Positions 1-64,000 of a stretch of DNA of 64,000 bases are shown piece after piece; position 1 is the first letter of the stretch, and each line of letters opens with the position of its first letter. A program made the position numbers and the translations under genes. Under the pieces are notes generated by a model that worked only from the letters and a program-made list of their open reading frames with translations, was not told where the DNA came from and did not search any database. Source of the DNA: Cymbidium sinense (taxonomy: Eukaryota; Streptophyta; Magnoliopsida; Asparagales; Orchidaceae); the NCBI GenBank assembly GCA_021442155.1, contig CM038228.1, positions 15,293,179 to 15,357,178 of the forward strand, read 5' to 3'.

Positions 1-281
1 ATAAATTGCAATGTTTGACAATGACGGAATGTTTGATAACTTCGTAGAGAACTTTTGGTAATTGCTTAAGTGGTGTTAAATCTCAAGATAAATCATTCAA
101 TTAACCGTATAATTCTTTTATAATATTGGCATCAATACCATAAATATATACGACATGATATGTTACGGTGTATGGAAATATATTTGTTGATTAATTCGCT
201 CTTGATATAAAGAGTATCGCACCATCATTGGCTATTTCTTATTGTTCTTTCCTTTGATTTTTCTTTTTTAAGAACTTGAGA
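1..281 (-). repeat. Inverted fragment of the viral downstream ORF
   Basis: These bases match the reverse complement of about 4471-4763, inside the ORF that follows RNase H in viral segment A, with scattered mismatches. Shared landmarks are the words around GTAGAGAACTTTTG and GTTCTTTCCTTTGATTTTTC. The orientation is opposite to the viral sequence that follows, so a rearrangement breakpoint lies between about 281 and 420. The fragment runs off the left edge of the window. It is non-coding now. Confidence 0.75.
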
Positions 282-349
282 TCGAAGAATTAATTACTAT
301 CTTGTCGAGTGCATTTTGATTCAAAATCGTGATTTATCTTGAGGAAGAT

Positions 350-417
350 CACCAGTGTAGTGGTCAACAACTAAGGAATCAATAAAATCTGATGATCACA
401 AAATTACGGGTTACATC
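350..417 (+). repeat. Displaced start of the viral downstream ORF
   Basis: Bases 365-417 are almost identical to 4190-4245, just after the start of the downstream ORF of segment A; the shared run starts CAACAACTAAGGAATC. Bases 350-366 also resemble about 4670-4686. In segment A this ORF follows RNase H, but here a piece of it abuts coat-protein sequence at about 420. It is best read as part of a mosaic junction produced when viral DNA was joined and integrated. Confidence 0.7.
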
Positions 418-420
418 ATA

Positions 421-1250
421 TTTTTCTACTTAACAAAAATTTACTTAAGCATTTGTAATATTTGCTATTTACAAGAATACAGTTGTGAACATCAAAATCA
501 TTATAATATTTTAAGCAATGATATTATATCTCGACATGTATTTTTACAAATTATCCAACCATATAATATTATATGGGTCAACAATTTACACAAACATATC
601 CGACGATGTTACCAGGAAGTAGAATACAATTTGGAAGAAAATTCTTTGATGCACAATAAACAAATTGATCATAAACAAAAAAAAATATAAACAATCGTTA
701 TGTTATAATAAAACAGATACGGTACATCAATGGGGTTGTACAAACTTAAATAAAACAACGTCCTGTAAAGGACCAAATTGTTACAAAAAGAAAAAGTTCT
801 TTAGAAAAACAAATAAGACAAATTTTAATAATAAGAAATGAACTTTCAGAAAGAAACAATTTACTAAAAATAAAAAATTTGTAAGTGCTGGTTGTGTAAA
901 GAAGAAGGTCATTATGCGAATGAATGCCCTAAAAGACAAAAACCAGCTAATATTAAATCTGTCCAAATAATCGAAGAAAATAATTTAGAATCCATATTTG
1001 ATATATTTGAACTTCGACTCAAGACGAACTCATGAATTAGCGATCAAGAAAATTTTATCAACTCAACTTTGTTATGATGATATTGATTTAAATGAATATC
1101 TATATTACGATTAATCATGTCGGACATGAACAAATTTGAGCAGATACAATTATAGATGATTATATAATATAATAGACACTTAACTCTTTCGAATCGAATA
1201 CAAAAGATCGAGAAAAAGAAAATTATCTTTAGGAATCAAAGATTGTTTCG
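421..1250 (+). pseudogene. Endogenous pararetrovirus coat protein remnant, segment A
   Basis: Decayed capsid-protein region of a Caulimoviridae-like virus. The decisive feature is a zinc knuckle at 886-927 reading CWLCKEEGHYANEC, a C-x2-C-x4-H-x4-C pattern as in pararetroviral and retroviral nucleocapsids. It follows a lysine-rich tract (about 780-880) that would bind nucleic acid. Upstream text from 421 aligns with the opposite-strand segment C (about 17000-16500). An acidic stretch follows the knuckle and leads to the movement protein. Several in-frame stops and frameshifts break it, and its N-terminal part is missing at the junction near 420. In the family this protein forms the virion shell and packages DNA; here it cannot be made. 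Confidence 0.75.
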
Positions 1251-1252
1251 AC

Positions 1253-2060
1253 ATGCCAATCTTAACATGGAATAGAACTGTATATTATACAATACGTCAA
1301 GGAGAATACCCAATAGAAATAACTGAAGAACAATGTAGTACAAAAATTCCTTTATATAATTTAAGCATGAGAAATCAAGATCTACAAAAAATACCACATT
1401 CTGAAAAATACAGACATGTCATTTTTGGAGGAATTCAGATTTTAATAAAAACATATTTTAGAAAAGGAATTGATAGTCCTATCACCTTATGGATCTATGA
1501 TGAAAGAATTATACACTCAAAAACAGATGCATTATTAGGAGTTATTCAAGGAAATTTATGCTATCAATCTTTATTATTTAATTTACATCATAATTATGCT
1601 ATCAACATCAACGATAGACACCTTGATCATACTCTCACGTTAAAACATAAGCTTGGTCGTATACAACTAAGACAAGGAAGTGCTGTTTATAGTATTACCT
1701 ATCAAATAGCATATGCATATAGTAATAATCACAACACCGTAATATTTAAACCACAAAATGAACCAATTCATTTAGATCCACTATTCTCTCAAATAGGATA
1801 AACAATTCAACCTAATATAGTAGATTATACTACTTTAACTCCACCACCTGACACCCTCTCATTAGACTTTGGCGACAGTAGTTTACTCAACAAAAATTTT
1901 AATCAACAACAAAGATATAGAAGTTTTAATGAAACAAACAAAGATTTAATTATTCAACCACGACGATCTATCGATACAGAAAATACAATTAATAATCAAT
2001 TATTACTAAAGGATATTATATCTCTCACGAAAACGTGTATTTGATATTGAGACAGGATCA
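1253..2060 (+). pseudogene. Endogenous pararetrovirus movement protein (30K superfamily), segment A
   Basis: An open stretch of 182 codons (1253-1801) carries 30K movement-protein features: a hydrophobic FGGIQILIK core (about residues 61-69), then a GID-P-L-W-YDERI segment (about 76-90) with the conserved aspartate, then LDHTLTLKHKL near residue 127. In the family it enlarges plasmodesmata for cell-to-cell spread. A stop codon at 1799-1801 interrupts it; segment C has a glutamine at the matching site, and the same frame continues about 230 bases toward the protease. Movement protein and protease were therefore probably parts of one polyprotein. It lies directly after the coat-protein region, an order known from cavemoviruses and solendoviruses. 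Confidence 0.8.
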
Positions 2061-2078
2061 CATAGAGATACAACATTA

Positions 2079-2945
2079 ATGCCTAATAATCTACTAATCC
2101 CACGATCTGAATCATACATCTATAAAGACTATCATGGAATAAATCATGTCTGTCCCACTAAAACAAATATTCTATTTGATTTTTGGGATATTTTAAATAA
2201 TCGTGTTGATTTTCAACATACCTTTTTAACTGATGACACAAAAAAAGATAGAGTATTAGTCGGGATGGACTTTTTACAACAACATACAATTACCTTTACT
2301 GATACCACCATAAAAATTGATTCAATCCTCTTTTCCCGTTATCATGGTCCACTTTCATAGTTATATTCAAATTGAACTTTATGTTCCAACGTATGAACCT
2401 ATCCTTGTCCACGCCTTATGTGATACGGGCAGTGATATCTGTGTCTGCAAACAATGGCTCCTTCCATCTCATTTACCTCTTCATCATACCAATCTACTGC
2501 TTGACACCTTTAATGGACTTCGAACAATTTCTACTTATTGGGCTGATCAATTTATTTTAATCAATAATACCCTTATTAAAATACCCAAACTATGGTGCTC
2601 GATGGTCCGATTTTATCCTTGGTAATAACTTTTTTAAATTCATGCGCTTTTACCCAATATTATCATCTCGAATTACGAACTCCCTGTAACCACCTTCTCT
2701 CCTATCCTTTTCTCCAATCTCCCATTACTCACTCTGCCTCCTCTCCACCTACGTTTCACAGCCAGCGTGGTGATTTAGACAAACTTATACAAAAACACCT
2801 GTCCAAACCTTCCTCTCTTTGCTTCTTCGAACTTGATAAATTAACATCTATTCGACATTTTGCCAAAACCTTATTCTCAAAATCATTCTCCGAAAATCCT
2901 TTACAATTTTGGACAAAAGAACCTGGCAACATATTACCCCTTTAA
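2079..2945 (+). pseudogene. Endogenous pararetrovirus aspartic protease region, segment A
   Basis: Retropepsin-like protease region of the polyprotein, which in the family matures the viral proteins. Bases 2079-2360 hold an open 93-codon piece. After a frameshift near 2340 a second frame carries the active site CDTGSD (DTGS at 2422-2433). Another shift near 2600 moves to a third frame containing a serine/proline-rich linker and a segment with QFWTKEP near 2910 that leads to RT. The catalytic DTGS survives only here; segments B and C have changed versions. At least two frameshifts make it non-functional. Confidence 0.75.
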
Positions 2946-3720
2946 ATCCTCTTTAATTATAGTTAGACCCATGAAATATACTACAGAAGATAAAATTGAG
3001 TTTCAAAACCAACTCACGAGTTACTACACTACAACTCATCTCTCATACTAGTCCACATAGTAGTCCTTTTCACCGCAATCATCGAACAGTTAGCGGTAAA
3101 GCATATGGTCATCAATTACAAAAAACTCAATGATAATACTAAATTTTACGGTTACTTTTTGCCCAATAAAGAAGTCTTAATTAACCAAATTAAAAACGCC
3201 AAATGATTTTCTAAGCTTGATTGCAAATCTGGTTTTGGCAAATCAAAATGCACCGATAGTATCGAATTACTTGATTCCTCAAGGCCACTTTCTGGAATGT
3301 TATGCCTTGACTCAAGAATGCACCAGATATTTCAACAAAGAATGGATTATTTATTTTCGAATTTAACACCTTTTGCCTAGTTTATGTAGATGATATTCTT
3401 ATTTTTAGTCCAACTTTAACTACACATATGAAACATCTCACTCTCTTTGCCAATAAAGCTTATCAGCATGGTATCGTCTTAAGTAAAAAGAAAGCAACAT
3501 TTGTAACCCCTGCCATTGAATTTTTAGGATTGAAAATTGACAACGACACAATAGAATTACAAGATCATATTTTACAAAAATAGATAATTTCAAAACTATC
3601 TCCAATCGGAAGGATCTACAACGTTTTAGGATGCATCAACTTGCCGCGTTCATCAAAAATTTAGCCACTTAAGAGCACACCTTTAAAAGAAACTACGAAA
3701 AAATATACCTTGGATATGGG
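2946..3720 (+). pseudogene. Endogenous pararetrovirus reverse transcriptase, segment A
   Basis: Remnant of the RT domain that in the family copies pregenomic RNA into DNA. The catalytic box YVDD is intact at 3383-3394 within LVYVDDILIFS. It is followed by a GIVLSKKK segment and FLGLKID near 3520-3540, as in caulimovirid and gypsy RTs. The N-terminal fingers (about 2960-3330) are scrambled by frameshifts and stops, although words matching copy B remain. It continues into RNase H. The preserved YVDD sits in an otherwise unreadable frame, so the domain is dead. Confidence 0.8.
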
Positions 3721-3779
3721 ATAGCTCGACAAAAATATTTTACAACAAATACAACAACATTGCAAAACTCTTCCAAAGC

Positions 3780-4060
3780 TAACCCAACCAATGAAAACTG
3801 ATTATCATAGCTCGACACATCTTTGGGGCCATTTTAAAAGCCATACGACAAAATACTGAAGTCTTATGCCGTTACTCTTCTGGCACATATACATCCGCAG
3901 AACAAAACTATCATATCAATGAAAAGGAACTTCTAGCAATAAAAAAGGCTATCAAAAAATTTGAGTTATTTCTCTTCACTTTATCATAGGCGATAATAAA
4001 AGCTATATCCTTTATTAAAGGAAAAATTGTAGATACCTAATAAATGATTAATTAGATGGC
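3780..4060 (+). pseudogene. Endogenous pararetrovirus RNase H, segment A
   Basis: RNase H domain following RT. A readable stretch near 3820-3970 carries WG-ILK, then YSSGTYTSAEQNYHINEKEL and AIKKAIKKFE, the central part of viral RNase H1 folds. The closing part (about 3990-4060) has frameshifts. The domain would degrade RNA in the RNA-DNA hybrid. A displaced extra piece of its end lies at 5365-5430. The matching region of segment B is at about 10080-10400. Confidence 0.75.
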
Positions 4061-4183
4061 AAATTGATTTTGCGTATAATTTTGATATCGAATATATTGA
4101 AGGAAACGAAATGCTTTAGTGATACTTTAAAATTTTGCGGTCGAGTTCTCTCCTAGATAATGATTTGAATTACGATACTCGAC

Positions 4184-5260
4184 ATGGAAACAAATTCAAC
4201 AACTAAGGAATCAATAAAATCGATGATCACAAAATTACGGGTTTCATCATCTTGGATCGGATTATGGAAATTAGAATGTGAAATTGCCTACAGCAATCAA
4301 TTATTGAACGAATTACAGAATGTTAAGAAATATCTCCTCGGTGAGATTGATGAAGATCAATTACCATCAATTACAACATTACAACAACACACCACACAAA
4401 TAAAAACTCCATCAGAAGGAGACATGCAAATATCAGCTAACACAGATGTAGAATTATCATCCACTTTTTCCCAAGTTCTTTAAAAAGAAAAATCAAAGGA
4501 AAGAACAACAGAAGAAATAGCCAATGATTGACAAAGATACTCTTTATATCAAGAGCGAATTAATCCACAAATATATTTCCATACAGCCGGAACATATCAT
4601 GTTGCATATATTTATGGTATCACTGATGCCAATATTATAAAAGAATTATATGAAGCCGGGTTAATTCGAATGATTTATCTTGAGGATTTAACACCACTAA
4701 GCAATTATCAAAAGTTCTCTACGAAGCTATCGAAACATTCCAGGCTGTTGTCAAACATTGGAATTTATATATAAAATTATTCCAGACTTATCCGAGTACG
4801 GAAGGACAAATATCTCGATACAATCATCGATTAGACCATTCTATCCAAAAATATGTGATTGATAAACCATTTTATCAACGACAAAAGGATGAAGACCTAT
4901 TTCAAATGGATGGAAACCAAAAATAGGCCAACAAATATTTGGGTATATCATTTATGATACTTTTATCTACAGTTATAGCAAAACACCCTCGTCAATCCAC
5001 AGTATTATATCGAAATGGATAAATATGCTTCCAAAATATGATCAAAGCGCCTAGTGAAGAAAAATTTTGTGCAAAATTACAAAGACAAACTCCATGAATG
5101 CAATTATTGCGAAAAAACACGCAGACTTTTCGAGAAAATTTGGAACAACGACGAAAATAGCAACAGGAAAAGCAAAAAATTATTAACAGCACTACTAAAA
5201 AGAAAAGCAGAATTGACAAAAAGGCAACTCCACTATAGAAAAGGAACATAATTATTCAGC
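4184..5260 (+). pseudogene. Viral ORF downstream of RNase H, function unknown, segment A
   Basis: An ORF of 99 codons (4184-4483) opens just after RNase H and, past a stop, stays recognisable to about 5060 with a lysine-rich tail (about 5060-5260). Segment B has a homologue at 10520-11480; shared words include WKLECEI, YIYG and ELY. Conservation between two diverged segments shows that it was a real gene. Its position after RT/RNase H matches that of the translation transactivator of cavemoviruses and solendoviruses, but I see no diagnostic motif, so that is inference only. Stops break it several times. Confidence 0.6.
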
Positions 5261-5364
5261 ACTCAAAAGAAAAGCAATAAGTCAAAAAGCAAATATAATT
5301 ATTCAAAAAGCAGTCCCAGATTCTCTCAAGATGCACTCAGCTCCAATTATTCACTCCACTATCA

Positions 5365-5430
5365 TAAGAACTGATAATAAAACTGCTATATCCTTTATTA
5401 AAGGAAAGATTGTAGATTCGTTACCTAATG
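5365..5430 (+). repeat. Displaced RNase H fragment of the virus
   Basis: The text around CTATATCCTTTATTAAAGGA repeats the end of the RNase H region at about 3990-4040 and matches segment B at about 10290-10350. Here it lies after the downstream ORF, about 1.4 kb beyond its proper place. It is longer and closer to copy B than the version at 3990, so it may come from a different viral molecule. It marks the right-hand edge of recognisable segment A. Confidence 0.65.
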
Positions 5431-5539
5431 TTGTTATTGTTAAAATTCACAAAGTTCAAATGTTTTGCATATGAAGATGGGTTTCTTTTAAAGAAAATTG
5501 GTTATTCATGTTAATTTTTTGTAATAATTTTAGACTTTA

Positions 5540-5760
5540 ATTTGAATAATGAGCAAAAGCATTTTGTCAATGTGCTACCCCTCTTATTAGTGATTTCAAC
5601 AATGATGACAACACCCTTATATATCCTGTGGTTAGAGCTCACACGTACATTGACAACTCAAAATTGCATTAATGACCATACCTACCACTTCCTAATGACA
5701 ACAAAATTATTGTTAGGTTCGTGGCTAGTGTTGCTGCCAAATGTGAGCATTCAACTCACT
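5540..5760 (+). repeat. Diverged direct repeat, left copy
   Basis: Resembles 7580-7800 in the same orientation. Shared landmarks are GCAAAGCATT, ATTTCA with GTGATAA or ATGACAA nearby, CCCTTATA followed by TGGTTAG, and GGCTA-G-TGCTACCAAAT. The copies are about 2 kb apart, which would suit a degenerate LTR pair or two copies of an unknown repeat. No retrotransposon protein was recognised between them. The 98-codon ORF here has no family signature. Confidence 0.4.
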
Positions 5761-7579
5761 TCACCTAGATTGAAGATCAAAGAAGACAAAACTTTGGCTA
5801 GATTGAAGAACAAGGACATAAAAGTATTCAGATTTTAATCAGATCAAAGATCAATAACATGGATATCCTAAAGTCTAACTAGATAAAATGGTGATAAGTT
5901 CTTAGTATCTCCAATGGTTTTAACACATTTGTGCATGAGGATATTACCTAGCGTGAAATTAGGTGAAAAGGTCAGATAATGGGTGTTATTGGATGTGATG
6001 AAGCCCATCAGCAAAGACGAGTAGTGAAAGTTGTCAAACTTAAGTCATGCCTGAGGTCATTGAACTCGAGGAAATCAAGCTTGAGATCTCAAGCTGTGTG
6101 GAAGCTGAAGCTGAAGTTAGATGAGGGGAATGGTAGGTTTCTGTCAGTGGGATCACGACTTCCTTTGGCATTATGCTAGGAGATATTTAGATTGGGTTCG
6201 TTACTTCTTATGTACACAAGCCTCTATAGCTAATTATTCATTTTGTTTGTGGGGTTTCTCTTTCAATTAAGGAGGTCTTTTATGATTTAGTGTAGTCTTA
6301 TATTTAGTTAGATTTGAATATGAATGAATCAAAAATGGATGGGGGATGGAGACAAACTTGATCAAGGTCACATGGACATCTTGAGTCTTTGACTGATCCA
6401 AATTTTCAATTTTGAAGTGCTTCATGTTGCACATCTAGAGAGCTTGATCAGCAACAACTGATTTTGTCTTACATATTCTTAGCATTTTAAGGTGCAAATG
6501 TGTGCAAAGATGTACTTTTAAATTTAACATGAACATGTTCACATGCATAGGGCTTGTTTTACCCGCTCCTTTAAACTGTATAGAGACAATGCATGATCAC
6601 TTGTTGGTTAAAGGTACTAGGCATAATTAACAAGATGCTAAGAGGCATAGAATGCTCATCAATTATTTGAGTTTTTATTTAATTTAGAGAAGCATGTAGG
6701 TTTTGGTTGATTGATGGGCTTGTTGGCATGAAAGCTAGCACAGTTTAGCTTGTGACATTTAAGCACATTTTGATAAGGTCATTAATTTTTTGTTGTCTTA
6801 TTTTAATTGAGATATGGCTAATATCCATTAGAAGATCTAGAAGTAGGGTTTATAATCACAAGGACAAGGAAAACCTAGTGATGAGTCTTACCATCTTACC
6901 ATCTTACCTTATAGGTAAAATGGTTTGATTGCTTATATTGGTTTAATAGGCTTGTAAACTTTATGCTAACCTATTAATTGGAGTGGGACTCAATATCATT
7001 TGAAATATATATAAGCTGGACTTATAACTTCAAAAATAAGGAAAAGCTAATAAGAAAGCTTGATTTGAGTTGCTATTATGAACTTAGGTCAGAGTGTGAG
7101 GACTTACCTTTTCTTGTCAAAGGGGTTTAATGGTATGAGACTTCAACTTAGGTTCATGGGAGCTTGATGTAAGACTTGTTTTGAATTTATAATGGCTTAT
7201 AATGATGGGTCTTGAGTTCTTATCCTATACAAAAAACAAATTGAATGGTGAGTCTTACGACGTTGACGTCTGTATGTTGAACGTCTATCATGACTCTTAG
7301 ACTAACTAGTAAATATAAGCCCAAACTTGTGTTCTATACCATATGTTTTAATCGAAGTCGGGGGGTTATTAGTACATTTTGTGTATTTGTGATGATTCCA
7401 TGTCTAAGCACACCTTTTTGAACAAGCTTGAAAGCATTTGTCTTATGGAACAACTTAATTGAATCAATTTGGGGTTGATTTGTGGGTTAATGTTGTAATC
7501 TAACAAATTTAACTTTTAAAAGATGGTGGAATTTTTTAAATAAATTAAATCATACATATTATTATGTTGATTAAGACTC
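5761..7579. other. Non-coding stretch between viral segments A and B
   Basis: AT-rich sequence with many stops on both strands. Short open stretches (for example 5979-6179) show no recognisable domain. No RNA gene or terminal repeat was seen. It may be the degenerate interior of an element bounded by the repeats at 5540-5760 and 7580-7800, but nothing in it proves that. Confidence 0.5.
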
Positions 7580-7791
7580 CAATATGTGTCACATGCAAAG
7601 CATTCTATTGATGTGCTTTTCTTTGCCAAGATGATTTCATCAGTGGTGATAATGCCCTTATACCTTTGGTTAGGGGTTGTGTTGTATTATCATAGTTTTA
7701 ACATTGGCATTGTCAAAATAGCACAATCACCATACCCATTAATACCTAATTTCAACAAAGCATTGTTGAGTATTGGCTAAGCATGGCTACC

Positions 7792-7800
<9 letters not shown>
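7580..7800 (+). repeat. Diverged direct repeat, right copy
   Basis: Partner of 5540-5760. The similarity ends where the (GA)n tract begins; a weaker match may resume at about 7941 (GGGTGTTATGG...), comparable to about 5981. No function assigned. Confidence 0.4.

Positions 7801-7839
<39 letters not shown>
7796..7839 (+). repeat. (GA)n microsatellite
   Basis: About 22 uninterrupted GA units. It creates an artificial reading frame of alternating Arg and Glu that should not be taken as a gene. Confidence 0.95.
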
Positions 7840-7844
<5 letters not shown>

Positions 7845-8482
7845 GGATTGGTGTTAGTAAGAGTGAGTGGATTTGGGAGGTTCTATTTTGGCAATCTTCA
7901 CAAGTGTGACATAAGAGAATGGGAGCAATTTGCATTGTGGGGTGTTATGGCCAATGAGGATGGTTGTTGAGCAAATGATGGGTTTGTGAATGTAATTGTG
8001 GGAGAGGCATGGATGAGTTATTATATATTTTTATTCCTTTAATATTATACAATATGCTAGTCCAAGAGTGCCTTGTCCTCAAAAAATCTTCTTAATTTAA
8101 TTCCTAGAGATACTTCCTTAATACTACTAAAGTTGCTTTCATTACAATGTCACCTCTAGTTTAACATGTAGGAATCGCTTTGAAGCTACTTTATTCAATC
8201 CTTGAAAATGTGATAATTTAAAAATACTAGATAAGTATATTTTGTAAAATGTAAAATTTTTATTCCTGACATTTTGTTAGCCATGCATATTGGACAATAA
8301 ATTTGATTTTTTTATTGGGAAGTTTCATTATAGACATGATCCTCATTGACTAAGGTACTTAATAAATATAAAGAGTGGATGAAAGATCTTCATATGATTT
8401 TTTTTTAAATCATGAGAAGGCTCATAATCAATTGTTACTAGGCTAATTTGGCATACTTTAATCGAAAAGGTAGCCAAAGATA
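7840..8482. other. Non-coding flank before viral segment B
   Basis: AT-rich sequence without a recognisable gene, RNA or terminal repeat. Similarity to the virus starts at about 8483, where text matches the reverse complement of about 12240 downward in segment C. Confidence 0.5.
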
Positions 8483-9090
8483 TGTTGAACTTATTAAAAA
8501 TCATAATACTGTTACATTTACTGATTATACTGTATGAATTAATTCTTCTATTATCTCACGACATCATAGTTAACTTTCACAACTATATTCAAATTGAATT
8601 ATATATCCCTACTTATGAACATATTCCTATTCATGCTTTATGTGATACTGGTAGATATCACTGTTTGTAAACGATGTATACTTCCATCACATATTCTTCT
8701 AGCCCAAGATAATTTACTATTAGATACCTTTAATGGTATCCGTACCATTAATAATTATTGGCCAAATCAATATATAATTCTCTGTGAAACTCTTATTAAA
8801 ATATGATGATTATGGTGTATGGATGATCTTGGTCCCAATTTCATCATTGGTAATAACTTTTTTAAAGCAATGTATTCCTTTACTCAATATTCAGATCGTA
8901 TCGAGTTAATTACTCCTTATAAACATACTCTTTACTGTCCTTTTATCTCTACTCCTATTTATCATGATCCTACACATCCACCTGTTTTTCGTAGCCAATA
9001 TGGTGATTTAGATACAATTATTACAAATCATCTTTTGACACAACGAATTTCATCCCATTTATACTTTTCTACACATTTTTGAAAAAAATC
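8483..9090 (+). pseudogene. Endogenous pararetrovirus aspartic protease, segment B
   Basis: Protease region homologous to 2300-2945. The active-site region reads CDTG at about 8641-8652, but the following serine-aspartate is lost through what looks like a 2-base deletion relative to segment A, which also shifts the frame. A second frame (8819-9082) continues with GPNFIIGNNFFKAM, the C-terminal part of the fold, and the linker to RT. The segment begins abruptly in the protease at 8483, close to the point where segment C ends. Confidence 0.75.
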
Positions 9091-9930
9091 AATAGATCAA
9101 ACATTTTGTTGAAAATTTGTTTTCCAAAATATTTTCAAAAAATCCACTTCAATTCTGGGCAAAAGATGAACTTGTTGCCCACATCGAATCAATTAACCCT
9201 ACTCTTATCTTACGAGTACTCCCAATGAAATACATTATTGAAGATAAACTTGAATTCAAAGGTCAAATATCTAAATTGATCTAACTCAAACTTATCGAAC
9301 CAAGCAATAGTCCACATAGTAACCCAGCTTTCCTTGTTAGAAATAATGCTGAACAACTCCGAGGAAAAGCTCGAATAGTTATTAACTAAAAAAGGTTAAA
9401 TGACAATACCAAATTTGATGGTTACTTACCCAATAAAAAAGTTTTAATTAATAAAAAAAAAATACTAAATGGTTTTCTAAACTAGATTGTAAATCAAGAT
9501 TTTGGCAAATAAAAATGCATGAAACAACAAGAACTTATCATTCAAGATACCTAACATTATCAATAGAATGTAATGCCTTTTGGATTAAAAAATACACCAC
9601 AAATGTTTCAACGACGAATGGATTATTTATTTCTGAATTTAATACTTTTGCCTTAATATATGTAGATGTCATTCTTATTTTTAGCAATACTCTTCCCATG
9701 CATTTGAAACATTTAATAATATTTTCACAAAAAGCATATAAACATGGTATTGTTCTAAGTTAGAAAAAACAATTTTCGTAACACAAAATATTGAATTTTT
9801 AGGATTAAAAATAGATCAAGGATCTATTAGATTACGAGATCATATTTTATAAAAAATTGATCACTTTTCTACCATTAACAATAAAAAAAATTACAAAGAT
9901 TTTTAGAGTGCATTAATTATGCTAAAGCTT
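9091..9930 (+). pseudogene. Endogenous pararetrovirus reverse transcriptase, segment B
   Basis: RT domain aligned with 2946-3600. Text with QFWAKDE (about 9153) starts the domain, followed by the fingers region and then an open stretch at 9515-9763. The catalytic box reads YVDV (9659-9670) instead of YVDD: the second catalytic aspartate is changed to valine, which would abolish polymerase activity. Downstream, FLGLKID (about 9795-9815) is conserved. Stops and frameshifts are frequent. Confidence 0.8.
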
Positions 9931-10059
9931 TTATTAAAAATTTAGTTATTTTGCGAGCTCCTCTTCAGAAGAAACTTCGAAAAAATATGGTCTGGAGCTG
10001 GGATAAAAATGATAAAAATCTTTTACAAACTATTTAAATAGCTTGTAAAAATCTTCCTA

Positions 10060-10440
10060 AATTAAATCTTTTTAATACTGAAGAAAAATTAATTATTGAA
10101 ACAGATAGTTCAAAAATTTGTTGGGGTGCAATTTTAAAAACAAAACAAAATAATAAAGAAATTTTATATCGATATGCTTCTGGAACGTATACTTCTACTG
10201 AACAAAATTATTATATTAATGAAAAAGAATTTTTAGCTATTAAAAAGTAATTAAAAATTTGAAATATTCTTAAACGAGTATTTTGTAATTAGAACTGATA
10301 ATAAAACAACTATTTCTTTTATAAAAGAAAAAATAATTGATTCACTCCCTAATAAATGACTTATTTGATGACAAAGTTGGTTTTTTGCATATAGTTTTGA
10401 TATTGAATATATTGAAAAAATAATAATAATTATTTTGCTG
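10060..10440 (+). pseudogene. Endogenous pararetrovirus RNase H, segment B
   Basis: RNase H domain after RT. A readable run from about 10090 carries ETDSSKICWGAILK, then YASGTYTSTEQNYYINEKE near 10180-10230, matching segment A. The end (RTDNKTTISF, about 10288-10320) matches the displaced fragment at 5365-5430. One stop near 10250 and later shifts break it. The downstream ORF starts about 80 bases beyond. Confidence 0.75.
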
Positions 10441-10519
10441 ATACATTAACTTGAGAATTTTGCAGGATATGAGCATCAAACAAGATATAAAACTACAAAT
10501 ACCATATATAATATAACAT

Positions 10520-11480
10520 ATGGAACCAGACTTAATTTTGAACAAAAAATCGACAAAATCATATGATCATCTTATTGATAATTATGTTCAAATAATCGAG
10601 TTTCAAATATGGAAGCTCGAATGTGAAATATTATATGGAAACAAAGTATTAACCGAATTACAGAAAGTAAAAAGTTATATTTCTGGAGAATTAGAGGAAG
10701 AGGATTTACCCTCTTTCACAATTATGAACTTGTGCAATTATAGAAAAGCTAGTCCTTCTACAAGTATGAACATAGCAAAAAATAAAAAGCTAGACATAGA
10801 AACAGATACGTATTCTTCGATTCTACTTAAAGAGCCAAAGAAACAGAAGAATATACTTGAAATAGCAGATGAACGATAACAATTCTCTCTATTTCAAAAA
10901 AGAATTAATTCACAAATATATTTCCCAACACAAGGAAATATAAATGTAAGTTACATATATGGAGATGTAGATCCAAAATTAGTCGAAGAATTATATGTTA
11001 GCGGAATGTTAAAATTAATATATCTGAAAAGTCTCATAACAATCAACAAATTATCAAAAATAATTATTGATGTAGAAACATTCCAATCAATTCTAAAATA
11101 CTGGAATATCTATGCTAAAGTATCCTAGACTTATTCAGAACTAATTGAAAGAACATTTATAATATTACAGCTTGGAACTAGTAGTAAACCATTTCTGTCA
11201 AAATATATGGAGAATAAGAAACCTATTAAAAGGAATAAAGAGGAAGACCTTTACCAATTATAGATGGAAACAAAGAAAATAGACGCATCCAACATATGAG
11301 TATACCATTGTTCAAATACCTTATTTATCTATAGTCATTGCAGACAATGAACAAAAAGGATACATGAAGTTATGTATCAAAAATGGAATAACATATTGTT
11401 AAAAAATACAACATGCAAGTACAGAAGTAAAAGAGAATTCTACAAGAAAATGCAAAAAAAAAAAAAAAAAAAAATACATA
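10520..11480 (+). pseudogene. Viral ORF downstream of RNase H, function unknown, segment B
   Basis: Starts with ATG at 10520 and is open for 119 codons. After one stop the same frame continues recognisably (RINSQIYF, YIYG, ELY, ETFQS) to about 11300, then into a lysine-rich end and an A-rich run near 11455-11475. It matches the segment A ORF at 4184 along its length, suggesting a protein of about 300 residues in the ancestor. No catalytic motif or membrane segment is evident. Its position before the promoter fits the last gene of a circular pararetroviral genome. Confidence 0.65.
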
Positions 11481-11557
11481 GTTGAATATTCTGTAAAAGT
11501 AAAAATACCTTAACGGTAGTAAAGGAGAAATTGGAATCCAAGCTTCTCAATAATTAA

Positions 11558-11626
11558 AACGTCAGCCATGACGTTAGAAAGAAAATAACGTAAGCCATGA
11601 CATCAACAATTAAATGACGTAAGCAC
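11558..11626 (+). promoter_or_regulatory. as-1-like TGACG activator cluster of a pararetroviral promoter
   Basis: Three bZIP/TGA-type sites lie in 70 bases: a palindrome AACGTCA-GCCA-TGACGTT (11558-11575), TAACGTAAGCCATGACATCA (11585-11604) and ATGACGTAAGCAC (11614-11626). Paired TGACG sites shortly upstream of a TATA box are the hallmark of the as-1 element in caulimovirid pregenomic RNA promoters. The last site lies about 45-50 bases before the TATA box, as expected. The cluster follows the downstream ORF, where this promoter sits in the viral genome. Confidence 0.75.
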
Positions 11627-11664
11627 TTTCGCTATACTCAATTAGTAAAGATATTCCACACTAT

Positions 11665-11673
11665 CTATATAAG
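11665..11673 (+). promoter_or_regulatory. TATA box of the viral promoter
   Basis: CTATATAAG downstream of the TGACG cluster. A transcript would start near 11695-11700 and enter leader-like sequence to about 11960. The element looks intact although all neighbouring viral genes are broken, so it could still drive transcription of host or viral sequence to its right. Confidence 0.7.
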
Positions 11674-11699
11674 AGGAAAAAGCAGATGGAGGAAGAGGA

Positions 11700-12080
11700 A
11701 AATACTATTGATAAAATAAGAAAACTTTAGATTATAGATACGATTAGAGAAAAGACTATTTCTTTATGGATTCAGATTTTGAGTTTATTAGAATGAAACT
11801 CTTATTAATAATTTGTTATAGCTTTTATGTGAAAGATTTGTTCATTTATAAAAACTTCTAATTGATTATTAGAAATATTTATTTTTAATAGTTTTTGAAT
11901 TCTTTTGAATTTTTTTTTCTAAATATTCTTTGGTTATCATTTTGATGAGAATATATCTTCTACCAATTCTTTTAATTTAAGTCATTTAAGCATTTCTTTG
12001 TCTTTTCTTATTTCTGATTTATAAGAGGGAAAGTTACTAATTGAGTATGACGTAAGTAGGGATAAATGATGAAAGTATAC
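11700..12080. other. Viral leader and B/C inversion junction
   Basis: AT-rich sequence after the promoter, probably the start of the viral leader, meeting segment C in opposite orientation. Recognisable C sequence (protease, - strand) begins near 12080. The breakpoint lies between about 11950 and 12080. The word ACTCAATTAGTAA occurs near 11640 on + and near 12040 on -, a short inverted similarity that may have taken part in the joining. Confidence 0.5.
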
Positions 12081-12355
12081 ATCGTTTACAGATAGTGATA
12101 TCACTATCAGTTTCACATAAAGCATGAATAGGAATAGGTTCATAAGTAGGGATTTATAATTCAATTTGAATATAATTGTGAAAATTAACTATGGTGCTGT
12201 GAGATAATAGAATAATTAATTCGTACAGTAGAATCAGTAAATGTAACAGTACATTGTTGTAGGAAATCCATTCCTACTAGAATTCGTCCTTTCTCTGTAT
12301 CATCAGTTAAAAAGATATGCTGAAAATTTATTATTTGATTTTGTATATCCCAAAA
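12081..12355 (-). pseudogene. Endogenous pararetrovirus protease, segment C, distal part
   Basis: Reverse-strand protease sequence homologous to 2160-2450 and 8500-8690. At the catalytic site it encodes C-E-T-D where segment A has CDTG, so both the aspartate and the glycine are changed. It ends near 12081 beside the inversion junction and is separated from its proximal part (15189-15370) by the inserted LINE. Confidence 0.7.
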
Positions 12356-12360
12356 GCCAA
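12356..12360. repeat. LINE target-site duplication, 3' side of the element
   Basis: GCCAA directly before the (CAA)n tail. The same five bases recur at 15184-15188. Removing the LINE and one copy gives ATCCCAAAAGCCAAATAAAATATT, which aligns with the uninterrupted site in segment A near 2170-2195 on the other strand. Confidence 0.7.
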
Positions 12361-12929
12361 CAACAACAACAACAACAAGCCTTTATCCCACTAAGTGGGG
12401 TTTTTATGAATCCTTCGTCTCAGGTCTATTATGTGTCAAATTTCATTTAATTCAAGTATACTAATGTCTCATTTTTATGTCTTAACCAAGTCTTTTTAGG
12501 TCACCTACCTTTTCTTAACATGGCAAAAATCTAATGCATCTACTTTCTCTAATGGTCATTGGACTGACGCTTTATGTAAAACCATCTGGGGTGACTCTCT
12601 TTAATCTTATCGCCTTGGAGCTACTCCAACTTTTTAAACATACTCATTTTGCATTTTATCTCTGAGTAAAACCACTCATCCACGAGCATCCTCATCTCGT
12701 AACACTTAAGTCTTATGCTTCTCTTTTATTGGCCAACATTACGCACCATAAGTCATTGCGTCTTACCACCATCTTATAAAATTTTCCCTTAAATTTAAGT
12801 GGAAATTTTTCTATCATAAGACGGATGCATTCCTCCACTTCAACCATCCAACTTGAATTCTACTAATAACATCTCCATCTATTTCACCATCATTTTGAAC
12901 AATAGAGCCTAAATATTTGAATCACTTGA

Positions 12930-13870
12930 TTTGTTCACATAATGTCACAACACTACTAAATTCTACAACTAAAATTACACTCCATATATTCAGTTTTAGA
13001 TCTACTTAAACAAAATCTTTAGACTCTAAGTTGACCTCCATAATTCAAGTTTCTTGGACTCCTCTCTAGTCTTATCAACAAGAAGAATGTCATCGACAAA
13101 AGCATACACCAAGGTACATCTTCACAAATGCAGTAAGAACATCCATAACTAAAGTAAAAAGATAAGGGCTTAAAGTTGATCCTTGATGTAATCCAAGCTG
13201 AAATAGGAAAATATTTTGTCAATCCTCCTTGTGTTTGGACACAAGTAATAGCTCAGTATACATATCCTTAATGACTTGAATATAACCAATATTAACTCCT
13301 TTCTAAAACTCTCTTGAAATTTTATAAGCTTTCTCTAAATCAATAAATATCATATGTAGATCCTCCTTACTTTCTCTATGCTTCTCCATCAAACCTCTTA
13401 ACAAATGTATAACATCCATAGTAGATCTACCTGGCATGAAACCAAATTGATTGTGAGAAACTTTTGTATCACATCATAACCTGTGCTCAATTACTCTCTC
13501 CCATAATTTTAATGTATGACACATTAACTTAATTCCTCTATAATGTGCATCACCTTTATTCTTAAATATAGGAACCAACAAATTCTTTCTCTACTCATCT
13601 GACATCTTTTTAGTCTTTAAAATAACATTAAAAAGATTTATAACCTAAGAAATTCCTTGATCTCCTAAACATTTTTACACATCTATTGGAATATCATCAG
13701 GTCCTACTGTTTTTCCACATTTCATTTTCTTTAAAATTTCTCTAACTTCATATTTACTAATACGACGATAAAAATAAAATTCTTTATTTTTGTTTAGGGT
13801 ATTAAGGTTGCTAAAATCAATCGTACTTTCAGATTTTTCATTGAAAAGTTTATCAAAATACCTCATCCAT
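12930..13870 (-). pseudogene. RTE LINE reverse transcriptase
   Basis: Reverse-strand frames read YEVREILKKMKCGKTVGPDD (about 13760-13690), the conserved start of RTE RTs, and later AFVDDILLVDKT with the catalytic FVDD near 13087-13098. This is followed by KLELWRSTL and SRSKTEYMECNF near 13050-12950. The order and spacing match the RT domain of plant RTE elements. Several frameshifts and stops inactivate it. Confidence 0.8.
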
Positions 13871-14579
13871 CTATTTTCAATTATCTAAAATCTTTATTAT
13901 TTTATCCATTAACACCTTAGCCCCTTGATGTCTTCTTCTATCTCTTTGGTTGGTAACTTATACATACATCTTTCTCTTCTTTGGTATTCTATTGTATAAA
14001 TCACTAAAGTTAAATTTTTTGCATCATATATTATTTTCTTAGAATCTCTACAGGCCACTTTATATCTTTCTCAATTCTTCGAGTTTTTACATCTAAACTA
14101 AGTTTTATAATAATGTTTCTTATTTCTTATCTTTTCTTACTCGACTCCTATATTTTATTAAAGAAGCTTTTCCTTTTGATTCTCCAAGCACATTTTTAGC
14201 AACTTGCTTAATTTCACTTGTTATTTTTTCCCACATAACTTTAGCTTTCTTATGAATATCCCAAATTCTAAACTCTTATAGTTTGCTCTTAAAATATTTT
14301 TATTTGTGTTCTTTAAATGTCCCCATCTAATCTTAGAACAATAATTTGATTTATTTTTTCTCTTAAAATCTTTTATCCTAAAATCTAAAACTAACAATCG
14401 ATGTTGGGTACTTAAACTTTCATTTAGAATGACCTTACAATCTTTACAATCTAAACGATCTATTTTTCTTATCAGAAAATAATTAATTTGTGTTTTACTG
14501 GATCCATTTTTATAAGTAATTATATGTTCGTTTCTTTTCTTAAATAAAAGTGAATTACAAAATCATTAAAGCAAAATCT

Positions 14580-15090
14580 AATATAATCTACTTTCTTCAT
14601 TAGTCACTCCAAATCCATAACCACCATGAATATTTTTAAAATCTTTTATCACTCTACCAACATGTATATTTAAATCTTCTCCAATAAATACTTTTTCTTC
14701 AAGAGATATCTTTTGTATTAATCCCTCTAATTCATTCTAAATTTTTTTTTTTTGAGCTTACATCCAAACTTACTTGAGGAGCATAAACACTTATAATATT
14801 GATAATCTTAGTATCAACAATAATCTTTAAAGCTATAATTCCATCTCCACATCTATTAATATTTATAACATTATCCTTCAAACTTTTATCTATAATTACA
14901 CCAACACCATTTTTAGTTCGACTTTCACCTAAATACCAAAGTTTAAAACCTAAACTATCAATCTTTTTGGCCTTCTCTCCAACCCATTTAGTTTTTTGAA
15001 CACAAAATATTTATCTTTCTATGAACCATAATATTTATTAATTTCATTAATTTACTTGTAAGAGTACCTATATTCCAAGATCCTAACCTA
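14580..15090 (-). pseudogene. RTE LINE endonuclease
   Basis: Reverse-strand translation shows LGSWNI near the start, WVGEKA, LGFKLWYLGESRTKNGVG near 14950-14900, then IISVYAPQVSLD near 14790 and an EDLNIHVG-like segment near 14680. These are the conserved blocks of apurinic/apyrimidinic-type LINE endonucleases, in which the usual GDLN appears here as EDLN. The enzyme nicks target DNA to prime reverse transcription. Frameshifts separate the blocks. Confidence 0.75.
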
Positions 15091-15183
15091 ATTCTAGTTT
15101 CATGGACTAACTTCTTTGCCCGCATCCGTCCATAATGTGGAACCCTTGCTTATTTAACACTGCACCTTGGCGCCGATACCCTT

Positions 15184-15188
15184 GCCAA
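15184..15188. repeat. LINE target-site duplication, 5' side of the element
   Basis: GCCAA, identical to 12356-12360. Confidence 0.7.
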
Positions 15189-15374
15189 ATAAAATATTAG
15201 TTTCATTATGACAATAATGTTTAGTACTATGATAGTCTTTATATATATATGGTTCACTTCGTTGAATTTGTAAATTTGCAGGGATTGATGATACATTTAT
15301 ATGAGAGCTATGTGATCCTATATCTAATAAAATAGAGATTATGTTTTCTGGTGAAATGTAATAGCCTTTAAGAA
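15189..15374 (-). pseudogene. Endogenous pararetrovirus linker and protease start, segment C
   Basis: Homologous in reverse to about 1985-2170 in segment A, including the word ATGATAGTCTTTATA. It joins the movement-protein end to the protease and continues beyond the LINE at 12355 downward. Confidence 0.65.
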
Positions 15375-16117
15375 TTAATTGATTATTTGAATATTTTTTC
15401 TTGAATCAATAGATCTTCTTGGTTGAATAATAAGATCATTATTATGTTCATTGAATGAAAGTTGTTTTCTAGGTAATCTAAAACTATTTTCTAAATTATT
15501 AATTTTTCCAAAATCAAGATATAAATTATCAGGTAGCAGTGTTAAATTTGCATAATCTACTTCTTCCGGTTGAATAGTTTGTCCTATTTGAGAGAACATG
15601 GAATCTATATGAATAAGTTCGTTATGTTTTACGAATATTACAATTATGATGATTCTATAAGCGTGTCTTTCTTGATATATATCGTAAACAACACTTCCTT
15701 GTCTTAATTGAAATTGATCTAATTTATGTTTAAGAGTTAGAGTTCTATATGTCTATCATTAATATTTATTACATAATTAGGATGTAAATTAAAAATTAAT
15801 GTTTGATAACATAAGTTTCATTGAATAACTCCTAATAAAACATCTTTTTTGGAATGAATGATTCTATCATCATATACCCAAAGAGTGATGGGTTGTCTAT
15901 ACCTTTACGAAAGTATGCTTTTATTAATATTTGGATTCCTCCAAAGAATATATGTCTATATTTCTCTGGGTGAGATATCTTTTGTAAATCTTGATTCCTT
16001 ATCATGTAATTATATAAATGAATTTTTTGTTCTTTCTTGAGTCTCAGTAATTTCAATAGGATATTCTACTCGTCGAATACTATAATGAATTAATTTTTTC
16101 CAATTTAATATTGGCAT
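15375..16117 (-). pseudogene. Endogenous pararetrovirus movement protein, segment C
   Basis: Reverse-strand copy of the 30K movement protein, starting with the ATG complementary to 16115-16117 (first codons M-P-I-L-N-W, as in segment A). The N-terminal part is readable to about 15832 with shifts. The C-terminal part is open at 15599-15375 and shows QIGQTIQP, where segment A has a stop at the second glutamine. This shows that movement protein and protease shared one reading frame. The central 30K block is damaged by frameshifts near 15830-15950. Confidence 0.75.
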
Positions 16118-17540
16118 ATCAAAACAGTCTTTTGTTTCTAAAGATAATTTTTTTTCCTAATATTTTTATATTCATCTTCTTAAAGAGTTAATTGTCTATT
16201 ATATTCTGATTTGGTCATCTATAATCTCTTCTATATTATTTATTCGTTCAAGTTCAGACATTTAATCGGAATATAAGCATTCTTCTAAGTCATTATCTGA
16301 ATAACAATATTGATCAATAAGATCTTCTTCTTGATCAGATAATTCATAGATTTCTTCTTCAGAATCGATTTCAAAGATATCAAGATGGGTTCTAATTCTT
16401 GTTTTTCTATAATTTGAACAGATTTTATTCCTGAAACTTTCTCTCTTTTAGGGCATTCATTAGCATAAGGTCTTTCTTCTTTACATAACCAACATTTATA
16501 AATTTTTGATTTTTTATTAAATCATTTTTTCTAAAATTTCTTTTCTTTATGTTCAATTTATATTTATTTATTTTCTTAAAGAATTTTTTCTTTTTATTAC
16601 AGCTTGATCATGAAAATGAAGTTGTATTTTTTAAACATCCTCATTGATGTGCAATTAGATCATTTTTATTGCAACATAAAGATTATTTATATATTTTATT
16701 ATATTTATGTAAATCTATTTGCTGGTAGGCTTATGTTAATTTTTCTTCAGAAAATAAAATTCTACTTCTAAGGTTATATCTGTAGGATATTATTGAAGAA
16801 ATGCTTGACTCCATATTATATTATATGGTTCAGGTAGTTTATAAAAATATATATCTAGATATTGATTACGTTCGTCAGAAAGAATATCATAGAAGAATTT
16901 TTGATATTCGCAATTGTATTCATTTAAATAATAGATATTACAAATATTAAGAATTGTAAGTTTTTGTTTTGCAATTTCAGATTATTTTTTAGCTTTTTCT
17001 GATTCCGTAGTGAATCTAATTCTATATCCAAGGAATTCACTTTTAATAAAGTCTGTATATATATTTACCCATTTTCCTGGAGTACTTATAGTGGCTTCAG
17101 CTAGACAAGTATTTCTAACTTGTTGTTTTTGATCATGTCGTAGGCCAACACACCATTTTTTACAAATACCTGTTAAAGTATTTTCAATAAAGTTATATGT
17201 GTCTTCTCCATTAAGATTATAGTTGTAGATGACTAAACTATTTTCTATAGTCCATTTATCAATTGTTTCTGCAATATTTTTACAATAGTCTAAATTTAAA
17301 TAGACTCCATGTCCACTGATTGGCTCATGAAAACAATCTTTTTGAAGACTCTTGCCTAGTTGATTATTTCTAGGTGTAAGAATTTGCTTAACACTAGGTG
17401 GAATAAATTATTGTTTTGTATTTGAAGAGGCTCGAGTACTTGTACTAAGTAGGGGAGTTTGAGAGGTTAATTCTAAAATAGGTCTATCCATGGAAGAGGT
17501 TTGTAGAGTATTATTCATAAATTAATATTGATGTAAGACT
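16118..17540 (-). pseudogene. Endogenous pararetrovirus coat protein, segment C
   Basis: Longest coat-protein remnant in the window. Read on the reverse strand it starts near 17517 with MNNTLQTSSMDR, passes a region with DKWTIENS and NGEDTYNFIENTL, then WCVGLRHDQKQQ (about 17260-17130). A lysine-rich tract follows, then the zinc knuckle at about 16496-16455 and an acidic tail (about 16400-16250). The knuckle's histidine codon is changed to proline (CWLCKEERPYANEC), which would break zinc binding. Several stops interrupt the frame. The movement protein follows in the same direction, confirming the coat-then-movement order of segment A. Confidence 0.7.
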
Positions 17541-17830
17541 GAAATTAAGTCATCTATCTCTTGTGAGGATTCATTAATATTTATAATTTCATTAATTCTT
17601 ATTGCCCCATGAATATTACTTCGAATAGGAGTAATTGTTTTTTTAGATGGTCATAATATTCTTTGCTAAAATCAAATTGATTGATGTGATTCTTGTTAAT
17701 CTAATTTATGCCACTTTCCAATACCCAAATTGATTTAATTGTGATACGTTTTGCTTCTACTAAATCTTGTTGGATCAGTTCAATCAGCTCTTCGCCCTAT
17801 GATATTGTGTGGATATTCTTTGCTTTCATG
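17541..17830 (-). pseudogene. Sequence upstream of the viral coat protein, segment C
   Basis: On the reverse strand this contains readable pieces such as GEELIELIQQDLVEAKRI (about 17795-17742) and INQFDFSKEYYDHLKKQ just before the coat-protein start. They may be the N-terminal part of the polyprotein or a small upstream ORF. Similarity to known proteins could not be assigned. The viral/host boundary is placed near 17830 because the composition changes there. Confidence 0.4.
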
Positions 17831-20117
17831 ATGGTTTCCTGGGGTGAATTTACAATTATGTACTATAAATACTTTACACATTTGATGCAGGCGCTGGGGG
17901 ATGCTGCTCCGTCCTTGAACTGGTTCAAATTGGTTCAACTGAACCAGAGATGGGCTGGTGTGGCCTTCTTTAATAAATCTGGATCAACTATCTTAGTTAG
18001 TGTTGGTTTTGGTTTGATTTAAATACCTTTTTATGTGTATTAGGATTAGCTTTTGTTTTGTTGAACATTAGATACTATTTTTCTCTGTTTTTTTTTTCAT
18101 CCTATTTGAGATGCCATTTTGATTCAATAAGTGGTGTGCCTATATCGTAGCCGAATCAAGGGATTCAATGTTTGCTCATTCAGGATTCCCTTCCAACCCT
18201 AAATCAACACTTCAAATCTGCTGTCCCTGCAGCAGTTTGGCCAAAGCCACAATTGCATTGTTCTTGCATCAGACAGGTTCCGTCCTGTCCTCCAGAGACC
18301 TTGCTGAGCTCCTGTTTGATTTGTTCAGCACCAGTGAGGTGTCTTCCTATCGTTTGTGGTCCAGCTGCGCACCAAGGAAATAATTCCAAACTTAACAGCA
18401 TCCAGAAAAGGAGAATTCCTCTGATTTTCAGGTTTTATTCACATACCAGATCTTGTTTTCCTCCAATCACCCTTACTCATTATTCGAGAATGATTGTACC
18501 TCTTAAAGCTGATCATTTGGAATGATTTTAGCATTAGAGGTGTTCTATTATTTTTCTCTCTCTTTTATTGGTTAGAAATTGTGAACAACAATCTGTTTCA
18601 TTATTTGTCACTTCTCTTTCATGCATAGAGGTGTTCTATTTTCCTTTCTACTTTTTTAGCATTAAGGTTGTTCTGCTATTTTCCTTTCTCTTTTATTGGT
18701 TAGAAGTCAACAACAATCTGTTCATTATTTTTTCACTTCTATTTCATGCATAGAGACTCCAGCCATTGCAAAACAAATCATATCTGCCTTGATTTTTTTT
18801 TTTTTCATTTGAATCTTGTTAGTTAATTCTTGCTAAATTTTGGTGTTTACTCTCTCTATGCAACTTTTTTTACCTTTTTTATTTATTTCTTTTCCCTTAT
18901 TGTTACAACTTTAATGATTATTTTATTTCCTAGCCTTATTAACTCATACTCAAAGCATCTTGGCGTGTTTACAACTATATTTTCAAGAGGTTCTTCTTCC
19001 TCACTCTCTTTAAAATGATCATTGCACTTTTTATTCTTCTTGATTTTGCCACCCAAAAAAAACAAAAAAACAAAAAAACTAATGTTAAATTTGTTGTTAA
19101 TGAGTTTTTCGTTGTCCAACCCTCACCTTCATGATGAAAATAGCCATTCATATTATTGTTTTATTAAATTTATCCATGTATTTACATGACATTTTATATG
19201 AAGTGTCTGTCACCTCTCCATTTAAAACAATGTTTTTTTTACACAAACACATCAGTTTTAAATCTCTTTTATTACTTAATAATACATATTACTGCTTTGA
19301 AATTCACCAAAATTGCGTGTCATGTATTTTTTTTTGTTATCTGCATTTCATGGTTTCTGCTGGAGTTGGGTTTTACCTGCATTGAGGATTGATGCACATC
19401 CATTGTTGGTAGTTGCATGAACTATCATCCTTTTATGATTATTTATCCATGATGAAAAATATGATGTCAACCTATGATCCTATATTTCGAGCCATTCATT
19501 TAACCCATTCAGGCAATTAAACGCAGCTCTCTGACTGTACTTTGATATAATTCTAAAATTTCCTTTTTCAAATTTAATTTTAGTTTATTCTATGCTGTTG
19601 GCTGCAATGGAATTTTAACTTTCACGAGATTACAATTTTGGTTTGTGATTGTTTTATTTATTTATTTTTATAATTTTATGAGATTGGATAAGAAGGTATG
19701 CGCATTTTACATACTACTGGAATATTGTTCGCATCGTTATTATCATTAAACTTTATCCCATCCAGCTGAGCGCTTTTTTGTTTTTTAATTGTTCTAGTAT
19801 GGTGGTCAGGTTATATATATTGATAATATTAATAGGGAAATCTAGTAATATGGCTTGAAGTTTTGCTTAATTGTTTGACTGCATGCAAGATTATTCTGGT
19901 ATCATATGCAACCTTTACAAGAAGGTGCTTGGCAAATGTATATTCTTGTTTCTGTTGTCAAATGTCCGGGTCATGGTTTATTATTGGGTAACTTGAAGTT
20001 GTGAATTAAAGAGTCATTTGGTAATTGTTGTGTTTTTTTATATGAAATAAAGTTCCAAATAATCTCTTGTATATGCATTAGCTGTTCCGTAAGTGCCATT
20101 TTCATGATCTTAAAGCT
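17831..20117. other. Non-coding host-like sequence with a GC-richer island
   Basis: T-rich, intron-like or intergenic sequence. The island at about 18160-18520 is clearly less AT-rich, and both strands have open frames there (for example 18204-18401 on -), but no protein family was recognised. No RNA gene was seen. Confidence 0.4.
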
Positions 20118-20125
20118 TTGATGGG
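20118..20125. repeat. Target-site duplication of the hAT-type element (left)
   Basis: TTGATGGG immediately before the element; an identical copy is at 20695-20702. Confidence 0.8.
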
Positions 20126-20694
20126 TAGCGTTGCAAATGAGTCGAGCATTCAACAAGCTATTCGTGACTCGGCTCGATTAAAGTTCGTTTATGATCGTTT
20201 GATTAACTAATTTAATGAGCTTAACACTTTTGTGAATACTCGGTTGTTAAATGAATAAGCTTGAATAGATTGTCGTTTGGTTCATTAATGTTCATGAATA
20301 ATATAGCTTAATAATGGCTTGATTACGGTTCGATTAAGGCTCAATTGAGGCTTGTTTGTGAACTGTATTGTTTAAATTTTTTATTTTAGGCTTAATAAGC
20401 TTTAATTAATACAACTTGTGTATATTTTTCCAACATGTCACTCGCGAACAAGCTCTATTAAGGCTTGATTAAAGCTTGTTTATTTCAATAAATGAGTTGC
20501 TCATTAATAGGCTCAATAATCCCAAATTGAACTAAGCTCGTGAACAAACTCGAGCTGAACTTGAACATGTTTTTTTTAAGCGAGCTCAACCTACCATGCT
20601 AAAAGCTCGATTCGAGCGCTGCTCGAGCTCAATAATGGTAAATAAACTTGAACTTGAACAAGCACTGACTCGGCTCGGTTTGTTTGCAACCCTA
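20126..20694. mobile_element. Non-autonomous hAT-type DNA element, 569 bp
   Basis: Terminal inverted repeats begin TAGCGTTGCAAA on the left and TAGGGTTGCAAA (read inward from the right), followed on both sides by GAG/GAGCC-rich text. The element is flanked by a perfect 8-bp duplication, TTGATGGG, the length produced by hAT transposases. The interior is rich in GCTCGA, GCTTGTT and GAGCTC words, with subterminal repeats on both strands, and has no transposase frame. It must have been mobilised in trans. Confidence 0.8.
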
Positions 20695-20702
20695 TTGATG
20701 GG
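20695..20702. repeat. Target-site duplication of the hAT-type element (right)
   Basis: TTGATGGG, identical to 20118-20125. Confidence 0.8.
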
Positions 20703-21525
20703 GAGGCATGCTTGTGTATTTCTTATGCAATTAAATTATGGAATGCTAGGTTCCTGAAAAGTAACATATATTCATCAATTATCATACAAAACCCAAACTT
20801 TAGAGCTTGTTATGCTGCACATCATTTGGAAATTGCATCATTTTTTGGTTTATGTGCAGGCTAGCCAAATAGATGTTGCATTTTTGACTTCTTCAGTGTT
20901 AGTAATTCTTTCAGTCATATTCTACTAAGCAATGAACTATACGTTCCCTTTTTTAACAAGAAATGTCATCTTCTGCATACGTATGTGATCGTTTCCTTCC
21001 TGCTGTATTGTTTTTTTTTCAGCCGTTGGAGCATTAATTCTGGAAAATGCACATCTTTATGCTCTGTTGCCCTTTGGATTTCGACCTTAGAACCAAAAGA
21101 GCTCAATTTTGGTTGCAATTCAGGCCTGTACTCGATGGTTTCAATTCATAAGCAATTTTGTAGTTTGCACTGAATGTTTCTGCCATATGGGAAAGCTCTC
21201 AAGTATCAAGAGTTTTTCATCAATGCCTACCTCTACACTTAATTTAGAACTTATTGTAGCAAATTAAACCTCACAGACGGACATTAAAATTTGTAGTACT
21301 CTTCGTCCTTATGAAAAAAGAAAAAAAAAATTACAATTAGGTTTTTATTCACTTAGATGGTCATTTTTTGTTTGAGGTTGATCTTGCGGGCCGCTTAATT
21401 TGTTCGTCCACTAGTCAATATGTATCTTGTTTTGTGTTTACATGTAAGATATTTTGTACGTTTCAAATACCTAGTCCTATGCATCTGTTATCATCATCCA
21501 CTTGGATAAAGCGACCCCCCCTTCA

Positions 21526-21577
<52 letters not shown>
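21526..21577. repeat. (TA)n microsatellite
   Basis: About 26 TA units. It gives rise to an artificial Ile-Tyr reading frame in the surrounding ORF. Confidence 0.95.
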
Positions 21578-21580
<3 letters not shown>

Positions 21581-23769
21581 AGTCTGACTCAGTTACCTGC
21601 TTGCAGAAGAAAGCAATGTCGTTCAAATATCATTTTATTGCAACTCATTTCTGGGACCGGCAAGAATACTCATCAGGGAGATACATGGCTGCATGTCTGT
21701 TTTATGGAAAATCTTCTATTAACTGTTTACTCTTCATTTTGCCAATTAATATATCTCTTGGCATCGGAAAGATGGAAGACCAAACTGAGCTTGGCATTAT
21801 TAAATGTCACCAAGAAATTCCAAAAACTAGTTAACAGCCAAAATGAGAATTGAAGTACATGAAAAGGATCTTCTAAATTAAATAACACCTTAAAAAGAAC
21901 TTTTCGTGGCCTTGTTGCAATTCCCGCTTTGACTCTTTGAATGTCAAAGAGTTTCCTAATTGGCTAAGAGCAGCCGATCTAGAAACTAGCTCAGCCTTGC
22001 TGGGTGTCTCCCAGCTACCTTGGATAAAGTGTAATGCAAATTAGATAGCCCGTATATAAATACAGGTAGATTAGAAATTTGAATGGCAATGATAACGAGG
22101 TTAACCCCATCAAATCTTGTATAAATTTGCTAATGGTTCCTTATCTTTTCTTTCCTGTGGTCGTTCTCTACCATCTGAGGTTTGCTGCGAATGCCAGCCA
22201 CCAGCAGCAAGTTTAGGGCAAAGAAAAAAGGTGGATTACTGTTGCATTAAAGGTGTAAACAAAATTATCAATAGAGACAAGCAGAGAACCTATTTTCAAG
22301 AAAACTGGCAGTCGAACCAGTTAACTGAGAAAGCGTTGCTGCTTAGGAGCCTGACTGTGCTGAAAACACAAGCTTGTCTTCATATAATTGCAAGGAAGAG
22401 CTGGCTATCCTGGATGAACCTTCATTAAAATCTTTCAAACTCTTTTGGCAACCTGGACCCAAAATCTAGTAGTTGTATTTCCGCCCCTTGGCAGATACTC
22501 CAGGATGATCCTGTCCTCAGTTGTCTTTTGCAATCTTTCAGCAGCAAGAATTCACTGCAAACCTCCTTGGACAAACAGCGGATAAGGATGAAGAAACTTT
22601 TGGCATTGACGGTGGCAGAGTCCTAGACTCCACTGCAACTCTCCTTCTCCCAAAAGCATTGATATCCCCAAAAATAGGGAAATCCTTCCCTAAGTTTAGG
22701 AAACTATAAAAAAAAAATCAATGTTAAAACTTATTTCTTTTAGAAGGGATGGGTATTAATATGCTAGCTTCTCCTATTAACGTTTATACCCTCTTTATTA
22801 CTAAATTAACCTTATGAAGATGGGAAAAGAAAACAGGTCCTATAATAATTAATTAATTACGAAAAATATTTTCATCCTGTTGCTTCACACTGCTTATGCT
22901 CTGCTTGCAACTTTTTTTTTGGTATATTTGTTTACATTCGCCAACTTGTTATGTTTGATAAATATTTGCCAATCCAGAAATTCTAATTATGGTTTTGATG
23001 CATGCGTTTGTTCTGTTGGGCTGTTAGTTATGATATTCTATTATGTTTTTTTAAAATAATGTTAATTTGTTTGATTATCTTGAGAATTCTTGGCAGAGTC
23101 TCTATTTTTAGTTATTTGCTTGGGTTCTCTTCATATTTTATCATTTATACCTGCAAATTAGTGCTAGCCCCTGGTAACTTTATTTTTTTAATTATGACAT
23201 GTAATGAGTGAAAAAGGATTTAATTGTAAAATTTGTTGTGGTTTTATTTCCTATCGGTGTTCAATTCATATAATTGAAGCCCGCATTTTACTACTCTATA
23301 TACTTGTAAAATATTTCAAGCTACTCATGATTAATTTAAAACCATTGTTCTATAAATTCATTCCACGAGGAATATAATTTGGACTGCATATCTTTCCATC
23401 CTCCATTTTTTTGTACGTATCATATCATCACGAACTCTGGTCTGCTCAAATATACTCAAGTTCTGGTGTTTTTCTGAAGCCTAATAAACTAAATAGCTTT
23501 GAACTTTGCAGCTAGGTGACTACTTCCAATTCTCTTCTTTAAATATTTATTTGCAGATGATCATGGTTTGCAAGCCAGTTAGCGAGCCCATGTTTGATTT
23601 ATTCCTTCAGCCTTTTGGGATCAACATTAAAAAATTTGTTGGTGGCTGCTTCAGTTTTTATGTTTGCTTCTATTAAAAGACATTTCAATTATCATTTTTT
23701 AATACAAATGATCGAAGAAAACTCCACGTAAAAGTGGTTCTCGTACCTTGAAATTTGTTATAACAATCA

Positions 23770-23791
23770 TTTCTTTCCTGCTTGATTTCAG
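23770..23791 (+). promoter_or_regulatory. Splice acceptor of H2A.Z
   Basis: A pyrimidine-rich tract ending in TTTCAG lies directly before the TTC codon that begins the exon. It fixes the exon start. Confidence 0.85.
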
Positions 23792-24088
23792 TTCCCTGTC
23801 GGTCGCGTTCATCGTCTGCTTAAGTCGCGCATTGCTGCGAGCGGAAGAGTAGGAGCTACTGCAGCAGTGTACTGTGCTGCAATATTGGAATACCTTACTG
23901 CTGAAGTACTGGAACTTGCTGGCAATGCAAGCAAGGATCTGAAGGTGAAGCGCATCACACCAAGGCATTTGCAGCTTGCCATTCGTGGAGATGAAGAGCT
24001 TGATACACTTATCAAAGGCACCATAGCAGGCGGTGGTGTGATACCCCATATCCATAAGTCCCTCATCAACAAATCATCCAAGGAGTAG
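23792..24088 (+). CDS. Histone H2A.Z, last coding exon (partial gene)
   Basis: Encodes 98 residues, starting [14 protein letters not shown] and ending [11 protein letters not shown] before TAG at 24086-24088. The histone-fold helices include [10 protein letters not shown], then [19 protein letters not shown], the docking segment [19 protein letters not shown] and the tail [10 protein letters not shown]. The [19 protein letters not shown] context and [15 protein letters not shown] tail identify variant H2A.Z rather than canonical H2A. H2A.Z replaces H2A in nucleosomes near gene starts, deposited by the SWR1 complex. The exon follows a good acceptor (TTTCTTTCCTGCTTGATTTCAG, ending at 23791), matching the usual H2A.Z intron position before FPVGR. 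The basic N-terminal exon is not visible in the window. Codon use and conservation show no decay, so this exon is or was recently functional. Confidence 0.93.
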
Positions 24089-24735
24089 TTATCTTCTGCA
24101 CTCAGCCCTCCATGAGGCTTCCATGCCATTCTCCACAGGTTCAATGACAAGATTTCCTAGTTATTATTATTATTGTTGTTATTTTTTGTGCTTGTAGCTT
24201 TACAATTTATGGACCATTGTTTGAATATTTGTCTCAAACCTCCAAATTTAGCTGATTTACTTGAGATCATAGTCAGTATTCTGTTATTTGTAGTTTGATT
24301 GTCTGGTTTGAAGTGTGTTTTATTTTAAGTTGTTTTAACATTGAACAGCCTAATTTGCAAATTTAGTTTTTTAGTTAAGGGTTAGCAGGAGAGGCCTGCG
24401 GCAAACTCTTTAGTGTTAAAAACTTTTGCCGTTGCACTATTATTTTGAATGTTTGCTATAGTTAATTTTCTGTTGTCGTGTTGATTGGAGATTTGTAGAG
24501 GCAGCTGAAAATTAATGTGCTGACTTTGCTGAAAATTAATGTGCTTTTCTCTCTATTTCAATGTTTCTCTCTTCTTTTTTGTGTGGCTTATTTTATTTTA
24601 TTTTTTTATAAGTCTTTAGCATTAAAGTTTGGAATTAATATTCTTTAGGTGTGATGAGTGTGACAAGATGCCTAGAATAAGAAGACAATGGAATGGAGCT
24701 TCTTGAGGATGGATAAAAGAGGTCTCCCATAAGAA
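24089..24735. other. 3' UTR and flank of H2A.Z
   Basis: T-rich sequence with ATT/GTT repeats just after the stop (about 24160-24190), as in plant 3' UTRs. No canonical AATAAA is obvious in the first 350 bases, which is common in plants. No other gene is seen before the gypsy remnant. Confidence 0.5.
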
Positions 24736-24739
24736 ATCT

Positions 24740-25780
24740 TTCTTTTGTTCTAAGGATTCACTGCGTTTAATCTTGTTAATCATTTCTTCCATCAACTATA
24801 ATCTGATTTCTTTGCCTCTTAACTCCATCTAGTTGAACGATGACCTATATTTTCTCATATGTAGAACCCTAAGTGGCACTATACCAAGGTTAGCATTATA
24901 GTTACACACGCAAAATCTATCAAAAAGAGTTGTCAGCTCTTGTTCCTTCAAAATCAAGGTAATTTATCCTCACCAAATCCTCTAATGTTGGCATTGCCCT
25001 CTCCATTTCCCATAACTTCTTAAAGTTATTTCTACCATCATGATATGATCCACCCATCCCCATCTATCTTGATTGTTCTTTATATCATCATATGGTTGAA
25101 TGTTGCCTTTAGGAATAATTCTTCTCCAATGGGTTGACAATTGTTGGCTTGTTTGATTGAAAAAAAGCAAATGCTCTTGCTAAGTTAATCATTAATAACC
25201 TAGATCATGGTGTGACCCTCCTTGGACATACTTGATAATCCCTCATATGAAGTTCATGACCATTTTTATTATGATACTATTAGGGTGTAAAGTAATCTCA
25301 TCAAATTTTGATGTTTTTCTTCACACTGTGCGACATCGGTTACATAATTTATGATGTATTTCTTTTTACTCGACCACCAAAATGAATCATTAAATACTGA
25401 TATATCTTTTGGGTTCTTGGGTGAACAATATAATTGGTTTGATGCATCTTTTCATAAGATGCCATCTTATAATTCTATCAGCTTATCTTTTTCATGAAAT
25501 GTGAGTAATCGTTACTAACTCAAAAATCCCATCATCTATCTTTTTGGCCTAAAGATTATTGATCTTCTAAAGATAAATTAAGTTTCTATCATGGGAGTTA
25601 TTTTGTTGGGTTGAAAAGAGGTGATGGACAATGACTTTCTACTAACCCAATGGTTATTGAATCAAAGTTTAATACTTGAGAAGCTCCATCCACCTCTATC
25701 AAAGTTTGAGCTCTTTTAGTGTGAATTGATTCTTTAAACTCTTATGGTTGATGAAAATTCCAATTGCACTATATCATGAA
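24740..25780 (-). pseudogene. Ty3/gypsy RNase H and integrase remnant
   Basis: On the reverse strand, NHKSLKNQFTLKELKL with RWMELL downstream (about 25740-25640) matches the end of gypsy RNase H. HPRTQKIYQYLMIHFGG (about 25430-25370) matches the zinc-binding start of integrase. PLRVLHMRKYRSSFN (about 24880-24830) matches the conserved block after the integrase core. The order RNase H, integrase N-terminus, integrase core end is correct for Ty3/gypsy. Many stops and shifts make it a fossil, and it is not the Ogre-like family found further right. No LTRs were recognised. Confidence 0.65.
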
Positions 25781-27779
25781 GGAAAAGATGATAGTTTCCA
25801 TCTCTAGACCATGTGTTAAAAAGTAATTTTTATTTTATGGCTTTAGTTTATCATGAGGTATAAGTGATCACTTAGGGCCTATTTGGGATCAATTTTGTTG
25901 TGTTTGTTACTTTTATTTTTATGTTATTTTTAAAAATATTCTTTTTAAGTGTATTTTTTTGAGTTTTTATTTATTATTTTTTAAAAATACTCAATATTCT
26001 TTAGATATTTTGAGTGTTTTAAAAATAATTACATCAAATAAATTTTGTTTGAATCAGAACATAAAAAATAATAAGAAAATTTGATTATCTTATATAAGAG
26101 AAATTATAAAATTTAAGAGGGCAATTGTCTCCTGTTAATCATGCTTGGATCTGCCCTTATTGTTGTAGGCAATCTACGGATAATTTAGGTTAAAAAAAAT
26201 TTATTTGATCATACTTGATAAATTTTTTCATGTTAAACATTTTAATTAATCAATTCTATACTAGTTTGATAAATGAAGATTTCATTTTTTTTACTTTACT
26301 TGAAGTCCCAAAAAAAAATCTAGTTTCCATCGTGCTCATTCAAATTCTTTAGATATTAAGAATGAGAACCAATTATAAGAAAATTTAAGATAAATTTATA
26401 AATCTTAAAATTAAATTTTATTTTAGTGATTGAATAAGACATTGAGAAAAATATACTATCTCAAAAGATAAAAATGTTATTTTGTAATGGATTCAAAGTA
26501 AAATAAAATGGGATTTCTTATGATTTTATCTAAATATAACATAGAAAATAATATACTATTTTTGAGAGACAAAAATATCATTGTGTTATAAATTGATTTA
26601 TAATAACATGAAAAATTTTAAAAGCTTATCTAGTTTGCAATTTCATAAATATCTTTAATTTGAAATTTAAATGTAATTTAGATTTTGTGTTGCAAGTTTT
26701 TTTTAATAAAGGCAAGCCCTATACTTAATTGCATCTTAAGAGAGCGAACTCTTAAGAATACTCTCAATTAAAATAGTGGTGAAGAAATTTATGATTTATC
26801 AAAGTTTATATCATGGATTGCTTAATTGGAAAAGGATAATATCAAATTTAGAAATAATTATTTTTAGGAAGCCAGAGGAAGAAAAATAGAGTGCATACAA
26901 TACTTAAAAGCTCAATAGTAGTCCGAATTATCTTAAAATTGGGATTTATATTTTGGTATTTAATTTTATTTTATTTCAGCTTACTCATTTTATTAAAAAT
27001 TTGAGAGTTATGATTTATTAGAATAAAATTGAATATGTCTAAGAGGTGAGGACTTATGATGTGACTTAAAAGAAACTATCAACTTGAAAACCTAAACTAA
27101 AGTGAGAACTACTGTTAAGCACTTGCTTAGACCTAGTCTAATAATATATGATAGGATTTATAGCTTTCAACTTCATCTAAATATAAAATCAGCCTAACTC
27201 TACTAGACTTATACAATCCTACCAAGAAGGATTACCATCTAACCCACCTAATTGTTTTAAAATCATAAGATCTAGTCACATGCATATGCAAGATAGCTAA
27301 GGCTGTTATTTATTAAGAATGTAAGACTATTATTTATTAAGATCGAAGAATCCTTGTCCTAACCATTAAAGCTAAGTATGTAGGGTATGCAATACTCCAA
27401 GATTGAATTCATTAAAATTTTATTTGTAGTTTGTTGATTAAGACAAAACTCTAGCATGCAATGTAATGCTTCATCATAGGTTGGCCATATCTTAATATGC
27501 ATCTATCTCATTTAGGCGTCGATTATCACCTTTAAAGGTCAATTGGCCCTTATTTGTGCAATGGAGATAGAGCACCCTAAGAAGAATAAAGAATCAATAT
27601 GAATGCATTCATAATGGCATACCCAAAGGTTTCTTGCTTAATTTTATTCTTATGCCATTCAACTAATTTTGGGATTCAATGAAAAAAAATTATTTATAAA
27701 ACTATCGTGACTCATCTAAGCAAATAATCACAAAATAACATAGACAACTGATTAAAATAAATCATTTTATTCCATTCAA
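25781..27779. other. AT-rich non-coding stretch
   Basis: No gene, RNA or terminal repeat recognised. A weak resemblance to Ty1/copia RNase H on the + strand lies near 27355-27420 (KAKYVGYAILQD) but is too short to annotate firmly. Confidence 0.45.
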
Positions 27780-28440
27780 TGTGCAAGTAAAAGTAAATAA
27801 ATGTTAAACATGTCCTATTAATTCAATCAAATTCCAAATTCAAATTCAAATCACAAATCTTTTCTAAGTCCTTAGATCCCTTCTTAAGGACTTAGCTTAA
27901 ATCAAATTCAAACCACTTCAAATCATTAGAATTTTCTTTTATATTCTCATTTATATTCACATATATAAATGAAATATAAATCTAAATCAATCAAATCAAA
28001 TGCCAAATTCAAATCACAATCTTTCTTAAGTCCTTTGTCTCTTAAGGACTTAGTCTAAATCATGTTCAAATCAATTCAAACTCATGAAATTTTCTCACAA
28101 CCCATTTATATTCACATATATAAATGAAATATAAATACAAATCAATCAAATCAAATTCCAAATTCAAATTCAAATCACAAATCTTTCTTAAGTCCTTTAA
28201 TCCCCTCTTAAGGACTTAGCCTAAATCATGTTCAAATCAATTCAAACTCATGAAATTTTCTCACAACTCATTTATATTCTCATTTGTATTCACATATATA
28301 AATGAAATAGTAATCCAAATCAATCAAATCAAATTTTAAATTCAAATTCAAATCACAAATCTTTCCTAAGTCACTTTGATTTTCTCTTAAGGACTTAGCA
28401 TAGATCATGTTCAAATCACTTCAAATCTATTTCACAAATC
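27780..28440 (+). mobile_element. LTR fragment of the Ogre-like family with a 150-bp tandem hairpin repeat
   Basis: Four units of about 150-160 bp, each with AAGTCCTT then a short spacer then TTAAGGACTTAG, and further on TTTATATTCACATATATAAATGAAAT. The first unit has an 11-bp perfect stem, CTAAGTCCTTA (27864-27874) with TAAGGACTTAG (27885-27895). The same repeat lies in the LTRs at about 39220-39620 and 54070-54500. Here it is joined directly to leader sequence of the same family, so the intervening LTR part is deleted. Confidence 0.7.
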
Positions 28441-28697
28441 TCAAATTTATTGGATGGAAATTTCATTTTCAAATAAAGTAACATTATTTTGAAATGCCAC
28501 TTAACATATTTCATATATGATTAGGTTGGGATTTCCTCTTTCAAAAAGCAATAATCACACACAAAATATACACCTTTGAAAAATGCAACATAATTGATTT
28601 CCATATTACATACCGAAATTTGTTAAATGGAAATCTCCCTTTTCAAAAATCAATAAAAAACAAAAATTTCCAAAATACATTTGAAACTTCAATCTAG
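28441..28697 (+). mobile_element. Leader fragment of the Ogre-like family
   Basis: Aligns with 61700-61960 in element c. It keeps one clear hairpin, GATTTCCAT and ATGGAAATC enclosing a variable inner stem and the loop TACCGAAATT (about 28599-28635). It is cut by the (TA)n tract at 28698. Confidence 0.65.

Positions 28698-30679
<1,982 letters not shown>

Positions 30680-30745
<66 letters not shown>
30680..30745. repeat. (TA)n microsatellite
   Basis: About 33 TA units. The open frame through it is an artefact. Confidence 0.95.
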
Positions 30746-30748
<3 letters not shown>

Positions 30749-30859
30749 AAAGCATGTTTACTTTTAGGGGTACTTTGATAATTTTGGGGAATTTTGACTA
30801 TTTTGATCATATTACTCCTTTTTGGTCTAATAATAGGTTTAAGAAAGAGTGAAATGATT

Positions 30860-31330
30860 TTAGTTTAAATTTATCCTATTCTAAAATGAGGTCAACAAGG
30901 ATTCAAGATAGAAAGATTCATTAGTACTTTTGAATAATATATCATCTATATATACTTGTGTAATAATCAAATCCTCTAATATTCTTAAAAAAAAGGTGGA
31001 ATCTACTATACTCTTTTAAATCCATGATCAATTAAATAATCACATAAATCATACCAAGTATGAGAAGTCTATTTTAAATCATATAAAGCCTTCTTCCATT
31101 TATAAATATAATCAAGATTATTCAAATTCTTAAAATTAGGGGTTTTCTCTATAAAGACATCTTGATCAATAAATCTATTCAAGAACAAATCCCTATAATG
31201 AGCATATATAAGCATCAAATCTTGTGACAGGTGTAAAGAATTTCTCAAAATTTTTACCCCAATCTTAGTGTAACCTTATGCAACTATCTTATCTAATTTT
31301 CTAATACTGTGAGTAATATAATTTATTTTT
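30860..31330 (-). pseudogene. Ty1/copia reverse transcriptase remnant
   Basis: Reverse-strand translation gives KLDKIVA (about 31290), FIDQDVFIEKTPNF, KWKKALYDLK, TWYDLCDYLIDHGFKR and finally VYIDDILFKSTNES. The catalytic YIDD is at 30941-30952. The order and wording match the copia RT domain, closest in style to the Sirevirus lineage. Stops and shifts break the frame. It follows copia integrase on the same strand (31600-32560). Confidence 0.8.
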
Positions 31331-31596
31331 TATAGACCCTTTTTTAATAATATTTAGATTGAGATCTTAGACTAGTTTGAAATATCATTTCTTACAAATT
31401 TATTCAATTCTTCTTCTATATCAATGATCCAAAAATTGTCATTCAAGATTTCTTTAATAGACTAAACTTTAATGAGAGATAAAAATTTTACATGGATTAA
31501 ATACTACTTCTTACTATATCTTTTCATCATAGCACCTCAATTAATCTATAAATTACCTTTTATGTGATTCTTTTTATACTTTCATTCTTTAGGTAA

Positions 31597-32560
31597 TTAA
31601 TCAACCACTTTATTTTCCAAATTTATTTTCTTAAAACTATCAATGTCATCATCAATCATAACATTTCTAGTATGATTATCTAAATTCTCATAAAAATGAT
31701 AAGAATTGAGTATTTTATTATTAATTTTTTTTAAAATTATGATAATATAAGAAAATTTCATCATCAAATTTACGATTAAGTTTACCCAAAGATTATTTTT
31801 CATTATTTAGAAAGAAGCACTCACTTTTAAAAATATTAAGATGAACAATTTTAGTTTTCTTACCAAGAAATAATTCACAAGGGTCTTATTTAATATTGGT
31901 CTCAAATAATTTCTATAATCACATAACATGTTGTGTCAATAATTTCTATCTAAAATACCTTAGTAATTTATATTCATCAAGCATAATCTACTTAGTTTAT
32001 TCAATATAGTACTTTCTTTCTACAACTCCATTATGCGAGGGTGTTCAAAGAGAAAAAAAATGTCTAATTTTATTTTTATCATAATAATCTTTAAATTATT
32101 CAATTTTGAATTATTTATTATGATTTGTCTAAATTTTATTAATCAAATAATATTATTCTCTTTAAATGTATTTTATATATTTTTAAAATACTCAAAAGCA
32201 ATAAATTTAGTTACTAAAAATCAATCTAAGTATATCTAGAAAAAATCATATATTAGCAAAAATTCATAATTCTTACCACCTAAATTAGTAGTGCTAATAA
32301 GACAACATAAATTAATGTGCAATAATTCTAAATGCCTAAAGATAAAAATAATATTCTTATTTTTAAAAGAATATTTAGAATGCTTACCATGTGCACATGT
32401 ATCATATATATAGTTATAATGAAAATATAAATTATGTAAACCAATAAGTAAATCAAGTTCTATAATTTTGTTAAGTGTGTGAATATTAATATGTTAAAGT
32501 TTCTCATGCCATAATCATATATTATCATTTATGTATTCAAAATAAAATTTGAATTTACAT
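31597..32560 (-). pseudogene. Ty1/copia GAG-pre-integrase and integrase remnant
   Basis: On the reverse strand, HEKL-HINIHTLNKIIELDLL (about 32510-32440) matches the GAG-pre-integrase zinc region. CAHGKHSKYSFKNKN, HLELLHINL and GGKNYEFLLIYDFF follow, then HNGVVERK (32011-32034), the block around the third catalytic residue of integrase. The open stretch 31803-31597 corresponds to the post-core region. With the RT to its left this gives the copia order integrase then RT. All catalytic frames are broken. Confidence 0.75.
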
Positions 32561-34113
32561 CAGAGCATTTTAAATTGATCAAATAAATATTCTTCTATAT
32601 ATACACATAACTATTAAAATAGTTTCATTATTTCTATTAATATGGAATGATGCATGAAAAATTATATATAATACTCTATCACAAAATTGACTAATAGATA
32701 TTATGTTGTGATTTAAACCATCTATTTAAAAGATTTACCTAAACTAAAAGAGTTCTTATGGACATATCCAATGCTAAAAACTCATTTCATTGGAAATATC
32801 TTCATATACCATGTATTTTCCTTCATTTGATTTTGGGATAATGAATTTATCTTTTTCTCTATTGATAAGTCATGAACACCTACTATTTAAGTACTACATG
32901 TCTTCATCGATTTTAGTTTATAAGCATTTATTGACCTCACTTTTAGAGTGAGGATTAACCTTTCTCATCTTAGACTTTGGAACCTTCACTTGATTTTCTT
33001 AGTGATAAGACATGAACTAAGGAACATTAAACCCAAGCTTAGAGACTAAAGAGGCATACCCTAAGCCCATGATATTTGACAAATAGGTTCTACCTATTCT
33101 ATGGCTTAAAACAAAACCCATGTTTGTTCACTCATCCAATCCTAAACTCATGTAAATGAAACACAACAAACCTTAAACCTATTCAATTAACCTCACTTGA
33201 ATTTATTTTCTAATCCAAGCTCCAAGCCAAATTGACTTAGGTCTTAACCTAAGTTAACTCCACCATGATTCTATGAATCCAACCCAAACCCATTCAAGCA
33301 AACTAAATCCAATTTGATTTTCTCAATCATCCTGACCATTCAATAAATCATTTCAAACTCTTCCAACACTTGCAATCAAACCAATCGAATCAAGTGAATT
33401 TGATCAACCCAAGTTAGCCCATTTGACCCAAAAAGTCCAAATGAGCCAAAACCTAATCAAGCCCAAATCAATTGCAATCAAGGCCACTATTCAACTCTAA
33501 ATCCATCATTGAACCCTCTACACCTAATGACACCAACTCAACCCAATCCAATCAACCCAATTGGTTCACTTGACCCAATGTGACCTAAATGACCAATTTG
33601 ATTCAAACTTCAATCCAACAAAAATTGGATTAAATCAACTCATTCATTCCTTTCCATAATAATTTGGATCTTCTTTGATTGCCCAATTGCATCAAATAGG
33701 TCAAATCAACCAAATTTGACCACTTAAAGTTGACCTAATTTAAAGGGTAAAATTATGCCAAATATCATTTCAATACAAAATGATTGCAACTAATGCTTAC
33801 CAACCATAAATTGATTATTGAACACCTTACAATCATCAGTTAAGTCAATTTGGCTAAACCAATCCATTGACTACACTTAGCCCAAATTAACTAAAATTGG
33901 ACCAAATTATTCCCTAATCCAAATCAATTCAAACCAACACTTACAATCATTCTAAATGATCAATTGAACCCCTATGATTTTTAATTTGGTCAAATTGGTC
34001 AACATGACCCATTTGATTAAACCATATGAACTAAATCCAAATACAATCCAAATTGAATCAAACCAATTTACACCTATGCATTCTGACCAATTGAACTCAC
34101 CCAAACCATTGGT

Positions 34114-34138
34114 TTGACCCAATTTTAAAATTGGTCAA
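34114..34138. repeat. Near-perfect palindrome in LTR a
   Basis: TTGACCCAATTTT followed by its near-exact reverse complement, AAAATTGGTCAA. One of many inverted TTGACC/GGTCAA pairs in the LTR. Confidence 0.8.
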
Positions 34139-37100
34139 CAACCAATTGAATTTTTATATGGGTCAAATTGAAAACCCAACCAAAAAGCCCAAAAATTAAC
34201 CAAACTATCATGACTCATCCACAGGCATGGGTGCATAAGTGGACTCAACCCATGGTGAACCCAGTTTGGGTCAAACACATTGAGCCAAGCCACCCAAATT
34301 GAACAAAATCTCCAATTAAATGGGTTCTCCAACTCCCCACTCCATGACAACCACCTTTGGCTCTTCTCGGACAAGAGGACCAATGTCCCAACCTAACCCA
34401 AGGTTATTGGGCTCAACCTTTGGCCATGAGAGGGTGAATTAACCCATGATATCCCATTGGTCCACCTACGGGAGGTTGTACACACCATGCAAGCCCATTC
34501 CACTCCCTCAACCTCTCACCCTTAGTCACCTCAGTAGTCTCCTACCACCTCCAACCACTACCTGGATGACTACCAAGACAAATCTTTTTTAGGGGAGTAT
34601 ACTCCTCCCCAAAGATTCAAACTTCATATAAACCTTCCTCAAAGCATTTCGTGTAGTCTGAGACCCTCCCTCGAGCTCCTCATGCATTCCACTTATGAGA
34701 CCAACCTCAGTGAACAAGCCTGCTCCAAGCTTCCAAAATCTCCATCAAATCCAAATTAACTCTTCTACACCTTCACATCACTGATTGAATTGAATCATTT
34801 TATGAGCGATTGATCCGAAGGCGTCTAGCCAATGAGCTTTGGCGGTTTGGTCCTGAGCAATGGTGAGGTAGCTCATCTTCTCGGCTTGTTTCTTCAAGAT
34901 GAAGCTACCTCTCATCGATGGGCCGCCTATAGCTCTGAGGTAAAATTTGGCAGCTGTAGTTTCCCCTGTTGGTTTTGAAGTGAAGTGTGATTTCATGCGA
35001 TTTTCAACATAGATCCCTTTAGATTCTCTCCATGATCATTTTAGAGTCAATTTACCCATCGAATGAGCTCGTAAAACAATCAAAGATGTGTCTTTCTTTT
35101 AGGCTCGGGGCGATGAATCATCAACCATCCATTTCCGCATGATTAAATTTTGATTTAATCTCTCACGGATTAATCTTCGTTCATCAAAGATCAGTTGGAT
35201 CAAACGCATCTCCTGAGTTAGTTCGATGACTTAAATAAGCAACCATTGTGCTATGTGAAAAGTACTTCCGCATCAGTGTCTGCGTAGCGCTGATGGTTTA
35301 AATGATTAATTAGACATTAAAAATATAATTAAATGGCAAGAACTTTAAAAAGTCATAACCAACTCTAGAAAAAAATACAAATAAATCAATTTTGGAAAGG
35401 TTAGATAGAGGAGAATTTAAGAAAAATAAAATCCCTGAGTTATGTCCAGTGAAGAGTGCTTAATTAAAGTTTGAAGCTTAGGCTAATTACCTTAATTAAG
35501 GCTTAATTACTTAGCTAATTAATTTCAAATTTGGTGGGATGATTCTATAGGATGTCCTCTGCCTCTCATAATTTCTTTGGAGTTATTGATAATGTAATTT
35601 AAAGAATTTAAGATTTTTATCCTAATTACCCTCATTAATTAATTTACTTTATATTAAAATTGCTAAATAAAAAAAAGTAAATAATTTATGATAATTAATC
35701 ACTATAAATAATGGGAAAAGTAAGGATAAATAATTAGGGCCTTTTCCAAATTATTTTTCTAAATGTATTTCTTTAGGTGGGTTAATTAACACATGTAATA
35801 ATTAAAGATTAATTAGGAAAAATTAATGATAAGATATAAATCAAACTAAATTAATGATTGGTTTAGATAATTCAAATATAATTTATTAGTTTCTCTATAT
35901 TTTTTTAACATAAAGCCATTAAGGAATTTATGGTTGACCCATTAGTGTGGGAAAATCATAAGGGTACTTAACTTATCCAATTAACTTTTGCATTAGATCC
36001 CTTTAGGTGCATTGCAAATTGTAATTTCCTAAAAGTATATCATCGGAGGCTCATGATTAAGTAGTTAATTAAATTAAAGAAGCTTAAAAGGGTAATTAAA
36101 TTATTAATGACTTGAGCTCATGAACTCTAATATGATCACTCATTAGCTCTTTTTCACTCTTGAACTTTATAACCTAGCTAGCTCATTTTTTTACCCTAAC
36201 TCGTGGAGGGAGGTTAACCATTCTTTCACACCTACTACCAAGTTGGAGCTCAACCAAATCCATAAAACCCACTTAATCACTTTCCTTTAATATATTAAGT
36301 CAATGTGGGATGGAAACACTAAGTGTCATCTCTCCTCTTTAAGTTTTAATAATTCAAACACCAAAATCAAATTTCATAAAAGCTTTGGTTGATCTTAGAG
36401 AATATTTATTTGACTTGATTATTCTTAGGAATTAATATAATTGAATGTATTATGTGGCAATGTTTAGTCATTCCTTCTCAATCATTATAAATTTGCATGC
36501 CATGTGTATCATATATTCATGTTTTTAAAAAGAATCAAAAGAATATGGTTACATCTAAGTTGCATGTGCTGGATAAATATTATTATATAGTGTGGCTATC
36601 ATCACTAATAAACACTAGATTATTTTTAAAGTTATGAGCTAATGATGAAAATCTAAGTTAATGTTGGCTATAAATATTCAATAAATTTTATATTTACTTA
36701 TAATTTAAACATGATAAAGGATTAATCTATTTTCATGATTTATGTATGTTTACATATGTTTGGAGTTATATAGTGGACATCCCGAGAACAGGGCACAAAG
36801 GAGGTCTTAGATAATCTCACTTTTCTAGTTTAACAATGGCACGTGCTTGCTTAATTTCATGTGTGCATACTAGAATTTCATAGAACTTTGCTTTACATGA
36901 ATAAAGAATTTGCTATTATATAATCTTTTCATGATTTGCATTCCCTTGATTGTGTATATGTTTATATGTATTTAAGTTAGCAAGTATATACAGACATCTA
37001 GAGAACATGAGGGATTTAAGTAGGAGGAGTCTTAAATAATCTCACTTTCTGGTTTAATAATGATACGTACTTGCTTAAATCTTTAATACATATGTATATA

Positions 37101-37173
37101 TGCTTATTAAAGGGATGAAATCTTTCTTTTCTACTAAAATACATGCATTAACAATCATTCAAGTGTGCCAAAA

Positions 37174-37174
<1 letters not shown>

Positions 37175-37256
<82 letters not shown>
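37175..37256. repeat. (TA)n microsatellite in LTR a
   Basis: About 41 TA units; absent from LTRs b and c at the matching place. Confidence 0.95.
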
Positions 37257-37262
<6 letters not shown>

Positions 37263-39219
37263 ATATGATATTTATTAAATCAAATACCATGAATAAAAAG
37301 AAATGTGTATGCTATTGATGATGAAAGTGGTGGAATGCATCCATGTTATAGTGATTCAATTTTATTAATCCTAGGATGCCTTTCATGTTTGGATAAGAAT
37401 CTTTAAGACTAACCCAAACTTAGGTTTAATAAATGTTTAATAAATGATTCACCAAAGAAACCAAAGTCATAATAACATACCTTTAAAAATAACTTAGGAT
37501 AAAGATGAAGGGGTCAAACCTCTTTCCTATTTATAATAAATATATATTAAGTAGGCATCAAATGAAATAAAAGAAATGTAAATTAAAAATTTAATCCTAA
37601 TGATTTGAAGTGCAACCTCCCATAATATTTAACTTAAACATCCACTTTAGATAATTATACTTAAAACCTTAGACATACCACCCACCTTAGCAACATTAGA
37701 ATACTAAGTCACCAATTCTAGCTTTTAGGTTAGGCCAGTGTATGTTGTGATGTTATGTTATATGTTATGAAATAGTATTTTAGACTAGATGTTAGGATTG
37801 TTTATGTATAAACTGAATATTAGGTTGTTAATACCTTAATGTTATTTTTTTGCATGGGATTATGTTAAAGAGGCTGAAATAATAAGTAAAAATATATGTT
37901 CTTGCTTGTAGGTTGCTTATGTCCTAAGCATAATCCAGTTAGGGAGTGGGCTTGACTTGTCCAAATATGTGAAATATAATCTCTTGGCTTATATGTTTGT
38001 TTAGCTAATATTTGTTTTGTAGGTGTAGTTAGATTTTATTTTCAATAACGTGTAATATTTATAATAAAAATTTGGATTAGTGCTATAGGGTTTATGATGG
38101 CGAGTTAGAAGGCAAGACACGGAAGGCTTTGTGAAAACTAAACAAACCAATCAAGAGAAGGAAAGAAGATTGAAGACCTTCATAGCAATCATTGTAATTG
38201 TAATATTCAGTTGTAATTTGAGTTGTATATAATAGAGTTGCTATCAATTTCTTCTTTTTATAATGGTACTTATCATCACCTTTTATTTATTTTTAAGAAA
38301 TTCATATGTTTGATTATTATGTTTAGTTTGTGCAATAGAAATGGCATGATTTTCATAGATTTCTTAAAGTGTGATGATTTGATGTGTGGCCTGAATGTGG
38401 TAGGCTCTTTAAGATAAAATTAAATTTTTAATCCTCACTAAATAACTCATAACTAAATTTTAATATAACTCATAACCTCATCTTAAAGCCTAAGTTCTTT
38501 ATCAAGATAAATAAAAGATTTAGTGACACCTTAGCTGGATATTGTATGTTATCACACCATGCATGTCGTATTATACCAATCTTGAATAGGGAGGGCCTCC
38601 ATTATTGCACAATAGGGGATACGCTTGACCTTTGAGGGTGATCCCTTGTAGTGGAGAACACCTCCTCTTTGATTAGAAATATTTCATCATGCATATAGGA
38701 ATAATTGTTCTAAGCCTTAGTCTGAAATGAATGTGTCAAAATGGTGTAAAAAGATTATAAATTTTTGCATTATTCTAAGTCATGTTTTCATACCAAACAT
38801 GATCTAGTCTCTTAGGAAGTGAGTGTAGGACTCTAGCTTCCTTCCTAATTAAATAACTATTGACCTCATTTTTAAAATGATCTCTCAATCCCTCCATCTT
38901 AGACATAGAACTTCTCTTAGACTTTAAGAGTTTCTTAGTCTTAAGACACATCTAGTGATTAGGTGAACACTCATAGCCACAGAGACTTAGAATAGTTAGC
39001 CATAGGAATAGGTCATGCCTTAGGGGTTAGGAAAATTTCCTACCCTTAGCTTGAACCATTCCTCACCTTCCTTCCTTGGTCAAACTCCAAATCAATCTTA
39101 TTTGATTTTCTCCAAACTCAAATCAATGCCACATGATTGAAATCCATGATTGAAATCGTGATTGAAATCCATGATTGCTTGATTAAATCCATGATTGAAA
39201 TCATGATTTAAAAATTTAA

Positions 39220-39620
39220 GTCAAATCTTTAAGTCCTTAATCTTCTTTTAAGGACTTAGCCTAAATCATGATCAAACCAATTCAAACTCATGAGATTTTC
39301 TCATAATTCATTTACATTCTCATTTACATTCACATATAGAAATGAAATATAAATTCAAAACAATCAAACCAAACTCAAAATTCAAAATCAATTCATAAAA
39401 TTTCCTAAGTCCTTTAAATTTTCCTTCATGGACTTAGCCAAAATCAACTCTAAATCAATTCAAATTCATGGGATTTTCTCATAACTCATTTATATTCTCA
39501 TTTATATTCACACATATAAATGAAATATAAATATAAATCAAACAAATCTAAATCCAAAATTCAAGCTCCAAACTCCAAAAATTTCCTATGTCCTTTAAGT
39601 TCCTCTTAAAAGACTTAGCC
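39220..39620 (+). repeat. AAGTCCTT hairpin repeats in LTR b
   Basis: Three units of about 170 bp with arms TAAGTCCTT and AAGGACTTA around an AT-rich loop (the third is imperfect). Each is followed by a second inverted pair of the type TCATTTATAT and ATATAAATGA. Homologous to 27780-28440 and 54070-54500. Confidence 0.7.
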
Positions 39621-39899
39621 TAGATCATGACCACATATATAAACAAAATATATAAATTCAAACAATCAAAACCAATTCCAAAATCAAACTCAAATCCATT
39701 AAATCCAAGCCTTTCAAGTCAAATCTTGAACTTAGTCAAATCAACTTCAAATCAAGCCAAACTCTTAATTTTCCTTCATGATTCAATCAACCCTACAATC
39801 ATGAATCCAAATATAAATACATACTTCAATCACTTAACCAAAATCCAATTAAAAAGTCAAGCCAAAATCCATTTCATGTTCACCCTTTGAACTTGAAAT

Positions 39900-41050
39900 T
39901 GTCAAATGAATCAAAACCCTTTTGACTTCAAACCATTTGCAAATGGATTTATATTTCGATCATAAGTCCATATACAAGTTCAATTAAACTCAAATCAAGC
40001 TTTGACCAAGTCATTTGACTCACTTAAACTCACTTGACCCAAAGTGACCTAAAGTACCCTTAAGAGCCAAATTTTAATCATAACTAAATTAAATTGAACT
40101 AAGCCCATCTATGCCTCTCATCATGATTAACAATCATCATGGGATGATCAATCAATCAAATTGGGTCAAACCAAATCAAGTTGACCAAGTCAACTTTCTT
40201 AAAAAAACCAACATAGCCAAAATTCAACATAGGCCAAATTGATTGAAACCATTGATCTAAGTTCATTCATGAACTATGTTTGAACTTGACCAAGTCAACA
40301 TTTGAGCCTAACCTAGCCAATTGGCCACTTGAAGTTGACCCAACTTGACCTAAAAAGTCAAAATGTGTCAAAACTTGATGCCAAATGATTGAAACCAATG
40401 GGTCAAGTTTATTTCAAATCACTTGTTGAACTTGAAAGCCTCAATTGGAACTAACTAGCCCAATTGACCTTGAACCCAACTTGACCTAAAGGGTCATGTT
40501 GAGCAAATTCAAACTTAACCAAAATTGATTGAAACAAAGATACCAATCCACTTCACATGATTAAAAACCTAAACCTAAACCCATGACCTTATGTCAAATG
40601 GGTCAAATTGGTCAACTTGACCATTTGACCTAAATGAAGTCATATGAGCCAAACTCAAAACTAAACCAAATTGAATCAAACAAAAGCCACCAAAACATTT
40701 CAAATGGTCATATGAACTTTAACCCTTAGTTTGACCAATTTGACCAATTGGTCAACTTGACCCATTTTGATAAATGGGTCAACATGAGCCAAACCATATC
40801 AAATGAACTCCAAATCCAATGAAACTTGGCCAAACCTATTTTCTCAACATACATATCCAAATTCAAAATAAACCAAATGGCCATTCTACCCCAAGGCCAT
40901 AGAACAAATTAAATCCATGGGAATTTGGTCAAGTCCTCTTCATATCAACTTGATACCTTCCTAAAAGGTCAAGTAGACCCTATGGATGGTGGCGCACCCA
41001 ACCCAATGGGTTTGGGTCTACCCAAATGGACCCAAGGCCAAAATTGACCC
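39900..41050. promoter_or_regulatory. TTGACC/GGTCAA-dense zone of LTR b
   Basis: TTGACC, GTCAA and their complements recur every few tens of bases; 40740-40755 is a perfect 16-base palindrome, TTGACCAATTGGTCAA. TTGAC followed by C or T is the W-box core bound by WRKY factors. Whether these act as W-boxes is inference. The same zone is in LTR a (33180-34430) and LTR c (54950-55780). Confidence 0.5.
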
Positions 41051-44000
41051 CATAACTCAAATTGGCCAAATAGAAAACTTCCCTCCACTTGATTTGAAGC
41101 ACATGGGAGGTTACCAATCAACTCCTTAGCTCAAATAGACCATGTGCCAACTCCTAAAAACTCAGATAGACCTTTCCATATTGGCAATTGGATCAAAATG
41201 ACAAGATAAGGATCCATTGCCATGGGAGATATACTCCATATTTCACTTCAATTTTTAATATGCATGTCGATTGAGTAAGAGAGAGTCAGAGGAGCCATCT
41301 TAGAGTGATCCTAAGCTCTCTAGAGGGAATTGAAATCAACCATTCTCAGTTTTCTTCAAGAGAAAAATGGGGAGCTCCAGATTTCCATACTTCCTCCACC
41401 AAATCCAACTCATTGCCTTTGCACACTCCTCGACCAAACCGAGCTTGCCAGCTCCCTCAAGTTTCAAAGGCAAGGGAAGGCTCACCTAGATCAAAACTGA
41501 GCTCACAAGGAGGAGGGGTTGGTCCATAGAGCAAGCTACTCAACCTTAGAAGCTAATTCTTTCACCACAACTTCATCTCAACCAAACAAAGCTCCTCTAA
41601 GAGAATTGAGCGCTAGTGATCACCTCTGGCGAGGTATGACATTTTTTGATCACTAGACTTAAGGTGTGTTGCTCTTTTATGAAAGAAAGTGTAATGGCAT
41701 GAAATTCTGACCATTGGGATAGGAGTGTTAAATGGTGTGTGCAAAGTTTTATTATAATCCAATCGATGAGCTTGGATCACTAGAACATGGGGCGATCTCC
41801 ATGATTCGCTTTGCGGGGATATATCTCAGATCCATCCATTTTTGGATGGACGAGATTAAACATGTTTTATATATTTATCCTTTTAAAACCAGATTCCATT
41901 CGATCCTTGATCGAACAATGTATCATAACCATGTCCCACCACCTGCATGATGAGATGTTTAAGTGCTCATCGATGGGAAGTGCTACCGTTGCAGTGTCGA
42001 CATGGATTAAAGGATTTAGTGGTTTTATAATTCTAATTAATCCTCTAAGCTATGAAAATTCATATCTCCCTAAATAAAAATAAACAAAATATGAAGTAAA
42101 TTTCCACTGAAAGATAATTCAATCTAGAATATTCTAAAATTAGTTTTAATGGATTTTATATTGTATCTTTCTCTGATTTTACCTTTTATTAGAAATATTA
42201 TTTTTCTAATTACTTCTTAATTAATCCTCTGATTAATCTCAAACTTCTTGGGTATATTTTGGGGATGACTTACTTCTCTAATTTTCTTGGGATTTGATGG
42301 CTTATTGAATTGAAAATGCTTTCCTAATCCCTTTATGTAATTAAGGATATTAAGGTTTGATTAGTGTTTTAATCCTTATTGAAGTTAATTAAGGTTTGAT
42401 CCAGTGAATAGGAGACTTAGGGAATAATTTTGGGGTATTTCTCTAAGCTATTCCCTAAACCCCTTTCTTTCCTTAATCTCTCTTAATTAAGGAATTCATT
42501 AATTACCCTCTTAATTAATTTCTAAAACCTTTCAAAACTTAATTAATCTACTTTGGGTTGGGTGTTCAAGAACCTAATTTCAATTAAGGAAAGCTCAACT
42601 CATATGTGTGGGGTGTTTTGAAATTACTTAAGTTAAACCCCTTAGCTTAATTAACATTAATCATGAGCCAAATTGCATTAGGCCTTTTCTTCTAGGTGCA
42701 TTACAAATTTAAATTCCTTGTGAGATTTTATGTCATCTCATTGGCTCATAATTATTTTTTTAATTATGTTAAGGTGGTGTATGTAAGGGTTAATTAACAT
42801 GCTTAATTCATACCTTAACCTAATCAAAATTTAAAATAAATATAATCATCTAAAATTAAAAAAAAATGTCAAACACATGTGGGAATGGTTAGGAATAGTA
42901 AACTCAACTTACATTTTTAAAATTCTGTTAAATTCAAAATCAAACAAAAATCATATTAAATAAACTTTGATTTACTTTAAGCTTTCTTACTTCATAAGAT
43001 TGTCTTTAGATTTAATTAAAGTGAATGTGTTTACATGCTTTCATTATTTTAATTCTTTCCAACATGCTAAATATGTATGTCATAGTGGTTTCATGCATCC
43101 ATGCTTTTCAAAATTAATTTAAAATGAAAATGTTTAGTTTTATCAAAATTGCATGTGTTTAAGTAAGTATTAAATTCAAACTATTTTCAAAATATATGAA
43201 TCAATTATCAAAACTGAAAGTGTACTTATATCTTAATTATAAGCTTGCATGTGAGTAAAATATAAGGATGTGCTTAGTGTGGTTCTCTCTCTTTTAGTAT
43301 AGTTTTGAATAGGATTGGGAAGGTGTGGTTCATTTGAAAAGAACCTAACACTTGTAATTCTAGATCCTTTTATTCATGCTATCACTTAAGAAGGATACCT
43401 ATGCTTGCACATATAAAATGCATAAAAAATAAATCAACTAATACAAATTTTTTGCATTCTTTCTTTTCCATTCATTTCTTTTGTACACATGTTTGTATTT
43501 AAGGAAAGTGGTATATTAGTCACGGACAAAGAGATTTTGAGGCTTTAAAGTAGGTCTTGTATCTTACACTTTGGTTAACAATTGTACTCTTATACCTTTT
43601 CTTCATGTGTGTGCATGTGAAAATGTAAGAAACCCTTTTCTACTTAATGAAAATCATGCATCATAAACTTTCAAATTTCCTTAAATGAATTACTTAGCAT
43701 GCATCATAAAGTGTGTTAAACATTCTCATTTGTATGTATATATATGCTTAAGACTCATTCATATGCATGTTATACATGTTGGGAAAGAAATGAAGTGATG
43801 TATAATTGGGAATTTGGTTCATTTTATTTAATCTTAAAATGCCTTTCTTTTTGAATGCATTTGTTTAGAGTTAATCTAAACTTAGGATTAATTAAAACAC
43901 TTAATCAAAACATTCACTAAACAAAACCAAAATATGAATCCACTTTATAAATTACTTAGGTTAGGGAAGGAAAGAGAAGTTCTCTTTTCTTTCCCTCTCT

Positions 44001-44644
44001 TTATAACTTAATAATTAATTATAGAATTCACTTGAACCTAATCGAAACATGATATAAAATCAACCCAAAATAATTAAATCATTTAAATGAAACCCTCCTC
44101 TAAGTTAAACATGCTTCACACTTAGAAAATTCTAACTTAAAGCCATAGCCAAGCATACCACACAAACCTCCAAAGCACACACATTAGGCTAAGTCACCAC
44201 TTCTAGCTTTAGGTTAGGGCGATGCATGGTTTGATGCTTGCTTTTATTTTATGATATATGTTTTAGAGTTTATGTTAGGATGTATAAGAGAATGAATGGT
44301 ACAATCTTAGTCTAACCATTATCTTCTTGGGATTGTGCTTAAGAGCTTGTAATAAATAAAAATATAAATGTTTTTTGTTGTGCAAGTGCTTATACCTAAG
44401 CATAATCAAATAGGCAGTGGACTTAGTCACCCATGTGGGTGATAAGTCAATATACATCTTGGGATTTTGTGTGGTTTGTTTAGCTAACCTTTGTTTTAGG
44501 TGTTCTAGATTTACTTTTCATGTAAACTTTACAATTAGAATTTTGGAATGATTTGTTATGGGGATTAGGATAAGCATTGGTCACAAGATCCTATCTTATG
44601 CACCATGTGAAGCCTTTGGAGCATCCACCTTCAACCATCCAAAA

Positions 44645-44705
44645 GGAGGAACCAAAAGAAGAAGAAGAAAGAAGAAGAAAAGAAGAAAAGAAGAATGAAG
44701 AAATG
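44645..44705 (+). repeat. AAG-rich purine tract in LTR b
   Basis: Almost uninterrupted A/G run of AAG and GAAG words. It recurs in LTR c at about 59500-59560. The small ORF through it is Glu/Lys-rich and not a gene. Confidence 0.75.
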
Positions 44706-45330
44706 AAGCTTGAAGACCCCATAATTTCAAATATAATTCATTTGCAATCAGTTGTATAAAATAGAGCTATCTCAATTTTGTTTTAGGGTTTGTCTTCACA
44801 ATGGCCTCTTATTTTTTTGCGATTAGCTTTATAAATTGATTGATGATTTGTTTAGCTTGTGCATTAAGTGGCATCATTTTTCTAGTTTCTTCCTTACTTT
44901 ATGTATTGCCTCGATGTGGATTAAGCTCTTAAGGAAAACTAAATCTTTTACCAAATCTAACAACTCAAAATTGAAAATAAAAAATAATCTAAAAGCTTAG
45001 GTTAAAATCAAGATAAAAGAATTAGCAACCCTTAATGATGAGTATTTCTTTTTATAACATCATGCACAAATGCATCTTATTTCACTCTTGATTGGAGGGC
45101 TTCCACCTTTATTGGAGAAACTTGGCTTGACCTTTGAGAGCCATGGTGGAAATACACCTCCTCCCTTCTTTTTGGCCAATAACTTTTTTAGTTCATAATT
45201 AGCTAAGTAAAATGATTGTCCAAAAAATGAAAATAAAAATGAAATCTAAATTGCAATAGATTTAGGTCATTTGAAGCATGCCCTTACATGATCTAGTCTC
45301 TTCAGGGAGTGAGTTTAAGGACTTAGTCTC

Positions 45331-46095
45331 ATTCCTTAGCATACCAAATTTGCTAAGGAGAAGTTTCCATTTTCAAAATTGAAACACAAATAAAAGTTTG
45401 AACACATCTTTTGGAATTTCATTTAGCATAACCAAATTTGCTAAGTGAAATTTCTATTTCACAAAATTAAGTGGGACTTCATCCTTAGCATACCATATTT
45501 GCTAAAGTAAAGTTTCTACTTTCAAACAAATCAAAACATAAATGAAACACATTAGGATTCCCTTAGCATACCTAAAGTTGCTAAGGATCCTACTTTTTCA
45601 AAATAAAAATAAAAAAATGAAACACCTTAGGATTTCTTAGCATACCCAAATGCTAAGAATCTATTTTCAAAAATCAAAAAAACACACTTGGGTTCTTCAC
45701 TTAGCATACCTAAATTTGCTAAATTTAATTTCAAAATCAACAACAATTCACCAAAAAAACTTTCAAACACTTCACTTAGCATACCCAAATTTGCTAAGTA
45801 AAATTCCAAAATCACTAAACAAAAAATAAAAATCAATTGACCCTTACTTTAACATACCCAAATTTGTTAAAGGAAAGGGTCCTCAAATCAAAAGAAAATC
45901 TAAATTCAAACAAATTTGAACCTATGGAAGCATCCTTCTCAAAATATTTGAATCCATCTTTCAACATACCCAAATTTGTTGAAGTTGGATTCATATTCAA
46001 AAATTTCTCTTTCAATCAAATTTCTAAATCTTCTCAAATCCATTTGAACCCCACTTAACACTTCCAAGATGTTGGATGTGGGTTCAAATTTTCAA
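45331..46095 (+). repeat. Array of covarying hairpins in the leader of element b
   Basis: About ten inverted-repeat units lie roughly 60-100 bp apart, most with loop TACCCAAAT or a close variant. Arms differ in compensating pairs: CCTTAGCA/TGCTAAGG (45334-45358), AATTTCATTTAGCA/TGCTAAGTGAAATT (45415-45452, one T-G), TTCTTAGCA/TGCTAAGAA (45634-45659), ACTTAGCA/TGCTAAGT (45774-45799), CTTTAACA/TGTTAAAG (45847-45872), and TTCAACA/TGTTGAA inside GAATCCA/TGGATTC (45950-45992). The last unit (about 46046-46087) has outer arms GAACCC/GGGTTC. The array lies between LTR and gag, so it would be in the genomic RNA. Base pairing appears to be kept while sequence changes, which points to selection for RNA or DNA structure. 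Confidence 0.8.
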
Positions 46096-47940
46096 TTCAA
46101 ATTCAAAAATCAACAAAGATAGAAATCTGATCCAAGCTCATTTCCTATTGCAAATTCTCAGATTCGATGATGTATAGCTCAATTTTTTTCTTTTGCTTGA
46201 TGCGAAATGGCGAGTAAATTTGTTTTCACTTTCCTCATGGAATGGATTTGGCTTTGGACCAAGCCAACTTCCCCCAATTGGATCATACACATCTTATCCA
46301 CTTTGGTAGGGATTGAGGAGTGAGGATTACATGTGAGGCACTCCCCTCATGACTCAAAGGGGAAGGTGGCAAAGCGGTCATCATCGGATTGATATACCGA
46401 TTGACATCTCCTCATTAAAGAGGAAAGTGGCAGTCCACCGGCATAGTATAGCATGCCAACCCCAATTTTTAGTGCCATGGTTTCTCATGAGTGAGGGCTA
46501 GCACCCTCTCATCATACCTCTAAGGGTAAGGCTCCCTGATCTCGGGGATTGCCTCCCCACACTTTTGAGTATGGGTCTACTCTCACTCCTCACATCCTAC
46601 GGACACAGGAACAAAATACATGATCAAGCGGTATCACACTAGGATTGCTAGAGATGGAGGACCCGTTCTTGTTGAGAGTTTCATTTTACTTTGCCCTTTG
46701 GTTATAGAAAGTTCCATCCTCTCTGGGTCAAACAAGAGGATGTTAGGAGGATTCACATCACCTCTACGTGGTCAACATCGACGGTAGTTTTGAGGTCATT
46801 TTCGACCTCGATTATCTTGTTGGGTAGGTGGAGCTTACGATGTTGATGCGGAGCTCAATTTGATCTGAGATCCATTATCCTCTATAGTGTGGGAAAACAT
46901 ATCCTTCAGGAGAGGGCCATAGAGGCCCATACATCTTCTCACATTACTAGTAGGGAGAGGCAGAGGTTGATCGGTCAGCGACTTCACACTTGTTGATTTT
47001 AGCTGGTGCTACATGCATATCATCTTACTTAGGACCGGTCATCAGGGAGGACAACTCATGTTCATAGAGAGTCGGTGGTGTCTCCACCACTCACCCCATC
47101 ATCCATCAAGTCACAGTATCTCTAATTCCATCGAAGTCCATGAAGGCCATATCCAAGGAGAAGCCTACCTCGTTGGTGATCTACTAGAGGATCTACTTCA
47201 TCTACATCTATTATGGTGGGAGCTCTCTACTTGACCTTCTACCCCAATGGTGGTGCGGAAGGAGTGGCAACCCCGAAGCATGGTATCCCTTCACCAACTC
47301 CACCGGTTAGGGGCGTGGAGATGGTAGATAGCCAGGATGATAGTGGAACCTCCTAGGAATGCCATCCCTTTCATACAGTGATAGTCGAGTGTCTCTCAAG
47401 AGTATGCATCCTCATAGGATTGACTCTCCAATAGAGGTCGTGCCTCTTGTACGGTGATCACACTGCTGATTATTTATTCTCATTTAGATAGATCGTTCTC
47501 TTGAGGAGATAGTAGCACATTATCTAGTAGAGAAGAAGGATATTGTGGGATATGATTGGTCAGATGAGGAGAAGGTCAGCTTCGATCCCAACTAAGATGA
47601 CTTGTTAATAGGTCATGGAGTGCAGAGATCTCTCTCAGGGTGAGCCATGGAAGGTGATGAGGTTGATCAGGAAGACACCAATCAGCCCAACACCTCCGAT
47701 ATCAGTTGAAACAAAAGATGAGCAGATAGATAGGATGGCATAGAGGACTTGTTAGCGCAATATCAATACTCAAAAAATAAGCCCTAGCAGTTCATCCCCT
47801 ACACAACGATTACGAGTTAGTGCATGTCTTGGACCCAGCCAAGACCTTACCTCCCATTGAGCAAGGTAGCACTAGCATGTATAGGAAGGTAGTGGAAAGT
47901 ACCTCCATATAAGAAAGGACATCAGATCCATGGTTGAGCA
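46096..47940 (+). other. Leader and pre-gag region of element b
   Basis: GC-richer than the LTR. It aligns with element c from about 63060 to the window end. Short open frames (for example 47013-47234) have no recognised domain. A stretch reading IDRSLEEIVAHYLVEKK (about 47490-47540) may be the N-terminal part of gag. Ogre elements often carry an extra ORF before gag, but I cannot identify one here. Confidence 0.45.
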
Positions 47941-48920
47941 TTAAGTGAAGGAAGCATTGGCTCAAGCGAGGAGGATCATCGGTTCCAAAGGGTAGATCCT
48001 ACCTGAAGGAATTCAATTCAATCTAATTTCCCAAGGGTTTCGTACCACCTTCCTTCAAAATATTTGATGGCAGTGGAAACCTAAGCGCATAACACTTGAG
48101 CCATTGCAATGAGGTGGTATGATGCTTTGCTATTCTACCTCTTTGTTAGTAGCCTAGTAGGGATTTCTTTTGATTGGTATGTTGAACTGCCCAACGGTTC
48201 AGTAAATACATTTGCTGAGTTAGAGAAACTCTTTATCAAAAGGTTTGCTAAAGCTTAGCAAAGAGTTACTGTAGGTGATCTTGTTGAGCAATAATACCAG
48301 TGAGTCCTTGTTGATTATATTCTTGATGGCATAACGAGTATGAAAACCTATGAGAACATGCCATTGAGATTCTTTTAAAGAATATCCATGGCATGGTTTC
48401 CTTTATGCTTAAGGGATTCACTATCAAGACATTTGAGAAGCTAATCAACAAGGCGGCTAGTCTACAAGGAGAGGCCAAAGTTGCCTTTATATCAGTTACT
48501 AAAAAAAATACAAAGGTCTATGAAGAAGCGGTGTGATGGTAGATAAGGGGAAGCATCCTAGAGATTAGTTTGAGACACGACCTCTGACCTCCACCTCCTT
48601 TCCACCATCACCCTAGGCCTCCACTCAGCCTCCATGACCACCTCACCTCCTTATACCATACCAAGCGGAGTGGCACACATACACGCCATGTAGCTATGGT
48701 CCTACTCTTTTAGATAAGTTTAACAAACCTTATTCATTTAAGAGGAGTGTCGGAAGATCTTTAAGAATCTCTTAAAGAAACTTGATTTTCAGCTACAAGC
48801 TAGGAGGAGGAAGTAGGCAAAGTCATGATCAAACTTTTCCTCTACCATCATATGCTAGGCCATGTTTTGGAGGATTGCTTCACATTTAAGGGGCTTGAAC
48901 ATAGCTTCAAGATCTGTTAG
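47941..48920 (+). pseudogene. Gag of the Ogre/Tat-like element
   Basis: Readable blocks: PPSFKIFDGSGN (about 48049), then DWYVELPNGSVNTFAELEKL and FIKRFAKA (about 48174-48258), the conserved core of gypsy gag proteins. Further on, GHVLEDCFTFKG (about 48860-48895) resembles a zinc-knuckle half. Gag would form the virus-like particle. Stops follow FAKA and occur elsewhere, and a frameshift lies near 48100, so it cannot be translated whole. Confidence 0.7.
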
Positions 48921-49539
48921 TTATCCCAAAGGAATACCTTGTGGAACAACCATCAGTTCCATTAGGGTAATCCTTGGGGATACATGTGATCCTTAACTAA
49001 AGAAGGTTGGGATATTTCTTTATCCAAAACCTCTAGAAGATCATCAGAAGATCAAGAAACTTTCCTTGTAGGTGCACGTCACAAACCTCCAACATCAAGG
49101 AAGGTTTGCAAGTTGCCAATGCCAACTCGAGGAAAATCAAGCAGTGCAATATGTGCGACCCGGATAGCCCTAGCACTACCAGTCCGACCTCCATCCTATA
49201 GTTTTAGCTTCCACATCGATGATTTCTTCAACTTCAGCTAGCTCTTCTTCTTCTACTTGTAGAACTCTCTCGATGGATAAGATCAAATCCTTACCACACT
49301 TTACTTGATTTCTACTTTGTACCTCCAAAAAATTTAGAAATTGAAGAATAAAGCTAGTTTGAATTACATCATGTCATCGATGGGTTGTCTTCTTTTATTC
49401 TAAAGATAACTCTTCAAGTCAAAATAACTAAAGATTGATCTTCCTCTTTGATTTGAGTTGGACTTTCCTACTCTAATACTACGGGTTCACCTCTTGAGAT
49501 AGACTTGGAATCATCGATTCGAGTCCCATAGGAGAAGTT

Positions 49540-50330
49540 ATAGGTGAGCGATGTGGTAGAACCTTCCATTACCACGCCTCAGAGATCACCAAAGTCAACC
49601 TCCATTGTGGCAAGGTTCTACCTCTAGGGCAACACCTCAAGATAGGGAAACAAGTCATTGGTATAGAGGATTGAGAAGCCCCTCCATAGGATGCTCCACC
49701 CTTGGATATGCTTGTGGAGGATGTCCAAGGTGGACTATGTCCTTCTCATCTAAGAAAGTTTTATCTAAGCGGCATATGATGCCCTTGTCTTATCCAAAGA
49801 GATGAGGAATCACTAATCAAGGCTCTCCTTGATCTAGAAATATGCTCATTGACCACTATAGTGAGGAGGCACATTATATAAAGAAGCTGGGATCACCACA
49901 GATGAAGACCTTCTTATGGACTTCCCTTCCCTCATCATAATTGACATGGAGGTTTGACTCGAGTTCTTGTGGATTAGGTGCATTGGTGAACATTATGAGT
50001 CTAAAGACCCTTGCTTATTTGAGGATCAACATCTCCACACTCAGGGGTGATGATGTTGAGAGGATTCAATGAACAAGGGCTTTAGGTTCCATAGTGTTAC
50101 CTTTGGAGATAGGTGATGGAGAAGCCAAGTTTTACATCATTGATTCGAATACTTTCTTCACTATTTTGCTCGGTAGGCCTTGAATACATTAAAGCAAGAT
50201 AATTCCGTCCTCCCTCCATCAGTGCATCAAGTTTAAAAATGATCAAATTGAATACTATGTCAATGGAGATGAAAAGCCATTTTTAGTTAGAGAGGTTAAG
50301 ATTTATGAAGATGTGACCTACTATCTTCCT
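49540..50330 (+). pseudogene. Aspartic protease region of the Ogre/Tat-like element
   Basis: The strongest block is LLGRP near 50170 followed by SSLHQCIKFKNDQIEYYVNGDEKPF (about 50213-50285). This is the end of the protease fold with the tail typical of the Tat/Ogre lineage. The upstream active-site triad is not readable. An A/G-rich run (50350-50460) separates it from the next block. In the family it cleaves Gag-Pol. Confidence 0.6.
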
Positions 50331-50899
50331 CAAAACACCAATTCTTGTGAACTTGGACAAAATTCAAATTCAAAAACAAAAGAAAAAGAAAATAAAGAAA
50401 ATAAAAGATAAAAGAAAAAGAAAATAAAAATGAAAGTCCAAGTGGAAAAGAAAGGGGAATGAGGAAATAGATCCATATCACATTCCACCACAATTCATTC
50501 CATCATATGGACATGTGGGTAGGATGGCTCAACCTCCACCGGTAGAGGCATAGATAGAATAGCGTTCAGAGGTGGAAGACCCCGGTTGGCCATCAATAGA
50601 TGTCTGTTCCAGTTAGAAGTACCCTACTATTCATAGACTTGGAATCTAGCTGGAGGATGAGTCTAATGTGATTAGTATACCAACCCCTCTCAGGGGTTCC
50701 ATTGAGGTGACTTTGATCAGATAGAGGCGAAGACCATGCCTCCATAAAGCAAAGTATTGAATCAGTTTATGTGAAACTATTAGGCAGTTGGGAACCTTAG
50801 CTACCTCTTACACCTTTGAAAGTTGAAGGTTTGTTAAGGAAGTCCCTAAGTCTTCAGTGATGAAGCAAAGAGATTCTTTTGGGATCATCCTCAAGTCGA

Positions 50900-51170
50900 A
50901 GTTGATGTAGAACTTGAGGGAGGATACTTTAAAGAATTAATGGAATTACCATTTGACTTTTTACCTTGTGTTCATAATCTTATACAGAAAGGTTTAGTTC
51001 CTCATACATGGTTCAAGCACAAGTTAGAGTATTCTAAAAAGTTATGGAACAATATAAGTAGGGAAGCATAATCCAGAGCAGGACTAGGATTCGGTATAGT
51101 GGGTCCAGTCGATGATGATGATTATTGCTTAGTTGTTACCAATCATTTAGTTTGATAGGTTCTTCTCACA
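50900..51170 (+). pseudogene. Protease-RT linker with glycine-rich segment
   Basis: Reads HTWFKHKLEYSKKLWN (about 51005-51050) and RAGLGFG (about 51075), resembling the G-patch-like linker common in this lineage before RT. Stops are present. Confidence 0.4.
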
Positions 51171-52260
51171 ATCCAACTCTTATGAGAATGTGTGTTTAGA
51201 AATCAGATGATTGAGATGATCTCCAAATCAAAGAGACCAGAATTTGAAGAGGAGATTCATTCAACAATGACAAGCTTAAAGAAATCAACCTGGGACGAAG
51301 AAAATCCATGCGACATACATCACTTCATTGTTGAAGAAGAAACCAATGACTTAGTTAGGCTATTGATTGAGTTTAAAGGACTTGCATGGAATTATGAAGA
51401 GATGCACAGATTATCTCCTAATATAGTTGTCCATAAGCTAGCAATAGATCCTAACACTACCCCTATTAAGTAAGCTCCTAGGCATGCGATTAGAAATTGA
51501 AAGGTCATTTTAAAGTCAAGAAATGATCGATCTTTGGTTTCATCGGGGAAGAAAAATATCTACGGTTAGCTAGTGTATCTAGTTAAGAAGAAGAATGGCC
51601 AAATTCACATATGTGTCAATTTTAGGGACTTAAATAAGGCATGTCCTAAGGATGAGTTTCTCTTCCTATACCGAATTAATGGTGGACATACCTCATCTCA
51701 TGCAATTTTCTTTCATGGATGGGTCATCTAAACAAATCAAGATGTCTTGAAGATGAAAGAAATACTACTTTGAACCCCGATCAAAATCTTATTATAGGGT
51801 CATGCCTTTGGCCTTAAAATGTTTGCTTCAATGAACTCATTTTATCATCCGTTGAGCTACATTGATGATCTAGTAGTCAAAAGAGAAAAGGAAGACCATC
51901 TCTTTGACTTGAGAGTTTTGAATGGTTAAGATAATATAACCTCAAAATGAATCCCCGAAGTGTGCATTGAGTAGCTTGAAAATTCCTTGGGTTTGTTGTG
52001 ACAGGGAATAGAAATAGATCAGATCAAAGCTATCTTAGAAATGCCACCTCCAGAGTTTAACTCAACTATCCTTTCAAGGAAGGCTGACATATCTAAGACG
52101 CTTTATCTCCAACTTATCAGGGAGATGCAAGCCATTTTCAGCACTTGTCAAAAAGGATGCCAACTTCAAGTGGGATGCGAAGTGCCAGCATGCCTTCGAA
52201 GATATCAAGTAGTATTTGGTGAAGCGCCATTTAGTAGCCTATCCGGGCCACTCATCCTCA
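51171..52260 (+). pseudogene. Reverse transcriptase of the Ogre/Tat-like element
   Basis: Blocks in order: the open stretch 51192-51473 with FKGLAWNYEEMHRLSPNIV and VHKLAIDP before the fingers; LVKKKNGQIHICVNFRDLNK and ACPKDEF (about 51580-51650); the catalytic YIDD in SYIDDLVVK (about 51849-51875); GIEIDQIKAILEMPPPEF (about 52008-52062), the thumb/connection. The text matches Tat/Ogre RTs in order. Frameshifts near 51480, 51700 and 51980 and several stops inactivate it. Confidence 0.8.
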
Positions 52261-52630
52261 CCTCTTGCATTGGATGACTCTCGGCACTTTTGTTGGCCCA
52301 AACCAATGAAGGAAAGGAATGCTCTCTACTACCTCATCATTGTTCTTGCGAAAATACCCATTTATTGAGAAATATTTCCTAGCTTTGATCTTTGCTTCCC
52401 AAAAGTTACGACACTATATGCTTTCTCATAAAATGAACTTGATCTCTAGAACAAATCCACTGCAGTACCTCATGACACGACCAATATTATCCGGATGTTG
52501 GAATGCTGGTCCATGATTCTCTTGCAGTTTGATAACACATTCGTACCCCTCAGTGTGGTAAAAGGATAAGTATTAGTGGATTTCTTAGCAGCACACCCAC
52601 TTCTCGATTCTGCAGTGATGATCTCACGAT
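52261..52630 (+). pseudogene. First RNase H of the Ogre/Tat-like element
   Basis: Weakly readable. LLAQTNEGKE near 52290, then a region ending in LEQIHCS/PLQYLMTRP (about 52450-52490), fits the typical gypsy RNase H just after RT. Several stops and shifts. Confidence 0.5.
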
Positions 52631-53090
52631 GAACAAATCATGAACTTAGGGGAGGCCAACACCAATGGGAGATGTATTTTGATGGTGTAGCTTCTTTTCA
52701 AGAAGCACCACGATCTATTCTCCAGGAAAGGCGGGGTAAATAGTTCTCTAACTCCAACTATGATGTGATGAGATTCTCATACTATCTTTCCAACCTGCAC
52801 CAACAACAAAAGTATGAGGCTTTGATTGCTTGGAGAGTTAGCCATCACTATTAGTGTCAAGAGCATCAACATCTTTGGGGATTCTCGGTTGGTTATCAAC
52901 AGTTCTTTGAGTCCTTTCAAACTCAAGCTTATCATTACTATGATACCATGAATGTTGGCCCAAATTCACAGTTACCATCTACAAGGTTCTCGAGTAGAGA
53001 ATCGTATAGATGCTTTGGCCAAACTTGCCAAAGAGTTGGCATGTCAGGAAGATGAGTCCATTTCAATAAGGGTCCAAAATAGACAAGTCC
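52631..53090 (+). pseudogene. Second (archaeal-type) RNase H of the Ogre/Tat-like element
   Basis: Reads WEMYFDGVASFQE (about 52669-52707), then QKYEALIAW (about 52808-52835), and near 52890-53070 a stretch that ends in a frame with ENRIDALAKLAKELAC (about 52998-53044). The FDG start and the DALAKLAKELA end are the marks of the additional RNase H that defines the Tat/Ogre lineage. The middle is frameshifted. Confidence 0.7.
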
Positions 53091-53149
53091 CATCCCTTAT
53101 GATGTTGAACTCATCGAGAGACTTTCTCTTGAAGGAGGTTCATTGCCAA

Positions 53150-53751
53150 GGATGAGGAGCTAGATTGGAGGCAACGTTCATAGATTACTTGAACAGACAA
53201 ACTATCTGAAAAGTCACAAGCATTCGGGTAAAATAGAGCTCTCTCTATGCTCTCGTTGATGGCACCACAATGCGATGGTCCTTTGACCATGTTATTTGTT
53301 TGTAAACATGAAGCCAGGCATTATGCGAGGTACATTCAGGTCTATGCGAGCACATCAATCCGTCAAGATGAAGCAGATCAAAGACTAGGATACTCTCGGC
53401 CTTTGATTACAAACCACATGGATGTAGCTAGGAGATGCCATCAGTGTCAGGTGCATGGTGTGGTCCTCCACCAACCACCCAATATTCTACACCCTACATT
53501 AGCTTCATTGCCATTTGAGTGTTGGGGTACATTGTAGGGTCGATCCTCCTTCTTCAAGGGCATCGATTCATCTTAAACCACTTTTCCAAGTGGAAAGCCA
53601 TCACTCAGAGGTCACTCGGCATGTGCTGATTTTTTGAACCATATCAGATAGGTTGGGGTGCCTCGATGAATTATATCATAATGCGCATTCAAAAGCACCA
53701 TGATCAACATCTTTGCCGAAGATTTGATGGAGATACTCACCATCTACTTGT
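53150..53751 (+). pseudogene. Integrase of the Ogre/Tat-like element, cut by element c
   Basis: An open stretch (53247-53537) includes ARRCHQCQVHG, whose CHQC (53436-53447) is the second half of the HHCC zinc site, and HPTLASLPFECWG, the block leading to the catalytic core. The core continues with FSKWKA (about 53586) and GVPR (about 53656). It stops abruptly at 53751 where LTR c begins, before the C-terminal part. Integrase joins element DNA to the host chromosome. The rest is predicted beyond the far end of element c. Confidence 0.75.
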
Positions 53752-54069
53752 TGACCTCATTTTTTAGAATGACTCTCAATCCATCTTGGGCATAGGATTT
53801 CTCTTGAACTTTAAGAGTTCCTTAGTCTTAAGAAACATCTAGTGATTGGGTGGACACTTAGCCACAGAAACTTAGAAGAGTTAGCCATAAGAAGGTCATG
53901 CCTTGGGGGTGTTAGGAAAATTTCTTTCCATAGCTATTCCTCACCTTCCTTCAAGTCAAACTCCAAATCAATCTTATTTGATTTCCTCTAGACTCAAATC
54001 AACTCCATGTGATTGAAATCCATGATTGAAATTTGTGATTGAAACCCATGAATCAAATTCCTAAGTCTA

Positions 54070-54500
54070 AAATTTTTTAAGTCCTTAAATTTGCCTTTAA
54101 GGACTTAGCCAAAATCATGATCAAATCAATTCAAACTCATGGGATTTTCTCATAACTCATTTATATTCTTTTATATTCACATATATAAATGAAATATATA
54201 AATCAAATCAATCAAAACAAATCCAAAAAATTAAATTCCAAATTTGAAATTTCTTAAGTCCTTAATTTCCTCTTAAGGACTTAGCCTTTTATGATCAAAT
54301 CACTCAAATTCAAGATTTCTCATAACTCATTTATATTCACATATATAAATGAAATATAAATATAAATCAATCAAAAAATTCAAAATTCAAATCAAACCAA
54401 AATTTCTAAGTCCTTTAAAATTTCTTTTTTAATGGACTTAGCCTAAATCATGATCAAATCAATTCAAATCATGAAATTTTCTCATGATCATTTATATTCT
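54070..54500 (+). repeat. AAGTCCTT hairpin repeats in LTR c
   Basis: Units near 54077, 54254 and 54408 with arms AAGTCCTT and AAGGACTT (the last less exact), as at 39220-39620. Confidence 0.65.
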
Positions 54501-54949
54501 CATTTATATTCACATATATAAAAAAATAAAAAAAATCAACAAATATAAAAAAAAAAAAAATTTAAAAGTTTTTTTTTTAGAAAATATATGATAAAATCAA
54601 AATCTTAAATTTTATTTTTATTTATATTCTCTTATATATATATATATATATATATAAATTCAAACAATCAAAACCAATTCCAAAAATCAACCCAAATCCA
54701 TTCAAAATCCACTAAGCCTTTCAAGTCAAAATCTTGAACTTAGATCAAATTTTTAAATCAAGCCAAACTCTTGATTTTTCATGATTCAATCAACCTACAT
54801 GAATCCATATATAAATACAAACTTCAATCACTCATCAAAATCAATTCAAAATCAAACCCCAAAACATTTAATGTTTACCCTTTGAATATGAAATTACCAA
54901 TTGGATCAAAACCCATTTGACTTAAAACCACTTGCAAATGGATTTATAT

Positions 54950-55780
54950 TTCAATCATCAGTCCATATACAAGTTCAATCAAACTCAAATCAAGCTTTGA
55001 GCAAGCCATTTGACCCACTTAGGCTCACTTGAAAGTGACCTAAAGTACTCTTATGAGCCAATCAAACCAAATTGGATTGAATCAAACTCACCTATGTCTC
55101 ATCATGATCAATCATCATGGGATGATCAATCAATCAAATTGGGTCAAACCAAGTCAAACCTAAGGGTTGATCAAGTCAACACTTAGCCCAAAATGAAATA
55201 ACATAGCCAAAATCCACCATAGGCCAAATTGATTGAAACCATTGATCTAAGTTCATTCATGACTATGTTTGAACTTGACCAAGCCAACATTTGAGCCTAA
55301 CCTAGCCCAATTGGCCACTTGACCAAGTTGACCCAACTTGACCTAAAGTCAAAATGTGTCAAAACTTGATCTGAGCCAAATTGATTGAGACCAATGGGTC
55401 AAGTTCATTCCAAATCACTTGTTGAATTTGATTAAAGCCTTAGACCCAACTTGACCTAAAGGGGTCATGTTGAGCCAAATTCAAACTTAACCAAAATTGA
55501 TTGGAAAAAAGATACCAATCCACTCCATATGACTAACCAAACCTAAACCTACCCTTGACCTAACCCAAATAGGGTCAAATAGGTCAACTTGACCCATTTG
55601 ACCTAAAATGAAGTCATATGAGCCAAATTCAAAATAATCCAAATTGAATCAAACCAAAGCCACCAAAACATTTCAAATGGTCATATGAACTTGACCCAAG
55701 GTTTGACCAATTGGTCAACTTGACCCAAGTTGACCCATTTTGACCTAAATGGGTCAACATGAGCCAAACCTATCAAATGA
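54950..55780. promoter_or_regulatory. TTGACC/GGTCAA-dense zone of LTR c
   Basis: Same composition as 39900-41050. The perfect palindrome TTGACCAATTGGTCAA lies at 55703-55718, and a second inverted pair, TTGACCCA with TGGGTCAA, lies just after it (55730-55757). Confidence 0.5.
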
Positions 55781-58700
55781 ACTCCAAATCTCATGAAACT
55801 TGGCCAAACCTAGTTTCTCCACATACCCAACATATCAAATTAAAAATTAGCAAATGACCATTCTACCCCTAGGCCATGAACAAATTATGGACTAATCCAT
55901 GGGTAATTTGGTCAACCCTCTTCATCTTGATGCCCTAAAGAGGTCAAGTGGACAACCCAATGGGTTGGGTTGAGTCAACCCAAATGGACCCAAGGCCGAC
56001 CCCTTGCAATTTGGCCCATTCAAAATCTCCTTCCACTCAATTTGAAGCACATGGGAGGTTATCAATCCACTCAAGACCTCAAACCATAGCAAGAAACAAC
56101 CTCCCTCATGTGGTCAATTGGATCAAAATGGCAAAGCTAAGGCTCGTGTCGATTTCATGGAGATATACTCCCCTAATTCAATTGAAATCATCATTCCACA
56201 TTCGATTGACTGGTGTGTTAAAATAGCTTTAAGAGGATTTGAGATAGCCACTTCTCAGTTTTCTTCCTTAGAAAATAGGGGAGCTCACTTCAATCCTTAA
56301 CTTCCTTTATATTCAAATCTACTAAAATTCCTCTTGTACACTCCCTCAAGGGATCAAGTCGAGTGCACCTAAGCTCTCATTCATGTTCCCAAAGCAAGGA
56401 GAGTCTCAATTGGATCAAAGCCGCAAGGAAGAAAGTGTTGGTCCATAGAGAACACTCAACCAGGCTTGAAACTTTCAATAGCTTCATCTCCACTAAACAA
56501 GCTACCTCAGCTCAGTGATCACCTCTCTGAGGTATGGAATTTTGACCACTTAGCTTAGGGTGTTGGTCTTTTTGAAAGCAATGTCATGAGAAATCCACCG
56601 TTCGATAGACTTCTCATTAGCTTTAGATGGTGTGGGTAAAGTCTCATTCCAATTCAAGCTCAATTGAGCTCAGATCTTCTGCTAGATCATGGATGACCTG
56701 TTGATTGAGAACTTGGGTGATCTCGTCATCCATGCATTTTGGATGGATGGCCGATTCCACATTTTAGAATTAATTTATCCCTTTTATAGGGATGATCATT
56801 CGATCCTTGATCGAACAGATCAAGCGCTTCTAGCACCATCACCTTAATGGCGAAGTGGTAGCTCATGGCGCGATGCATGTAAAGCGCCGCCATCACCACG
56901 TGTCGTTATGGTGAGAGGAAGGGATTAGTTATTTAATTTTTAAATAATTCTAATCTTTCAAAAAAATTCATATCTCTTCAATAAAATTCAAAAAAAAAAA
57001 TGAGGTAAATTTTGTGGAAAGATAATTCAACCTAGAATATTTTAAAATAATTTCAATGGATTTTGAATTATCTTTTTTGATTTTGGGTTTTAATGAAATT
57101 TCATTTTGCTAATTACTTTTTTAATCCTCATTAATCCCAAACTTCTTGGGTATGTTTTGGGGATGACTCTACCTCCCTAATTTTCTTGGGATTTATTTAA
57201 GGTTTAATTGGAATTACAAATAATTATTCTCTTAATTAATTATATAATTAAGGTTTGATTAGTGTTTTAATCCTCATTATGAGTTGATTAAGGTTAGATC
57301 CAGTGAATAGGAGGCTTAGATAATTTTGGGGTATTTCCCCAAGCTATTCCCTAAACCCTCTTTCTTAATCTCTTAATTAAGGTTAATTCATTAATTATCC
57401 TCTTAATTAATTTCTAAAATTCTAAAAACTTCCAGAACTTAATTAATCTACTTTGGGTAGATGCTTAGGTGTTTAGATCTAAGTTCAATTAAAGAAATCA
57501 AAACCCAATTCATATGTGTGAAGGGGTGTTTGAAATTACTTAAGTTAAACCCTTAGCTTAATTAACCATTAATCATGAGCCAAATTGCATTAGGCCCTTT
57601 TCTTCCTAGGTGCATTGCAATTTAAATTCCTTGAGTTTTATGTCATCTCATTGGCTCATAATTACTTGTTAACTATATAAGGTGGTGTAGGTAAGGGTTA
57701 ATTAATTTGCTTAATTCATACCTTAACCTAATTAATATATATAAAATGAATCTAATCATCTAAAAAAACAAAAATATCAAACACATGTGGAATGGGTTAG
57801 GAATATAAAACTCAACTCATTTTCAAAATTAAATCAAATTTTAAATCAAACAAAATCACATTGAATTAACTTTGATTTATTTTAAAGCTTATTCCATAAG
57901 AATGTCTTTAGGATTTAATTAAAGTGAATGTGTTTTTTGCTTTCATTGCTTTGATTCTTTCCCAACATGTTAAATTTGTATGTCATGTTTCATGCATGAT
58001 ATTTTTTAAATTCAAATTTAAAATGAAATTGTTTACTTTATGTCAAATTTGCATGTGTTGGCTAAAGTAATAAATTCAAATTATTTTCAAAACATATAAA
58101 TCAAATTATCAACTGAAAGTGTGCTACTTATATTTTAATTATAAGCTTGCATGTGAAATATAAGGATGTGCTTAGCGTTTCCCTTCTCTTTTTTATGTTA
58201 GTATAGTTTTGAATAGGAGTTGGTAAGATGTATGGTTCATTTGAAAAGAACTAACACTTGCCTAATTCCATATCCTATTCATTCCTATTATCACTTAAGA
58301 AGGTTGCTTATTTTATAAATTGCATAAACAAAATGAATTAACAACTTTTGCATTCTTTCTTTTCATTTCTTTTGTACATATGTTTTTATTTAAGGAAAGT
58401 GGTATATTAGTCGACAACCCGAGGTTGTGCTAAAAGTCTTGTACCTTACACCTTTGGTTAACAATGGCGTACTCACTTATGCCTTTCTTACTTTCATGTG
58501 TATGTGAAAATTGGATAAGAAAACCCTTTCTACTTAATGAAAATCATGCATCTTAAACTTCCAAATTTCTTAAATGAATTACTTAGCATGCATCATAAAG
58601 TGTGTTAAATATTCATTTGTATGTATATAGATATTCTTAGGATTTATTCATATGCATGTTATATATGTTGGGAAAGAAATGAAGTGATGTGTGTTATGTA

Positions 58701-60297
58701 AATTTGATTCATTTTATCTTAAAATGCCTTTCTTTTTGAATGGGTTTGTTTAGAGTTCATCTAAACTTAGGATTAATTAAAATACTTAATCAAAACATTC
58801 ACTAAACAAAACTAAAACATGAATCCACTTTAGAAATTACTTAGGTTAGGGAAGGAAAGAGAAGTCTCTTCTCTTTCCCTCTCTTTATAACTTAATTAAT
58901 TGTAGGATTCACTTGAACTAATCAAAACATGAAATAAAATCAACCCAAAATAATTAAACAACTTAAATGAAACCCTCTCTAAGTTGAACATGTTTCACAC
59001 TTAGAAAATTTCTAAAAGCCATAGCTAAGCACAAACCTTCAAAGCAGCTAAGTCACCACTTCTAGCTTTAGGTTAGGTGCATGCATGTTTATTTTATTTT
59101 GTGATATATATTTTAGACTGGATGTTAGGATGTATGCTCATAGTGAATGAATGGTAGCGATCTTAGTCTAACCATTATTTTCAGGGATTGTTTTACGTCA
59201 TAAATAAAAATATAAATGCTTTTTTCTTGCAGGTGCTTATACCCTAAGCATAATCCAATAGGCAGTGGACTTAGTCACCCATGTGTGGGGTGATAAGTCA
59301 ATATACATAGGATTTGTGATTGTTGTTTTAGCTAATCTCTATTTTGTGTGTAGTTAGATTTCCATTCTTTTTTCTTTCATGTAAATTTATGCAATTAGGA
59401 TTTTGGAATGATTGTTATGGGGATTAGGATGAGCATTGGTCATAAGATCTATCTTATGCACCATGTGAAGCCTTTGGAGCATCCACCTTCCAACCATCCA
59501 AAAGAAGGAACCAAAGAAAAGAAAAAGAAGAAAGAAGAAAAGAAAGAAGAATGAAGAAATGAAGCTTGAAGACCCCATAATAATGAATTCCTTGCTTAAT
59601 TGTAATTTAATTCATTTGTAATCAAGTTGTATAAGATAGAGCTACTACCAATTTGTTATTTTTTTGGGTGTGGTGCCCATGACCTTTTATTCTTTTGATT
59701 AGCTTTATAAATTGATTGATGATTTATTTAAGTGATTTTTCCTAGTTTCTTCCTTGCTTTATGTATGGCTGGATGTGGATTAGGCTCTTAGGGAAAAATA
59801 AATCTTTTCAACTTAACAACTCAAAACTAAAATAAAGAACTCATAACCTCACTAAAGCTTAGGTTTAAAATCAAGATAAAATAATTAGAAACCCCTTAGC
59901 TGGATGAGTATTTTTTTTTACAATATCATGCACAAATGCATCTTATTTCACTCTTGATTGGAGGGCTTCCACCTTTTTAGAGAAACTTGGCTTGACCTTT
60001 GAGAGCCATGGTGAAACACACCTCTTCGCTTCTTACTAATTTTGGCCAATAACTTTATTTCTCATGAATTAGTCATATGAATCCTATTAGCTTGGGTCAA
60101 AATAATTATCCAAAAATGAAAAAAAATGAAATTTAAATTACATTAGATTTAGGTCATTTGAAGCATGTGCTTGCATGATCTAGTCTCTTTAGAGTGAGTT
60201 TAAGGACTTAGTCTCTTTCTAAATAAATAATAATAACTAGCTATCTTGCATAAGCATAAGACTTGCCTACATGTATTTAAAATCATAGGAGGAGTTA

Positions 60298-60316
60298 GTT
60301 GGCGACCCCAGTTGTA
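60298..60316 (+). other. Candidate primer-binding site of element c
   Basis: GTTGGCGACCCCAGTTGTA follows the LTR end. TTGGCGAC is the usual start of primer-binding sites in Tat/Ogre elements, which pair with a host tRNA 3' end. The match after the first nine or so bases is imperfect. It is absent from element b because of the deletion there. Confidence 0.55.
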
Positions 60317-61489
60317 AGTCCAAGCTGGTTTGTTCTCTGTGGAGACAAACCAATTACCCATTTTGCCTTAGATTTAGGTTGTGCTTTTGACCCTCAAAGC
60401 TAGATTTAGGTTACGAGGTTGCTTCTCCCTTTGTGGGCCATAAGCATAATTCCTCACCACTTAGGCATTTCCTTCTTGTGTTAAGGAATCATAAGTCCTA
60501 AATTTCTAATGAAAATTCAACTCAAACAAATTAAATCAATTTCAAAATGTAAAGCCCAATAGGATAGTTTGAGATGCTTTAGGTTTCTAGCATCATGAGC
60601 ATCTCCTACTTATCTTTCTTTGGCTTTGATAATAACTCCCTCTTTGATCAATCCCATTTGATCTTCAAAAATGAACTAATCAATTGATAGTCCTTTCTAT
60701 TGAAATCTTTGAATGATCATTTACCTTATTCTAAGGGATCATTCCTTAGATGTAATTAACTATGGGGCTTGCCCAGTAGAGAACAAACGATTTAAAATAA
60801 ACCACTTTACTTTTTTATGTAAAGTAGGGAAGAATCTAGTACATATCGGACCCATATCCTTAGGAGTCCTTATTGGTGATTAGGTCCATTAAAGGGTAGT
60901 GACTTCTATCTCTTGAGATAGTACACTTCACTTGATACATGATAATCTATCATTTCCAAAGATGAATTTTTTTATATTCTTGCCTTTTCACCAATAGATT
61001 TGAAGGTGACCAATATAGAAAATTTCTCCATAGATTTTTTACGACTGAGGATGGTTCCTCTCTCCATCTTTGGTAAATGATCATTGTCTTTTGAGTATCG
61101 ATAATAGTGGGTTTGTACTTTGGTATGAATCCAAATTATCTTTCTTTCCATTGGCACTTAGCTTATTTCATTCTTAAGTTAGCCAACATCTTTAGGTTTT
61201 AGGACCTCAGTTGGTCTTAAAACCCCGTTGGGTTCTCAATGGGTAAAATAAAAGATCTAAATAAAAGAAAACATTTAAAGACTTCCTCCTTATCATTTTT
61301 ATGATAAGGAAAGGTTCATTCAAAATAATAAAAAATAAAATAAATTTCATAAGAACTTTTGCTTTTCAAAAAAAAGCACCTTTTCAAAAATGCACTTAAT
61401 AAAATATTTTCCACAAAATTTTATCACCTCATTTAACAATTCTCATAATTGTTACATGTAGAATTTTCAAAATAACTAACAATTTTCCA
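60317..61489 (+). other. Leader of element c before the hairpin array
   Basis: Between primer-binding site and hairpins. No gene recognised. A run of CAAAA-rich sequence begins near 61370. Absent from element b. Confidence 0.5.
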
Positions 61490-63060
61490 AAAGCACAAAT
61501 GAACATCTTCTTTCAATTCATTTTGATGAAGATTTCATTTTCAAAATAAAATGAACAATCATCTTTCCAAAATCAAAATCAAAATAAAGTTTTCAAAAGC
61601 AAACATGAACCTTTCCTTTCAATACACTCATATTGAATGGAAGTTTCATTTCAAATAAATTAAATTTTCAAAAGCACATATGAACATCTTCATTTAATAT
61701 ACTCAAATTTATTAAATGAAGATTTCATTTCAAATAAAATAACATCATTTGGAAATCCCACTTAAACATATCTCACATGATTAAGTTGGAATTCCTCTCT
61801 TTCAAAAAATCAATAATCACACAAAATAAAAAAAATCATTTTCAAAATAAGATTGATCTCCATTCTACATACCAAATTTGTTGAATGAAAGTCCTCTTTT
61901 CAAAATTGAAACTTAACAATCATATTTTCAAAATTCAAATACATTTGGAACTTCATTTAGTATACTCAAATTTTAAGTGAATCTCCAAATCAAAATCAAA
62001 ATTTTTAAAACATTTGGAACTTCATTTAGCATACTCAAATTTGCTTAAGTCTCCAAATCAAAATCAAAATTTTTTTTTCATTTGGAACTTCATTTAGCAT
62101 ACTTGTAAGTGAAGTTTCCAAATCAAAATCAAAATTTTCAAACAGGAACTTCATTTAGCATACTCAAATTTGCTAAAGAAGTCTCCAAATCAAAATAAAA
62201 ATTTTCAAAACACATTTGGAACTTCATAGCAAATTTGCTAAGTGAAGTCTCCAAATCAAAATCAAAAAATTTTCAAACATTTTGGAACTTCATTTAGCAT
62301 ACTCAAATTTGCTAAGAAGTCTCAAAACAAAATTTTTGGAACTTTATTCCTTAGCATACCAAATTTGCTAAGAAAGTTTCCATTTTCAAAACACAAATTT
62401 GAACATATCTTTGGAATTTCATTTAGCATACTCAAATTTGCTAAATGAAATTTCCATTCAAAACTAAGTGGGACTTCATCTTTAGCATACCATATTTGCT
62501 AAAGTAAATCTCCACTTTTCAAATCAAAACAAAAATGAAACACTTAGGATTTCTTAGCATACCTAAATTTTAGGATCTTTTTCAAAATCAAAACATCAAC
62601 AAATAAAATTAAACACTTAGGATTTTCTTAGCCAAATTTGCTAAGAATCTATTTTCAAAAAATCAAACAAAACACACTTGGATTCTTCACTTAGCATACC
62701 TAAATTTGCTAAGTGAATTCCAATTTTCAAAATCAAACAACAATTCACAAAAGAAATAATATTTTCAAAACACTTCACTTTTAAATTGCTAAGTAAGTAA
62801 AATTCAAAATCATCAAATCAAAAAAATCAATTGACCCTTACTTTAACATACCCAAATTTGTTAAAGGAAAGGGTCCTCAAATCAAAATCTAAATTCAAAC
62901 AAACATGGAAGCATCCTTCTAAAATATTTGAATCCATTTCAACATACCTAAATTTGTTGAAGTTGGATTCATATTCAAAATTCCTCTTTCAATCAATTCT
63001 CAAATCTATTTGAACCCCACTTAACACTTCCAAGTTGTTGGATGTGGGTTCAAATTCAAA
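61490..63060 (+). repeat. Array of covarying hairpins in the leader of element c
   Basis: Roughly twenty inverted-repeat units, including all those seen in element b plus more upstream. Best examples: ATCTTCATTTAATA/TATTAAATGAAGAT (61686-61723, 14 perfect pairs, loop of 10) and TTCACTTAGCA/TGCTAAGTGAA (62686-62717). Others are CTTTAGCA/TGCTAAAG near 62480 and CTTTAACA/TGTTAAAG near 62842. Loops are TACTCAAAT, TACCCAAAT or TACCTAAAT. Some units near 62220 and 62570-62640 have lost one arm or part of the loop. Arms differ between units but stay mutually complementary. Confidence 0.75.
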
Positions 63061-64000
63061 TTCAAAAATATAAGATAATCTTACAAACTCATTTCCTATT
63101 GATTCTTCAGTTAGATTCAGTCTGATGATATTCAATCTTTTTAGTTGTTGAGATGGCGGTTCATGGAAGTTCATTTTCACTTTCCCCCATGGTATGGATT
63201 TGGCTTTGGATGCCAACTTCCATTCATACACATCGATCCACTTTGGTAGGGGATTGAGGAGAGATTACATGAGCTCCCCCTCACGTCGATAGGACCATGG
63301 TGGCGTGAAGCGGTCATCAGATTGACTTACCTCGATTCGATGTCTCCTCAAAGAGGAAAGTGGTGATCCCACGGCTTTAGTTGGCGTACCGGTAGTGATC
63401 TAGCCATTTGTGCCGGTTTCTCATGCTAGTGAGGGCTAGCACCCTCTCATCACCCTCTAGGTAAGGCTCCCTGGTCTCAGGCTTGCCTCCCTACTTTGAG
63501 TATGGGTCTAGCTCTTCCCATCCTACTACATAGCATGAAACAAGAACCACATGATCAAGCGGTACCACACCAGGATCACTAGGGAGATGGAAGCAAGTTC
63601 AACATTGAGGAGTTCCTTATCACTTCACCCGTTACAAAACTAGTTCCATCCTCTCTCACGGGTCAGAGAGAGGATGTTAGGGATCCTCATCACCTCCGGT
63701 GGTAAACCCAGTTACTAGGAGCGAGGTGGTATGGCTCCGACTCTTGTGCTTATAGGAGCTTGCGTTCAGTAGCTCCTTTGATCTGATCCATCATCCCATG
63801 TGGGGAAGCATATCATAGGAGAGGGCCCAGAGGCCCATACAACTCACATCCGTAGGGAGATGGAGGTTAGGTCATTGGTCACTTCTTTGATTTTTTTTCG
63901 GTCACACTACCCGACCATGCGACAACATCTTTCTTCTGGACTAGTCAGGAGGGAAGTTCCTGCATAGAGAGTGGTGTCTCCCACCTCTCACCCTCATCCA
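63061..64000 (+). other. Pre-gag region of element c, running off the window
   Basis: Collinear with about 46080-47105 of element b, with shared landmarks such as GGATTTGGCTTTGGA and GAGGGCTAGCACCCTCTCAT. No complete gene. Gag and pol of element c are expected beyond the right edge. Confidence 0.65.

What the first reader, a model, noticed from the sequence alone, without database searches (positions are those of the whole stretch)
45331..46095. Array of hairpins with compensating stem changes in a retrotransposon leader
Seen directly: about ten units with near-constant loop TACCCAAAT but different, mutually complementary arms (CCTTAGCA/TGCTAAGG, TTCTTAGCA/TGCTAAGAA, ACTTAGCA/TGCTAAGT, CTTTAACA/TGTTAAAG, TTCAACA/TGTTGAA with outer GAATCCA/TGGATTC). 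Paired change with a fixed loop is the signature of selection on structure, or of inverted-repeat gene conversion within each unit. Its place between LTR and gag suggests a role in genomic RNA: packaging, dimerisation, translation control, or Dicer substrates for small RNAs. I know of no described element of this kind.
Basis: partly seen in the sequence, partly recalled or inferred. Interest (0 to 1): 0.88.

Follow-up and report, generated by a model that had tools for sequence, protein, structure and literature searches.

The report
Hairpin array in a retrotransposon leader
An abundant plant jumping gene carries, just after the site where its reverse transcription starts, a row of some twenty small hairpins whose stems differ while the loop stays nearly the same, a pattern that suggests selection on folded RNA and possibly a landing pad for a packaging protein.

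Summary
The five quoted arm pairs are present in 45331-46095, which holds 10 hairpin units and folds far better than shuffled sequence (z -9.0). It is a truncated copy; one at 61280-63055 has 23 units. The host genome (3.53 Gb, unnamed) gave 11,095 first-look candidates, 40 scored. Comparing both ends of one copy puts the array in the 5' leader, about 225-255 nt after the LTR end and before gag.

Arms fit their own partners better than swapped ones (0 of 50,000 permutations for 23 units; 5 of 50,000 for the reported ten). Loop positions TA...AAATT rarely carry shared variants (5 of 34; 24 of 38 in the rest of the loop). This supports constraint on stem and loop while the element was active. 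Against an RNA-only reading, G.T is not tolerated better than A.C; DNA-level arm correction is not excluded. Stems are short for Dicer, loop-loop pairing is weak. Best guess: a multivalent protein-binding platform for packaging. The element is probably Ty3/gypsy, Tat lineage.

The parts
45333..45359 (+). hairpin unit B14 (first kept in this copy)
45413..45454 (+). hairpin unit B15
45470..45520 (+). hairpin unit B16
45553..45592 (+). hairpin unit B17
45634..45659 (+). hairpin unit B18
45701..45722 (+). hairpin unit B19, inner stem; outer stem decayed
45774..45799 (+). hairpin unit B20, inner stem
45839..45881 (+). hairpin unit B21
45949..45993 (+). hairpin unit B22
46042..46089 (+). hairpin unit B23 (different loop)
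61280..63055 (+). fuller array of the neighbouring copy, units C01-C23; the last ten (C14-C23) are the counterparts of B14-B23
28487..28645 (+). two units (A06, A07) of a third, fragmentary copy that breaks off at an AT repeat
61030..61055 (+). decayed LTR end / primer-binding-site region, about 225-250 nt before the first hairpin; other copies read TGGCGACTCCGCTGGGGA-like here
48100..48255 (+). gag remnant downstream of the array (PF03732, E 0.0047, below Pfam's cut-off)
52310..52513 (+). reverse-transcriptase RNase H remnant (PF17917, E 6.7e-08)

Best explanation
The feature is the distal part of an array of about 15-25 hairpins in the 5' leader of an abundant LTR retrotransposon, probably Ty3/gypsy of the Tat lineage. 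The array starts about 225-255 nt after the LTR end and primer-binding site and ends before gag. Units arose by tandem duplication (inferred). While the element was active each unit was kept as a hairpin, mostly of 13-18 Watson-Crick pairs in the better units, carrying a near-constant ten-base loop, so that stems diverged in step while the loop did not (shown as a statistical pattern). The most likely mechanism (inferred) is a multivalent RNA landing platform: many stems display the same loop to one RNA-binding partner, Gag/nucleocapsid or a host protein, to select and compact the genomic RNA for packaging and reverse transcription. Confidence: about 0.9 for structure and location, about 0.75 that hairpin and loop were under selection, about 0.35 for the packaging function itself. 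The number below is for the chain up to 'selected RNA structure acting in the genomic RNA'.
For: Fold z -9.0 on the + strand. Native hairpins beat arm-swapped chimeras: 23 units of copy C -13.7 v -8.1 kcal/mol, 0 of 50,000 permutations; ten divergent C units 0 of 50,000; ten B units 5 of 50,000. On a MAFFT alignment not fitted to the structure, 25 of 36 units: 79.9% of cells paired v 69.8 shuffled, 56 two-sided changes v 28.6, covariation 0.384 v at most 0.216 when slid. In 40 genomic copies two-sided changes 73 v 40.5 +/- 4.9 cells (Watson-Crick 51 v 28.6 +/- 4.1, maximum 41; slid 6-17). The mean fold of each of the 23 units over 24-28 copies is -8.3 to -18.6 kcal/mol, including units decayed in the window; no shuffles were run there. 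Loop positions TA...AAATT in 11 units: 29 rare v 5 shared variants, loop CYY positions 14 v 24, p 3e-5; against A/T-matched spacer sites 32 v 19, p 0.028. Shared transversions are fewer in stems than in gap-safe spacers (A/T sites 24:3 v 22:13, p 0.039; C/G sites 16:9 v 4:10, p 0.048). Position in the leader.
Against: No excess of G.T over A.C on the transcribed strand in the three strand-neutral counts (23 v 26), which selection on RNA pairing alone should give. Transitions in stems are not depleted relative to gap-safe spacers (p about 0.5). Among 13 closely related core units the arm-swap effect is weak (329 of 50,000). The alignment for one search left out 11 of 36 units, the decayed or irregular ones; there the number of further pair types did not exceed shuffles (23 v 23.2). 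Tandem units can be misaligned or converted between copies, which would mimic two-sided change. Stem pairs were chosen for recurrence, which favours conserved columns. After matching for base type the loop test is only p 0.028. All copies come from one genome and a star-like tree. There are no transcript, protein-binding or transposition data.
Confidence: 0.5

Rival explanations
1. DNA-level or reverse-transcription-level correction: during reverse transcription or replication the polymerase switches template within each imperfect inverted repeat and copies one arm from the other. Arms then stay complementary without selection on function; the hairpins are by-products.
For: G.T and A.C are about equally common, as expected if neither strand is favoured; both strands fold better than shuffles (z -9.0 and -6.5); 11 two-sided Watson-Crick states are seen in one copy only, beside 17 two-sided mismatches, and could be recent corrections.
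Against: It does not predict a conserved loop core with rare but few shared variants, nor 15-25 hairpins in each of the 27 copies counted.
Confidence: 0.25
2. Dimerisation array: the loop end with its closing bases reads CAAATTTG, self-complementary, so loops of two genomic RNAs pair as in retroviral and Ty1/Ty3 dimer initiation sites.
For: CAAATTTG occurs 261 times in 54,089 bases of 27 arrays; the A and T positions of this core are the conserved ones; Ty3 and Ty1 dimerise through short 5' motifs (PMC11381356 passages; PMC5454406 abstract).
Against: The part that is single-stranded in the loop (AAUU) gives +1.6 kcal/mol; pairing becomes favourable (-6.2) only if closing pairs open. Units with loops TACCATATT or CTTCCAAGA lack the full palindrome.
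Confidence: 0.12
3. Selfish tandem repeat: inverted-repeat units spread by slippage or unequal exchange as in the hypervariable non-coding repeats of Tat elements, with no function; the similarity of arms is recent common ancestry.
For: Tandem repeats in non-coding regions are common in Tat elements (PMC7004042 and PMC6317226, passages); hairpin number varies between copies.
Against: Units of very different sequence are hairpins; shared variation is depleted in loop core and, for transversions, in stems while rare variation is not.
Confidence: 0.1
4. Source of small RNAs (Dicer substrates) or a translation-control leader.
For: A double-stranded transcript in the leader could feed silencing; long structured leaders control translation in plant pararetroviruses (PMC5902531, start of abstract in the search listing).
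Against: At most 19 Watson-Crick pairs per unit, shorter than a 21-24 nt product; upstream ATGs are not clearly depleted in the array (16 seen, 20.1 expected), so it does not look cleared for scanning.
Confidence: 0.06

Closest known systems
Hypervariable tandem repeats in non-coding regions of Tat/Ogre retrotransposons (Macas et al. 2009, cited in PMC7004042, not read; passages of PMC7004042 and PMC6317226 read)
   Same: Tandem repeats in a non-coding part of a large Ty3/gypsy element, varying in number and sequence between units.
   Different: Those are described in the 3' UTR; this array lies in the 5' leader and its units are hairpins with matched arms and a near-constant loop. The word hairpin does not occur in the main text of either paper.
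Dimer initiation and packaging hairpins of Ty1, Ty3 and retroviruses (PMC11381356 passages, PMC5454406 abstract)
   Same: Hairpins or palindromes in the 5' part of the genomic RNA; loop motifs constrained.
   Different: Those elements rely on one or a few motifs; here there are some 15-25 near-equivalent hairpins, and the loop palindrome is AU-rich and too weak to pair by itself.
Second hairpin array of the same element (27817-28430, 39200-39640, 54040-54480)
   Same: Tandem hairpins separated by A/C/T-rich spacers.
   Different: Two other hairpin types (CTAAGTCCTTAA.. and TCATTTATAT..), period about 160-178; paired change of arms was not tested; it lies upstream, in the LTR or the adjoining 3' region.

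Membership tests
Ty3/gypsy LTR retrotransposon | gag, then RT-RNase H, then integrase order | tested here: inconclusive
   PF17917 at 52310 is clear (E 6.7e-08), gag at 48100 is below cut-off (E 0.0047); the integrase zinc-finger remnant at 53232-53534 is recognised by eye only, without a Pfam match
Ty3/gypsy LTR retrotransposon | Long terminal repeats flanking the internal region | tested here: met
   one copy examined at both ends (L002): direct repeat with a shared end, 83.8% identity over 1.3 kb; LTR start not resolved
Tat lineage | second (archaeal-type) RNase H domain, in angiosperm Ogre/Retand between RH and integrase | tested here: inconclusive
   fragments at 52633-52948 look right by eye (recalled motif) but give no Pfam match; definition from PMC6317226 passages
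Tat lineage | non-Met primer tRNA (e.g. Arg) at the PBS | tested here: inconclusive
   several copies read TGGCGACTCCGCTGGGGA-like directly after the LTR end; likeness to the Tat/Ogre PBS is recalled, no tRNA was aligned
Tat lineage | very large LTRs | tested here: inconclusive
   in L002 the matched ends of the downstream repeat lie about 7.6 kb apart, the middle was not fetched and the LTR start is unresolved
Tat lineage | non-coding regions with tandem repeats | tested here: met
   two hairpin arrays
3' UTR tandem repeats of Tat elements | location in the 3' UTR | tested here: not met
   array follows the 5' LTR of L002 and is absent from the 3.1 kb fetched after its downstream repeat
Retroviral-type dimer initiation site | loop palindrome able to form a stable intermolecular kissing helix | tested here: not met
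   loop self-duplexes +0.4 to +1.6 kcal/mol; -6.2 only with closing bases included
Known structured RNA family (Rfam) | match at gathering score | tested here: not met
   0 matches in the window
miRNA / Dicer precursor hairpin | stem long enough for a 21-24 nt duplex | tested here: not met
   at most 19 Watson-Crick pairs in any of 36 units under a lenient gapped score

The most novel reading that the evidence does not exclude
A retroelement leader that works as a multivalent RNA scaffold: 15-25 tandem hairpins, each with its own stem but one shared loop, evolving by duplication and compensatory change to display a repeated binding site for Gag or a host protein next to the primer-binding site. 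This would be a packaging or replication signal organised as an array and not as one or a few hairpins.
Probability: 0.3. Interest if true: 0.8.

Novelty: new variant of a known kind. Interest (0 to 1): 0.6.

Why it matters
Packaging and dimerisation signals of the giant plant Ty3/gypsy elements are, as far as I recall, undefined. An array with very many genomic copies and built-in replicates (many stems, one loop) makes the question testable by covariation, structure probing and binding assays, and gives a natural experiment on compensatory evolution among tandem duplicates.

Tried and rejected
A PBS at 60290 (TTGGCGACCCC), suggested by eye, was rejected: other copies read differently there, and the LTR end lies about 750 nt further on. 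The idea that the array belongs to the LTR itself was rejected by the two-ended comparison of one copy. RNA-only selection as a proven statement was rejected because of the G.T/A.C balance. RNAalifold per unit over copies left 12 of 23 units without a structure because of gaps and prefers G.U pairs, so its pair counts (250 GU, 38 AC) were not used, only the per-copy folds. The loose first arm-swap score, whose split was optimised on the own partner, was replaced.

Public collections: one pol piece and one exact hairpin pattern against viral contigs gave nothing, Rfam gave nothing; other plant genomes were not available. A diverged family was sought next to L002 (L056): it holds an LTR-like stretch without this array in 5.5 kb (best model match E 0.15), so no diverged leader was obtained. 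An apparent 5'/3' arm difference in shared C>T/G>A variants (16 v 34, on 73 sites each; private 20 v 18; p 0.08) is left unexplained.

Rows dropped before counts: 11 of 36 units (C01, C02, C03, C08, C09, C10, C12, C17, C18, C20, A05), mostly decayed or irregular, were not in the alignment; A05 not; loop counts use 11 of 23 units with the standard loop; L027 (same locus as L017) left out of copy counts; L020 and L029 (no clear array end) left out, put back.

Literature: searches (PubMed Central open licences only) listed no paper on hairpin arrays in plant retrotransposon leaders; subscription papers such as Macas et al. 2009 were not available.

Full report
Observation. The stretch 45331-46095 contains ten units in which two complementary arms flank a loop TAC[C/T][C/T]AAATT. 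Folding each unit gives -11.6 kcal/mol or better for eight of ten; two have lost most of the outer stem. The whole stretch folds at -173.1 against -100.4 +/- 8.1 kcal/mol for 20 dinucleotide shuffles (z -9.0); the other strand has z -6.5. Strict hairpins number 4 against 0.53 expected.

Extent. The window holds three related pieces: A (27817-28701), B (38860-46968, with the finding) and C (53751-63868). C has 23 units at about 61280-63055; B starts in the middle, because the stretch between C 60219 and C 62346 is missing, so the reported array is the last ten of some 23. A model built from 25 of 36 units finds 28 plus-strand places with E <= 1.3e-5, all in A, B or C; 25 of them are the training units, three (61941, 62010, 62078) are new; the best place elsewhere has E 0.2.

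Genome. The window lies in an unnamed 3.53 Gb genome (a plant, inferred from its size and elements). The C array as a query gave 11,095 first-look candidates, of which 40 were scored and 30 loci fetched; 11 more pieces from that list were fetched later. Copies share 88% identity on average over aligned bases and form a star-like tree (28 copies), as expected of many dead copies of one active line. Each of 27 copies has 15-25 hairpins by a strand-neutral score, and the mean fold of the 23 orthologous units over 24-28 copies is -8.3 to -18.6 kcal/mol, without a shuffled control.

Place. For copy L002, upstream and downstream pieces were compared. The direct repeat that marks the LTR ends 225 nt before the start of the matched array stretch (about 255 before the first hairpin), and the array is absent from the 3.1 kb fetched after the downstream repeat. 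At the repeat end several copies read TGGCGACTCCGCTGGGGATGG-like, a primer-binding site; in window copy C it is decayed near 61040-61054. Right of the window, C continues into sequence like 47109-49923, the stretch that holds the gag remnant. The element is probably Ty3/gypsy: PF17917 RNase H is clear, gag is below cut-off, integrase was recognised by eye only. A Tat-lineage assignment is likely but its defining second RNase H was not confirmed. The start of the LTR could not be fixed; the two copies examined (L002, L008) seem to have internal sequence of another copy in front.

Do arms change in step? (1) Swapping halves between units: native mean -13.7 v -8.1 kcal/mol for 23 C units, no permutation of 50,000 as low; ten divergent C units, none of 50,000; ten B units, 5 of 50,000; 13 closely related core units only 329 of 50,000. 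(2) On a plain MAFFT alignment of 25 units (11 decayed or irregular ones left out), a 14-pair stem has 79.9% paired cells (69.8 +/- 1.4 shuffled), 56 two-sided changes (28.6 +/- 5.1), and a covariation score of 0.384 against 0.077-0.216 for slid partners; pairs with a two-sided change (11 v 8.9, 31 of 500 shuffles) and further pair types (23 v 23.2) hardly or not at all exceed shuffles. One pair is G-C in 13 and A-U in 12 units with no intermediate. (3) Across 40 genomic copies and 288 recurrent pairs, both sides differ from the column majority in 73 of 9,443 cells (40.5 +/- 4.9 shuffled, maximum 58); 51 are Watson-Crick (28.6 +/- 4.1, maximum 41; slid 6-17). Caveats: pairs were selected for recurrence, and conversion or misalignment among tandem units can give the same signal.

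Was it selected? Variants seen once are mostly decay after insertion; variants shared by copies arose mostly in the active line, although recurrent hits at mutable cytosines also make sharing. In 11 units with the standard loop, positions TA and AAATT have 29 rare and 5 shared variants, the CYY positions 14 and 24 (p 3e-5). Part of this is base composition: against A/T spacer sites free of gaps (32 and 19) p is 0.028, or 0.012 when shared means three or more copies. Stems have fewer shared transversions than gap-safe spacers (p 0.039 for A/T sites, 0.048 for C/G sites) but no fewer shared transitions. G.T after one-sided change is no commoner than A.C among variants seen once (57, 64) or shared (41, 57). 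So hairpin and loop appear constrained, but nothing shows that pairing is read in RNA; template-switch correction of arms remains the chief rival.

Mechanism. A near-constant loop on varied stems fits recognition of the loop by a protein, with stems serving as scaffolds; the place after the primer-binding site fits packaging. This step is inference. Loop-loop kissing through AAUU is unfavourable (+1.6 kcal/mol; -6.2 only with the closing bases included). Stems are short for Dicer. The array is not clearly depleted of ATG (16 seen, 20.1 expected).

Known context. Tandem repeats in non-coding regions are a recognised property of Tat elements, notably in the 3' UTR (passages of PMC7004042 and PMC6317226). 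Ty1 and Ty3 use a few 5' hairpins or palindromes for dimerisation (abstract of PMC5454406, passages of PMC11381356). Seven library searches listed nothing on hairpin arrays in plant retrotransposon leaders. I therefore rate it a new variant of a known kind.

Noticed in passing
27817-28430, 39200-39640, 54040-54480: Second hairpin array in the same element: period about 160-178, two alternating hairpins (CTAAGTCCTTAA..TTAAGGACTTAG and TCATTTATAT..ATATAAATGA); 6 strict hairpins v 0.17 shuffled in the first place, 2 v 0.28 and 5 v 0.47 in the others.
   Followed up: partly
1184-1801 (and inverted similar stretch 15186-16968): Viral movement protein domain (PF01107, E 7.4e-31) within a stretch that has an inverted relative in the window: looks like an endogenous pararetrovirus.
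   Followed up: no
37352-38850, and L044/L056: A diverged duplicate (about 65-68%) of the right part of the LTR block precedes the second array here, and a similar order is seen beside L002, suggesting an internal duplication or a recurrent tandem order.
   Followed up: partly
45331-45334 versus 60219-62346: Copy B joins LTR sequence directly to hairpin unit 14; the LTR end, primer-binding site and 13 units present in copy C are missing.
   Followed up: yes
window copies B and C, L002, L008: LTR-internal-LTR-internal order in the window and, it seems, at two other copies examined: tandem copies may be common.
   Followed up: partly
stems of 27 copies: Shared C>T/G>A variants are about twice as frequent in 3' arms as in 5' arms (34 v 16, on 73 sites each) while private ones are equal (18 v 20); p 0.08.
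   Followed up: partly
28699-28812: The third copy of the array breaks off at an (AT)57 repeat that begins inside a CTAGCATA unit.
   Followed up: no
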